Shown here in pieces: positions 1-47,466 of a DNA stretch of 47,466 nt (position 1 is its first letter; each line of letters begins with the position of its first letter). This stretch comes from Mesorhizobium zhangyense. Its GTDB lineage: Bacteria; Pseudomonadota; Alphaproteobacteria; Rhizobiales; Rhizobiaceae. The translations under genes were made by a program, and so were the position numbers. Under the pieces are notes generated by a model. The model saw only the letters and a program-made list of their open reading frames with translations, was not told the origin of the DNA and made no database searches. Location: contig NZ_JAAKZG010000024.1 of the NCBI RefSeq assembly GCF_011045115.1, positions 1 through 47,466 of the forward strand, written 5' to 3'.

Positions 1-284
1 AAACCGGCCGAGGCTCTAATCGCCGCTGGATGAAAGTTCAGTGGCAGGTCAGTCAACATGCGGGGAGTAACATTGGCAATGTGACGGCGGATTTCATTGA
101 AACGCAGCGTGCCGGAGAGAAGGTGAAACAGGACGATCGATTTCCATTTCCCGTCGATCAGCCCGAGGTGCGAACAACTCTGAACCAAGTACTGCGCCCC
201 ATCGATCCAGCGAATCTGAAGCAAGCCCATTCCTTGATCGAAAGCGGGCGTTCCAAAGGCAAGATCGTACTGGAAGGCTTTTGA
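1..284 (+). pseudogene. 3' end of a zinc-type (MDR) alcohol dehydrogenase/quinone oxidoreductase, truncated by window edge and possibly frameshifted
   Basis: The last 30 or so codons read like the C-terminus of medium-chain dehydrogenases: a region around VLRPIDPANLKQAHSLIESG followed by the typical KIVLEGF end. The same frame is open to the window edge, but residues before about position 120 do not look like an MDR protein. A short stretch in another frame (34-81, KFSGRSVNMRGVTLAM) resembles the MDR segment that should precede this tail, which suggests a frameshift near 80-120. The protein could also be intact and simply divergent. The N-terminal part lies outside the window, so neither cofactor nor substrate can be judged. 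Confidence 0.4.
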
Positions 285-463
285 CGAAAGTCGCTGAAGG
301 TCCTCCCACCACAAAGCAAGGATGCTTCAGCCCTTTTTTTGAAAACCGCGCACGTGCTCCGGCAAATTATGGATGTCAACATCTGAATAGCAGTCGCTCA
401 TCACCAATGCCCGCTGGCCCGACAGCCTCGTCAAAAAATACGCAATGCGTTCAGTCCCTATTT

Positions 464-1300
464 TCACACCATGCAGCTCTTGGCTTTCATCCATGCCGGC
501 GGCTCACCATGGAATCCGCCGACGAGCGCGTTGCGGCAATTGCAGCTGCGTTCGGTCGACAGCGCCGAGATTGCCTCAATCAAGGTCTTTTCGATGAGAT
601 CGTGCAGGCCTTGCTTGTAGTAGATCTCGTTCATGCTGCCGGGACCGAAATGAACGACTGCCGGCGCCATTCCGGCGCCGAAATTGATGACCGGCGCGAT
701 AGACGCGAAACACATTTCGGCCTCCCGCGCGAAGATGACTTCCGGAATGAGCGGCGTACCGACGATATCGCCGCCTTCGCGCTGATAGGCGCGGATTTCG
801 GCCGGCGTTTCGAAACGCGGCCCTTCGGTGCAGACGAATGTGCCGCGCTCGATGACCCGGTTGCTGAACTTGTTTGCAGCTGCGATCAGTTCAGTGCGCA
901 GGCGCGGACAGAAAGGATCCGTGAAATCGACACGTACCCAGCATTCGCTTTCATCGAACAGTGATTGCGCGCGGGACTTCGTCTTGTCGAGAAAATCGTC
1001 GGAAATGACTATGTCTCCCGGCCGGATTGCGGGATTGACCGAGCCGATGGCGTTCTGCGAGACGATGGATTCCACGCCGAGTTCACGCAAGGCCCAGATG
1101 TTGGCGTGGTAGTTGATCTTGTGGCTGGGAAGCGTGAGCTTTTCGCCATAGCGCAGAATCACGACGACCTCGCGGCCACCTATAGTGCCCGTCAGGACAG
1201 GTGCGTTGCCCCATGGTGTCGATACGGTCTCGGCTCGACGGTCCTTGAGCAGTTCTTCAGAGGCCGCACTGGTAATCAGGCCAACAGGCGCTTCACGCAT
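464..1300 (-). CDS. 5'-methylthioadenosine/purine nucleoside phosphorylase family protein, probably 6-oxopurine specific
   Basis: A 278-residue member of the MTAP/PNP phosphorylase family, which splits the N-glycosidic bond of purine nucleosides with phosphate. Visible family motifs are LPSHKINYHANIWALRELGV (58-77), NAIGSV (83-88), CTEGPRFET (157-165) and the IPEVIFAREAE helix (185-195). The MTAP base-binding TDYD motif is replaced by INFGAG with Asn206. In this superfamily Asn at that place goes with 6-oxopurines (inosine type) and Asp with adenine. The N-terminus is short and lacks an obvious glycine-rich GGSG loop. Its ATG overlaps the stop of the deaminase-like gene by 8 bases (1293-1300), so it is the last gene of the operon and coupled to a deaminase. 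Inferred role: phosphorolysis of the deaminated nucleoside, as in methylthioinosine phosphorylase. Confidence 0.82.
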   Translation of the reverse strand: MREAPVGLITSAASEELLKDRRAETVSTPWGNAPVLTGTIGGREVVVILRYGEKLTLPSHKINYHANIWALRELGVESIVSQNAIGSVNPAIRPGDIVISDDFLDKTKSRAQSLFDESECWVRVDFTDPFCPRLRTELIAAANKFSNRVIERGTFVCTEGPRFETPAEIRAYQREGGDIVGTPLIPEVIFAREAEMCFASIAPVINFGAGMAPAVVHFGPGSMNEIYYKQGLHDLIEKTLIEAISALSTERSCNCRNALVGGFHGEPPAWMKAKSCMV

Positions 1301-2618
1301 CGGACGTTTCCTTATTCATTTCAGATGTTTGATAGTGTTTGTGGATTGCGCTTCGGATTTCGGCTTCATCGATCATCGAGAAACACCCGCCTTCGAAGAT
1401 GGTCCGTCCTGCGATCATGACGCTGTGCACATGCTGCGGGCCGGCGTGATAGACGATGTCGGAAAGCACCCGCTCCGCCGTAAGACCAAGGGGGTGGTCA
1501 AGCGAAAGCACAACGAGATCCGCCTCCTTGCCCGCTTCCAGGCTGCCGATTTCGGCCTCCCATCCAAGCACGCGCGCGCCTTCGATAGTGGCCATGGTGA
1601 AGGCATCGGACGCCCCCATGATCATGCCGTCGAGCGACGCGGCACGCTGGAGCAGTACTGAAAGCTTCATTTCCTGAAAGAGGTCGAGGCAGTTGTTGGA
1701 CAGCGTACTGTCCGTGCCGAGCCCAACCGGGATGCCACCTCGTCTCAAAGCGGGAACCGGGGCAATGCCGCTGGCAAGCTTGGCGTTGCTAGCCGGATTA
1801 TGCGCAACGCCGGCGCCCGTATCGGCGAGAATATCGACGTCTTTTTCGTCGAGCCAAACGCAGTGGGCAAGGATCGATCGGCGGTCCAGAACACCGAGTT
1901 CGGCGAGCCAGGCCAGCGGCGATTTTCCATACTGCGCAAGGATCATCTCGTTTTCGCGGCGGTTCTCCGCGACATGGAGGACGAAATGCAAGCCGAGCGC
2001 GTCGGCTTCGCGCTTCACCTCGGTCAGAAGCTGCGGCGTGCAGCTATAAGGGGAATGGCCGCCGAGATAGAACCGGCACAAGCCGTTGCCTTGGTAGACC
2101 TGGATGGCCTCCTTCGTTTCATCAAGCGCGAGTGGCCAGTTGGGGCGGCCGTTAGGCCGCAATTCTGGAGAATTAGCCAGCGCTCCACTGAGCGATCGCA
2201 TGCCGATTTCGCTGGCGACGGATGCAAAGACTCCCGCTCCATAGCGTGTGCAGTCGCAGGCGGTGGTGATGCCGTTGCGCACCATCTCCATGACAGCCAG
2301 CGTGCACCCGGCCCGGTTGTCCTCGATCGTCAGCGACGCGGTATGCGGCGCAAGCGCGGAAGCCCATTGGAAGAGATCGCCATCGTCGCAGCAACCGCGA
2401 TGCATGGAGAGGCCGCCATGCGCATGCGTGTTGATGAGGCCCGGAATGACAACCCGTCCGCCGAGGTCCTTCCGCTTGGTGGTCGCAGCTTGAGGTGGCA
2501 GCGTGGAAAGGGAGCCGACCCACGCAATCTTCGTGCCCTCGATCAGGACAGCACCGTTCTCGATGAAGCCGCCGGCCAGCCCGGTACAGACGAATGCATT
2601 GTGAAGGAGCGTTGGCAA
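1293..2618 (-). CDS. amidohydrolase, MTA/S-adenosylhomocysteine deaminase-like (TRZ/ATZ family)
   Basis: A 441-residue metal-dependent deaminase. Metal ligands are visible as HAH (65, 67), His215 in HVAENRREN, His252 in LAHCVWL and Asp303 in GLGTDS. The HSPYSC segment (188-193), the AHNPASNAKLASGIAPV block and the LFQEMKLSVLLQ helix match MTA/SAH deaminases closely, so a 6-aminopurine nucleoside is the likely substrate. The start is a TTG at 2618 with a GGAGG six bases upstream, one base past the TGA of the metallo-hydrolase gene. The 3' end overlaps the phosphorylase start by 8 bases. Deaminase then phosphorylase in this order mirrors the two-step conversion of methylthioadenosine via methylthioinosine known in Pseudomonas. 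The exact nucleoside is inference. Confidence 0.85.
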   Translation of the reverse strand: MPTLLHNAFVCTGLAGGFIENGAVLIEGTKIAWVGSLSTLPPQAATTKRKDLGGRVVIPGLINTHAHGGLSMHRGCCDDGDLFQWASALAPHTASLTIEDNRAGCTLAVMEMVRNGITTACDCTRYGAGVFASVASEIGMRSLSGALANSPELRPNGRPNWPLALDETKEAIQVYQGNGLCRFYLGGHSPYSCTPQLLTEVKREADALGLHFVLHVAENRRENEMILAQYGKSPLAWLAELGVLDRRSILAHCVWLDEKDVDILADTGAGVAHNPASNAKLASGIAPVPALRRGGIPVGLGTDSTLSNNCLDLFQEMKLSVLLQRAASLDGMIMGASDAFTMATIEGARVLGWEAEIGSLEAGKEADLVVLSLDHPLGLTAERVLSDIVYHAGPQHVHSVMIAGRTIFEGGCFSMIDEAEIRSAIHKHYQTSEMNKETSDA

Positions 2619-2619
2619 A

Positions 2620-3336
2620 TCAGACCTCCATCACGAAGGACCGGTCTTCCAGCGAAAGGCTGATGACCTCCGAAAGCGCACCAGCGCTCGCCACCTTGCC
2701 ATTCGCGATCGTCAGGCTGGCGTCGTGGCCGGGAACGACAATATCGGCCATGGCCGCAATGCGCCGGATGCTTTCGCGCGCGGATATGTTGTCGAAGGCA
2801 CCGGCCGAGTTCAGCGTCTCGATTTCGCCGCGATGCTTCACGGCGTCCTGCGCAAGGACGACACATTTCCCGTCGACAGACAGGACGAGAGAGGCATGCC
2901 CGCCGGTGTGGCCGGGCGTTCGGATCATGCGAATGCCGGGCAGCACATCGAGTTCGCCCGAAACGAGCGAAAGCTGCGGGCTGCGCAGGAGGCCCTCGAC
3001 CTGGAACAGCGGAATGGCGCGATCGTCTGCCTTGTGTTCGTCGAAATAGGCAAGCTCGGTTTCATGCAGGACCAGTTCGGCCTTGGGGAAACATTCCACG
3101 TTGGCGACGTGGTCGAAGTGGAGATGTGAAAGTACCACCGTGCGAATATCGGCCGGCGTCAGGCCGCGGCGTTCGAGCGCGTTCAGAATGCCGGGGCGAT
3201 CGCCCGCGCCGCCTGTATCGAACAACGCGTAGCCGTCTCTCGTATGGAGCAGCACCGTGGTGCTCCAACCAAGGAAACCACGCGGCGTACGCCCGGGAAA
3301 GCCGGGGATGAGTACGTCATAGCTGGGCGCCGTCAT
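2620..3336 (-). CDS. metallo-beta-lactamase-fold hydrolase
   Basis: A 238-residue protein with the HxHxDH zinc motif SHLHFDH (71-76), the later PGHTGGH motif, and the Asp of VLAQDAV, in the arrangement of AHL-lactonase/glyoxalase-II-like enzymes. No signal peptide is seen, so it is cytoplasmic. The open frame extends far upstream, but the ATG at 3336 overlaps the permease stop as TGATG, which decides the start. It sits between the ABC permeases and the deaminase. A carboxyl- or phosphoester, lactone or thioester bond in the imported compound is a possible target, but the fold alone does not tell the substrate. Confidence 0.85.
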   Translation of the reverse strand: MTAPSYDVLIPGFPGRTPRGFLGWSTTVLLHTRDGYALFDTGGAGDRPGILNALERRGLTPADIRTVVLSHLHFDHVANVECFPKAELVLHETELAYFDEHKADDRAIPLFQVEGLLRSPQLSLVSGELDVLPGIRMIRTPGHTGGHASLVLSVDGKCVVLAQDAVKHRGEIETLNSAGAFDNISARESIRRIAAMADIVVPGHDASLTIANGKVASAGALSEVISLSLEDRSFVMEV

Positions 3337-4190
3337 CAGGATTCCACCTGTCTCAGGCGCGGGTCGAGCAGATCGCGCAGCCGGTCGCCGACAAGGTTGA
3401 TGCCGACCACGGTGAAGAAGATCGCGAAGCCGGGCACGGTCGCCACCCACCAGGCGTTGCCGATATAATTGCGCCCTTCGGCGATCATCGTGCCCCAGGT
3501 CGGCGTTTCCGGCGGAACGCCGAGGCCGAGGAAGCTCAGGGAAGATTCGAATAGGATCATCTTGGCGACGAGCAGGCTCGAAATCACGATCACCGACGAC
3601 ATGACGTTCGGCAGCAAATGACGGATGAGGATCATCGGCACCGAAATGCCCATCGTCTGCGCTGCCTGAATGAATTCGCGTTCGCGCAGCACGAGACATT
3701 CGGCGCGAACGACGCGTGCGTATTGCACCCAGTTGGTCAGGCCGAGGATGGCAATGATGTTCCAGAGGCTCGGACCGACGACAGCGGCCATCGCGAGTGC
3801 CAGCACCAGAAACGGAATGGCAAGCTGAATATCGGTGATGGCCATGAGAATGCGGCCAGCATAGCGGTCCTCATATCCGGCAACCAGGCCGAGCGTGACG
3901 CCGATGGCGCCCGAGATGACGACCGAAGCGACACCGACGAGCAGCGAAACGCGAGCACCCGCGATCAGGCGGCTGAAGATATCGCGGCCGAGTGCATCGG
4001 TTCCGAGAAGATGCATCCCCTCCTCTCCCCGCCAGAACGGTGGCTTCAGGCGCTGGAGAATGTCCTGTGCATCGGGATCGAAAGGCATGAGCCAGTGACC
4101 GAACAGGGAGGCGAACACAACGATCAGCACCAGCGCAAGTCCGAAGACGGCAAGGCGGCTGTCGAGATAGCGTTTGATAAACGGGTTCAT
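3336..4190 (-). CDS. ABC transporter permease, DppC/OppC type
   Basis: A 284-residue inner-membrane permease of the dipeptide/oligopeptide/nickel class. It has about six hydrophobic segments, an N-terminal NPFIKRYLDSRLAVFGLAL start typical of DppC, the GTDALGRDIFSRLIAGARVSL block (63-83 region), and the EAA-type loop REFIQAAQTMGISVPMIL that contacts the ATPase. It ends with the LVGDRLRDLLDPRLRQ tail usual in this family. Its ATG overlaps the stop of the DppB-like gene by four bases (ATGA), and its own stop overlaps the next gene. With the binding protein and the fused ATPase encoded nearby it completes one importer. Confidence 0.93.
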   Translation of the reverse strand: MNPFIKRYLDSRLAVFGLALVLIVVFASLFGHWLMPFDPDAQDILQRLKPPFWRGEEGMHLLGTDALGRDIFSRLIAGARVSLLVGVASVVISGAIGVTLGLVAGYEDRYAGRILMAITDIQLAIPFLVLALAMAAVVGPSLWNIIAILGLTNWVQYARVVRAECLVLREREFIQAAQTMGISVPMILIRHLLPNVMSSVIVISSLLVAKMILFESSLSFLGLGVPPETPTWGTMIAEGRNYIGNAWWVATVPGFAIFFTVVGINLVGDRLRDLLDPRLRQVES

Positions 4191-5107
4191 CGGCCCTTCC
4201 TCAAACGCGGGTCGAGCAGCCCGTAGGACAGGTCGACGAGGAGATTGACCGTAACGATGGTGACGGCCATGACGAGCACGAATGCCTGAACCACCGTGAA
4301 ATCGCGATTGGCAATGGCCTGGATGGCGAGCCTGCCGATGCCGGGATAGGCAAAGACTTCTTCGGTGATGACGGCGCCGCCAAGCAGCGCGCCCACCTGC
4401 AGCCCGATAACCGTCAAGGTCGGGATCGCGGCATTGCGAAGCGCGTGCTTGAAGATGATGCGCCCCTCGCTGACGCCCTTGCCGCGCGCGGTGCGGATAT
4501 AGTCGGACTGCAGGACCTCGATCATAGAGGAACGCAGCAGCCGCGTGATGATTGCGGTCGAATAGGTGGCAAGCACGATAGCCGGCATGATGAGGTTTTG
4601 CCAGCCGCCCTTGCCTGAGGCCGGCAGCATGTGAAGCGTCTCGGAAAACAGCAGGATCAGCATGATCGCCAACCAGAAAGCCGGAAAGCTCTGGCCGATC
4701 AGCGAGATGAGAAGGCTGACCCGGTCGACGATCGATCCGCGCCAGGCAGCGGCCAGGATGGCGAGCGGAATGGAAATGGCGAGAGCCAGGGCGAGCGCCA
4801 TGCCGCTCAGTTGGAGGGTGGCCGGCACACGCTCCAGGACGAGCTGCATGGCCGGCTGCTCATAACGCAGCGACATACCGAAATCGCCCTGCACGGCTCG
4901 GGAGACGAAATCGAAATACTGCACGACGAGCGGCCGGTCGAAGCCCATGAGATGGCGGAAGCGCGCGATCTCTTCCATGGAGGCTTCCGGCGGCAGGAAA
5001 AGTGCGGACGGATCACCGCCGATCCGGATCAGGAAGAACACAGCAAGCGACACGCCGAAAACGACAGCCATCGCATAGAGTACTCGCGATATGAGGAATG
5101 AGGACAA
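4187..5107 (-). CDS. ABC transporter permease, DppB/OppB type
   Basis: A 306-residue inner-membrane permease of the peptide/nickel class. The N-terminal transmembrane helix is followed by the periplasmic RFRHLMGFDRPLVVQYFDF region, and the GKGVSEGRIIFKHALRNA segment is the ATPase-contact loop. It ends with the LLDPRLRKG tail. The start is a TTG at 5107; no better upstream codon is in frame and the protein begins exactly where DppB homologues do. It lies 74 bases after the binding-protein gene, separated by a strong hairpin, and overlaps the DppC-like gene by four bases. Confidence 0.92.
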   Translation of the reverse strand: MSSFLISRVLYAMAVVFGVSLAVFFLIRIGGDPSALFLPPEASMEEIARFRHLMGFDRPLVVQYFDFVSRAVQGDFGMSLRYEQPAMQLVLERVPATLQLSGMALALALAISIPLAILAAAWRGSIVDRVSLLISLIGQSFPAFWLAIMLILLFSETLHMLPASGKGGWQNLIMPAIVLATYSTAIITRLLRSSMIEVLQSDYIRTARGKGVSEGRIIFKHALRNAAIPTLTVIGLQVGALLGGAVITEEVFAYPGIGRLAIQAIANRDFTVVQAFVLVMAVTIVTVNLLVDLSYGLLDPRLRKGR

Positions 5108-5144
5108 AGGCCTGGCCGCTCCATGGGCGAAGTCGTTTCAAGTT

Positions 5145-5170
5145 CCGTGGCCGGAGAATTCCGGCCACGG
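5145..5170. other. strong intercistronic hairpin between binding-protein and permease genes
   Basis: A perfect 11-base-pair stem (5145-5155 with 5160-5170) with a GAAT loop. It has no T-run on the transcribed minus strand. Hairpins at this place in importer operons commonly protect the upstream binding-protein mRNA from 3' decay or attenuate readthrough, giving more binding protein than permease. That role is inferred from position. Confidence 0.7.
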
Positions 5171-5181
5171 ATGATCGAAGA

Positions 5182-6702
5182 TCAGTCGAAGCTTGCCTTG
5201 CGCAGATCGATCATGCTGTCGGTGCGCGGCTTCCAGTTCAGCTTGGCATTGAGGCCGTAGATCAGCGGCGGCTGTATCATCGGCAAATGCGGCGCTTCGT
5301 CCTTGATGATGGCGGCTGCCTTTTCATAGATCGCCTTGCGCTCCGCCGGGTCGATCGTCGCGGCACCCTCGTCCAGAAGCTTGTCGAGCTCGGCATTGCT
5401 GAAATAGCTCTGGTACTGCCCTGTCTTCAGCAGAGGCAGCCAGACAAGATTGGGATCGCGCCCGCTCCATCCGGGGAAAGTGATGCCTTCGCGGCCCTTC
5501 TTCTCGGATATCTGGCCCCAGACGCCCGGCTCCAGATACTGGATTTCCGCCTTGATGCCGACCTTGCGGAGGAAGCCGGCCGTCGCTTCGACGATCTCGC
5601 TGTCCTTCAGGAAACGGCCTTTCCGGGTCATCAGGGGAATCGAAAAGCCATCCGGATATCCCGCTTCCGCAAGCAGTTCTTTTGCCTTTGCGGGATCATA
5701 GGGATAGGGTTTCCAGTCTGGATTGTAGGCAAATCCATTCGAAGGAAGGGTGAGCGCGATGCGATTGCCCATGCCATTGAGCAGCGCCTCCTGAATGGCA
5801 TCGACATTGACGGCGTAGTTGATTGCCTGGCGCACGCGTTTGTCCTTCAAGGGCGTGTCGCGCGTCGTATCGAAGGCGAGGAAATAGAGGAAATCGCTGG
5901 CCACCGTTTCGATCTTGGTGCCGTCCGCCTGGAGCGAGGATACGTCTTCAGGCGGGATATCGACCGCGATGTCGGCGCCGCCACTCTTCAATTCCGCAAT
6001 GCGCGTGCGGGTTTCCTTGATCGGCCGGAAAACGACGCGGTCGATCTTCGGCGTGCCGCCCCAGTAATCCGGATTGGCTTCAAGAACGACTTCTTCGTCC
6101 TTCAGCCATTTGACGAATTTGTAAGGCCCGGTTCCGACCGGCGCCGACCCCAGCGCCTCACCGTTCTTTTCCTGCGTGTATTTCGGCGGAACGATCAGGG
6201 CAGGAAACGATGCCTCGTAAAGTGACAGCAGCATCGTCGGGAACGGTTTCTCGGTCTTGAGATCGACGGTGTATTCGTCGACGATCTCGACCGACTTTAT
6301 GGCCGAGATGCGGGAATAATAGGGAGCCTTGAAATTCGGGTCGAGCGCGCGGTCGAAGGTGAATTTCACCGCTTCGGCATTGAAGGGCTCCCCGTTGTGA
6401 AACTTGACGCCTTCGCGCAGCTTGAAGCGCCAGGTCAGAGGGTCCGGATTGCTCCATGACGTTGCCAGCCCCGCGACGAGTTCGCCCTTCTCGTCCATGG
6501 TTATGAGCCCGTCATATATCTGGAACAAGATGTTCGCTGTCGGGAAGGCCGAGTGCTTCGCCGGATCCATTGAGTAGGCATCGGCAGGCTGGGCGACGAC
6601 AAGCGTGCCCGCTTCTCCGGCCGCAGCAAATAAAGGCAGATTGCACGCGACCGTCGTGGCCAGGGCGGCAATCAGGAAGCTTCTTCCAAGCATATGTTTC
6701 AT
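5182..6702 (-). CDS. ABC transporter periplasmic substrate-binding protein, family 5 (DppA-like)
   Basis: A 506-residue solute-binding protein of the peptide/nickel family. Residues 1 to about 28 form a Sec signal peptide (positively charged start, hydrophobic core, cleavage near LFAAAGEA). The mature start VVAQPADAYSMDPAKHSAFPT and the WRFKLREGVKFHNGEPFNAEAV block are family signatures. Members bind peptides, nickel-chelates, opines, glycosides or nucleopeptides, so family alone does not give the ligand. The ATG has an AAGGGTG ribosome site. It is the third gene of the operon, after the GHL6-like gene, and its partners are the two permeases downstream and the fused ATPase at 11493. Confidence 0.92.
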   Translation of the reverse strand: MKHMLGRSFLIAALATTVACNLPLFAAAGEAGTLVVAQPADAYSMDPAKHSAFPTANILFQIYDGLITMDEKGELVAGLATSWSNPDPLTWRFKLREGVKFHNGEPFNAEAVKFTFDRALDPNFKAPYYSRISAIKSVEIVDEYTVDLKTEKPFPTMLLSLYEASFPALIVPPKYTQEKNGEALGSAPVGTGPYKFVKWLKDEEVVLEANPDYWGGTPKIDRVVFRPIKETRTRIAELKSGGADIAVDIPPEDVSSLQADGTKIETVASDFLYFLAFDTTRDTPLKDKRVRQAINYAVNVDAIQEALLNGMGNRIALTLPSNGFAYNPDWKPYPYDPAKAKELLAEAGYPDGFSIPLMTRKGRFLKDSEIVEATAGFLRKVGIKAEIQYLEPGVWGQISEKKGREGITFPGWSGRDPNLVWLPLLKTGQYQSYFSNAELDKLLDEGAATIDPAERKAIYEKAAAIIKDEAPHLPMIQPPLIYGLNAKLNWKPRTDSMIDLRKASFD

Positions 6703-6745
6703 AAGTTCACCCTTTTTGTGCCCTCTGGGAGGACTTTTTATGTTG

Positions 6746-6768
6746 CGGCGACGCGGTCTGTGTCGCCG
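6746..6768. other. hairpin upstream of the binding-protein gene
   Basis: A seven-base-pair stem (CGGCGAC at 6746-6752, GTCGCCG at 6762-6768) in the 87-base spacer between the GHL6-like gene and the binding-protein gene. It could modulate readthrough inside the operon. A separate promoter for the binding protein is also possible in this spacer; nothing decisive is seen. Confidence 0.45.
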
Positions 6769-6789
6769 TAGTTGCTGATCCGTCCGATG

Positions 6790-8856
6790 TCACGTCTTCC
6801 TCCCGCTCTCGCCTCTTGAAAGGGCGATGGCAGCAAAACTATCCAGGCGGTCAAGCTGCACGGTCAGATGTCTTTCCGTTTTCGAAACCTGTAGTGTTTT
6901 GCCGGTTTGAAGGTCCGTGGCGCTGTCTGCGTCGGTTTCCACGACGATCTCGAAGCCAGCCAATGGAGTGGTTTCCATCAACCCTTTCGTTCGGGTCGCC
7001 GCGCCGTTCAGCGCATGCAGAACCATGCCGTCGGGACGCCCGTAAAGAATGAGATCGACAGCCGAGGATGCCGTCGTGCGCAGCGGCGGAGAGCCGATCA
7101 CCGTTTCGAGCAGCACGCCAACTAGTTGCCGATACTCAGGCATGGAGAACCGGTGATAAAGCGAGCCGATGCGCCATGGTAGCCACACGACCCTGCCCTG
7201 ACCGTACTGTTCCTCAATCAATCCGGGCTCCGCGCCGGGACCCTCGACAAGCGTGAATTCCGGCGCATTGTTGGAGAAAGGGCCGATCAGCCTGAGATCA
7301 TCGTTGGCATTTCCTCGCTCCGGAAACGGAATCCAAAAATCTCCCGCCGCAGCGATATGCGGGATGCCGCCGAATGCGCTCCGCAATGCCTGGCCGGACA
7401 GCGCAAAATAAGCGCCATTCACGTTGCGAATTTCTCCGGGAAGACGCGGCAGGCAGGAAAGCGGCGGCGAGCCACGTTCGCGTCCGTTCTCATCGCATCT
7501 GGCCAGATCCGCGCTGGCGATCAGCCTGCCGCCACTGCGCACATAGGTATCGATCGCGCGGACATCGGAATCCGAGAGGCAATGAACTGCCGGCAGCAGG
7601 ATGGCATCGTATCGCTGAAGGTCGGCAACCGAAAGATCGCCAGCCACGACGATGTCACAGGGGTAGCGAAGATCGGCAGCGATTTCGAAGAGCCCGCGAA
7701 ATTCCGCGACATGCCCGCAGCCATCCGGCGCACCGGCAGGCCGGCCCGCGTCAGGCCCCCAGAGCCTGCTGGCTTCGGATTTGACGATCGCCATGCGTGC
7801 GGTGGAGTGAAGGCCCTCATACCACGTCGCCTGTTTTGCCTGATAGCCTCCGAACTGCTCCAATGCCGGAACGAAACGAGGATCGTCCTGCTGGAGCAGG
7901 CCGTTCACGGCCGGGGCGGTATTCGCGCCATGCGCTGCCGCTTGAACCAGATTCTGGATAAGGCGGGCGTCGGGCATCGCCGTCTGGCGGCTGGCAAAGA
8001 CTTCGGAGGTGGTCTGGATGAGGATCGGCGCGCTTCCCGGCTTCAGCGCGCGCGCTGTCAGCGCCTCTTCCGCCGCCCAATGGTTCCAGGCCGGTTGAGG
8101 GTCGACGGGATTGGGGATGACCGGATTGGAAACCTGCGATCCTATGATGTCGCTGACTTCCGCCATGCGGCGAATGTTCCAGCCGTCATGGACATGATGG
8201 TAGGGCACCAGTGCCGCTTCCGGATTCCGTTCGCGAATGAAATCGCGAACATGGCCCATATAGTCCGCCAGGAAATCCTGCCGCCACGTCTCGTAGGCCG
8301 CGGAGCGCACGCCTTCCGTCGGAACCGCCTCGCCTATCGCCTCGAGAACTGCCGAAGCACAGCGCGCGCAGTGGCATCGCGGCACGTGCAGATAGTTGAA
8401 GAAGAAACCGTCGAGCGTCGGATAGCCGGTCAGGATTTCGTCCAGGATCGCGAATGTCTCCTGCTGCCAGAATGGACCGGTCGCGCAAATCTGTGGCATG
8501 GCCCAGACGGTGCTGACGCTTCCATCCTCCCGGCGCACGAACCAGTCCGGATACTTCCTCTCCATGCCTTCCCGGCCCTTGGAGATATCCATCCGCACCA
8601 GCGTGCGAATGCCTTCTTCCTTGGTGGCGTCCAGAAACGCACCAAGAAAATCGAAGGTCAGATGCGGGTTGATGGTCTGCGAGGAGAGCTTGGTTGGATA
8701 CCAGGCAGAGAACCCGCCACCCATGGCAATACAGGCTCCCGCACCGACGCTTTTGATTTCCGCGATCAATTGCCCGACGTCGAGCCCGGAAGCATCGGCC
8801 TCGCGCAACAGATGCTGAAAGAACCGGATCGGCTGGCGCGTCCATTCTAGTGGCAT
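6790..8856 (-). CDS. glycoside-hydrolase-like protein (GHL6 domain with beta-galactosidase-trimerization-like domain)
   Basis: A 688-residue protein without a signal peptide. The N-terminal half looks like the hypothetical glycosyl hydrolase family GHL6, a TIM barrel: ISKGREGMERKYPDWFVRRE after a FLGAFLDATKEEGIRTLVRMD strand, then a cysteine-rich HVPRCHCARC stretch following the DGFFFNYL strand. The second half has the class-I-amidotransferase-like fold of beta-galactosidase trimerization domains (RYDAILLPAVHCLSDSDV, YVRSGGRLIASADL). The open frame reaches 8979, but the ATG at 8856 has a GGGGG ribosome site and overlaps the upstream stop by 10 bases. No activity is proven for the family. In this operon a role in removing a glycosyl group from the imported compound is reasonable inference. 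Confidence 0.75.
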   Translation of the reverse strand: MPLEWTRQPIRFFQHLLREADASGLDVGQLIAEIKSVGAGACIAMGGGFSAWYPTKLSSQTINPHLTFDFLGAFLDATKEEGIRTLVRMDISKGREGMERKYPDWFVRREDGSVSTVWAMPQICATGPFWQQETFAILDEILTGYPTLDGFFFNYLHVPRCHCARCASAVLEAIGEAVPTEGVRSAAYETWRQDFLADYMGHVRDFIRERNPEAALVPYHHVHDGWNIRRMAEVSDIIGSQVSNPVIPNPVDPQPAWNHWAAEEALTARALKPGSAPILIQTTSEVFASRQTAMPDARLIQNLVQAAAHGANTAPAVNGLLQQDDPRFVPALEQFGGYQAKQATWYEGLHSTARMAIVKSEASRLWGPDAGRPAGAPDGCGHVAEFRGLFEIAADLRYPCDIVVAGDLSVADLQRYDAILLPAVHCLSDSDVRAIDTYVRSGGRLIASADLARCDENGRERGSPPLSCLPRLPGEIRNVNGAYFALSGQALRSAFGGIPHIAAAGDFWIPFPERGNANDDLRLIGPFSNNAPEFTLVEGPGAEPGLIEEQYGQGRVVWLPWRIGSLYHRFSMPEYRQLVGVLLETVIGSPPLRTTASSAVDLILYGRPDGMVLHALNGAATRTKGLMETTPLAGFEIVVETDADSATDLQTGKTLQVSKTERHLTVQLDRLDSFAAIALSRGESGRKT

Positions 8857-10328
8857 GAGCAGCCCCCAGTGAGGCGCGCCCGCATGCGCCGTATCGGCAT
8901 TTCCAGCGCATTCGTCGCCGCATAGGCGCTTTGGTTGTCGCGCTGGCGCCGCTCCGACAATTCTTGGGCTTCTTCCCAAAGGCTGGCTTCATCGACGTCA
9001 ACGGCATGGCCATCCCTAACCACGATCCGTCCGGCAATCACGACGAGTGCGATGGCTGACCCAGTTTCGGCCAGCACAAGCTGACGGACAGGATCGTTGA
9101 GTGGCGCGAAAGCAGGCGAAGCGATGCGGAACAACGTCATGTCCGCCACATGGCCGACCGCGATCTTACCGGCCATCCTACCCAACCCAAGCACGTCCGC
9201 GCCGCCAGAGGTCGCCAACGAAAGGGCCCGCTGTGGGCTTGTCCAATCACGCTCGTTTTGCGAATGCGAATTGTGCAGGATGGCGGCCCATTTGACCGTC
9301 TCGAGAAGATTATTACCGTCATTGCAGCATGCGCTGTCCGTCCCGAGACCAACACGGACACCGGCGCGCAGCAATTTCGGCAAAGGACAAAAGCCGCTTC
9401 CGAGCCGCGCGTTGGACACCGGGTTATGAATAACGCTGGCGCCGGAATGGGCAATCGTCTCTGCGTCTCCATCTTCGAGCCAGATCGAATGAACGAGATT
9501 CGTGCGCGGTGTAAGAACACCAAGCTCATCGAGGTGGTCGATCATGCCACGGCCGTAAAGCCGAAATCCCGTCTCGCGCTGGATGCTGGTTTCCAGCACA
9601 TGTGTGTGCAGGAGTGTGTCGTTGCGTGCACTGAAATCGGCCGCTGCCGTCAGCAGTTCGTCCGAGCAGCGCTGCGGTCCCGAAGGGCCGATCGCAGCCC
9701 GGATGCGACCGTCCGCGCTTCCGTGCCAACGGCGAAAGAAGGCTTCCGCAACCTGCATCTGTCTGCGCCAGGGCATAGGACGGCGACGGCCGTAAGCGGA
9801 AAGATCGATGTCGCGAATATCCTCTGCCTCCAGAGGCATGGTTTCCAAGACCGCGCGATCGGAGACAACCGGCGCGATGGTCGCGCGCATGCCGCTGTCG
9901 CGCCAAGCCTGCGCGACAGCGGCAAGTGCATCGGCTTCGATATCGGGCGAGATACGCACATGGTCGAGGACGCTTGTCGTGCCCGTCCGCATCATCTCGA
10001 CGGCGCCGAGCAGGGCTGAAACGTAGATCTCGCGCGGCGTGCGGCTTTCACGTCCCGCAGACGATGAAAGCGACCAAAGTTCAAGCGGAAGGTCGCCTGC
10101 CGTTCCGCGAATCAGATTATCGGGGGAATGGCTATGGCAATTGACGAAACCCGGCGCTGCGATGAGGCCCGAGGCGTCGATGATCTCGCAGTCGTTCGCG
10201 ATCGAAGCATTAGGCTCGTGCAAACCGTCGATCACGCCGTTCCTGATTTCGATGGAGTGCCGCTGCGCTGCCCATCCGTCTTCGGCTTCGATCAGGCAAA
10301 GCGCATTGTTGAACCAGATGGCTGTCAC
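8847..10328 (-). CDS. amidohydrolase of the TRZ/ATZ/cytosine deaminase-like family
   Basis: A 493-residue metal-dependent hydrolase, first gene of the minus-strand operon. Metal-binding motifs are HSH (65, 67) in GFVNCHSHSPDNLIRG, the HTHVLET segment, LVHSIWLEDGD and GLGTDSACCNDGNN. It shares the fold with the second amidohydrolase of the operon but is clearly a different subgroup, longer at the C-terminus, with the SIQRETGF segment in place of ENRREN. It probably deaminates or dechlorinates a ring, or opens a cyclic amide; substrate unknown. The start is GTG at 10328 with a GGAA-type ribosome site. Two amidohydrolases in one operon imply two sequential C-N hydrolyses or two related substrates. 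Confidence 0.82.
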   Translation of the reverse strand: MTAIWFNNALCLIEAEDGWAAQRHSIEIRNGVIDGLHEPNASIANDCEIIDASGLIAAPGFVNCHSHSPDNLIRGTAGDLPLELWSLSSSAGRESRTPREIYVSALLGAVEMMRTGTTSVLDHVRISPDIEADALAAVAQAWRDSGMRATIAPVVSDRAVLETMPLEAEDIRDIDLSAYGRRRPMPWRRQMQVAEAFFRRWHGSADGRIRAAIGPSGPQRCSDELLTAAADFSARNDTLLHTHVLETSIQRETGFRLYGRGMIDHLDELGVLTPRTNLVHSIWLEDGDAETIAHSGASVIHNPVSNARLGSGFCPLPKLLRAGVRVGLGTDSACCNDGNNLLETVKWAAILHNSHSQNERDWTSPQRALSLATSGGADVLGLGRMAGKIAVGHVADMTLFRIASPAFAPLNDPVRQLVLAETGSAIALVVIAGRIVVRDGHAVDVDEASLWEEAQELSERRQRDNQSAYAATNALEMPIRRMRARLTGGCSCH

Positions 10329-10507
10329 GCCGTTTCCATTCCTTCATGTTCCCGGGCCGGTTCCGGCTCCTTTTCTTTTTCTTTTCGTAAAGGGAGAGGA
10401 AGATGAATATGGCATTTTGGAAAAAATCATTTTCCCAATCGGCGCGCCCTATGCCTCACAAGGGGGCTGGACGGCACGACAATTGCTGTATGGTAGCTGA
10501 AAAGTGG

Positions 10508-10551
10508 CTGATAGCCGGCAAAACCCTGATCTTTGTTCGGTTGGCTATCAG
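10508..10551. promoter_or_regulatory. inverted repeat in the divergent promoter region, possible LysR-type operator
   Basis: CTGATAGCC at 10508-10516 is exactly complementary to GGCTATCAG at 10543-10551, with 26 bases between. It lies between the divergent operon start (10328) and the LysR gene, 36 bases before the TTG proposed as its start. LysR regulators often bind interrupted dyads in such divergent regions; the spacing here is longer than the usual T-N11-A box, so this is only a candidate. Confidence 0.35.
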
Positions 10552-10586
10552 ACTGCTCAAATAATAATTGGGAACACTATCCAGCG

Positions 10587-11474
10587 TTGAATAAATTTCA
10601 GGACATATTGGCATTCGTCCGCGTTGCGGAGCTTGGCAGTTTCACCGCCGCAGCTCGCACGCTGAGCTTCTCGACCTCCGCCGTGACGAAAAGCGTCACA
10701 CGGCTGGAAGAGGATCTGGGCGCGCAGCTGATGCATCGCACCACGCGGCGCATGCACCTGACTGAATATGGTTCGGAGTTCTACGAGCGCTGCCGGCAAA
10801 TCCTCCAGGACATGGACGACGCAGAAGCTGCGGTGCGCGAGCGCAGCATCGCCCCGAGCGGGCTGGTGCGCATCGCACTGCCGCCGTCCTTTGGCCGGCG
10901 AACCGTCATCCCGGCGCTGGCGGGTTTCTACAAGCGCTATCCAGACGTGGTTCTCGAGCTGTGCCTGAAGCATCAGACGGCCAATCCGATCGAGGGCGGT
11001 TACGACCTCGTCGTTCACTCCGGCCGGCTGGCGGATTCGCGTCTCATCAACCGCATCCTCGTGCGCGGCACGCAAAAGACGGTGGCGTCTCCCGCCTATC
11101 TCGAACAGCATGGGCGTCCTGAAACGCCTGCCGATCTTCTCGCACACAACTGCATCGTCGGTGGGTTCGGCGCGAACTGGCACTTCAAGGGTGAAGGCAG
11201 CGACGATCAGGTCGTCCGCGTCTCGGGCAGCCTCGTTACCGACAGCGGCGACATCCTGCGCGAAGCGGCCGTTGCCGGCATCGGTATTTCGCAAGCGACC
11301 TGGTGGATATTCCGCGACGATCTTGAAAGCGGGGCATTGGTGACGCTGCTCGACGACTACGAGATCGAAGCGGACCCGATATCCATCGTTTTTCCCGCCC
11401 ATCGCCGCACGCCGGTCAAGGTGCGCGCGGTCGTGGATTTTCTTCTGCAGATAACCCGAAGCAACCGATTCTGA
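10587..11474 (+). CDS. LysR family transcriptional regulator
   Basis: A 295-residue regulator. The winged helix-turn-helix is at the N-terminus (FVRVAELGSFTAAARTLSFS, then KSVTRLEEDLGAQLMHRTTR), and the C-terminal half is the periplasmic-binding-protein-like effector domain. The frame is open from 10533, but LysR proteins of this type begin at the residue before NKFQDILAFV, which is a TTG at 10587; the longer form would also run through the inverted repeat. It is divergent from the nucleoside-type operon and 18 bases before the fused ATPase gene, so it likely controls both units in response to the imported compound. Confidence 0.88.
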   Translation: MNKFQDILAFVRVAELGSFTAAARTLSFSTSAVTKSVTRLEEDLGAQLMHRTTRRMHLTEYGSEFYERCRQILQDMDDAEAAVRERSIAPSGLVRIALPPSFGRRTVIPALAGFYKRYPDVVLELCLKHQTANPIEGGYDLVVHSGRLADSRLINRILVRGTQKTVASPAYLEQHGRPETPADLLAHNCIVGGFGANWHFKGEGSDDQVVRVSGSLVTDSGDILREAAVAGIGISQATWWIFRDDLESGALVTLLDDYEIEADPISIVFPAHRRTPVKVRAVVDFLLQITRSNRF

Positions 11475-11492
11475 TCGTCGAAGGATGACCAA

Positions 11493-13337
11493 ATGACCGT
11501 AGCCGCAGCCGCCAGATCTGTTCTGGATACCGCCTCTCCTGTCCTGTCGGTTTCCAATCTGACGACATCCTTCAGGATCGACGGCGAATGGCGCCCGGTG
11601 GTCAAAAATGTATCGTTCGAAATTGCCCCGAGGGAGACACTGGCGATCGTCGGCGAGTCTGGCTCGGGAAAAAGCGTGACCTCCCTTTCCATCATGCAGC
11701 TCCTGCCCAAACACGCGAGCCGCATCGAGGGCTCGATCGTTCTCGGGGGAACAGACCTTGTGAAGCTCACGGATCGGCAGATGCGCGATGTGCGTGGGCG
11801 CGACGTGGCGATGATTTTCCAGGAGCCGATGACCAGCCTCAACCCGATCTTCTCGGTCGGAAACCAGATCGCGGAGTCGCTTCTGTGCCACAACCGTTCG
11901 CTGTCTCATGCCGATGCCAAAACAGAGGCGCTTCGGCTGATGGACAAGGTACAGATTGCGTCCGCCGCTTCGCGCTACAATGAGTATCCCCATCAATTCT
12001 CCGGGGGAATGCGCCAGCGCGTGATGATCGCGATGGCGCTTGCGAGCCGCCCCAGGCTTCTCATCGCCGACGAGCCGACGACAGCACTCGACGTCACCAT
12101 CCAGGGGCAGGTCCTGGACTTGATGAAGACGCTGCAGGACGAGGAGGACATGTCCGTTCTCTTCATCACGCACGACATGGGCGTGGTAGCCGAGATGGCC
12201 GACAGGACCGTGGTGATGTATCGCGGTGAAAATATCGAGTCCGGCACGACGGCGAAAATCTTCAAGGATGCTGCTCATCCCTACGCCCGGGCGCTGCTTT
12301 CCTCCGTGCCAAAACTTGGCGCGATGGCGGGCCATATGCGGCCGTTGCGTTTCCCGATCGTCGATATGGCAACCGGTGAAGCAAGACCTGTCCCGCAGCC
12401 GGCGAATACCGTTTCGGCTGAAAAGCGCCCGGTTCTGGAGGTGCGCAATCTCTCTTCGCGTTTCGATGTCCATGCCGGGCCGTTCGGAACGCTTTCCGGC
12501 CGGGTCCATGCGGTAGAAAATGTATCCTTCACTATCCAGCCAGGCGAAACCCTGTCGCTGGTCGGCGAATCGGGTTGCGGCAAATCCACGACCGGACGCT
12601 CCATCATGCGGCTGCTGCAACCGTCGTCCGGCTCGATCATTGTCGATGGAAAAGACATAATCTCGCTTGACCGGCATGAACTCCGCGACATGAGACGCAG
12701 CGTGCAGATGATCTTCCAGGACCCGTTCGCCAGCCTCAATCCGCGCATGCGCATAGGCGACGCTATCGCCGAACCCTATCTCGCGCATAGGCTCGGCACG
12801 AAGCGGGAAGCCAGGGAAAAGGTCGCGGACCTGCTGCGCCGGGTCGGCTTGACCGAGGATATGGCCGAGCGCTTTCCACACGAGTTTTCCGGCGGCCAGC
12901 GCCAGCGCATCTGCATAGCACGCGCATTGGCTCTCGACCCGAAACTGATCGTTGCCGATGAGTCCGTCTCGGCGCTCGATGTCTCGATCAAGGCGCAGGT
13001 GATCAACCTGCTGCTCGATCTTCAGGAAAGCCTTCATCTGTCATTTCTGTTCATCTCGCATGACATGGCGGTGGTGGAGCGTGTCAGCCACCGTGTGGCT
13101 GTCATGTATCTTGGCGAAATCGTCGAGATCGGACCACGGTCTTCGGTGTTCGAAAATCCGCAACATCCGTATACCGAGAAGCTGATCGCCGCGGTGCCTG
13201 TTCCCGACCCATCAAGGCGTCACATTCGCCGCGAACTGCCGGCATCCGAATTGCGCTCACCGGTGCGCTCGGTCGACTACATGCCGACACCACGAAAGTA
13301 CCGTGAAGTCTCGCCGGGACATCTGGTTCAGGTTTGA
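11493..13337 (+). CDS. fused dipeptide-type ABC transporter ATPase (DppD-DppF in one chain)
   Basis: A 614-residue protein with two complete nucleotide-binding domains. The first has Walker A GESGSGKS (54-61), the [15 protein letters not shown] signature and the [12 protein letters not shown] Walker B. The second has GESGCGKS (about 357-364), [15 protein letters not shown] and [11 protein letters not shown]. After each domain there is the oligopeptide-type C-terminal extension ([24 protein letters not shown]). The start has an AAGGATGACCAA ribosome site. It powers the permeases encoded at 3336-5107, on the opposite strand and separated from them by the rest of the operon; this split arrangement with the regulator is uncommon. 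No other ATPase gene for this importer is in the window. Confidence 0.94.
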
Positions 13338-14346
13338 GGTAAAAGCTTCATACTGCTCCGTGTCTTGACGGCCCGCCCCAGTTCGAACCCAATCCTGGCC
13401 GCGCCGCGGCTATCGACCCTCTCAGGAATACCAGTCGTTCAGATTGCGTTTCGAACTCACTGAGTGACAGCAACAGAGCACACCCGGAGACGACGGAACG
13501 CCACCTAGCCTTCTGGCACAACTTCTTCATGCGCGGACGTACGGGCAATGTCTGCTTCCAGGCGGACGTAAAGTTCACCACCATGACCGCCATTGGGCGC
13601 AAAGCGACCATTCGCTGCATGAAAGACATCGCCTTTGGTTCAGCGCCTCCGTTTCGGCTGCTTGATCGTTACCGTCCTTGTATGCGCGCCAATCTCACGC
13701 CGGGGCGGCCGGCGGCACGAGAGGTTTGAACGCAAAACGCCGCCCTGATGGTTAGATCGGGACGGCGATTGATTTATGCTGGACTTGGTTGTGGGGGCTG
13801 GCAACCACCGATACCGACATTTGCTCCAGACAGCCGTATAATACGCGATAGTTCCAGATTTCTCCGGATTGCACGCTCGCAAAGGGCCTACAGACTTACA
13901 GCAATTCGAATCCGTTTCGGCCCACCAAAACCGCTGATTGCCCTCCATAGCGGGCAATCGTCGATTGCCACTTGAATTACATTGCGTAGAGAACGGGAGA
14001 TAGCCCATGTGTAGAAAGGCGTAGAGGCCTCGTCGTCGACGGTCGACAGTTGGTTTTGACTCTACGTCACGTATGGGGCTTTGAATATCAGCTATGCGCC
14101 CAATCTCGGTCATTGAGGGCGCGCATGACGTTTCCTGATAGCGGACATAGCGGCGACTACACGTGCGGTTGCGATTGCGCCAGAAACGAGCATCGATTTA
14201 GGGGAGGCGAACTACCGATTGAATTTCAAAGTGGTCAAGGGGCAATAGCGTCCGGGGAGGTCCCCAGCATACGCAACTGCGACTTCAGAATGGTCGCCAA
14301 TAATGTCTGCTCAACCTGCTGGCGGCCTCGGGACAAAAATCATTGC
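13338..14346. other. 1-kb stretch without a recognisable gene
   Basis: No open frame here looks like a protein, on either strand. At 13884-13927 there is a tRNA-like 3' end (TTCGAATC T-loop, 3' ACCA at 13924-13927, and a GGGCC/GGCCC acceptor-like pairing) with no room for the D and anticodon arms, which could be a remnant left by an integration or deletion. The sequence at 13531-13620 has the look of dispersed intergenic repeats of rhizobia, but this cannot be tested here. The stretch separates the ABC system from the sugar-acid pathway. Confidence 0.4.
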
Positions 14347-15516
14347 TTACGCTGTCTGGTAGAACGGCACTGAAGCGGCAGGACGTATGTTGGTCAGGCT
14401 GCCATTGTAGTGGCGCAGCAGATACGGTTTGGGCGGGTACTCGGCGCAAGCGTCTTCATTGATATCGATGCCCAGACCCGGCGCTGTTGGAATGACCATA
14501 TGCCCGTCCCTGATGACGACATGCTCGCGCACGATCTCGGAGCGCCATGACACGTCTGACACCATGGTTTCGAGCCAGGCAAAGTTGGGCGTAGAGGCGG
14601 CAACGTGCAGCGTCATGGCATTGGCGATCGGTCCCAACGGGTTATGCGGGCAGATCGGCAGATATTGGGCGTGGGCAATTGCGGCGATGCGCCTGGCCTC
14701 GGCAAGACCACCAACATGGCTGACGTCGGGTTGCACATAGTCGACGGCGTGCGCCGCAATCAGCTCCTGGAAGCGCTGGATTTCGTAGTAACGCTCCCCG
14801 GCGGCAATAGGCACGGGTGACTTGGAGCGAACGTCGGCGAGTGCCGGTATGGATTCGGGTGGGATTGGCTCCTCAAACCAGTAGGGGCGGAACGGAGCCA
14901 GATCCTTGGCGACAGAGATAGCTGTCGAGACATCGAACCGTCCGTGACCTTCGATCATAAGTTCCACATCGGGGCCAACGGCATCGCGGACCGCCTCCAC
15001 TATGCCGATCGCGCGCATTCGCTCGGTCCGCTCCAGACGCAGGTAGTTTTGACCGAATGGATCCCATTTGAGGGCGCGCCAACCCTGGGCGACGATATTG
15101 CGCGCTTTTTCGGCGAAGTCTTCGGCGGTGCGTGCGCCGGCAAACCAGGCATTGCCGTACACCGGTACGCGGTCTCGCTGCTTGCCGCCGAGCAGTTCGT
15201 AAACCGGCACGCCAAGGGACTTGCCCTTGAGATCGAGCAGGGCAGCCTCGATGGCGGCGATGGCGCTGCGGATCACCACGCCGGTGCGCCAATAGCTGTC
15301 GCGGCTGAGCAGTTCGACGATCGCATCAGTAGCGAATGGGTCGCGTCCGAGAAGCAGGGGCTCGAATTCACCGATTGCATGCGCGACGGCTTGTTCGCGA
15401 TGTTCGACGGTGCCTTCGCCGACGCCGTATGTGCCATCGTCGGTAATGATCTTCACGAAGACATAGTTGGCGCGATAGGCGTCAACGACGAAGGTTTTGA
15501 CCGTCTCGATCTTCAT
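14347..15516 (-). CDS. mandelate racemase/muconate lactonizing enzyme family sugar-acid dehydratase, DgoD (galactonate dehydratase)-like
   Basis: A 389-residue enolase-superfamily enzyme. The residue pattern matches D-galactonate dehydratase with a constant offset of six: metal ligands Glu189 (IEGHGRFD), Glu215 (WFEEPIPP) and Glu241 (AGERYY), and catalytic histidines His191 and His291 (CPHNPLGP). The first ligand is Glu, where DgoD has Asp183, so the substrate may be a related aldonate or a branched or deoxy sugar acid. The QPDVSHVGG block is also conserved. It would convert an aldonate to a 2-keto-3-deoxy acid. The ATG at 15516 overlaps the GntR stop (ATGA); the longer frame to 15570 is spurious. 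It is cotranscribed with its regulator. Confidence 0.88.
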   Translation of the reverse strand: MKIETVKTFVVDAYRANYVFVKIITDDGTYGVGEGTVEHREQAVAHAIGEFEPLLLGRDPFATDAIVELLSRDSYWRTGVVIRSAIAAIEAALLDLKGKSLGVPVYELLGGKQRDRVPVYGNAWFAGARTAEDFAEKARNIVAQGWRALKWDPFGQNYLRLERTERMRAIGIVEAVRDAVGPDVELMIEGHGRFDVSTAISVAKDLAPFRPYWFEEPIPPESIPALADVRSKSPVPIAAGERYYEIQRFQELIAAHAVDYVQPDVSHVGGLAEARRIAAIAHAQYLPICPHNPLGPIANAMTLHVAASTPNFAWLETMVSDVSWRSEIVREHVVIRDGHMVIPTAPGLGIDINEDACAEYPPKPYLLRHYNGSLTNIRPAASVPFYQTA

Positions 15517-16193
15517 TGAAACTCTGCTTTTTTCATTTGCTGGACGAGATCGCGACAGGCGCTCTCGCAATGGGCCCGTGTGATCGCCACGGCGTCGGCG
15601 ATCGAGCGGCGTTCGATGGCGTTAACCAGAGCCGTGTGCTCCTCGCGGATGGTCACGATGCGGTCGTCGCCGAAACCAAAGCGGAAGCGCAGCGCCAGCA
15701 CCAGTTCCCAGCCCTGTTCGAGAATGCGAAGCGCCTCGGGATTGTCTGCGGCAGTGTTGATGGTGCGGTGCAGACGGGCGTTGGAAGCCAGCATCGCCTG
15801 CACGTTGCCTGCGTTGCTCGCCGTTTCATAGTCCACTGCGGCGGTTCGGATGGCGTCGATATCGTCAGCATCCAGGCGTTCGACCGCAGCCGAGACCAGC
15901 ATCTGCTCGAGCGCTGAACGGATGTCGTACATATTTCGTACGAAGCGGATATCGACTCCACGCACCACCGCGCCCTTATGCGCATGCAGTTCCACCAGGC
16001 CTTCGCCAGCCAATTCGCGCACCGCCTCCCTGATCGGGATGGCGCTGATCTCGTATCGATCGGTCAGTTCCTGCAGCTTTATGCGCGAACCGGGGGGCAA
16101 CACGCCGACGAGAATATCCAGCCGTATGGAGGCCTTCACCCGCGCGGTGGTGGTTTCCGACATGGATGCTTTTCGGTCGTCAAGATTGGGCAT
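15513..16193 (-). CDS. GntR family transcriptional regulator with FCD ligand domain
   Basis: A 226-residue regulator. The N-terminal winged helix has LDILVGVLPPGSRIKLQELT and IPIREAVRELAGEGLVELHA; the C-terminal helical FCD domain includes RNMYDIRSALEQMLV and the metal-binding type histidine LHRTIN. FCD members sense sugar acids and similar carboxylates. A second ATG at 16163 is possible. It is transcribed with the dehydratase and divergently from the TRAP operon. The intergenic region carries two copies of a TGATCAAATATA box, with a third before the lactonase gene, which are the likely operators of this protein. Confidence 0.9.
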   Translation of the reverse strand: MPNLDDRKASMSETTTARVKASIRLDILVGVLPPGSRIKLQELTDRYEISAIPIREAVRELAGEGLVELHAHKGAVVRGVDIRFVRNMYDIRSALEQMLVSAAVERLDADDIDAIRTAAVDYETASNAGNVQAMLASNARLHRTINTAADNPEALRILEQGWELVLALRFRFGFGDDRIVTIREEHTALVNAIERRSIADAVAITRAHCESACRDLVQQMKKAEFQ

Positions 16194-16254
16194 CGATTAC
16201 TCCGCAGCGGCGGGACAGGACAAATGGCGACGATCCGTGACCTAACACGCCAAT

Positions 16255-16272
16255 AAAATCTGATCAAATATA
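16255..16272. promoter_or_regulatory. putative GntR operator, copy 1
   Basis: TGATCAAATATA at 16261-16272; the right arm is identical to the perfect palindrome at 21722-21739, while the left arm is degenerate (three of six matches). It lies in the divergent region between the GntR and TRAP genes, 27 bases from copy 2. Confidence 0.6.
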
Positions 16273-16281
16273 TTCTGACTT

Positions 16282-16299
16282 GAAATATGATCAAATATA
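16282..16299. promoter_or_regulatory. putative GntR operator, copy 2
   Basis: TGATCAAATATA at 16288-16299, same orientation as copy 1 and 27 bases away, so both could lie on nearly the same face of the helix over about 2.5 turns. It is 72 bases upstream of the TRAP binding-protein start. Confidence 0.6.
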
Positions 16300-16370
16300 C
16301 AGTTTAAAGAAAACCGCACCGTCGGGAGGAATGACGGCGCTTCAGCCGTCGGTCAGAGAGGAGTCCTGCC

Positions 16371-17375
16371 ATGTCGTTATCTATGTCCCGCCGCAAAGTC
16401 CTGCAGCTGGGAGCCGGTGCCGCAATGGGTGCTGTGGCCATGCCTTACATCGCGCGGGGCGCAACGCCCGTAATGATCAATTTCGGCGACCACAACGCCG
16501 TGGATTCGGTGCTGAGCAACACCGTCCTGCAATTCAAGAACGCGGTGGAAACTGCCAGCGCCGGGGAGATCACCGTGCGCCATTATCCGGCCGCACAACT
16601 GGGCAGCCAGCGCGAACTGCTGGAGCAGGTCAAGCTCGGAACCCTGCAAATGTGTTTTGGCGATCCGCCGTATCTATCGAACCTGGTGCCGCAATATGCC
16701 GTCATGGACTTGCCCTTTGTGTTCCGCGACTGGGAGCATGTAGAGCGCGTGGTGGATGGCGACGTCACAAGAACCCTGGGTGACGCGCTGGTCGCGAGTC
16801 AGGGTCTTCGTCCGCTGTCCTGGCTGCATATCGGGTTCCGCGACATGCTGACGATCGACAAGCCGGTTACTGCAATCGGCGATTTTTCCGGCCTGAAATT
16901 CCGCTCGCCCGAGGTCGCCAGCTTCGTGGAAATGTTCAAGGCGCTCGGTGCCACACCCGTGCCGGTTCCTTGGGGCGAGGTCTATCCGGCGATGAAGACC
17001 GGGCTGGTCGATGGCGTGGAAACCACGCCCGAAGGGATGATCAACAGCAAGCTCTACGAAGTCGGTAAATACGTCACGCAGACCCAGCACATCAATACTG
17101 TCGGATCGCCCATCGTATCGGAAAGGTTCTGGACGGGTCTTACACCCGAGCAGCAGGTCACGATCTCCAAGGCGATCATGACCGCGACCGTGTGGGAGCG
17201 CGAAGAGATGAAGAAGGCCAACGCCGCCGCGACCGTGCAACTGAAGGAAAACGGGCTCGAACTGCTTCAGGTCGACCGCGAAGAGCTGCGGAAAGCGGTC
17301 GAGCCGGTATGGGGCCGGCTGACCGGCAAGACCGCAGGCGCCAGCGATCTTGTTGCCCTTATCCAAGCCGGCTGA
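16371..17375 (+). CDS. dctP: TRAP transporter substrate-binding protein DctP
   Basis: A 334-residue periplasmic binding protein. It begins with a twin-arginine signal (SRRKVLQLGAGAAMGAVAM, alternative start at 16386), suggesting export in folded form. Family features are GEITVRHYPAAQLGSQRELL, the DLPFVFRD strand and LKFRSPEV with Arg178, the arginine that in most DctP proteins holds the carboxylate of the ligand; so the substrate is probably acidic, or is a sugar with a mimicking group. The ribosome site is GAGAGGAG. It is first in a dctP-dctQ-dctM-SDR operon, downstream of two putative GntR operators. Confidence 0.93.
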   Translation: MSLSMSRRKVLQLGAGAAMGAVAMPYIARGATPVMINFGDHNAVDSVLSNTVLQFKNAVETASAGEITVRHYPAAQLGSQRELLEQVKLGTLQMCFGDPPYLSNLVPQYAVMDLPFVFRDWEHVERVVDGDVTRTLGDALVASQGLRPLSWLHIGFRDMLTIDKPVTAIGDFSGLKFRSPEVASFVEMFKALGATPVPVPWGEVYPAMKTGLVDGVETTPEGMINSKLYEVGKYVTQTQHINTVGSPIVSERFWTGLTPEQQVTISKAIMTATVWEREEMKKANAAATVQLKENGLELLQVDREELRKAVEPVWGRLTGKTAGASDLVALIQAG

Positions 17376-17426
17376 AGACATGGGCGGCAGCGATCGGCTG
17401 CCGCCTTTCGTCGCGAAAGGACGATC

Positions 17427-17942
17427 ATGAGAATGATATTGACGAAGGCCCTGGACGGGCTCGACGCCGTGCTGCGGCATATCGGAGTGGTGTTGATGGT
17501 GCTGGTGTTCGGTGTGGCACTACTCCAGGTGTTGATCCGCTATGTCTTCGGCATCCCCATGGTGTGGACCGAGGAACTCGCCCGAAATCTGCTGGTCTGG
17601 ACCGCCTTCCTGTTGATGGGGCCGGCGCTCAAGCAGGGCCTTCATTATAGTGTCGACTATCTCTCCAACAGGTTGCCCTTTACCGGCAAGCTTTGGCTGT
17701 ACAGGCTGGGCGACGGGATCATCCTGGCCTTTGCCATAGCCATGGTCATCGTCGGCAGCAGTTTCACGGCACGCACCGCCGATGCGCGCACGGCGGCCCT
17801 GGAAATCTCCACAGGCTGGATATCGGGGGCGCTTCCGGTCGGTGCTGCGATCCTCGCACTCTATGCCATCGTGCGCCTCCTGGTGTCCTTTACCGATCCC
17901 CAATCCGGTGTCGACCGGCGGCACGAGGAGCTGCAGCTTTGA
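17427..17942 (+). CDS. dctQ: TRAP transporter small permease DctQ
   Basis: A 171-residue inner-membrane protein with four predicted helices; the VLIRYVFGIPMVWTEELARN motif after the first helix is the DctQ signature. It couples the large permease to the sodium gradient in TRAP systems. It follows dctP by about 50 bases with a GAAAGGACG ribosome site, and its stop overlaps the TTG start of dctM. Confidence 0.92.
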   Translation: MRMILTKALDGLDAVLRHIGVVLMVLVFGVALLQVLIRYVFGIPMVWTEELARNLLVWTAFLLMGPALKQGLHYSVDYLSNRLPFTGKLWLYRLGDGIILAFAIAMVIVGSSFTARTADARTAALEISTGWISGALPVGAAILALYAIVRLLVSFTDPQSGVDRRHEELQL

Positions 17943-19222
17943 CCGTCATCACTCTTACTGTCTTCCTTGCCTTCGCAATCCTGCTCGTTCTGAACGTGCC
18001 GGTGGCCATCGCCATGACGCTTGGGCCGTTGCTCGCCATCCTCATGGATGGACGCGTGCCGGCCGATATCGTGGCGCAGCGCATGGTCGCCTCGCTTGAT
18101 AGCTTCACGCTTCTCGCGATTCCTCTCTTCATTCTGGCTGGTGAGCTGATGGGATCGAGCTCGATCACGCAGCGCCTGATCGACCTGGCTACCGTACTGA
18201 TCGGACGCCTGCGCGGTGGGCTGGCGCATGTGACAATCCTGGCCAGCGTTTTCATGTCGGGCATTTCCGGCTCTGCCATGGCCGACGCCGCAACCCTTGG
18301 CAAGGTCATGGTGCCGGCGATGCGCAAGGCTGGTTATGGAGACGAGTTCTCGGTTGCCATCACCGCATCCGCCGCGACCATGGGACCGATCATCCCGCCC
18401 AGTATCATCATGATCGTCTATGCCACCATGGTCAGCGGTGTCTCCATCGCCAGCCTGTTCCTCGCCGGCATCCTGCCGGGCCTGATGATTGCGGCAGCGC
18501 TGATGATCACAAGCTCAATCATTGCGCATCGTATGGGGTTTGCCCGCTCGCCAAAGCGCGAAAGGGGCGAGCTGTGGCGCGCGTTCAAGCGGGCCGCCCT
18601 GCCGTTATTGCTGCCGCTTGTCATTTTCCGGGGCATTGCCGTGGGCGCGTTCACGGCCACGGAGGCCGGTGCAATCGCCTCGATCTTCGCCCTGGTGCTG
18701 GCCTTGATCTATCGTGACCTGACGTGGGCCCGGCTCTACAAGGCGTTTTCCAATGCTGCCCTGTCGAGTGCCGCAATTCTGCTGGTCATAGCCCCAGCCT
18801 CCATCCTGTCGTGGATACTGGCCATCGACCAGTTCCCGGTTTCGCTGGTCTCGGCCATCCAGGCGATATCGAGCAGTGCAGTCATCATGATGCTGGTGGT
18901 GATCGTCATCGTCACGCTGCTTGGCCTGGCGCTTGACGGGCTGGCGATCCTGATCATCCTGGTGCCGGTGATGGCGCCGGTCGCCACAGCTCTCGGGGTG
19001 GATCAGATCCAGTTGGCGCTGGTGGTGATCCTGTGTGTCATGGTGGGCGGCATCACCCCACCCGTTGGCGTTCTGCTCTATGTCGCCAAAACGGCGGGAG
19101 GGGTCAAGCATATGGTAGAAGGTAGGCTGGTCTGGTTGTTGTGCGGCGTGCTGACCTTGGTGCCGGTCATCGTCGCCTTCTGGCCTCCTTTGACCCTGTG
19201 GCTGCCAGGGGTGCTTAAGTGA
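17939..19222 (+). CDS. dctM: TRAP transporter large permease DctM
   Basis: A 427-residue inner-membrane protein with about twelve helices, the ion-driven transport subunit. Motifs include ILAGELMGSSSITQRLI, SAMADAATLGKVMVPAMRKA, ASAATMGPIIPPSIIMIVYA and GGITPPVGVLLYV. The frame is open far upstream, but TTG at 17939 overlaps the dctQ stop as TTGA and gives the normal length and N-terminus. Its stop overlaps the GTG of the SDR gene. Confidence 0.93.
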   Translation: MTVITLTVFLAFAILLVLNVPVAIAMTLGPLLAILMDGRVPADIVAQRMVASLDSFTLLAIPLFILAGELMGSSSITQRLIDLATVLIGRLRGGLAHVTILASVFMSGISGSAMADAATLGKVMVPAMRKAGYGDEFSVAITASAATMGPIIPPSIIMIVYATMVSGVSIASLFLAGILPGLMIAAALMITSSIIAHRMGFARSPKRERGELWRAFKRAALPLLLPLVIFRGIAVGAFTATEAGAIASIFALVLALIYRDLTWARLYKAFSNAALSSAAILLVIAPASILSWILAIDQFPVSLVSAIQAISSSAVIMMLVVIVIVTLLGLALDGLAILIILVPVMAPVATALGVDQIQLALVVILCVMVGGITPPVGVLLYVAKTAGGVKHMVEGRLVWLLCGVLTLVPVIVAFWPPLTLWLPGVLK

Positions 19223-19968
19223 ACTTCCGGCTCAACGGCAAAACCGCATTGGTGACCGGCGCTGCGCGCGGCATCGGGGCCGGCATCGCCACGGCCTTTC
19301 ATGCGGCTGGGGCGAAACTGGTGCTGGTGGACCTCGCCTCCAGCCGCGCGCAACTCGAGGCGCTGGCGGACACGCTTGGGGACGCCACGGTGTTCGGCGC
19401 CGACTTGACGGTGGAACATGAAGTAAAAGAGGTCTTTGCCGCGCTCGACAGGGCGGGTGTCGCATTGGACATTCTGGTCAACAATGCCGGCGCGGCACGG
19501 GCCGAAACCATCTTCGACATGTCGCTGGATAGCTGGAACGGTATCCTTGCGGCTAATCTCACCAGTGCGTTTCTGTGTTCGCGCAGCGCGATGGAGCGAA
19601 TGCGGCACCGACCCGGTGGACGGATTATCCAACTTGGATCGGTGGTCGGGCATCAAGGCGCGCTCAAGGGTCACCTGCACTACGGAGTGTCCAAGAGCGG
19701 CATCCATGGCTTCACGCGTACGCTGGCGCGTACGGCGGCCCCGCTGGGCATTACCGTCAATGCCATCGCGCCCGGGCTGGTGGAAACCGACATGTTGTTT
19801 TCCACCCATGGAGCCGAGGGCGTGAAGGTGCTGGAAGCGCAGGTGCCGCTCGGCCGGCTGGCCAGCGTCGCCGATATAGGGGCCGCTGCTGTCTACCTGG
19901 CATCGGACGAAGCCTCGTATCTGACCGGCGTCATCCTCGACGTCAATGGCGGCCTCTATCTGCGTTGA
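19219..19968 (+). CDS. short-chain dehydrogenase/reductase, probable sugar 1-dehydrogenase
   Basis: A 249-residue classical SDR: nucleotide motif TGAARGIG (13-20), NNAG (88-91), catalytic Ser141, Tyr155 and Lys159 (YGVSK). Asp38 at the end of the second strand favours NAD(H). Its GTG overlaps the dctM stop, so it is the last gene of the TRAP operon. Next to a mutarotase, an SMP-30 lactonase and a DgoD-like dehydratase, oxidation of an aldose (or uronate) at C1 to a lactone is the likely step. Its last 13 bases overlap the tail of the convergent mutarotase gene. Confidence 0.88.
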   Translation: MNFRLNGKTALVTGAARGIGAGIATAFHAAGAKLVLVDLASSRAQLEALADTLGDATVFGADLTVEHEVKEVFAALDRAGVALDILVNNAGAARAETIFDMSLDSWNGILAANLTSAFLCSRSAMERMRHRPGGRIIQLGSVVGHQGALKGHLHYGVSKSGIHGFTRTLARTAAPLGITVNAIAPGLVETDMLFSTHGAEGVKVLEAQVPLGRLASVADIGAAAVYLASDEASYLTGVILDVNGGLYLR

Positions 19969-20828
19969 GGCAAGGACGGGGAAAGCATGACGGCGGCCTG
20001 GAGGGTAGCTCCCGGCGCCAGCTGCGCAATGCCGTGCATGGCGCCATGCGCCCAGCCCATCGCTCCGCTGACATGAGTTTGCGGTTCGAGACAGAAGAAT
20101 TGTTGGCCGGGTGGTCGATAGACATGGAGGACCGACAAGATCGCATCGGCCTGCATGGACAGGCGGCGTCCGTCGCTCCATTCGATCTGCACCAGCCCTG
20201 CCCAGTCATCATAGGAATTGTTTCGCCAATGCGGCGAGATCGGAGCCCCTGACGTGTGGTCGAGTTCGGGCGGGACGGATATGGGCTCGGTTGGCAACCG
20301 GTCAGGTCCCTCGAGCCAGATGCGGCGCGCCGCAAATTTGAGCGTGGCCGTGTCCGGATCAGGGAAATGGGGATGAAAGCCTAGGCCGAAGGGCATGACC
20401 TCCACAGCCTCGTTGCGTATCGAAAGCTCCATGCGAAGACCCTCATCACTCAAGGTGAGTGTCTGGCTGGCACTATAGGCAAACGGTGGGCGCCGAGAGG
20501 CGAGCGACAGCTGTGCCGAGTGAGGCGTACGCTTGTCGGTTTTCCAAACGGATTGCCAACCATCGCCGTGGCAGGGGGCTGGCGGAATGCCGAAATTCGG
20601 CTCGATGGGCCACGCTTTGTCGTTCATTCGAACGTCGCCCGAGACTCGGTTGCAGAACGGCAGCATTGCAAAGCACGCGGTCTCCGTGGCCGAGACGGGC
20701 CGCGATGCCGACCGCAAGAAATGCAGACCTGCATACGTGAGATCGTGCAGCGCTCCGCCCATCTGCGGATCGAGAGTGCACGCAAACGGACCGTGGGCCA
20801 GACAGAGTAAGCGACCGACCTTCGTCAT
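19956..20828 (-). CDS. aldose 1-epimerase (mutarotase) family protein
   Basis: About 290 residues. The family pattern is visible as LPFCNRVSG (56-64, the conserved Asn-Arg), His87 in CHGDGW, the catalytic His152 in GFHPHF, and the catalytic Glu in FCLEPQTHVSG near the C-terminus. It interconverts anomers and so supplies the anomer used by the dehydrogenase. A TTG at 20834 is in frame, but ATG at 20828 overlaps the lactonase stop as ATGA and is the likely start. It is cotranscribed with the lactonase from the operator at 21722 and converges on the SDR gene. Confidence 0.88.
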   Translation of the reverse strand: MTKVGRLLCLAHGPFACTLDPQMGGALHDLTYAGLHFLRSASRPVSATETACFAMLPFCNRVSGDVRMNDKAWPIEPNFGIPPAPCHGDGWQSVWKTDKRTPHSAQLSLASRRPPFAYSASQTLTLSDEGLRMELSIRNEAVEVMPFGLGFHPHFPDPDTATLKFAARRIWLEGPDRLPTEPISVPPELDHTSGAPISPHWRNNSYDDWAGLVQIEWSDGRRLSMQADAILSVLHVYRPPGQQFFCLEPQTHVSGAMGWAHGAMHGIAQLAPGATLQAAVMLSPSLPQRR

Positions 20829-21712
20829 GACCAACCCGCTCCGCTGACCTCGAGATTTATAGCGTAAACCGAGGTGGAAGCTGCGATGAACAGCGTCTTG
20901 CCTCCATCGCCACCGAAGGCGAGGTTGGCGACGATCTCGGGCACGTCAATCTTGCCAAGGAACCGCCCGTCGGCAGCGTGGCAATGCACGCCATCATGCG
21001 CCGAGATCCAGAGATTGCCCAGGCTGTCGATTTTGAGCCCGTCGGGCACACCCGGCGCGATTTCGATTGTCGGTCCGCATTCCATCGGCTCGTACCGCGG
21101 TGAGAGCGAGAAGGTCCGCACGTGATGAGGACCGTTCAAGCGATGGGTACGGCCGCTGTCGGCGACATAAAGCAAGGTTTCGTCAGGGGATACGGCCAGG
21201 CCGTTGGGCTTGTCGAAATCAGCCAGGAGGATCGTCACCGCGCCGCTCTCCGGGTCGATGCGGTAGACATGATTGCCGCCGATCTCGTGGGTGCCCTCGA
21301 TTGTGTAGAGCGCGGAGAGCAGGGCATAGTCAGGGTCCGTGAACAGGACGGTACCATCGCGGAGCACTATCAGGTCATTGGGTGAATTGAAGCGGGCACC
21401 CTGAAAACGATCGGCAAGAACGATGATCGTTCCATCCGCTTCGGTCCGCGTCACACGCCGCGTGGCGTGTTCACAGGTCACCAGTCGCCCCTTCGTGTCG
21501 ATCGCATTTCCATTTGCGCGGCTTGAGTCGGAACGGTGGATCGAAGCCCCGGCTTCTGCGGTCCACGACAAAATGCGATTGGCCGGAATGTCACTGACCA
21601 AGAGTCGTCGATCATCAGCAACCCAGACAGGTCCTTCCGCCCATTGCAGCCCATCAAACAGCTTTCGGATCGGGGCGGACGGGCCAACCAAGTCGGCAAA
21701 AGTGATCATCAT
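20825..21712 (-). CDS. SMP-30/gluconolactonase family lactonase
   Basis: A six-bladed beta-propeller lactonase of about 295 residues. Expected metal ligands are visible: Glu in QWAEGPVW, Asn in FNSPNDLI, Asn in KPNGLAVS and Asp in VPDGLKID. No signal peptide is present, so it acts in the cytoplasm on the lactone made by the SDR. The start is one of a TTG-ATG-ATG series (21715, 21712, 21709); the AAGAG at 21716-21720 suits the ATGs. The palindromic operator ends only two bases before that ribosome site. Confidence 0.9.
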   Translation of the reverse strand: MMITFADLVGPSAPIRKLFDGLQWAEGPVWVADDRRLLVSDIPANRILSWTAEAGASIHRSDSSRANGNAIDTKGRLVTCEHATRRVTRTEADGTIIVLADRFQGARFNSPNDLIVLRDGTVLFTDPDYALLSALYTIEGTHEIGGNHVYRIDPESGAVTILLADFDKPNGLAVSPDETLLYVADSGRTHRLNGPHHVRTFSLSPRYEPMECGPTIEIAPGVPDGLKIDSLGNLWISAHDGVHCHAADGRFLGKIDVPEIVANLAFGGDGGKTLFIAASTSVYAINLEVSGAGWS

Positions 21713-21721
21713 CAACTCTTA

Positions 21722-21739
21722 TATATTTGATCAAATATA
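21722..21739. promoter_or_regulatory. perfect 18-bp palindromic operator, putative GntR site, copy 3
   Basis: TATATTTGATCAAATATA, a perfect palindrome centred on GATC. Its right half is identical to the boxes at 16261 and 16288. It directly precedes the ribosome site of the lactonase gene, so it would sit at or just downstream of the transcription start and could act as a repressor block. Confidence 0.7.
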
Positions 21740-21907
21740 ATTGCCTTCGATCGCCGGTCTTGTCAATCTGTCACCCGGGCAAGCCACGGTTGTTGATGCG
21801 GTTCAATGAGTGCGCGGCGCCCTTGGGCCGGCAAGACAGCGGTGGTCGGTTGAGTGGCTGTAAAGTCCTCGTGAGAGCCGCCTAAAAGGGTCCGCTAGGG
21901 CAACCTC

Positions 21908-22090
21908 TCAAGCGTTGCGGCTTGCCATGTGCGCGTCGAGCTTTTTTCGAGACGGGCCGTAGCGTTTGATGATTGTCGCGGCCTCGCTTGGCGGAATGCC
22001 GTATTTCTTGGCGAACGCTGTGACCTCATAAGTCTCGCCGCTCGCCACCAGCTTTCTGTCTTCTTTGACCTTTGATTTATCGTCAGCCAT
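21908..22090 (-). CDS. DUF3606 domain protein
   Basis: A 60-residue hydrophilic protein, EVTAFAKKYGIPPSEAATII followed by KRYGPSRKKLDAH, matching small rhizobial DUF3606 proteins. The longer open frame to 22267 is spurious; ATG at 22090 has an AAGGAAGG ribosome site. Function unknown; members often belong to the general stress response. A second DUF3606 gene is at 37524. Confidence 0.8.
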   Translation of the reverse strand: MADDKSKVKEDRKLVASGETYEVTAFAKKYGIPPSEAATIIKRYGPSRKKLDAHMASRNA

Positions 22091-22275
22091 TGCAATATCC
22101 TTCCTTGATATGAGGGAGATAGAGCGAGGTACGACGACGCCAAGCCCGGCTTTGGCCGGCACCGAGATCAGGATGGGCGGACAGACGCTGCCGACTGAGC
22201 GAGTTGGCATCACGCCATTGTCGTTAATATGGTGCTGCCGATGGTAACTCGCTTTCATATTGGCCAATATCCAGG

Positions 22276-22499
22276 GTGCCGCCAGGGTCGGTTATCCTGT
22301 TTCGCAATCTTGTCAGCGGTGATGTTTACGAACACTGCGAGGAGTGCGAGCAGGGTTACATCACGCCAGAGGATTGGAGGATAAACACGACGGCTTTCTC
22401 ACACTCCTCAACGTTGACGATGCTAAATGGGCAACAGCGGAGGAAGCCGAGCGCGGCGTCTGGGCTAAATACAATCTGTGGACGGTAAACGACGTGTAG
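22276..22499 (+). pseudogene. small CxxC protein broken by a frameshift
   Basis: The first frame reads FRNLVSGDVYEHCEECEQGY up to TPEDWR (about 22381); a second frame then continues DGFLTLLNVDDAKWATAEEA and GVWAKYNLWTVNDV to a stop at 22499. Both halves are compositionally protein-like and fit together as one domain with a CEEC knuckle, so one base was probably lost near 22381-22385. The start is uncertain (GTG at 22276). No function is recognised. Confidence 0.5.
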
Positions 22500-22538
22500 C
22501 CAAGCCGGGGTGGGCAGGGGTTCAGCAGGCCTGGCTGA

Positions 22539-22790
22539 CTACTGTGGGGTTTTAACGCTACTGTAGAGGGTAGGAATCTCGCTCCAGCGGTAGATGCTTC
22601 CTGACTGTGTTGTGATCATGCAACGCTGCCGATGGCTGCTGTGCATTGTCTCTACGGCATAAATCAATGCCGCGGACAATTGATCGAATTGAATCATGTC
22701 CGTCGCGATGAGGCTTCCTTGCGGCTTCTTTTCGTTGAACGAAAGTTGCGCCGCCTCATCTGGATCCACTTGCTCTACATGATTATTCAT
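22539..22790 (-). CDS. hypothetical small protein
   Basis: An 83-residue soluble protein, hydrophilic start (VEQVDPDEAAQLSFNEKKPQ) then a compact FDQLSAALIYAVETM and IYRWSEIPTLY region. The pattern resembles small conserved rhizobial proteins but no function is known. The ATG at 22790 has a GGGGGAAG ribosome site carried on one copy of an 18-bp tandem repeat, and overlaps the upstream stop as ATGA. Confidence 0.65.
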   Translation of the reverse strand: MNNHVEQVDPDEAAQLSFNEKKPQGSLIATDMIQFDQLSAALIYAVETMHSSHRQRCMITTQSGSIYRWSEIPTLYSSVKTPQ

Positions 22791-23206
22791 AAAACGCTTC
22801 CCCCATGTTTGAAACTTCCCCCATGTTTGAAAACCGCGGTAGCTAAAACATCAATGGCGCTGACGGACAAGCAACGGGGTGGTGAGCCCGACGGCGTCTG
22901 TCTACGGCAGTCATAGGTTGTGACGATTGGCAATGCCCCATACTGCGCACGGATTGAAGCTTTCCCAAGCGCCCGGCGTCTGATGGTAACAGAAAGAATC
23001 TTTGCTTCCGCCATGAACGAGCTAGACGATCTAAACTGGCCACACTCTAAACAGTCAGAATGTTGATAATCGCCGAATGACGGTTTTCTTAGTGTGGCAG
23101 GCTTTTTGCAGATTACACACGGTGCATTTGCTTTCGCCACGGCGTTTCCCCCCCCCATTGTTCTTTGAAACAATCGAAGGTAATCAGATATGGCGCTAAC
23201 CGACAA
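22787..23206 (-). CDS. hypothetical protein with a four-cysteine zinc-ribbon-like N-terminus
   Basis: Up to 139 residues. CVICKK and, 20 residues later, CLECGQ form a likely zinc knuckle pair; the AQYGALPIVTTYD segment is like small conserved rhizobial proteins, which I recall usually ending there, while this frame runs on for about 35 residues. The start is uncertain: TTG at 23206, ATG at 23158, or a GTG inside a run of nine G (minus strand). The C-terminus contains FKHGGS twice, encoded by an 18-bp tandem duplication. The stop overlaps the next gene's ATG. Confidence 0.5.
   Translation of the reverse strand: MSVSAISDYLRLFQRTMGGGNAVAKANAPCVICKKPATLRKPSFGDYQHSDCLECGQFRSSSSFMAEAKILSVTIRRRALGKASIRAQYGALPIVTTYDCRRQTPSGSPPRCLSVSAIDVLATAVFKHGGSFKHGGSVL
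22797..22832. repeat. perfect 18-bp tandem duplication
   Basis: Two adjacent identical copies, 22797-22814 and 22815-22832, of a unit containing CTTCCCCCATG. On the minus strand each copy carries a GGGGGAAG ribosome-site sequence; the 18-base length keeps frame and encodes FKHGGS twice in the overlapping gene. Confidence 0.9.
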
Positions 23207-23248
23207 CAGCGATTACAGAATCGGGTAGTGCAGCCGAAATGCCTTTTC

Positions 23249-23533
23249 TCATCCGTCTGCGTCGACCGCCCGGTCTGGTTTCCCATCCGGGTTCGGTGCC
23301 GGCGCCTCTCGTGTGTCACGAGGCGGCCGATCGCCGTCATCGTGCGCCGGTGGTGCTTCCTTGGCCGGATCGCGGACAAGTTTCTTTTTGTGGTCGACTT
23401 TCTCAGTCAAACCTACGCCGAGTGCCGGCTTTCTATTCTCTGCCGCCTTCTGTGAGAACTCGTCGCTCGGGTCGGGACGATCTTGCGCCATGAGTTTGCG
23501 AGCGCCATGTTCGTAGGAGACTTTATTGGGCAT
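23249..23533 (-). CDS. hypothetical hydrophilic protein
   Basis: A 94-residue protein rich in Asp, Lys, Pro and Arg with no hydrophobic core, probably disordered (DPAKEAPPAHDDGDRPPRDT near the C-terminus). The ATG at 23533 has a GGAGGAAC ribosome site; the frame to 23587 is spurious. A GGAAC-N17-TGTT promoter lies just upstream, so it is probably a stress-induced protein. No family recognised. Confidence 0.6.
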   Translation of the reverse strand: MPNKVSYEHGARKLMAQDRPDPSDEFSQKAAENRKPALGVGLTEKVDHKKKLVRDPAKEAPPAHDDGDRPPRDTREAPAPNPDGKPDRAVDADG

Positions 23534-23558
23534 AGCCAGTTCCTCCATCTTAGAGAGA

Positions 23559-23584
23559 AACAGGCCTGCGGGTCCGAAGGTTCC
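23559..23584 (-). promoter_or_regulatory. candidate EcfG-type promoter
   Basis: On the minus strand GGAAC (23584-23580), 17 bases, then TGTT (23562-23559), about 25 bases before the start of the hypothetical hydrophilic gene. It agrees with the general-stress consensus GGAAC-N16/17-CGTT apart from the first base of the -10 box. Confidence 0.45.
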
Positions 23585-23617
23585 CATTAAATGACCAAGC
23601 CTGGAAAGCGGCCAAGA

Positions 23618-24037
23618 TTACTCCGTAACTGTATCAGCAAAGCATGAAGCGATCGCATTATTTGCCCCCAGCTTTTTCGCCCATTTTGTGATTTCTGGAC
23701 CATCACCTTCATCCGCCATTCCTCCCCATACGTCTTTAAACGCCGGGCGGCCTGATGAGGAATCGAAGAAGAAATAGCCGGGATCGGCAACAGAGACCTC
23801 AGCATAAACGACTGTCCATGTGCCTGATTGCATGAAACCCTGGATGCTGACCTTTGAGGGTATGATGTTTTGGTCGAGGCTTTTGGCAACCAGATTGGCA
23901 TAGTCGGACTTGCGTTGTGCCGTGAGCGTTGTATCGACGCCGTTACATGGAGATGCCGCCAGCGCGGCGTGCTGCGGAACTATCAGGGCCCCTGCAAACA
24001 GACCGGACGAAATAAACTGAGACAATAACCAGGTCAT
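23618..24037 (-). CDS. hypothetical secreted protein
   Basis: A 139-residue protein with a signal peptide of about 27 residues ending at HAALAAS. The mature part has two cysteines (near the start and near the C-terminus) that could form a disulfide, and a GTWTVVYAEVSVADPGYFFF beta-rich stretch. The ATG has an AGGAGTG ribosome site. No family recognised. Confidence 0.65.
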   Translation of the reverse strand: MTWLLSQFISSGLFAGALIVPQHAALAASPCNGVDTTLTAQRKSDYANLVAKSLDQNIIPSKVSIQGFMQSGTWTVVYAEVSVADPGYFFFDSSSGRPAFKDVWGGMADEGDGPEITKWAKKLGANNAIASCFADTVTE

Positions 24038-24443
24038 CGCAGCGTCACTCCTAGGTTCATGGCTTCAAAAATTTTGTCGAACGAAACCACACATGTCGCT
24101 GACCGACAAGCAGCAGCGCGTCGCGCAGGCATTGCCGGAAAGTTAGTTTGAAAAGAGAAATAGGCGAACCACAAATGCCAGTGCTGCGATCACGACCGAG
24201 GCCGCAGTGGCCTCATGCCGCGAGTGATGCAAGCTGTACTTCAGACCCGCTCCAGAGTTCTGAAATTATCCCCTCTTGGCTATTCTTTGCGAAGGCGCCA
24301 AGCAAAAATCCGCCGACGCAGTGCATCGTCCGGCCAAACAACTCCCCACTATAATTTATTACCATGGGAACAATTGAAGGCTGTTCGACTTACCACCGTG
24401 CGAATTCACGACCCTGTGATCGCCTGAGATTGGAGGAACACCC

Positions 24444-24941
24444 ATGGCCAAAGAAAAGAACTTGGAAGACCTATTCCACGACACCCTCAAGGACATCTAC
24501 TACGCGGAACGAAAGATCTTGAAAGCACTGCCTAAAATGGCACGCGCTGCCCAATCTCCTGATCTGAAAGGAGCATTCGAAAAACATCGCGATGAGACCG
24601 AGGGCCACGTCGATCGACTTCAACAGGTATTCGAACTGATGGGTAAGCGCCCACAGGGCAAGACCTGCGAGGCAATCGACGGCATCATATCTGAAGGCGA
24701 AGAAGTCATGGATGCCTTCAAAGGCACGCCGGCGCTTGATGCCGGGCTGATCTCGTCGGCCCAGGCAGTCGAGCATTACGAGATGACCCGCTACGGCACG
24801 CTCAAGCGTTGGGCAGAAGTTCTCGGGATGGGCGATGCCGCGACGTTGTTCGGCCAGACCCTCGATGAAGAATCCCAGACTGACAAGGCCCTGACCGGTC
24901 TCGCCGATGCATCTGCAAACGAAATGGCTAAGGCCGCCTAG
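24444..24941 (+). CDS. YciF/DUF892 ferritin-like protein
   Basis: A 165-residue four-helix protein of the DUF892 (YciE/YciF) family: LFHDTLKDIYYAERKILKAL at the start, HRDETEGHVDRL, QAVEHYEMTRYGTLKRWAEV and LDEESQTDKALT. The Glu/His residues in these helices are the usual diiron-type ligands, though enzymatic activity is not established in the family. Stress-induced in enterobacteria and rhizobia. Strong GGAGGAACACCC ribosome site, and a terminator right after the gene. Confidence 0.9.
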   Translation: MAKEKNLEDLFHDTLKDIYYAERKILKALPKMARAAQSPDLKGAFEKHRDETEGHVDRLQQVFELMGKRPQGKTCEAIDGIISEGEEVMDAFKGTPALDAGLISSAQAVEHYEMTRYGTLKRWAEVLGMGDAATLFGQTLDEESQTDKALTGLADASANEMAKAA

Positions 24942-24954
24942 TCGCATTGGTTTC

Positions 24955-24989
24955 AAACGCCCGCCGCGGTGATCCGGGGCGGGCGTTTT
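24955..24989. terminator. Rho-independent terminator, bidirectional
   Basis: An 11-base-pair stem (24955-24965 with 24978-24988), GC-rich at the base of the loop and with A/T ends, giving a T-run on both strands. It lies between the converging YciF-like and 54-residue genes. Confidence 0.85.
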
Positions 24990-25153
24990 CATCGATGGTT
25001 CGGTGGAACATCCCTTACTAACAACCGTCCAAGCACAAACGACGTTTCCCGCAGAAGTTTCTTAACATAATCCGGCGGTAAGCTTTCGAGTCGCTCCGAC
25101 GCGTCCAGAAGCTCGACAACCAGTTCAACACCTCGGGCGTGAAGTTGGGGCAT
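24989..25153 (-). CDS. hypothetical small protein
   Basis: A 54-residue helical, acidic protein (VELLDASERLESLPPDYVKK). The ATG at 25153 has an AAGGAAG ribosome site seven bases upstream, which favours it over the longer frame to 25282. No family recognised; it converges on the YciF-like gene. Confidence 0.55.
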   Translation of the reverse strand: MPQLHARGVELVVELLDASERLESLPPDYVKKLLRETSFVLGRLLVRDVPPNHR

Positions 25154-25310
25154 TTCCGATCTTCCTTTGTGAAGGACGGCCGGTGCGTCAGGGCGGGGGC
25201 TTGGGTTTTCGCGCCGGCCATCGCGAAGGGGTATAGTCCTGCGCGATGGAATTATAACACCATTTTGTGAAGGGTGCGGCACCCCATTTAATGCTCTTCA
25301 GCAATATGAG

Positions 25311-25351
25311 ACCGACACGATGAGGGTTCAATTCATCGTGCCGGCCAATGC
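25311..25351 (+). repeat. hairpin repeat, copy A (may overlap a 29-codon ORF)
   Basis: A 41-base segment matching copy B at 26974-27014 at 33 positions. It contains an 8-bp stem (25316-25323 with 25333-25340) closing a GGGTTCAAT loop. An ATG at 25320 opens a 29-codon frame to 25409 that begins MRVQFIVPANAVFLPVRRGP, with only a weak ribosome site. Copy B has ACG instead of ATG but keeps the stem through paired changes. Confidence 0.5.
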
Positions 25352-25553
25352 GGTTTTCCTGCCGGTCCGCCGCGGGCCGAGCATGACACGCCTCCTATGC
25401 GCGGACTAGTGCAATCTTTGTGCTTCGCCTCAGTGATTCCACTGGGCGAAATAAATTTCGGGGGAGCCCTTCCTCGATCTTGCCGTCATCCGAGCGAGAC
25501 ATAAATTCTGATCTGGGGCTTGGACGTTCCACCTGGTGATCCGGGAGGCACCC

Positions 25554-25985
25554 ATGAAGCACCAAACACTTGATCAACTGCATTTCGTAGCCTCGGTTAA
25601 GGCCGAGGCAATTCCCATGATGACGCGCGTTCAGCGCCTGCAACGCTGGGAGGAGTTGCTTGCGACAGATTCGGACCGGTGTCTCAATGCACTTGTTGGC
25701 ACCGAGCGCCTCTCCCCCGAATTGCGAGAGATTGCGCGTTCCGACAATTCTCCACTGACGGTTGCATTTGAGGACCCGCAACTGCGTAGGGAAGGCTTGA
25801 GAGACGACACCTACGGTGAAGCCCGACGATTCTTCGAGCTTTCTGATAACCAGCTGCACGGGGTAGTCTGCTCCTGCCATACCGGTACGACGATACGGGC
25901 ACGGTGGGCCGCGGCTCGCGTGCGCTCAATTGCCAAGATGAGTAACGGCTTCCTTGCTTGGCTGCGCGACACATTTCTCTTGTGA
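25554..25985 (+). CDS. conserved hypothetical protein
   Basis: A 143-residue soluble protein. Recognisable blocks are RVQRLQRWEELLATDSDRCL, ALVGTERLSPELREIARSDN, DDTYGEARRFFELSDNQLHG and a VCSCHTG motif, an arrangement I associate with small rhizobial conserved proteins of unknown function. The CSCHTG looks heme-like only in part (CxCH rather than CxxCH), and there is no signal peptide, so a heme site is unlikely. ATG at 25554 has a GGGAGG ribosome site. A terminator follows. Confidence 0.75.
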   Translation: MKHQTLDQLHFVASVKAEAIPMMTRVQRLQRWEELLATDSDRCLNALVGTERLSPELREIARSDNSPLTVAFEDPQLRREGLRDDTYGEARRFFELSDNQLHGVVCSCHTGTTIRARWAAARVRSIAKMSNGFLAWLRDTFLL

Positions 25986-25998
25986 CGTCGCTTGAATG

Positions 25999-26044
25999 GC
26001 CGGCGCGATGAGCGTTCTAGAGAACTCGTCGCGCCGGCTGCTTT
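25999..26044 (+). terminator. terminator-like hairpin
   Basis: A 13-base-pair stem (25999-26011 with 26026-26038, one G-T wobble), with an inner GTTCT/AGAAC pairing, followed by TGCTTTAT. Just downstream of the conserved hypothetical gene. Confidence 0.7.
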
Positions 26045-26062
26045 ATGATCCCGTTTCCGAGT

Positions 26063-26182
26063 TTGCGGGGGGGGGGCGGGCTTAGATTCGGGCGATCCCT
26101 TATGCCTCAGGAAAACCGACAGAACGACTAACAGCGCCGTAGACAGAAACTCTGACTGCCAGTTCTGAAACGATTCGAACCA
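26063..26182 (-). pseudogene. C-terminal remnant of a DUF6766-type membrane protein
   Basis: Read on the minus strand from 26182: WFESFQNWQSEFLSTALLVV, then a hydrophobic helix and FLRHKGSPESKP. This is the C-terminal helix and tail of DUF6766 proteins (FENWESEFL...RGSAESK). The N-terminal three quarters are missing; recognisable sequence stops exactly at the edge of the 47-bp palindrome. The tail then runs into a G10 tract (26067-26076) and loses the family end. Confidence 0.65.
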
Positions 26183-26229
26183 TAGTGTGTGTTCCGGCGT
26201 GCAAAATTTGCACGCCGGAACACACACTA
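26183..26229. repeat. perfect 47-bp palindrome
   Basis: Two 23-base arms (26183-26205, 26207-26229) with one central base. Arms begin TAGTGTGTGTTCCGGCGTGC and end in three A. It has no T-run and lies directly at the truncation point of the DUF6766 remnant. It can form a cruciform or an exceptionally long hairpin RNA. Confidence 0.95.
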
Positions 26230-26589
26230 GCCAGAAGCCGCAGATCCTCTCTTCTAACAGCAGCTAATACCGATGAGAGCTAGAAGGCGCGGCCCCAATC
26301 GAGAGGCTCGACGTACTTGCGCGGGGGGTGGAGCGGGTGGCGTCGAGCCTCCGCTGACACAGTGCTAGCGATGGCCAGAGCCCATTATCGGTCCAGCGTC
26401 GCGATTAGGTGAGGCGAATGAAGTGATAAGTCGGTCACCCGTTGGGGGTAGAGGAAGTTGTGGCCGTAACTGCTTCCTCTCACAACCGTCAGAGCCCGAG
26501 GATTCTCCTCGCCGAGGGAAGCGCTTGAGATGTAGGGGATCATCCTCAAATTGTGCTAGAGTGCCATACATAGCGTCGAGGGAACGACG
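26230..26589. other. 360-base stretch without a recognisable gene
   Basis: No protein-like frame is seen on either strand. G-rich runs (GCGGGGGGTGG near 26320) and several short open frames without ribosome sites are present. The missing N-terminal part of the DUF6766 gene is not found here. Confidence 0.5.
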
Positions 26590-26751
26590 ATGCAGCAGAT
26601 ATATCCAATTCTCAGCTACATGGCCGCAATCCTTGCTTTCGCGCTTGTCGGCAGCCTAATCGCGAGACGCTTTGACTGGGATACCGAGATGAACAAGTGG
26701 GTGCATCCAATTAGGCAATTTTGGAATTGGCGCAATCTTTCAGGGATGTAA
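26590..26751 (+). CDS. small single-helix membrane protein
   Basis: A 53-residue frame starting MQQIYPILSYMAAILAFALV, one transmembrane helix (residues 5-25), then a charged RRFDWDTEMNKWVHPIRQFW tail rich in Trp. A GAGGGAACGACG ribosome site precedes the ATG. The composition (one helix, aromatic amphipathic tail) is that of a real small membrane protein. No family recognised. Confidence 0.55.
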   Translation: MQQIYPILSYMAAILAFALVGSLIARRFDWDTEMNKWVHPIRQFWNWRNLSGM

Positions 26752-26973
26752 TGAGGGGTGGAGCGCTATATTATTGCCAAAAGATAGGTAAGCGCCCTGC
26801 TCCAACAGGGGTGCGGGGAATGTGATTGCAAATTCTCGTAGTCGGGGCTGATCTACATCAGTTTTTACCGCAATCTTCGGTGGTACTCTCGCCGCTTGCC
26901 TGGCTCAATGTCGGCTTGGGCGTTGAGCAGGGCGGGGGCATTTGGGAGTTATCCCGTCGCAATTTTTTGAGAG

Positions 26974-27014
26974 GCCGACGCGACGAGGGTTCCATTCGTC
27001 GCATCGGCCAATGC
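26974..27014 (+). repeat. hairpin repeat, copy B
   Basis: Matches copy A (25311-25351) at 33 of 41 positions. The stem is seven base pairs (GCGACGA 26980-26986 with TCGTCGC 26996-27002); two base pairs differ from copy A by changes on both sides (A-T to G-C and T-A to C-G). The GGGTTC loop is kept. Confidence 0.5.
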
Positions 27015-27184
27015 AGCCGGCGGGCCCAGCTACACGATCAAATAATCATCGAATTCACTGCCGTGCCAGCGATTTTGATTGGAACACTCGGCGTGATCTA
27101 CGCGTTAATTCTGCGCCGCTTATTCAGTTGCCTTTGGCCCCGGCGGCAAGTCGCTGGCGTTTAACTCACTCCCCAGCGGCATAG

Positions 27185-27217
27185 AGCCCGCCCTCGCTGC
27201 CCTCGCGAAGGCGGGCT
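27185..27217. terminator. possible terminator hairpin
   Basis: Eight-base-pair stem AGCCCGCC (27185-27192) with GGCGGGCT (27210-27217) followed by TGTGG; T-run weak. It lies in a gene-poor stretch between the small membrane protein and the secreted protein at 27465. Confidence 0.45.
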
Positions 27218-27380
27218 TGTGGTCGCTCCTACGCAATTCTTGAACGGACTCTCTTGCCGCGATCCACTGTCCTTCATGCGCTTGGGAACACAAGAGTTCG
27301 AAAAATCCATCGAGCCTCCCTGTTTTCATTCAAATCGAGCGACGATCTTGGAATGCCATGCTAAGTCAGGATATATTCGT

Positions 27381-27405
27381 GGAACTTTTCCCGAGACTTT
27401 CCGTT
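27381..27405 (+). promoter_or_regulatory. EcfG-type promoter (GGAAC-N16-CGTT)
   Basis: GGAAC at 27381-27385, exactly 16 bases, then CGTT at 27402-27405, a full match to the alphaproteobacterial general-stress promoter. It gives a leader of about 50 bases before the ATG at 27465. Confidence 0.75.
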
Positions 27406-27464
27406 GCCTATCTGATCGCTCCAAGTCGATCGAAAATAGCAGGCACTCAGGGAAGGAATACGCG

Positions 27465-27782
27465 ATGAAACTCAAGTTTCTTGCGACCGCAGCCATGACA
27501 CTCATGCTGGCATCCGGCGCGGCATACGCCCAAACGTCAACGACGGCCGATCCGGCGGCCGGTGATCCCGCAGCAGCGGACAAGACAAAGCCGCTAGACG
27601 ATCCGATGATGATGAAACCGTTCTATAGCGATGAAGCCATGACGACCATGCGCTCGGACGACGAGATCAAGGCGGCCTGGGCAGCGATGTCGGCGGACAA
27701 TCAGAAAATGATGAAGGACGAGTGCGGGAAGACCGACAGCACGAAATTCGCCGAGTTCTGTGGCAAGATCAAGGGTATGTAG
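27465..27782 (+). CDS. small secreted protein
   Basis: A 105-residue precursor: signal peptide (MKLKFLATAAMTLMLASGAAYA, cleavage before Gln23), then an Ala/Asp/Thr-rich linker and a compact helical end (IKAAWAAMSADNQKMMKDEC, CGKIKGM) with two cysteines. Found as a conserved small exported protein in rhizobia; role unknown. Ribosome site GGAAGGAA. The frame runs back to 27219 but only this start gives a signal peptide. EcfG-type promoter upstream, strong hairpin downstream. Confidence 0.8.
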   Translation: MKLKFLATAAMTLMLASGAAYAQTSTTADPAAGDPAAADKTKPLDDPMMMKPFYSDEAMTTMRSDDEIKAAWAAMSADNQKMMKDECGKTDSTKFAEFCGKIKGM

Positions 27783-27817
27783 CCAACCCACATATGCCAT
27801 TTGACGGTTTCCGTCAT

Positions 27818-27847
27818 ATACGGCGGGCGTTGCTTGGCCCGCCGTAT
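27818..27847 (+). terminator. terminator hairpin
   Basis: An 11-base-pair perfect stem (27818-27828 with 27837-27847) and an eight-base loop, 36 bases after the secreted-protein gene; followed by TAGCGC, not a long T-run. Confidence 0.7.
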
Positions 27848-28152
27848 TAGCGCCCGGAACCCTTTGTCGTGGAAGATGGTTGCAGGCGAACTGAGGGCAA
27901 GTTCGCCTTCTCCTGCTATCGCCGAACTGCCTGCAAAACAGTTGGCAGACAAGCGTAGTAGGCTCGAGCACGAACCCTGCCACCTTGGATCACCGGCCTT
28001 TGACCCCGAACTTCATCGGTTCGGTTACCAACTCAAAATCGGCAGAACCTGGATACTTGCCTTTCGATCGTTCTGCGCAACACGCTGTTTCGCGGCTGTA
28101 TCCGCTTCGTCCCAGACGTTGCCAAGGGCAAGTTCGCCTTCTGGGCGGACGG
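27848..28152. other. 300-base stretch without a recognisable gene
   Basis: No frame here has a ribosome site or protein-like composition. It separates a plus-strand gene from a minus-strand pair, so their 3' ends face each other across it. Confidence 0.5.
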
Positions 28153-28365
28153 CTAGTAAATGCCCCTGGACTTTCGATCGTTGTAGTTCAGGAGATTTAC
28201 CAAATAGTCGGCCCGCTCCATGTCCATCCCGATGGTGAACGCGCCATCCACCTTTACAGGCCATCCGGTGAACACGTCGACCACCACCCACGTCCCGTCT
28301 GGGGAGTTCTTGAGTTCGTATCTATTATGATCCTTGGGGTTACGGCGCGGTCGCCTCATCGCCAC
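28153..28365 (-). CDS. hypothetical small protein
   Basis: A 70-residue protein with a basic start (RRPRRNPKDHNRYELK) and a compact TWVVVDVFTGWPVKVDG and MERADYLVNLLN region, similar in feel to small rhizobial proteins of unknown role. GTG at 28365 has a GAGGAAG ribosome site; ATG at 28359 is the alternative. Its start overlaps the end of the upstream gene by 26 bases, so the pair is probably cotranscribed. Confidence 0.65.
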   Translation of the reverse strand: MAMRRPRRNPKDHNRYELKNSPDGTWVVVDVFTGWPVKVDGAFTIGMDMERADYLVNLLNYNDRKSRGIY

Positions 28366-28546
28366 GGAGAGCTTCCTCGTTCCTGACGCCAGCTTGGTAC
28401 ATGATCATGATCCTGAGGGCCAGTTCATCGGCCTCCTTTGATCCCGGCGCGATGTTCCGAGACGCCAGCGCCCGGTCGTATACCCGGCGCAGCAAGTCGA
28501 TCTCTTCGGAGGCGAGATACCTGCAATCGAACTCGGTCTCGTCCAT
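28340..28546 (-). CDS. hypothetical small helical protein
   Basis: A 68-residue acidic protein: FDCRYLASEEIDLLRRVYDR, then SKEADELALRIMIMYQAGVR and a short tail. It belongs with the broken gene at 28847-29127 by shared pattern (LDLL..V...C/R, then ..AD.LA...L..Y..G). ATG at 28546 has a GGGAGG ribosome site; the longer frame to 28678 is not supported. A GGAAC-N15-CGTT sequence at 28627-28604 is a possible stress promoter with a short spacer. Confidence 0.65.
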   Translation of the reverse strand: MDETEFDCRYLASEEIDLLRRVYDRALASRNIAPGSKEADELALRIMIMYQAGVRNEEALRGDEATAP

Positions 28547-28846
28547 CAAGGCCTCCCGAGAAGCCACCCTCGGCTGATTATGCGTCAACCATCCGGAGGT
28601 CGCAACGGTGAACTGAGCGTGAGTTCCTAAGTGGCCGTAAATCTGGAACAAATGGTCCCTGACTTTGGCCTGCCTCACTAGGGAGGTTCACGGAATAAGT
28701 TGGCTACGAGCCGATCTGTCCTGAAGTCTGCCGCTAACAGTTTCACAAGCCGCGAGACACGCGGGAAATGTCGAAACAGTTTTGGATTTTACAGTTTTCT
28801 TCGGCGCAATCTGTTCTCGAATTCCTCCAGATTATGTCTACGACCG

Positions 28847-29127
28847 TTAGCTTTCGTGGCGGCGGTCTAGCCGAACGAAATCGGAAACGTTCCGAATATG
28901 CTTTGCTCGTTTCGTTAAAGGCATCCGTCGAAGCCTTTTGAACAATGCATCTTCATCGGTAATGCCGGAACTGTAAAGCGAGAGGGCATGTCCGGCGAGA
29001 TCATCGGCATCCAAGCCTTCTTCCTTGAGACCATGCCACAGCGGCAAACTTTCTCAACGACGCGGTTCAGCACATCCAGTTGATCGGGATAAAAAATTCC
29101 GAGCTGAAAATCATGAGAAGTGCTCAT
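28847..29127 (-). pseudogene. frameshifted paralogue of the 68-residue helical protein
   Basis: The first part MSTSHDFQLGIFYPDQLDVL then NRVVEKVC starts at ATG 29127 with a GAGGAGAAAG ribosome site. After about 29043 the sense continues in another frame as LWHGLKEEGLDADDLAGHAL, SLYSSGITDEDALFKRLRRM to the stop at 28847. One or two bases were gained or lost in the CCGCTGTGG region. Function unknown. Confidence 0.6.
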
Positions 29128-29351
29128 GGCTTTCTCCTCAGGTCTGGGCGAAAGCTTGATAGTCTCTCTCAAAAACCAGCGCCCGTATCATCGGCTGGTC
29201 ACCCAAGAACGCTACGCCGATACGGGCCAAAAGCAAGTGGAGTCTTTGGATGACGAGCCCTCCTTGGCCCAACCTTTGGCCCGAGACCAGCACGACGCAA
29301 CCCCTTACCCCGACCCGCGTTGAATTACATTCCGAACGGGGAGTTCATGTC

Positions 29352-29615
29352 ATGAACATTCATCGTTTCGACCGACCGGTGAGTATTGCCCTCGGCCCGG
29401 CTGGGAACAAGTTGCATGTCGTCAGCAATATTAAGCAGGCGGAGGAAGTTCTACTCAAGAGATGGCCAAAGGAAGCCGGTTCAAAGCACCTCGCAGCGTG
29501 CCAAGCCGTCCAGGCTGTATTGAAAGGCCGGCGTAAAGCCGTATTTGCTCGTATAGCGTTTGCTGACGCCGCCCGTGAAGCCGCCATTCTTATCGACGAT
29601 GGTGATGCCCAATAA
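29352..29615 (+). CDS. DUF982 domain protein
   Basis: An 87-residue protein with the DUF982 pattern: FDRPVSIALGPAGNKLHVVS, QAEEVLLKRWP, HLAACQAVQAVLKGRRKAVF and ARIAFADAAREAAILI. DUF982 genes are multicopy in rhizobia and of unknown function. The GGGGAG at 29338 precedes the ATG at 29352. It converges on the response-regulator gene. Confidence 0.85.
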   Translation: MNIHRFDRPVSIALGPAGNKLHVVSNIKQAEEVLLKRWPKEAGSKHLAACQAVQAVLKGRRKAVFARIAFADAAREAAILIDDGDAQ

Positions 29616-29693
29616 AGCCAAGCCGAATGTGAGTTGCTTTCGGAAAGGTGCGGATTTTTGACCAATCCACGCCCACTCTGTCTTTTTTTCCAA

Positions 29694-30059
29694 TCAACCT
29701 GAGAGGAGGGGCGCAAATATCTCGGCCAATTCCTTCTCCATGAACGGCTTCTTCAGAAGGGGCCGGTCGCGGTACCCATCCCTCATTTCGTGACCGCTGT
29801 AGCCCGTCGAGAAGACAAATGGTACCCCGCGCGCCGCAAGCGCGTCTGCTACGGAATAGGTATTGTCGCCATTCAGGTTCATATCCAGCATCGCGACATC
29901 GAAGACTTGCGCATCAATCGCCGCAAGAGCCTGTTTGACAGTAGCGGCGGCAACCACCAATTCACATCCGAGATCGGCCAACATGTCTTCGATCATGATG
30001 AGGACCAGCATTTCATCCTCAACAACAAGGACCTGCCGACCGGAAAGCAATTTATCCAT
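29694..30059 (-). CDS. single-domain response regulator
   Basis: A 121-residue receiver domain without an output domain: acidic pocket VEDE (13-16), phospho-acceptor Asp59 (AMLDMNLNG), Thr85 (STGYSG) and Lys104 (LKKPF). The ATG at 30059 overlaps the kinase stop by 8 bases, so it is coupled to the HWE kinase and is its likely partner. Single-domain regulators of this type in alphaproteobacteria usually tune kinases of the general stress pathway. Confidence 0.88.
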   Translation of the reverse strand: MDKLLSGRQVLVVEDEMLVLIMIEDMLADLGCELVVAAATVKQALAAIDAQVFDVAMLDMNLNGDNTYSVADALAARGVPFVFSTGYSGHEMRDGYRDRPLLKKPFMEKELAEIFAPLLSG

Positions 30060-31104
30060 CACGAGCATCATGCGGTGCGGGAAAGTTGATCGTGCAGACC
30101 ACACCGTCGGGCGGATAGTCGAGATGCACAGCGCCTTCCAGCTCATGAGCCAGACCGCGCTCGATTACCCGCGAACCGAAGCCTTTTCGGGTCGGTGGTA
30201 TGACGCGAGGCCCGTCCTTCTCTTGCCAACTCAGGATCAGCCGATTGCCCTCCGGGGACGGTTCAATCACCCATGAGATCAGGACCGATCCGATCTTGTT
30301 GGAGAACGCACCGTATTTCACGGCGTTGGTCGCGAGTTCGTGGAACGCGATGCCGAGGGCAAGGGTAACTTTCGGGGAAACGCGGATATTCCTGCCGGTG
30401 ATGACAAAATGCTCCGAGCGTCCATTTGCAACCCCGAACGGCTCCAGGGCAGCCTTGATCAAATCGCGCAGCCCTGCGCCTTCCCATTTTTCCACGGTCA
30501 ACAGGTCGTGCGACCGGGAGAGGGCAAAGAGGCGCGACTCGATGGATTCCCGGATCACCAGGGGATCGGAGGTATTGCGCAAAGCCTGCCAGACAATCGA
30601 CTGCACCGTCGCAAGGGTGTTTTTCACGCGGTGGTTCAATTCGTCGATGAGCATTCTGGACTGGGCTTGCTCCTGCTTGTGGTCGGTAAGATCGACGAAG
30701 GAGGCGAAATGCTGCACGATGTTACCGCTGTCGTCCCGAACCGGGCTGACGAGGATTGCCGACCAGAACTCGCTGCCGTCCTTGCGGCGGTAGCATATTT
30801 CCGATCCTCCCGTGTATTGGCCCGCGAACGCGACCTCTATGCGCGCCAAAGAATCAGAATCGGTGCCGCGCGCCATCAGGAAGTTGAAACTCTGACCGAG
30901 CACTTCTTCCCGGTCGTATCCGGTTAGTTCGAGAAAGGCGTCGTTGACGAAAATTATCGGATTGGCTGGTTCTTTTGCATCCGTGAAGACCATCGCCATC
31001 CGTGTCGTTTCGGCAGCGACGACGAACGGACCAAGATCCTTGCGGAAGCTCTCGACGTCAGCTTCGGCGCCCTTTTGGCCTTCGGATTTGATTATAGCTT
31101 GCAT
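30052..31104 (-). CDS. PAS-HWE sensor histidine kinase
   Basis: A 350-residue soluble kinase with no membrane helices. Residues 28-145 are a PAS domain of LOV-like sequence (NDAFLELTGYDREEVLG, then GQSFNFL at 70-76, and EICYRRKDGSEFWSAILVSP). The photoactive cysteine of the LOV signature GxNCRFL is replaced by Phe, so it should not form a flavin adduct. The phospho-acceptor is His158 in DELNHRVKN; the HELATNAVKYG box and the WQE motif mark the HWE family, which feeds PhyR-type stress signalling. AGGT lies upstream of the ATG. Confidence 0.9.
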   Translation of the reverse strand: MQAIIKSEGQKGAEADVESFRKDLGPFVVAAETTRMAMVFTDAKEPANPIIFVNDAFLELTGYDREEVLGQSFNFLMARGTDSDSLARIEVAFAGQYTGGSEICYRRKDGSEFWSAILVSPVRDDSGNIVQHFASFVDLTDHKQEQAQSRMLIDELNHRVKNTLATVQSIVWQALRNTSDPLVIRESIESRLFALSRSHDLLTVEKWEGAGLRDLIKAALEPFGVANGRSEHFVITGRNIRVSPKVTLALGIAFHELATNAVKYGAFSNKIGSVLISWVIEPSPEGNRLILSWQEKDGPRVIPPTRKGFGSRVIERGLAHELEGAVHLDYPPDGVVCTINFPAPHDARDG

Positions 31105-31215
31105 GCATCGGACCTGTCCCGTTGGTTGGCGAACTGCAGCCCGTCACAGGCATTATAGTCTGCGCGGGACTCCTCCGCCAGAGGACAAGAATCGATGCCT
31201 TCCGGGTGCTCGCTT

Positions 31216-31302
31216 TTAGTACCAGCGCCCTCGGCCAAACCAGCCGCCGCCACCTAGAACAAGAACGATGAGAACAATTATGAGAAGCGTGGTCATATCC
31301 AT
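31216..31302 (-). CDS. 28-residue hydrophobic membrane peptide
   Basis: MDMTTLLIIVLIVLVLGGGG followed by WFGRGRWY: one transmembrane helix and a Gly/aromatic tail. Strong AGGAGACTCAG ribosome site and an EcfG-type promoter about 85 bases upstream. Similar tiny proteins are common in rhizobia; function unknown. Confidence 0.7.
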   Translation of the reverse strand: MDMTTLLIIVLIVLVLGGGGWFGRGRWY

Positions 31303-31388
31303 CTGAGTCTCCTGTAAGTGCTCCAAGGCAACTCGCAACTCGTATTGCTGAAGAGGGGTTGCCGGGTCATCGCACTCTAATCATCCAT

Positions 31389-31414
31389 AACGTTCCCCAT
31401 GCGTTCTTTGTTCC
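31389..31414 (-). promoter_or_regulatory. EcfG-type promoter (GGAAC-N17-CGTT)
   Basis: On the minus strand GGAAC (31414-31410), 17 bases, CGTT (31392-31389). It would transcribe the 28-residue membrane peptide gene and possibly the sensor kinase and response regulator beyond it. Confidence 0.65.
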
Positions 31415-31745
31415 ACTGAAATGATCCGGCTGAGTATCGTGAAGATTTTCAGGTGCTGGTGGGTGATGGCGGGTGGCCATTATCAGACGTCAAAACGAAA
31501 CGAATCCTGACGGAGCGCATTAGAGCTAGGAGTTTGACCACCCTCCACCACCAGCAATCGAGAAGATGGCGACAAACCTTGATTGTGGCATTAGGTTCGC
31601 TCGCGGGTGGGGAGGCAGACGCTATGACGCTGGCCATGGCCGTCAGGGCTCTGAGTGGTCGGGCAGCGGAGTGATCAATGGAAACAGAAGTGGCCGTGCA
31701 AAGTCGAGGCCTGCGTGACCGAATAGTTGTCACGATAGGAATTCA

Positions 31746-31964
31746 ATGACTGCCGACGATTTTAAAGAATGGCGCAGGGCCATGGGCTATTCGCGTGAAG
31801 AAGCAGCCTATGCTCTCGGTTTGTCCAAACCGACCATCGAAAACTACGAAAGTGGACGCCGCCGAGGGAGCAACAGACCGGTTGTGATCCCTAAATATCG
31901 AGGGACTTGGGAAGCGACGAGGCAAAGGACGCGATTGTCCGAACACAGGACAGTACTGAAATGA
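31746..31964 (+). CDS. small Xre-type helix-turn-helix protein
   Basis: A 72-residue protein. FKEWRRAMGYSREEAAYALG and LSKPTIENYESGRRR are the helix-turn-helix of Cro/CI-type regulators, with the usual short rhizobial form (FKxWR start, RPVVIP end). After VIPKY the sequence no longer looks family-like, so the tail may be frameshifted. AGGAATTCA precedes the ATG. Target unknown. Confidence 0.7.
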   Translation: MTADDFKEWRRAMGYSREEAAYALGLSKPTIENYESGRRRGSNRPVVIPKYRGTWEATRQRTRLSEHRTVLK

Positions 31965-32121
31965 CGGCCCGTCCACTCGACCCTGAAGGCAAGGTAAGGG
32001 TTGTAGGACCGGAGTTTCTTCCTGACCCGGAAGGGGCAATAGATCTTCGGGCGCCGGCCAAGAGATACGTGCCTTAATACGCGCGGCGAAGCCCACCCGA
32101 TGAGAGCCTTTTTCACCAGCT
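31965..32121. other. decayed or non-coding stretch
   Basis: No complete frame supported on either strand; it joins the HTH gene tail and a possible 50-residue gene on the opposite strand. Confidence 0.35.
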
Positions 32122-32274
32122 TCAAAAATAGATCGAACCAAACCGAAACTCAGGGTCATCTCGATTTCCAGACGTTTTAAATGTGCAATAGGCGACCGAT
32201 GTCGTAGGGTCCGTCCCATGCTTGTCGATCGCGGCTTCGATGGCCTCGTCGTCAGTTAAGACCTCCCAACCCAT
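32122..32274 (-). CDS. possible 50-residue protein, perhaps truncated
   Basis: The frame from ATG 32274 reads MGWEVLTDDEAIEAAIDKHG, then a TSVAYCTFKTSG segment and DDPEFRFGS before an early stop. The pattern is that of a real small protein, and the next frame continues with a plausible FEAG, so the original gene may have been longer. No clear ribosome site. Function unknown. Confidence 0.35.
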   Translation of the reverse strand: MGWEVLTDDEAIEAAIDKHGTDPTTSVAYCTFKTSGNRDDPEFRFGSIYF

Positions 32275-32566
32275 TAGCAACGCTGTTGTGCTTTCTCACA
32301 CCAACCTCCTCGATCCCGTTCGGGAACGATAAAACCTTGGTTACCCGCGCGTCACCCTGAAAAACAGTCCGAAAAATAGCCAATAGATCGCAGTGAGCGA
32401 CAGCTCCGCGTCCAAAAGTGACGACTACGTCATAGCGACGTTGGCGTCAGCGCCCCGGCCACAATTCCCGTATTTTGATGGCTATTGCAACTTCTATGAT
32501 ACACTGAGTGCTATCGTGATGGCGTGAATACCATCCTGGGCGGGATGCGAACGAATGGAGGGTTCC
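32275..32566. other. 290-base intergenic stretch
   Basis: No gene seen. A GTTCGGGAAC dyad lies near 32325 and the ribosome site of the next gene (GGAGGG) is at its end. Confidence 0.4.
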
Positions 32567-33571
32567 ATGAAGCATTTTACCGCCAGTCTTGTGATTGCCA
32601 GCCTGTTCCTCGTTTCCGCCCGTGCCGAGGAAGCAAACGTTCCTGCTTTCTTCGTGCTGAGTGATCGCGGTGAGGGGACGTTCGATATGGAGGCCTGGCA
32701 GCGTGCGACCAAAGCGTTGAAGAACGAGGATTTCGTGCGGACCTATCGGCTCGGCGCAGATGGTACTGTCCTGCAAAAAGCGCAGGAAGATGCAGCAAAG
32801 GTAAACGCTGCTGATAACATCGTCATGCTCATGACCACCACCACGCAAGACAAGAACTCGACTGAATTCCACGAGTCGCTCCGCCAGGTGGAGCAGCAAT
32901 TCCAGACCGACCCAACACTTAAAGGTGCGAGCGTGCTCGCCAGATGGCCAATGTGCGCGCTCGTTCAACTCGGCAAGACCCGCAACGCCAAGATGCCGCC
33001 CATAGCGATGATTTTTGTTCTTGATCACCCGCAAGCGAACGCGTTCTGCTATCCGATGGTGCAATCCTACTTCACGACGCCACTAGGGCCTGACGGCAAG
33101 CGTGTTGCACCGATCAGCATCGACGGTGCAACCGTTGCCCTGCAGGCGGTACTTCCGCCTATGAAGCTCACCAAGAAGACGTTGGCGGACAAGGCGGCGT
33201 TCAAGCAAGGTAACCTCGTTGAACGCCCCAACAATGTCTATGCACCAGGTGAGGAGATATTCATCTACGCCTTTTTCGAGAATGTCGGTCGCAAGGACGT
33301 TGGTACGCCGATGTCCAGTTACGAGATCGGGCTCGACATTGAAGTGCGCGATCAATCTGGCAAGGTTCTGAAATCACTTCCCGACGAGCATACCTACAAG
33401 GCTGACTCCCCACCGCCGTTTCCCGTGTCGCTGGACTACTTCAGCAACTTCGCAACCGCCGGCATTTCCCTCGATACGCCCGGCAGCTACACGATTGTCT
33501 ACATCTTTCATGATCGTTCCCGGCCTGAAACGCTGCCCGCTGCGGCGGAATTCGACGTGACAGTCAAGTAA
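32567..33571 (+). CDS. hypothetical secreted protein with a C-terminal beta domain
   Basis: A 334-residue exported protein. A signal peptide (about 20 residues, ending VSARAEE) is followed by a mixed domain, then from about residue 210 a beta-rich domain (NNVYAPGEEIFIYAFFENVG, IGLDIEVRDQSGKVLKSL, GSYTIVYIFHD) resembling immunoglobulin-like folds. ATG at 32567 has a GGAGGG ribosome site; the start at 32555 is less likely. No family recognised. Confidence 0.75.
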   Translation: MKHFTASLVIASLFLVSARAEEANVPAFFVLSDRGEGTFDMEAWQRATKALKNEDFVRTYRLGADGTVLQKAQEDAAKVNAADNIVMLMTTTTQDKNSTEFHESLRQVEQQFQTDPTLKGASVLARWPMCALVQLGKTRNAKMPPIAMIFVLDHPQANAFCYPMVQSYFTTPLGPDGKRVAPISIDGATVALQAVLPPMKLTKKTLADKAAFKQGNLVERPNNVYAPGEEIFIYAFFENVGRKDVGTPMSSYEIGLDIEVRDQSGKVLKSLPDEHTYKADSPPPFPVSLDYFSNFATAGISLDTPGSYTIVYIFHDRSRPETLPAAAEFDVTVK

Positions 33572-33594
33572 AGCGCGACGGCAGCCAAATCACG

Positions 33595-33996
33595 GCCCAG
33601 TATCGGGCTCGCCGACCGATCAGGATGGGCCAATCCTCGAGCATCGCAAAGCGTGTTCTTGAACGAATGGACGCTTTTTGAGTCGGATACCGACGCCAGC
33701 GGGCGCATGCCGGCTGCGGGCAAGGTTGACCTGGTGGCGGTCGTCGGCAACGAAGCCGGCGCGCGCATCATTGCCATGCGGCCTGTTTCCAGGCGCTAAA
33801 CGATGTCGGTTTCACCATATCGGCCAACGGCGGGATATATTGGGTGGACGAGGCAATGGGATCCGTGAACTATGTCGATTTGCCCGGTACGCCGGAGAAG
33901 GTGGTCGACACGCTGAAGATGGCGGCGTCAAATGCCGCCCATCTGGCGCGGGCGCTGAAAGGCGAAAACTATCCGAGCGTGGCAGCGGAAGGTTGA
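33595..33996 (+). pseudogene. NADPH-dependent FMN reductase/flavodoxin-like remnant
   Basis: Three frames carry successive pieces of one protein: MGQSSSIAKRVLERMDAF (33625-33678, then a stop), ESDTDASGRMPAAGKVDLVA and VVGNEAGA (33680-33760 region), then CFQALNDVGFTISANGGIYW and EAMGSVNYVDLPG to a stop at 33994-33996. This is the C-terminal half of flavodoxin-fold FMN reductases; the N-terminal flavin-binding half is missing. At least two frameshifts, so it is dead. Confidence 0.7.
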
Positions 33997-34018
33997 CCGA
34001 AACAAGGGTGTGCCCAGC

Positions 34019-34483
34019 ATGGCCGTAAAAGAAAACAATGCCAGAGTGGAAACGGCAGCATGCTTCTGCGGCGCGATTGCCGCCGAGATGCAGGGAGAAC
34101 CGTTCTGGATTTGCACTGATCATGATGATGATTGCAGGCGCGCCATCGGCAGCCCGCTGACCGTGTGGGTGGGTTATCGACCGAGCCAGTTCAAGCTGAC
34201 GCGTGGTACGATGAAAACCTTTTCGAAGACCACGGGCGTCACGCGCAGTTTTTGCGGAAATTGCGGAACGTCGATTGGCTATCGCGACGACGGAATTGAC
34301 GATGAATTCTATCTGACGATCGGTTTCTTCGACCATCCCGAGCGCTTTCAACCCGAAGCCCATGCCTACTGGAAACTAAGATTGCCTTGGGTGGAATTCG
34401 CCGATCGCCTGCCTCGCATTGATGACTATTCGAGGCAGCGCGATCCGGAACTTGGAAATCCGCGCGATCGGCACTCGCTCTGA
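34019..34483 (+). CDS. GFA family zinc-binding protein (Gfa/CENP-V fold)
   Basis: A 154-residue protein of the glutathione-dependent formaldehyde-activating-enzyme-like family. CFCG near the start and FCGNCG in the middle are the usual zinc ligands. The normal CHCxxCRR is changed to CTDHDDDCRR, so one structural zinc site is altered. AAGG precedes the ATG at 34019; 34010 is also in frame. The family is large and mostly without a proven reaction. Confidence 0.8.
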   Translation: MAVKENNARVETAACFCGAIAAEMQGEPFWICTDHDDDCRRAIGSPLTVWVGYRPSQFKLTRGTMKTFSKTTGVTRSFCGNCGTSIGYRDDGIDDEFYLTIGFFDHPERFQPEAHAYWKLRLPWVEFADRLPRIDDYSRQRDPELGNPRDRHSL

Positions 34484-34584
34484 CAAAACCTTTTTGACCA
34501 CTGTCTACTGATCAGGGGTTACAGCCGATCATGCACGCGAAAGCGATGAGCGCTGCACATCAGGGGTCTCCAGGCGACCTGTGT

Positions 34585-34854
34585 TCAATACCCGCTAGGA
34601 CAACGATCAATATAGCGGTTTCCTCGACGGTCGCGATAGTAGCAATCGCCTGGTTCACTCGCACGACCGATGAGTGCGCCCGCAACCGCACCGACTGCCC
34701 CTCCCACTAGGGCCCCTTCCGCCGTGTTGCCAGGGGAAGCGACAGCAGCGCCCACCGCGGCACCGCCAAGACCACCGATCGCTGCGCCGCGTTCTGTCTG
34801 CGAGCAGGCGGCAACGGAAGTGAGCGTAATCAGAAGTATGAGCATCTTTCTCAT
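34585..34854 (-). CDS. glycine-zipper lipoprotein
   Basis: An 89-residue lipoprotein: lipobox VAAC with Cys17, then an Ala/Gly-rich hydrophobic segment with GxxxG repeats (GGLGGAAVGAAVA; GGAVGAVAGALIG) that can insert in or pack against a membrane, and a Cys/Tyr/Arg-rich end (DCYYRDRRGNRYIDRC). Strong GGAGGAATTC ribosome site. Related to outer-membrane glycine-zipper lipoproteins; role unknown. Confidence 0.8.
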   Translation of the reverse strand: MRKMLILLITLTSVAACSQTERGAAIGGLGGAAVGAAVASPGNTAEGALVGGAVGAVAGALIGRASEPGDCYYRDRRGNRYIDRCPSGY

Positions 34855-35489
34855 AAGAATTCCTCCACTTTCAATCCCTCCCGAGAGAAATGCGTGAGTT
34901 GGCTAATTGATCCACAGGAGCCATTCTACGCGCAAAATTCTTAAGGCTGCGGCTCTCTCGCCCCTCCGTTGTGAGCTAGTGGGTCTTATAGACGAAGAGC
35001 GACGGCGTCGGATTCCGCGGGTGGCGCTTGTTCCAGGCTGGGAGTCCGAAAGGCCAGGGACGTAATGCGGGCCTGGCCCTTCTCAGCCGTCAAACGGCTT
35101 TGATACCGCCGGCCAGGGGCGATCGGCGGCCTACCGTTCATGGAGCGTGGGACGAGGACGGTACACAAAACGAAGGAAGGGCAGTGGTTTGTTCCTTCCC
35201 CTTCGAACATCGCATCGATAATTCGTCGAAAAACTTCATGTGCAGAGAACCGCACTACGAGCAGTTCTCCTCGGCCACCTTGTTCGCAAAGCCGTCCCAA
35301 CGAGGAATATCTTCGGACAGCAGGAGCCTTTTGATGTTGGATGAAGAGAAAGTTCGACTTGGATCAGCCCGCGAGCATGTCCTTCCACAATGAGATCGCG
35401 AGGTATTGCGGCACCGCCTTGCCGCATAACGGAACAACCTGCGTGCTGAATGGTTAGAGTTCCACTAACCCCGAAAAGCGAAAAGGAGA
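34855..35489. other. 630-base intergenic stretch with a promoter at its end
   Basis: No credible gene on either strand. It contains a 7-bp hairpin (GGCCAGG 35052-35058 with CCTGGCC 35072-35078) and, near the end, an EcfG-type promoter for the secreted protein that follows. Confidence 0.5.
35431..35455 (+). promoter_or_regulatory. EcfG-type promoter (GGAAC-N16-GGTT)
   Basis: GGAAC at 35431-35435, 16 bases, GGTT at 35452-35455, same spacing as the full consensus site at 27381. It is 34 bases before the ATG of the secreted protein. Confidence 0.6.
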
Positions 35490-35837
35490 ATGATGATGAA
35501 AACGATCATCGCAACAATGGCCGCACTGACAATTTCGGCTTTTGTCCCCGTTGCGGCATTCGCGGCATGTCCCGAGACGACCGGATCGATTTCCAACGAT
35601 GCGAAGACCGGCATTTCGAAGGATGGCACGCGAGCTCCACTTCAGACTGACACGCAGAGCACCACCACGCCAGAGGTCAATCCCAATCCTACGAAGAAGG
35701 ACGGCAACACGATGCCGCTTGCCGACCAGGAGGGCGGCGGCAACAAGAACCTTGCCACATCTCAGCAGGACGTCGAAGCCCAGCAGAAGGGCGATAAAAC
35801 TGCCGCCGCAGAAGCTGATGACGCCTGCAAGGATTAA
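35490..35837 (+). CDS. small secreted hydrophilic protein
   Basis: A 115-residue precursor with a signal peptide (ending AAFAAC, so lipoprotein processing is also conceivable although the lipobox is poor). The mature part is Thr/Asn/Gln/Lys-rich and low in hydrophobics (SKDGTRAPLQTDTQSTTTPE), probably disordered, with a final cysteine (DACKD). AGGAG ribosome site; three ATGs in a row. Conserved type in rhizobia, function unknown. Confidence 0.75.
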   Translation: MMMKTIIATMAALTISAFVPVAAFAACPETTGSISNDAKTGISKDGTRAPLQTDTQSTTTPEVNPNPTKKDGNTMPLADQEGGGNKNLATSQQDVEAQQKGDKTAAAEADDACKD

Positions 35838-35942
35838 GGCATGAAGCGTGATCTGACACGCCTAGTGGTTATTGCCGAGACACGTTGAACTGGCGTCGGT
35901 TGATTGTGTTTCGGTTTTGTCCCGCAGAATGGAGAGGCGACG

Positions 35943-36185
35943 ATGATATTAATTTGGATCGGCGCGTTGCTCATTATTTGCGGCGTGTTGGCGATGGCAA
36001 GAGCAGCCATTTTCCGAGGCCGTTTAAGTGATTCCCATTCTACCTCCTCGACAGGCCGTACTCTGGAGCCGACGCGAAGTGGCATAACCGCATTTAGCTG
36101 GGCGGCCAATTGGCCGGGTCTTGCTCTGATCGTGATTGGTGTAACTCTGCTGCTAGTCAGCTCTGGGACTTTCGCTCCACATTGA
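35943..36185 (+). CDS. small membrane protein with two helices
   Basis: An 80-residue protein: helix 1 (IWIGALLIICGVLAMARAAI), a polar STSSTGRTLEPTRSG loop, helix 2 (WPGLALIVIGVTLLLVSSG). ATG at 35943 with a GGAGAGGCG ribosome site. No family recognised. Confidence 0.65.
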   Translation: MILIWIGALLIICGVLAMARAAIFRGRLSDSHSTSSTGRTLEPTRSGITAFSWAANWPGLALIVIGVTLLLVSSGTFAPH

Positions 36186-36302
36186 ACGGCTTGACGATCC
36201 TTCACCCGCGGCGGCAGCGCCTCGCGCATGCACTGCAGCGGAGACGAATTAAGCATTACCCGAAACGGAACGATCCGGCCTGTTCGTGCGGGCTAGTCGG
36301 AT

Positions 36303-36332
36303 AGCCCACGCAATCCATGGATGGTGTGGGCT
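36303..36332. terminator. terminator hairpin between convergent genes
   Basis: AGCCCAC (36303-36309) pairs with GTGGGCT (36326-36332), followed by TT; an inner ATCCATGGAT palindrome forms the loop. It lies between the small membrane protein (plus) and the SDR (minus). Confidence 0.55.
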
Positions 36333-36400
36333 TTGCCCGCGAGCAAATCATGCCCACCGTCCATCGGAATTGTTCAATGCAATTCTGCCTGTTTTTCAAC

Positions 36401-37393
36401 TCACTCATAGCCGCCGACAATGGGAAGAATCTCGCCCGTGATGTAGCTGGAACAATGGGATGACGCCAGGAACACATATGCCGGAGCGATTTCCTCCGGT
36501 TGTGCAGGGCGTTTCATAGGGGTCTTTGCGCCGAACTCCGAAACGTCCTGCGCTTTCTTGTCGGACGGATTGAGTGGGGTCCAGACTGGACCCGGAGCGA
36601 TTGCGTTCACCCGAATACCCCGATCAATCAGATTGCCGGCAAGAGCTCGGGTGAAAGCATGTATCCCACCCTTGGTCATCGAATAGTCCACCAACTGCGG
36701 ACTGCCGTCGATACCAGTCACAGAACCGGTATTGAGAATGACGGAACCGGATTTCATATGCGCGACGGCAGCCTGAGCCATGTGGAAGTAGCCATACAGA
36801 TTGGTTTTGAGCGTCGTATCGAAGTGCTCTTCGGTCAGATCCTCGAACTTTGATGCGTGAATTTGGAATGCGGCGTTGTTGATCAGGATATCGAGCTTGC
36901 CCAATTCATTGACAGTTCGGGCGACCGCCTTCACGCAGAAGTTCCTCTTGGAAACGTCCCCGGTGATCGTAATGCACCGTTTTCCTTCGGTCTCCACGGC
37001 CTTCTTCGTGATTTCGGCGTCTACTTTTTCCGAAAGATAGGCGATAGCGACGTCTGCCCCTTCGCGAGCAAACAAAATTGCCACTGCGCGGCCGATCCCG
37101 GAGTCGCCGCCGGTGATAAGCGCCACCTTTCCTTCAAGCTTCTTCGATCCAATGTAAAACGGCGCGTCGTACATCGGCTTGGGATCAAGGACTGCCTCGG
37201 AGCCCGGCTTCGATTGATGTTGTTTGGGAAAGGGTGGCTCAGGATATCGGCGCGCCCCGACCTGAACCGAGGACTTATCCTGCGGTGTTGGTTTTGCATC
37301 CGACTTGGCGATCCCGGCCTGGATTCGTCTTTGCTTCGCAGCCGCTGCTTTTGCCTCGGTCGTTGTTTTGGTTTTTGTTGTCGCGCGGCGCAT
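36401..37393 (-). CDS. short-chain dehydrogenase of the YdaD/general stress protein 39 type
   Basis: A 330-residue SDR with an N-terminal extension of about 85 residues that is basic and Lys/Ala-rich, then the PPFPKQHQSKPGSEAVLDP and YIGSKKLEGKVALITGG blocks typical of the stress-type glucose/alcohol dehydrogenase-like group. Cofactor motif TGGDSGIG, NNAA in place of NNAG, catalytic Tyr and Lys in YSMTK. The ATG at 37393 has a GGAGGCTCAT ribosome site; 37426 is in frame but unsupported. Substrate unknown. Divergent from the DUF3606 gene. Confidence 0.88.
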   Translation of the reverse strand: MRRATTKTKTTTEAKAAAAKQRRIQAGIAKSDAKPTPQDKSSVQVGARRYPEPPFPKQHQSKPGSEAVLDPKPMYDAPFYIGSKKLEGKVALITGGDSGIGRAVAILFAREGADVAIAYLSEKVDAEITKKAVETEGKRCITITGDVSKRNFCVKAVARTVNELGKLDILINNAAFQIHASKFEDLTEEHFDTTLKTNLYGYFHMAQAAVAHMKSGSVILNTGSVTGIDGSPQLVDYSMTKGGIHAFTRALAGNLIDRGIRVNAIAPGPVWTPLNPSDKKAQDVSEFGAKTPMKRPAQPEEIAPAYVFLASSHCSSYITGEILPIVGGYE

Positions 37394-37523
37394 ATGAGCC
37401 TCCATGGGTCGGACCTTCGATGTCAACGCGCGTCACGGCAAAAAGTTTTCTGCCCGTTTCCCCTCAGATGCCTGATGGAACGCATCTACTGCCCGTTCAT
37501 TGACGAACAGAAGGAGAAAGCCG

Positions 37524-37688
37524 ATGAATCCGAACAATCCAAAATCGCGAGATGTCGAAAAGCGGGCACTCGACCTAGCCGAGAAAACTGACGTCTCCCC
37601 CAACCAGGCAAAGGCCTTGATTCGCAAGCATGGCGACGACAAGAAAGAGATCGAGAAGGAGGCAAAGAACTTCAAGGCAGAAGGATGA
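37524..37688 (+). CDS. DUF3606 domain protein, second copy
   Basis: A 54-residue basic protein (VEKRALDLAEKTDVSPNQAK, ALIRKHGDDKKEIEKEAKNF) related in pattern to the protein at 21908-22090. AGGAGAAAGCCG precedes ATG 37524; the frame back to 37500 is not needed. Probably a stress-response protein of unknown function. Confidence 0.75.
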   Translation: MNPNNPKSRDVEKRALDLAEKTDVSPNQAKALIRKHGDDKKEIEKEAKNFKAEG

Positions 37689-37763
37689 AGGAATCCTGGC
37701 TGAATTGACCCCATCAATGGATGTTCCATCACGACGGGTTGCACACCGTCAGATCTCGCAGTT

Positions 37764-38064
37764 GGCGAGCGTGATGAAATTGAAGAGGGAAGGTGTCTGC
37801 TTTACGTGGCGATGACCCGTGCAAGGCATTCATTTAATTACGCCCCAGCGGTTTTATACTCATGGTCAGGCATCACGGGCGGCCGTCACGTCTATGTTTC
37901 GCATGCCCCTTTTTCCGAACCATATTCTGCAGAATTTTGCCGCCACCTCCTGGCCGCTCGCAGAATCTGTCTCCGCGCATCCCCATGCCCGGGGAGTTGG
38001 CGTGGATTTAAAAAGCCGGATGCGGGGCATGTGGAATTTAGCAGGCCGTCCAGTCGAGACGTAA
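37764..38064 (+). pseudogene. C-terminal remnant of a UvrD/PcrA-type helicase
   Basis: GERDEIEEGRCLLYVAMTRA is the superfamily-1 helicase motif VI region (EERRLLYVAMTRA). The sense then jumps frame to HLITPQRFYTHGQ, back to GRHVYVSHAPFSE, and again to ILQNFAATSWPLAES, all pieces of the rhizobial UvrD-like C-terminus. At least three frameshifts and no N-terminal helicase domains, so a dead fragment. Confidence 0.7.
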
Positions 38065-38130
38065 TGAACCTGTCCGGATAGAGATCGTATCCCTGACTGC
38101 CGTCATTGCCTCAAACTTCCTCGAAATCTT

Positions 38131-38155
38131 GGAACGTTTCCGAGCGCGGGCAGTT
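38131..38155 (+). promoter_or_regulatory. EcfG-type promoter (GGAAC-N16-AGTT)
   Basis: GGAAC at 38131-38135, 16 bases, AGTT at 38152-38155, 41 bases before the DUF1236 start. Same spacing as the sites at 27381 and 35431. Confidence 0.55.
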
Positions 38156-38196
38156 GTGAAACATCTATTCCACAATCTCTACAACAGGAGGAAACC

Positions 38197-38505
38197 ATGA
38201 GAGCCCAGCTTTTAGTAGCAAGTCTACTCATTGCCCCGTCGACTGGCGCATCGTTTGCCCAGGATGTTTTGCTCGGACCTGCGCAGGAAACCATAATCAG
38301 GGAATATGTCGTGCGTGAGCGAGTCGTGCCTATCGAGCCTCTACCTGATGTAGATTTTTCTGTTGGCACGGTTCTGCCGGATACTGTTGAGCTTCACACA
38401 ATCGAACAACCCGACCTCGACGGAGGCTACAGCTATGTCGTGGTGGGCGAGCGGACCGTGGTCGTGGAACCCGGCACGCGTCGGATCATTCATATCATGG
38501 AATAA
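38197..38505 (+). CDS. DUF1236 secreted protein
   Basis: A 102-residue exported protein: signal peptide ending at SFAQD, then one DUF1236 module (VGTVLPDTVELHTIE, YSYVVVGERTVVVEPGTRRI). Members are small periplasmic proteins of rhizobia with unknown role. Strong AGGAGGAAACC ribosome site and a likely stress promoter upstream. Confidence 0.88.
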   Translation: MRAQLLVASLLIAPSTGASFAQDVLLGPAQETIIREYVVRERVVPIEPLPDVDFSVGTVLPDTVELHTIEQPDLDGGYSYVVVGERTVVVEPGTRRIIHIME

Positions 38506-38674
38506 GCCTGAGACGGGAAGGGGATTCCTTTGCCGGAAAGCCCGCCGCTGGAGGGGCTGCGACGGGCTTCGACGACCCGAACGAGAAAGAGGACATCCGG
38601 ATTTTGAATAATCAGCCAGCCTTCGATTGGTTCCCCCAAGTATTCAGGGCAGACGTAAAAGAGGCCACTGGCCG

Positions 38675-40030
38675 ATGGCTAAAGTTATATTTGCAGTAGG
38701 TTTGGTGATTGCTTTGGTCGTCATCGCGGCAGGAGCGGTCTTTTTTCTGTCGAAGGAAACTGCCACCGTCGCTATCGAGCAGGGCTACGGACCAAACCCG
38801 ACTCTCCCCAAACCAAATCCCAAACTGATCCCCACCGTCAACATCGCGCCAGCCAAACCCTGGCCTGCCGGCCAGCAGCCCATCGCGGCGGAGGGCCTTG
38901 TCGTCAACGCATTTGCTGACGGTCTTGATCATCCGCGCTCGCTGCACGTTCTGCCGAACGGCGACGTCCTCGTGACTGAAACCAATAGGCCACCGAAACC
39001 CGACAAGGACTTCGACTTCCGCGATTGGATCATGGGCGTCGTAATGGGCCAGGCTGGAGCTGAAGTGCCGAGCGCCAACCGCATAATGCTGCTGCGGGAT
39101 GCCGACGGCGATGGCGTTGCCGAGACGCGTTCAGTGCTTCTCGAAGGGTTGAACTCGCCGTTCGGGATGGCATTGTTCAATGGCAAGCTCTATGTCGCCA
39201 ATACGGACGCAATCGTCGCTTTTCCGTATGAGGATGGCGTGACCGCGATCACCGCATCTCCGGAAAAGATCGTCGATCTCCCCGCCGGCGACATCAACCA
39301 TCACTGGACCAAGGATGTGATCGCGAGCCGCGACGGCACCAAGCTTTACGCGACAGCCGGATCCAACAGCAATGTCGGCGAAAATGGCATGGAGGCGGAA
39401 GAAAACCGCGCTGCCGTTCTGGAGCTCGACCTCGCAACGAAGAAATCCCGCCTGTTTGCGTCGGGACTGCGCAATCCTAATGGCCTCTCATGGCAGCCGG
39501 ACAGTGGCGAATAGTGGGTTGCGGTAAACGAACGCGACGAGATCGGCAGTGATCTCGTTCCCGACTACATGACATCAGTGCGAGAAGGTGGTTTTTATGG
39601 CTGGCCCTACAGTTACTACGGCCAGCATGTCGATGAGCGCGTGAAGCCGCAGCGGCCTAATCTTGTCGAGAAGGCAATAGTTCCCGACTACGCCCTTGGC
39701 CCACATACGGCCTCGCTCGGGCTGACTTTTTACGAGGGGACCTTGTTTGGCCCTGAATTCTCGAAGGGCGCATTTGTCGGTCAGCACGGATCGTGGAACC
39801 GTGAGCCGCGAAGCGGGTACAAGGTGATCTTCGTGCCTTTTGCGAATGGCAAGCCTTCCGGTTCTCCCCGCGATATCCTGACCGGATTTCTCAGTGAAAA
39901 CGGCGAGGCGCTTGGACGACCCGTCGGCGTAGCTGTCGACAAGAATGGCGCGCTGCTCGTTGCGGACGACGTCGGCAACAAGATCTGGCGTGTCGTTCCC
40001 GCCGATCAGACCAGCGATGCGGGGCAATAA
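38675..40030 (+). pseudogene. PQQ-dependent sugar dehydrogenase (sorbosone dehydrogenase-like), interrupted by an amber codon
   Basis: One frame encodes about 450 residues, broken only by TAG at 39512-39514. N-terminal membrane anchor (VIFAVGLVIALVVIAAGAVF), then the six-bladed propeller of soluble glucose/sorbosone dehydrogenases: DGLDHPRSLHVLPNGDVLVT, LNSPFGMALFNGKLYVANTD, HHWTKDVIAS, SGLRNPNGLSW; after the stop [42 protein letters not shown]. Homologues have Leu or another residue where TAG stands, so a single TTG-to-TAG change is likely. The N-terminal piece lacks part of the active site. It lies before the oxidase operon. Confidence 0.8.
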
Positions 40031-40164
40031 CGATCTCGAATGGAGGGGCAGCTATTTCATCCGAACTACCTCTCCGCTCCTCCTATGTCCTGGAACAATC
40101 CTCCCATGGCGGGGTTCAACCACCAGGGAATTGCGGGGACCGCTTCAACAAAAGAGTAGGTCTC

Positions 40165-41205
40165 TTGTCGGGATTTTCCCAGGTGGTACGCGGACAAGCG
40201 GTGGAAAGACCGCCATATCCGCGATCGCCGTTGCGCTACGGTTTCATTCCAATCCTTATGTTCGCGCATGGGTGTGCGGGAATTCAATCGACTCTTGAGC
40301 CGACCGGTGCCGAGGCCAGGCAGATTGCCACACTGTTCTGGGTAATGGTCATAGGCGGCTCGGTGGTATGGCTTGCCGTGATCGGAACGCTGCTCTATGC
40401 CGCGCGGTGGAAAGGCGAACCCCACTCCGCGCAATCGGCAGGCCGGCTGATCCTTTGGGGCGGGGCCATTTTCCCCGCCGTCGTTTTGATGGCCTTGCTC
40501 GCTTACGCTTTGTGGCTGATGCCGTCACTCCGGCCGCAGTCAGGGGAACCGCCCAGTGCACCCCTGCGAATCGAGGTCACCGGTGAGCAATTCTGGTGGC
40601 GTGTTTCTTACCGGTCGAAGAATCACGAAGCTTCGATTGCATCGGCCAACGAAATCCGCTTGCCGCTTGGGCAGCGCGTCGAATTTGTCCTCAAAAGCAG
40701 CGACGTGATCCACTCGTTCTGGATTCCATCGCTTGGCGGGAAAATGGACATGATTCCCGGCAGGACCAACCGTCTATCGCTGCTCGCCACGAAAGTCGGC
40801 ATCTTCCGGGGACCCTGCGCGGAATACTGCGGCACCTCGCATACGCTCATGGCATTTTACGCGATGGTCATGGATCCGGCGGCCTTCGATATATGGCTTG
40901 AAGCCCAGTCGCAGCCATCTGAGGAACTTGCGAGCGACGGTAAGCTTCGTTTCATTTCAAATGGCTGCGGCTCCTGCCACACGGTTCACGGCACCGAGGC
41001 GACGGGAACGCTCGGTCCTGACCTGACCCATCTCGGATCACGGGAGAGCTTGGCTGCGGGCATCTTGCCAAATACCGAGGAGGCGATCCGACGGTTCATT
41101 GCGGACCCGGACGTCATCAAGCCAGGTTCTAAAATGCCGGCCTTCCGGATGTTGCCGGAAGACGACCTGCAAGCAATCGCCTCTTACTTGAAGGGGTTGA
41201 AATGA
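40165..41205 (+). CDS. coxB: cytochrome c oxidase subunit II fused to cytochrome c (caa3 type)
   Basis: A 346-residue periplasm-facing subunit. Cys37 in AHGCAG is a likely lipidated N-terminus of the mature protein. Two helices (55-77, 95-118) precede the CuA domain with His183, Cys218, Glu220, Cys222, His226 and Met229 (CAEYCGTSHTLM). The C-terminal domain has a heme c site CGSCH (268-272) and a distal Met in SKMPAF. It accepts electrons for the oxidase directly, without a separate cytochrome c. The start is TTG at 40165 (AGTAGGT upstream). Its stop overlaps the next ATG. Confidence 0.92.
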   Translation: MSGFSQVVRGQAVERPPYPRSPLRYGFIPILMFAHGCAGIQSTLEPTGAEARQIATLFWVMVIGGSVVWLAVIGTLLYAARWKGEPHSAQSAGRLILWGGAIFPAVVLMALLAYALWLMPSLRPQSGEPPSAPLRIEVTGEQFWWRVSYRSKNHEASIASANEIRLPLGQRVEFVLKSSDVIHSFWIPSLGGKMDMIPGRTNRLSLLATKVGIFRGPCAEYCGTSHTLMAFYAMVMDPAAFDIWLEAQSQPSEELASDGKLRFISNGCGSCHTVHGTEATGTLGPDLTHLGSRESLAAGILPNTEEAIRRFIADPDVIKPGSKMPAFRMLPEDDLQAIASYLKGLK

Positions 41206-43718
41206 CCCAGTTCGCTGATCGAATGACGCGCAAGGAGGCCAAGGCCCAGGAGGAGCGTCTGCGCAAGGTGTGGGCCGATCCTTCCGGTTGGCGCTACTGG
41301 ACTTCGGTCAACAACTACCAGATCGGTCTCTGGTATGCCGCGACAGCCTTCGCCTTCATGCTTTTCGCTGGTGTGCTGGCGCTGATGGTGCGGGTCCAAC
41401 TAGCCGTTCCGGATAACGATTTCCTGTCTGCGGATTTGTTCAATCAAGCCTTCACGCTTCACGGCACGGTGATGATGTTCCTCTTTGCCGTTCCGATTTT
41501 CGAGGCAGTGGCGATCTTTCTGCTGCCCCCCATGCTCGGCGCGCGGGAGCTCCCTTTTCCGCGTCTTTCGGCGTTCGGCTTCTGGAGTTTTCTCCTGGGC
41601 GGCATCTTCGTCTGCGGCTCGATCTTCTTCAACGCCGCGCCGTCATCGGGATGGTTCATGTACCCGCCGCTTGCGACCGACAAGGAATTCTCCGGCATTG
41701 GCGCTGACATCTGGCTTCTCGGCCTGTCGTTCATCGAGATCGCCTCGATCGCAGCGGCAGTTGAACTGATCGTCGGAATCCTGAAATGCAGGGCACCGGG
41801 GATGCGCATCAACATGATGCCGCTCTTTGCCTGGTACCTGCTGGTCGTTGCTGGGATGATCCTGTTTGCCTTTCCGCCTTTGATCGCCGGCGATATCCTG
41901 TTCGAACTGGAACGCATGTTCGACTGGCCGTTCTTCAACCCGGAACGGGGTGGCGACCCCATTCTCTGGCAGCACCTGTTCTGGATATTCGGCCACCCCG
42001 AAGTCTACATCATCTTCCTGCCGGCCATCGCCCTGATGGCCATGATCGTTCCGACTTTTTCGCAACGGCCTGTTGTCGGCTATTCGTGGATCGTGCTTGC
42101 GGCGGTCGGCACTGGTTTCCTGAGCTTCGGACTGTGGGTGCACCACATGTTTACGACCGGATTGCCGCAGATTTCGCTGGCATTCTTTTCCGCGGCTTCG
42201 GAGGCGGTAGCCATTCCGACGGGGGTGCAGATATTCGTGTTCATTGCAACGATGCTCGCCGGTCGCGTCATCTTCTCGGTCCCCATGCTCTTCGGGGCAG
42301 GGGGGCTAGCGATTTTCGTAATGGGCGGCCTCACCGGCGTGATGGTGGCCCTGGCCCCGTTCGACTGGCAAGCGCATGACACGTATTTTGTCGTCGCGCA
42401 CCTGCATTATGTCCTGATCGGCGGCATGCTGTTCCCGGTCATTGCCGGTCTCTATTACTACTATCCTCTTATCAATGCGCGAATGCTCAGCGACCGGGCA
42501 GGCAAGCTTGCCTTCTGGCTGATGTTCATTGGCTTCAACGTGGCTTTCTTTCCAATGCATCTCTCCGGACTGCGGGGCATGCCGCGGCGCGTGTTCACCT
42601 ATCCGCCGGAGGTGGGCTGGGACTGGCTGAACCTGATTTCGACGATCGGCGCCTTTATTCTTGCTTCGGGCATTCTGGTGATCGTGGTCGACGTTCTGCG
42701 GCCGAAGCATCGCGAACCGGAGGGCGAGAGCAATCCATGGAACGCCGGGACGCTGGAATGGATTAGCGAGCCCAAGGAAAACTGGGGTGTCAGGTCCATT
42801 CCCATCATCGAAAGCCGTTATCCCCTTTGGGATCAGCCGAACCTGATGAGAGACATCAACAAAGGTCGATTTTACCTGCCCGATGCGGAGGAGGGGAGAC
42901 GGGAAGGCTTGGTGACATCCGTACTGGACGCCCAACCGATCCAGGTGCTCCGCGTCGCCGGAACGGCCTACGTCCCGATCATCTCGGCCTTCTTCCTTGG
43001 CGGAGCATTTGTTGCGCTGACCTTTCACTGGTGGATCGCCACCATCGTTTCCGCCGTTGGTGCGTTTGCTGCAATCGTCTACTGGCTGTGGACGGGCACC
43101 GCCGAACTTCCCGAGAAACCGCAAAAGCATATCGGTCTGGGCGTCACCTTGCCGCTTTACGTTTCCGGACCGAGTTCCACGGGTTGGTGGGCGATGTTCA
43201 TCACCATGATAGGCGATGGTACCGCCTTTGCGAGTCTCATCTTCGGTTACTTCTTCTACTGGACGATTCATGAGGATTTCACCGCCGGCTCGAAAGGTCC
43301 GGGAGCACAATGGCCGATGATCGGGTTTGGGCTGTTTGCGGCAGCCTGGATCGCAATGATCTATGCGCGCAGGTTGAACGGTCGAGGTTTTGTGTTGGCT
43401 ATGCGTGCATGTCTGATGCTTGCCGCGCTATTGACGATTTGTGGCAGCCTTGCTGCGGTCGCTGGCCCATTGGCTTACGGAATGGACCCGAAATCCCATG
43501 TCTATCCGGCAATTGTCTGGGTGCTGGTGTTGTGGACGGCGGTTCACGCGGTGCTCGGACTTGTCATGCAGGTCTATTGCCTTGCCCGCAGTCTGGTAGG
43601 GCGTCTGACAGCACAGCACGATGTCGACCTCCAAAACGTGGTTTTGTACTGGCACTTCCTCTTCGTAACCGCGCTGATCACCTTTGCCGTTATTGGCCTT
43701 TTCCCCCGGATGTTGTGA
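41202..43718 (+). CDS. cytochrome c oxidase subunit I-III fusion
   Basis: An 838-residue heme-copper oxidase. Subunit I part: heme a ligands His87 and His402, CuB ligands His265 (crosslinked to Tyr269), His314 and His315, heme a3 ligand His400. Glu267 in GHPEVYI marks the A1 class. The D-channel entry Asp is replaced by Glu116 (GARELPFPR, usually GAPDMAFPR) and the Asn pair after it is Ser-Ala. From about residue 600 a subunit III domain follows (STGWWAMFITMIGDG, GYFFYWTIHED, YWHFLFVTALITFAVIGLF). Overlaps coxB by ATGA; next gene seven bases on. Confidence 0.94.
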   Translation: MTQFADRMTRKEAKAQEERLRKVWADPSGWRYWTSVNNYQIGLWYAATAFAFMLFAGVLALMVRVQLAVPDNDFLSADLFNQAFTLHGTVMMFLFAVPIFEAVAIFLLPPMLGARELPFPRLSAFGFWSFLLGGIFVCGSIFFNAAPSSGWFMYPPLATDKEFSGIGADIWLLGLSFIEIASIAAAVELIVGILKCRAPGMRINMMPLFAWYLLVVAGMILFAFPPLIAGDILFELERMFDWPFFNPERGGDPILWQHLFWIFGHPEVYIIFLPAIALMAMIVPTFSQRPVVGYSWIVLAAVGTGFLSFGLWVHHMFTTGLPQISLAFFSAASEAVAIPTGVQIFVFIATMLAGRVIFSVPMLFGAGGLAIFVMGGLTGVMVALAPFDWQAHDTYFVVAHLHYVLIGGMLFPVIAGLYYYYPLINARMLSDRAGKLAFWLMFIGFNVAFFPMHLSGLRGMPRRVFTYPPEVGWDWLNLISTIGAFILASGILVIVVDVLRPKHREPEGESNPWNAGTLEWISEPKENWGVRSIPIIESRYPLWDQPNLMRDINKGRFYLPDAEEGRREGLVTSVLDAQPIQVLRVAGTAYVPIISAFFLGGAFVALTFHWWIATIVSAVGAFAAIVYWLWTGTAELPEKPQKHIGLGVTLPLYVSGPSSTGWWAMFITMIGDGTAFASLIFGYFFYWTIHEDFTAGSKGPGAQWPMIGFGLFAAAWIAMIYARRLNGRGFVLAMRACLMLAALLTICGSLAAVAGPLAYGMDPKSHVYPAIVWVLVLWTAVHAVLGLVMQVYCLARSLVGRLTAQHDVDLQNVVLYWHFLFVTALITFAVIGLFPRML

Positions 43719-43725
43719 GCCTGCC

Positions 43726-44106
43726 ATGCGCATCATTCCCAACGAGATGGAATCGCTTTGGACCCTGTTCACCGCACCGGTCGTGTGGGCTCTGCATTTT
43801 CTGATCTGTTATGTCAGTGTGGCCGTCTATTGCGCCAAAAGCAGCCAGATTTCGTTCGGCTTCGACGTCGTTCGGTTGGGAGTTGTCCTCGTCACGATTA
43901 TGGCACTGGCTCTGATCGCAATGTCGGGTTTGCTTGCGTGGCGACAATGGGGCTTCGGTACCCACGATCCGCCACACGACGATCCGACCCGCCATGACCG
44001 CGAGCTCTTTCAGGGCTTTGCAACATTGCTGCTTTCCGGACTCAGTTTCGTTGCGGTCATCTACGTGGCAATGCCGCTGCTGTTCATCGCGGAGTGCTCG
44101 CCATGA
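43726..44106 (+). CDS. small membrane protein of the caa3 oxidase cluster
   Basis: A 126-residue protein with three helices (TLFTAPVVWALHFLICYVSV; VVLVTIMALALIAMSGLLAW; LLLSGLSFVAVIYVAMPLLF) and a His/Asp-rich cytoplasmic or periplasmic loop (THDPPHDDPTRHDRE). It lies between the oxidase and CtaG and overlaps ctaG by four bases, so it is probably an accessory or subunit IV-like protein. ATG at 43726, weak ribosome site. Confidence 0.75.
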   Translation: MRIIPNEMESLWTLFTAPVVWALHFLICYVSVAVYCAKSSQISFGFDVVRLGVVLVTIMALALIAMSGLLAWRQWGFGTHDPPHDDPTRHDRELFQGFATLLLSGLSFVAVIYVAMPLLFIAECSP

Positions 44107-44747
44107 GACGGGTGTCCTTCCTGCTCGGATTGACGGTCCTGGTGATGGTCTGGGGCGGACCATTGCTTGATTTGTACCGCAATTCCTTCGCCTCACACAT
44201 GCTTGCACACATGGGCGTAGTTGCAATCGCCGCGCCGCTGCTGGCGATCGTAGTGAGCGGCTCCCGGTTCGACCTTCTCGCGCGATCATCGATTTCCACG
44301 CCAATTGTTGCATCAGTGGTTGAACTTTTTGTGGTCTGGCTCTGGCATGCGCCGGCAATGAGAGCGCTGGCGGAACGCTCTGTTCTCGTCACGGTGATGG
44401 AGCAAAGCAGTTTCCTCGCTGCAGGGCTTTTCCTCTGGCTCTCATGCATCGGCTACAGGACGTCCGAGGACACCGCAGCGCGCAGCGGTGTGGGAGCGCT
44501 CGGCCTGCTCCTGACCTCCGTACATATGACACTGCTCGGTGTGTTGCTGTCCCTCGCTCCGCGGCCGCTCTACGGGTTAGATGAAGTCACGTGCTTCGGC
44601 GTCACCCTGAGTGCACAAGGGGATCAACACGCAGGCGGCGTAATCATGCTCGCGGTTGGTGCAGTGGTCTATCTCATCGGCGGTCTGGTCTTGCTTGGGC
44701 GTATTCTATCGGAGCCGAATGCAATGCAGCAAGCGAGAGAACCCTGA
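44103..44747 (+). CDS. ctaG: cytochrome c oxidase assembly factor CtaG (caa3_CtaG family)
   Basis: A 214-residue membrane protein with about six or seven helices. His residues placed as in the caa3_CtaG family (SHMLAHMGVVAIAAPLLAI, VWLWHAPAMRALAE, SVHMTLLGVLLSLAPRPLY, DQHAGGVIML). It inserts copper or heme into the caa3 oxidase in Bacillus-type systems and is distinct from the Cox11-type CtaG of other proteobacteria. ATGA overlap upstream and TGATG downstream. Confidence 0.85.
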   Translation: MRRVSFLLGLTVLVMVWGGPLLDLYRNSFASHMLAHMGVVAIAAPLLAIVVSGSRFDLLARSSISTPIVASVVELFVVWLWHAPAMRALAERSVLVTVMEQSSFLAAGLFLWLSCIGYRTSEDTAARSGVGALGLLLTSVHMTLLGVLLSLAPRPLYGLDEVTCFGVTLSAQGDQHAGGVIMLAVGAVVYLIGGLVLLGRILSEPNAMQQAREP

Positions 44748-45829
44748 TGTTTGTTCGCTGGTGGCATATGGTGCTTGTGCTGGTGGTGGCACCTCTGGCC
44801 GTGATCCTGTTCGCCTGGATAGGCTTCTTCAATGTCGGGGCCAGCACCGGACATTGGAAGATCACCGAGTGGTTTCTGCATTTCGCAATGCAGTCTGCGG
44901 TCCGCACCTACGCGCTTTCGGTGGAGGTCCCGGACGAACTCCCACGTGCGGGTGTTCAGCCAGCCGCTGCACATTTTACCACCGGATGCGCTATCTGCCA
45001 TGGCGCGCCTGGCGAGCCACGCTCGCCCGTGGTCAAGCGGATGCTTCCTCAGCCGCCGGATTTGACCACCGTTGTCGATAAATGGTCCGACGAGGAGCTT
45101 TTCCGGATCGTCAAGCATGGCGTGCGTTTCACGGGCATGCCCGCCTGGCCCACCCAGGCTCGGGACGACGAAATCTGGGCAATGGTCGCGTTCCTCAGGG
45201 AGTTGCCGTCGCTTGATCCTCAACAGTATCGGAAATTGGCCTATGGTTCGACAGGGCTTCCTTCCGCCCAGCACAGCGGTTTCGAGCGAGCGCTTGCCGA
45301 CTGCGTCCGGTGCCATGAAACGAATGGAGCGGGTAGGAGCGCTCTCACGCCGATCATTGATGGGCAGAGCGAAGCGTACCTTCTGGAAAGTCTCCGTGCA
45401 TATGCCGAGGGCAGCCGCGCGAGCGGATTCATGACGCAGGCCGCAGCCAACGTGGATACGGATGATCTGGAAAGACTGGCTCGGTACTTCGCCGCGCAAT
45501 CGCCACCAGCACTAGAGCGGGCACCGACAAGCCATGCTGCATCCAGAGGGCGCGAAATTGCTGAGCGCGGACTGTCGGCCAGACGCGTACCTGCCTGTCT
45601 CGGATGTCACGGCGGTTCGGCCCACAATCCAGCCTACCCAAAATTATGGGGGCAAAGGGCTGACTACATCGAGGCACAGCTTCGATTGTTCAGGGAAGGT
45701 AAGCGAAGCGGCACCGCCTACAGTCATCTCATGCTCAATGCCGCGAAAAAACTGACGGATGAAGACATCAGGGCTGTCGCGACATACTTTGCCGCTCAAG
45801 CATCGCGGTCAACAATGACGACCCGTTGA
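44747..45829 (+). CDS. membrane-anchored triheme cytochrome c
   Basis: A 360-residue protein with one N-terminal helix (MVLVLVVAPLAVILFAWIGF) that anchors it outside the inner membrane, and three heme c sites CAICH (81-85), CVRCH (186-190) and CLGCH (284-288). The first domain has VKHGVRFTGMPAW, the other two are c4-like. It probably passes electrons from a sugar dehydrogenase or bc1 complex to the caa3 oxidase. Start overlaps the ctaG stop by one base. The longer frame to 44591 is spurious. Confidence 0.9.
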   Translation: MFVRWWHMVLVLVVAPLAVILFAWIGFFNVGASTGHWKITEWFLHFAMQSAVRTYALSVEVPDELPRAGVQPAAAHFTTGCAICHGAPGEPRSPVVKRMLPQPPDLTTVVDKWSDEELFRIVKHGVRFTGMPAWPTQARDDEIWAMVAFLRELPSLDPQQYRKLAYGSTGLPSAQHSGFERALADCVRCHETNGAGRSALTPIIDGQSEAYLLESLRAYAEGSRASGFMTQAAANVDTDDLERLARYFAAQSPPALERAPTSHAASRGREIAERGLSARRVPACLGCHGGSAHNPAYPKLWGQRADYIEAQLRLFREGKRSGTAYSHLMLNAAKKLTDEDIRAVATYFAAQASRSTMTTR

Positions 45830-45866
45830 CGATCTAACGCCAATCTGGGATCTGGAAACTTATTGA

Positions 45867-46931
45867 CTACTTGCTCTTATTTTCATCATTTGGAGCATGA
45901 AATTTTTGAAGCCATTTGAGAACGAGATACTCGTCCTCCGTATATCCCTTCGGTGTTTGTCTGATTTTGATGGAAGAAAGCTCTTCTGAAAGGCGCGCCT
46001 CACTCCATGACTTTAGCGTGGCCGGGTGGATATAGCATTTGCGGCAGATCGCCCGCGTGTTACCCAAGTCTGCGGCCACCGTGTCAATTACCGCGTTCAA
46101 GGCACGCGCAGTTTCATGCTTGGTTTCAGGAAGGTCCGTGTCATTGAGCAGACATGTGGCCGCAACGGTTGCCGCCCAGGTTCTGAAGTGCTTGGAACTG
46201 AAATCGGCACCGCCTTTTTGCCGAATATATGCATTCACATCTTGCGACTCGACTGGGCGCCGCTGCCCATTTTCGTCAAAATATTGGAACAAATGTTGGC
46301 CCGGTAGATCCTGTGCGCTTTTCACGATCTTGGCGACCCGGCGGTCCGAAATGGTCAATTTCCATTCCTTGCCGGACTTACCGCGGAACGCAAAGCGCAG
46401 CGTTGACCCATCGATATCGACATGACGATCGCGCAAGGTCGTCAGCCCGAAACTCCCATTGTCACGTCTATAGGAGGTGTTGCCAACTCTGATCAAGGCA
46501 TGATCCAGCAACCATATGACAGACGCCAGAACGCGCTCTCTTTGCAGGCCGCGACTGCGCAAATCTTCTTCGATGTGTTTCCTCAGTTGCGGAAGAGCAC
46601 GCGCGAAGTCCACGAGGCTTGAATACTTCACCTCATCTCGGCAAGCGGTCCAGAGCGAGTGATAGCGGTATTGCTTACGGCCTCGAGCGTCGCGCCCAGT
46701 CGCCTGGATGTGACCCGTCGGTTTTGGCGATATCCAAACATCCTTCCATGCCGGGGGGATTGCCAACGATTTGATGCGATGCAAAATCTTGGCATCGGTT
46801 ATTGTCCCGCCGTCCACGCCGATGAAGTGGAAACCCTTACCCGAGCGGCGGCGATGGATCCCGCGACCGCTATCATCACCATAAGTCAAACCAGCGAACT
46901 CGGTCTGGCCCTGTCTTGCAATCTCATTCAT
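45867..46931 (-). CDS. DNA topoisomerase IB
   Basis: A 354-residue poxvirus-type topoisomerase IB. N-terminal domain with RRRSGKGFHFIGVDG and AIPPAWKDVWISP, catalytic domain with ALIRVGN, the Lys-Arg pair in GKSGKEWKL and SSKHFRTWAAT, and the nucleophilic Tyr (about residue 300) in CRKCYIHP. It relaxes supercoils without ATP. The ATG at 46931 gives the normal family length; the frame to 47015 is not supported. Convergent with the triheme cytochrome gene. Confidence 0.92.
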   Translation of the reverse strand: MNEIARQGQTEFAGLTYGDDSGRGIHRRRSGKGFHFIGVDGGTITDAKILHRIKSLAIPPAWKDVWISPKPTGHIQATGRDARGRKQYRYHSLWTACRDEVKYSSLVDFARALPQLRKHIEEDLRSRGLQRERVLASVIWLLDHALIRVGNTSYRRDNGSFGLTTLRDRHVDIDGSTLRFAFRGKSGKEWKLTISDRRVAKIVKSAQDLPGQHLFQYFDENGQRRPVESQDVNAYIRQKGGADFSSKHFRTWAATVAATCLLNDTDLPETKHETARALNAVIDTVAADLGNTRAICRKCYIHPATLKSWSEARLSEELSSIKIRQTPKGYTEDEYLVLKWLQKFHAPNDENKSK

Positions 46932-47076
46932 GGAAATCTGTATCCGCCTTTGGCATGGCTCGAACGAAGGTAATGAAAGATGGTTCCTTGCTGCGGGGCA
47001 GGGACGCGGCGCCAATGACTGATACCGCTGCTATTCAGAGGGAACCTTTGAGCACCTCCAGGGATTACATCCCCCG

Positions 47077-47466
47077 ATGTTCGATGGCTTTAATCTTGAA
47101 ATGATTGAACTGCCGGAGGCGACATTTCGGCTTCGCCGTGGTGGCAACGGCCCTCCGGTGCTTCTCCTGCATGGGCATCCCCGCACGCACGCGACGTGGC
47201 ATCGCGTAGTTCCCCATTTAGCCGAGTGTTACACTGTGATCTGTCCAGATCTTCCTGGCTTTGGGCAATCATCTGTTCCCGCAGACGCGCCCGACCACGC
47301 CGGATCCTCCAAACGCGCAAAGGCGCGTCATTGCGTGGCCCTGATGCGGCACCTCGGCTTCGATCGCTTTGCTGTCGCAGGCCACGATCGCGGCAGTTAC
47401 ACCGCATTCCGTATGGCGATGGACTACCCCGACGTGATCACGCATCTCGCGATCCTCGATGGTGTT
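47077..47466 (+). CDS. alpha/beta hydrolase, haloacetate dehalogenase-like, 3' truncated by window
   Basis: The first 130 residues of an alpha/beta hydrolase. LLLHGHPRTHATWHRVVPHL carries the oxyanion-hole HGHP, ICPDLPGFGQS follows, and VAGHDRGS holds the nucleophile as Asp (GHDRG), the arrangement of fluoroacetate and haloacetate dehalogenases and epoxide hydrolases. The rest lies outside the window. AGGGA is rather far upstream of the ATG. Confidence 0.85.
   Translation, partial: MFDGFNLEMIELPEATFRLRRGGNGPPVLLLHGHPRTHATWHRVVPHLAECYTVICPDLPGFGQSSVPADAPDHAGSSKRAKARHCVALMRHLGFDRFAVAGHDRGSYTAFRMAMDYPDVITHLAILDGV

Follow-up and report, generated by a model that had tools for sequence, protein, structure and literature searches.

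The window, a stretch of 47,466 nucleotides from Mesorhizobium zhangyense, carries a gene cassette that is best read as a new variant of deaminase/PNP-family salvage. The cassette comprises eight closely spaced minus-strand genes, divergent from genes for a LysR regulator and a fused ATPase, as found by an open reading frame and domain check (Table 1). We tentatively propose, at somewhat less than an even chance, that it serves the import and breakdown of a purine nucleoside-like compound that has a sugar other than plain ribose, with a release of the base that does not depend on phosphate. The Dpp-type importer would bring the compound in, AH2 and the GHL6 protein may trim it, and AH1 would take off the 6-amino group to give a 6-oxopurine. 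The PNP-like protein, as a nucleosidase derived from a phosphorylase, would bind this 6-oxopurine and cleave the bond between base and sugar with no need of phosphate, most likely by using water instead. A lactone or ester of the sugar-derived product would be opened by the MBL hydrolase or, in some other hosts, by an enzyme of the PcaD type, and these two enzymes need not share one step. It is also possible, if doubtful, that the cassette is a previously undescribed catabolic system found here and there among alpha- and betaproteobacteria. In this case, an enzyme of the MTAP fold would have turned into a phosphate-independent N-glycosidase, or would catalyze some other reaction, and its substrate would be a sugar-modified purine nucleoside that bacteria encounter in nature and that is hitherto unlinked to catabolic genes.

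Table 1. Features of the cassette and of the divergent unit in the window
Feature	Coordinates	Strand	Basis or remark
AH2 amidohydrolase	8847-10328	-	PF01979, 180 bits; PSxPQRC subgroup
GHL6 protein	6790-8856	-	PF14871 and PF08532; resembles GH151 in fold but lacks its nucleophile
Family 5 extracellular solute-binding protein	5182-6702	-	PF00496, 331 bits
DppB-type permease	4187-5107	-	profile matches
DppC-type permease	3336-4190	-	profile matches
Metallo-beta-lactamase (MBL)-fold hydrolase, lactonase-like	2620-3336	-	PF00753, 68.2 bits
AH1, COG0402-type amidohydrolase, probable aminopurine deaminase	1293-2618	-	PF01979, 213.9 bits
PNP-like protein, MTAP/PNP fold, phosphate site partly lost	464-1300	-	PF01048, 120.8 bits
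LysR-type regulator	~10533-11474	+	PF03466 and PF00126; start codon unsure
Fused DppD-DppF ATPase of the importer	11493-13337	+	two ABC domains; GsiA-like, 803 bits, under cut-off
Intergenic region between the divergent units, presumed control region	10329-10532	.	position only

The minus-strand genes are transcribed in the order AH2, GHL6, binding protein, DppB, DppC, MBL, AH1, and PNP-like. The AH2 and GHL6 genes share 10 bases, DppB and DppC share 4, DppC and MBL overlap in TGATG, and AH1, which starts with TTG, shares 8 bases with the PNP-like gene. All genes named in the first-pass annotation were confirmed, including this last overlap, which it had described as that of a deaminase-phosphorylase pair. 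The most likely start of the GHL6 protein is 8856, rather than a codon in the longer frame reaching 8979. A sugar-acid cluster at 14347-21715 was considered as a possible member of the system and left aside; its position is outside the conserved cassette.

In each of the 18 named loci whose PNP-like gene is full length, AH1 is the gene immediately upstream of it; the set was retrieved by two short peptide patterns, and members may be missing from it. The pairwise identities of the two proteins also agree across 19 loci (r = 0.87; none of 2,000 permutations was as high), and together these results show that the cassette is conserved beyond chance. The importer permeases, the binding protein, and GHL6 accompany the pair in 12 of the 18 loci, which bears out the earlier view of an operon with a dedicated importer and shows that the neighborhood, whose absence from relatives would have told against a system, is present in them. 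Six loci have the pair and no GHL6 in the DNA examined, which in some cases is a short stretch. A LysR ortholog (64 to 89% identity) faces AH2 in 7 of the 18 loci (L069 to L074 and L086), with the retrieved DNA of several others stopping short of the LysR position, and does so too in a longer Corticibacterium stretch (L051). The hosts are scattered soil and water bacteria among the alpha- and betaproteobacteria. Both the AH1 and PNP-like families are isolated, with the nearest relatives outside them at ~33 to 43% identity. Among 398 proteobacterial genomes, the PNP-like protein scores 630 bits against itself and 159 bits against the next best match, and among 297 family genomes, AH1 scores drop from 637 bits (G372) to 220 bits. 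Alternative cassettes carry one of two unrelated lactonase-type enzymes, MBL or, in some other hosts, the PcaD type; neither was found in the DNA examined for L079, L080, L084, and L085. No account of the cassette was found among the titles and abstract openings listed in searches of the open literature, which takes in few subscription papers, and this is weak evidence of absence.

The PNP-like protein falls below every NCBIfam cut-off listed, including those for MTA phosphorylase (TIGR01694; 211.1 bits against a curated 274.85) and MTI phosphorylase (NF006599; 190.5 against 223). Its AlphaFold model (pLDDT 87.3) has an MTAP fold; the closest solved folds are those of MTAP, and the match to 1v4n gives a Foldseek E value of 7e-29 and a TM score of 0.85. 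The phosphate site of a solved MTAP, as given in PMC5147791, consists of S12, R54, H55, A88, N205, and T207. Three of these six contacts, S12, H55, and T207, are replaced by A12, Y51, and P183, so that of the Ser/Thr, Arg-His, and Thr residues that bind phosphate in MTAP, the PNP-like protein retains the Arg alone (A12, R50-Y51, and P183). The replacements are invariant in 19 clade rows, whereas 44 MTAP rows retain the S12/H55/T207-type contacts at 93 to 100%, and the phosphorolysis proposed in the first-pass annotation is therefore unsupported. R50 and A84 of the site are still present, and N83 corresponds to N87 in the enzyme from Schistosoma; thus, a weak or altered use of phosphate is possible. 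A table in PMC5147791 lists a phosphate-free cleavage of adenosine by the wild-type solved MTAP.

In total, 24 columns are fixed differently between the 19 clade rows and the 44 MTAP rows, S11, A12, A13, Y51, R123, E164, T182, P183, N206, and G208 being among them. This count omits L002 (the window again), the partial rows L087, L104, L126, L131, and L132, the second L107 row, and L001, L064, and L067, which are non-MTAP by annotation or divergent. The stem branch of the clade is very long (3.63). N206 and G208 stand in place of the adenine-binding Asp pair of MTAP, and the base-site residues match those of 6-oxopurine phosphorylases, with F163, E164, and N206 following the PNP pattern. E164 and N206 are shared with the canonical PNP of the genome (L001) and with an annotated MTI phosphorylase (L064), thus giving the base-site Glu and Asn of the latter. 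Some of the changes occur elsewhere too: the divergent Deinococcus protein L067, which is not a clade member, has no His either and carries Asn and Gly at the base positions, with the Thr residues kept, and L066 likewise has Gly at 208. No water-activating group was identified in the PNP-like protein. E15 is at the position that we take to match the catalytic Glu of MTAN; some members of the clade have D, P, Q, or G there instead, so the MTAN route to a nucleosidase was rejected and we claim no mechanism for the activation of water.

The closest solved relative of AH1 is the MTA/SAH deaminase 4f0r, and the metal ligands and catalytic Glu of AH1 are conserved (H65, H67, H215, E218, H252, and D303). 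AH1 scores 302 bits against a curated 522 for the MTA/SAH or 5'-deoxyadenosine deaminase family NF005557. The proposed pairing of a deaminase with a phosphorylase-family enzyme stands insofar as a deaminase-type gene adjoins one of the PNP family whose base site is of the 6-oxopurine type. AH1 has no ribose-side Glu: at the position of what we take to be the ribose-diol Glu of TM0936, E84, it has T93/A94, and its family has Thr, Ala, or Ser. This Glu is present in 8 of the 12 AH1 relatives compared (L135 to L142), and the remaining 4, which are AH2-type proteins (L060 to L063), also lack it. AH1 might act on a free base. By eye, AH1 has Ala where TM0936 has what is presumed to be its second Arg for carboxylate binding, and SAH is therefore not favored as the substrate. 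MTA, one of the substrate types suggested previously, is also unlikely, since the source genome encodes its own MTA/SAH nucleosidase and canonical PNP and since sugar-side residues are altered in both AH1 and the PNP-like protein; with the phosphate site also differing, MTA salvage was rejected as the main role.

The Pfam domain of the GHL6 protein scores 58.4 bits (cut-off, 35), and its model is nearest to 6tvk, a GH151 fucosidase (TM scores of 0.77 and 0.80). The GH151 nucleophile Asp154 is N154 in this protein, with an offset of 29 between the 6tvk chain and protein residue numbers being presumed, and the position of the acid/base Glu235 reads Q or S in a distant alignment. Because the nucleophile is Asn and the pair occurs in 6 loci without GHL6 in the DNA examined, this protein is not evidence for the glycosylated substrate at which it had been thought to hint. 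Several GHL6 relatives (24 to 28% identity) are found near sugar-acid genes or Dpp importers. The GPSGPQRC motif of AH2 resembles PSAPQRC of the L060, L062, and L063 proteins, and AH2-type relatives occur in varied gene clusters. The importer is complete for the Dpp/Opp type, with a family 5 binding protein, two permeases, and two ATPase domains, and solved relatives of the binding protein are named as peptide, heme, nickel, and agrocinopine binders, among others. The best NCBIfam matches of MBL, the AHL lactonase AiiA and 4-pyridoxolactonase, are under cut-off, at best 75.8 of 375 bits. It has the lactonase-type metal ligands HxHxDH plus H, D, and H, and residues H74, H76, D78, H79, H146, D167, and H207 (P0003 numbering, which counts 3 residues before the Met) are invariant in all five sequences.

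Three other accounts of the pair were weighed. An imported nucleoside could simply be deaminated and then undergo true phosphorolysis, as in the MTA/MTI-type route that PMC6302742 describes for Pseudomonas aeruginosa. The phosphorylase-like fold and base site and the persistence of R50 and A84 agree with this; however, the three phosphate ligands fixed as replacements in the clade, the scores under the MTAP and MTI phosphorylase cut-offs, and the separate MTA/SAH nucleosidase and canonical PNP make it rather unlikely. We also consider improbable the reverse order, in which the PNP-like protein releases the base of a guanine-type nucleoside and AH1 deaminates this base afterward. E164 and N206 presumably suit guanine as well, judging from human PNP, and the missing ribose-side Glu of AH1 fits such an order, but AH1 retains the HSPYSC histidine, which we take to be typical of adenosine-type deaminases, and its closest solved relative is an MTA/SAH deaminase, with guanine deaminases scoring far lower.

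Little credence is given as well to a non-purine substrate, for which AH1 and the PNP-like protein would have been recruited to another N-heterocycle and other chemistry, such as ring or amide hydrolysis. The 24 fixed differences from MTAP, the long stem branch, the alteration of both the sugar and phosphate sites, and the varied clusters of AH2-type relatives are consistent with it, whereas the PNP pattern kept at F163, E164, and N206 argues for a purine.

Routine annotations call the relatives MTA phosphorylase, amidohydrolase, and beta-galactosidase trimerisation protein. Of these names, those of a phosphorylase and a glycosidase are likely misleading on sequence grounds, because the whole clade shows invariant changes at the reaction-defining residues. 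If phosphate-independent base release is true, the PNP-like protein would illustrate how a member of a phosphorylase family can abandon phosphate, and the substrate, once found, would add a natural nutrient of the nucleoside type to those of bacteria associated with plants and water. AH1 and the PNP-like protein form a minimal two-gene unit, which makes this reading approachable with two proteins.

Among known systems, the AHL lactonase and 4-pyridoxolactonase MBL enzymes have metal-site residues in common with the cassette MBL, which is far under their family cut-offs. GH151 alpha-L-fucosidases (6tvk) share their whole-length fold and domain order with the GHL6 protein, in which, however, the D154 nucleophile is Asn and the acid/base position is also apparently lost, although less surely. 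In the menaquinone route, aminodeoxyfutalosine deaminase and futalosine hydrolase pair an amidohydrolase with a hydrolytic PNP-family enzyme, as the cassette would if its base release is hydrolytic. Futalosine hydrolases belong to another PNP subfamily, whereas the PNP-like protein belongs to that of MTAP and lies in a catabolic-looking cassette with an importer. Futalosine is mentioned in PMC6302742. The MTA deaminase and MTI phosphorylase of P. aeruginosa likewise combine an amidohydrolase of the MTA/SAH deaminase group with a subsequent PNP-family enzyme that has a 6-oxopurine site. The cassette differs from this route in its partly lost phosphate site, its AH1 without the ribose-side Glu, and its sub-cut-off scores, and it adds a linked importer and the GHL6 and lactonase-like genes.

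The window is the entire contig (47,466 bases), from a genome of 6.36 Mb in 64 contigs. A minus-strand run of eight genes encodes two amidohydrolases (AH1 and AH2), a GHL6 protein, a Dpp-type binding protein, the permeases DppB and DppC, a lactonase-like metallo-beta-lactamase-fold hydrolase (MBL), and an MTAP/PNP-fold (PNP-like) protein; a LysR gene and a fused DppD-DppF ATPase gene, the latter with two ABC domains by Pfam, lie on the plus strand. Neighboring genes in the run overlap by up to 10 bases or lie up to 87 bases apart, which is consistent with one operon. Every gene listed in the first-pass annotation was found in its place, and the 8-base overlap of AH1 and the PNP-like gene is exact. 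The final gene stops at base 464, and the downstream view ends with the remaining 463 bases of the contig.

Coordinates of features in the window and in comparison loci
Feature	Sequence	Position	Strand	Remark
PNP-like gene	window	464-1300	-	
GHL6 protein	window	8856	-	most likely start
Separate sugar-acid cluster	window	14347-21715		galactonate-dehydratase-like MR_MLE protein, GntR/FCD regulator, TRAP transporter (DctP, DctM), SDR, aldose epimerase-like and SMP-30 lactonase-like genes
Cytochrome oxidase subunits II and I, topoisomerase IB gene	window	40165-43718 and 45867-47015		toward the opposite contig end
AH2	Neorhizobium galegae VafX2 plasmid (L043)	17270-18759		piecewise match, more than one frame
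LysR	Neorhizobium galegae VafX2 plasmid (L043)	19006-19888		piecewise match, more than one frame
Two MmgE/PrpD-family genes with an ORF between	Beijerinckiaceae MAG (L079)	11029-14817		downstream of PNP-like gene
PNP-like pieces without AH1	Rhizobiaceae MAG and Microvirga lupini (L087, L132)	L087, 10001-10354; L132, 10001-10160		
MBL homolog, 62% identical	Shinella sp. HZN7 pShin-03 (L049)	2967-3665		another Dpp importer, an MR_MLE gene and a distant GHL6 protein lie nearby

The GTDB collection was scanned with an alignment of the PNP-like protein, and loci were located via two short peptide patterns, by which members may be missed. The scan yielded 64 loci, comprising a clade of 20 close relatives (L069 to L087 and L132; 68 to 91% identity) and 44 others (39% or less); the nearest relatives found were in Aminobacter (91%) and in Xaviernesmea and Neorhizobium (88%). 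A full-length PNP-like gene occurs in 18 of the 20 clade loci (L069 to L086), with AH1 directly upstream in all 18, and 12 of these (L069 to L079 and L086) also contain the binding protein, DppB, DppC, and GHL6, bearing out the single unit proposed by the first-pass annotation. The hosts of these 12 importer loci are Aminobacter, Xaviernesmea, Neorhizobium (two species), Rhizobium (two), Corticibacterium, Devosia, Aureimonas, Variovorax, a Beijerinckiaceae MAG, and Oceaniovalibus. MBL is present in 10 of them, being missing from L078 and L079. AH2 is present in nine, and in a tenth (Corticibacterium, L075) through the longer stretch L051; the examined DNA of L076 and L079 starts partway through GHL6. 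ATPases of the cassette are found in six, fused in L074 and as two genes in L075 to L079, the DNA examined stopping within the LysR gene in the remaining loci; the Aminobacter ATPase, visible in the longer stretch L050, is fused. An extra FAD-dependent oxidoreductase, assigned by Pfam on the Corticibacterium copy, lies within the operon of L075, L076, and L079.

In the six loci from betaproteobacterial MAGs (L080 to L085), the AH1-PNP pair adjoins a TctC-type binding protein in every case (assigned by a Pfam run on the L081 copy), and the Dpp permeases, Dpp-type binding protein, GHL6, AH2, and MBL are all absent from the DNA examined, which measures less than 8 kb for L083 and L084. Downstream of the pair, L081, L082, and L083 carry a PcaD-type hydrolase, as does the MBL-less Variovorax locus L078; the L081 protein scores 264.8 bits, above the PcaD cutoff of 255.85, and the L078 protein 237.8 bits, just below it. 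The locus-by-locus gene content of the 18 loci thus indicates that AH1 and the PNP-like protein are the core of the cassette and that the importer and trimming genes are variable. The two other clade loci, L087 and L132, hold only PNP-like fragments, with other cassette genes absent save generic ATPase or LysR matches, as if the cassette had been lost. On the VafX2 plasmid all eight genes recur in unchanged order, again facing a divergent LysR gene; the 32 kb examined showed no close ortholog of the fused ATPase, and the piecewise AH2 and LysR may be broken genes or reflect sequencing errors. AH1 and the PNP-like gene were unmatched in the 26 kb of pShin-03 examined.

The core proteins are rare and isolated. 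Among 297 genomes drawn from the family, AH1 had a 637-bit match in one genome beyond the window's own, the next relatives scoring 220 bits at 35% identity, and only the window's own genome passed an E value of 1e-75 among 398 proteobacterial genomes drawn. The top nonself match of the PNP-like protein in the 398 genomes was 159 bits (37% identity). In a tree of 67 rows, in which some long branches elsewhere are unsure, the clade has 100/100 support, and its stem measures 3.63 changes per column. The identity matrices correlate between the PNP-like protein and AH1 (r = 0.87; 19 loci), the PNP-like protein and GHL6 (r = 0.73; 13 loci), and AH1 and GHL6 (r = 0.85; 13 loci), with 0 of 2,000 permutations as high in each case; these correlations owe part to common species history.

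The early proposal of a deaminase paired with a PNP-family protein also stands. The nearest solved relative of AH1 is an MTA/SAH deaminase and the nearest solved structures to the AlphaFold model of the PNP-like protein (pLDDT 87.3) are MTAPs. Residues 211 to 221 of this model have low confidence and probably belong to an active-site loop. The solved Schistosoma MTAP contacts phosphate (sulfate) through S12, R54, H55, A88, N205, and T207 and the base through D230 and D232 (PMC5147791). The aligned clade residues are A12, R50, Y51, A84, G181, and P183 at the phosphate site and N206 and G208 at the base site. Because G181 is also frequent among the remaining bacterial MTAP rows and N83 of the clade is the counterpart of Schistosoma N87, the predicted loss is held to three contacts and no more (Ser to Ala, His to Tyr, and Thr to Pro), at which 44 MTAP rows keep Ser (93%), His (100%), and Thr (98%). 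Comparison of 19 clade rows with these 44 gives 39 columns with shared conservation and 24 in which the two groups are conserved for different residues, the latter including S11-A12-A13, Y51, R123, E164, T182, P183, N206, and G208. E164 and N206 also occur in the canonical PNP of this genome (L001) and in L064, which is annotated as an MTI phosphorylase; this suggests a 6-oxopurine-type base site. The sugar and phosphate sites are altered. Of the three contacts lost in the clade, L064 retains all (hydroxyl, His, and Thr), and L001 has Ser at two positions and a gap in the His column. The clade changes are less than unique, as L067, a divergent protein from Deinococcus that falls outside the clade, has Ser for the His and an Asn/Gly base site; it keeps both Thr positions. 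R123 takes the position of the neighbor-subunit histidine H131 and could face a negatively charged group close to the 5' position.

AH1 keeps the catalytic Glu and every metal ligand. The site of the ribose-diol Glu, a role known from work on the deaminase TM0936, holds Glu in 8 of 12 relatives aligned, the other four being AH2-type proteins that lack it, and Thr, Ala, or Ser in AH1. AH2 lacks the His of the HxPY motif, and a pairwise alignment places Glu at its ribose-diol position, though unsurely. Its PSxPQRC motif is common to relatives from three other gene clusters. The Sinorhizobium meliloti cluster includes a nucleoside hydrolase and a BMP-type binding protein, that of Rhizobium johnstonii has RidA and a racemase, and that of Paraburkholderia has histidine-type genes; these varied settings do not point to a single AH2 substrate.

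The GHL6 profile matches the GH151 alpha-L-fucosidase 6tvk (E value, 1e-11), and its model matches over the entire length. The GH151 catalytic residues are given as D154 and E235 in a review (PMC10154630). Position 154 is Asn in all clade members whose DNA covers the site, and also in the further homologs aligned there (L006 to L057) except L026, which retains Asp. With Asn replacing the nucleophile, a canonical GH151 mechanism is unlikely in this branch, which may have a wholly different activity, and the early use of GHL6 as a clue to the substrate was probably mistaken.

The cassette is real and conserved, and its chemistry is predicted. AH1 and the PNP-like protein, which travel together, retain purine-type base features, with altered recognition of ordinary ribose in AH1 and of ribose and phosphate in the PNP-like protein. 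Taken jointly, they are most simply read as acting on a sugar-modified purine nucleoside; adenosine-5'-carboxylate and deoxy- or arabino-adenosines are only examples of candidates, and the lactonase-type enzymes would fit a sugar-acid product. Routine annotation likely misnames some cassette members. Phosphorolysis, as first proposed, is probably wrong, given the three phosphate contacts replaced across the clade, and the PNP-like protein is unlikely to be an ordinary phosphorylase. A step toward hydrolysis is plausible, since adenosine cleavage without phosphate is tabulated for wild-type Schistosoma MTAP (PMC5147791).
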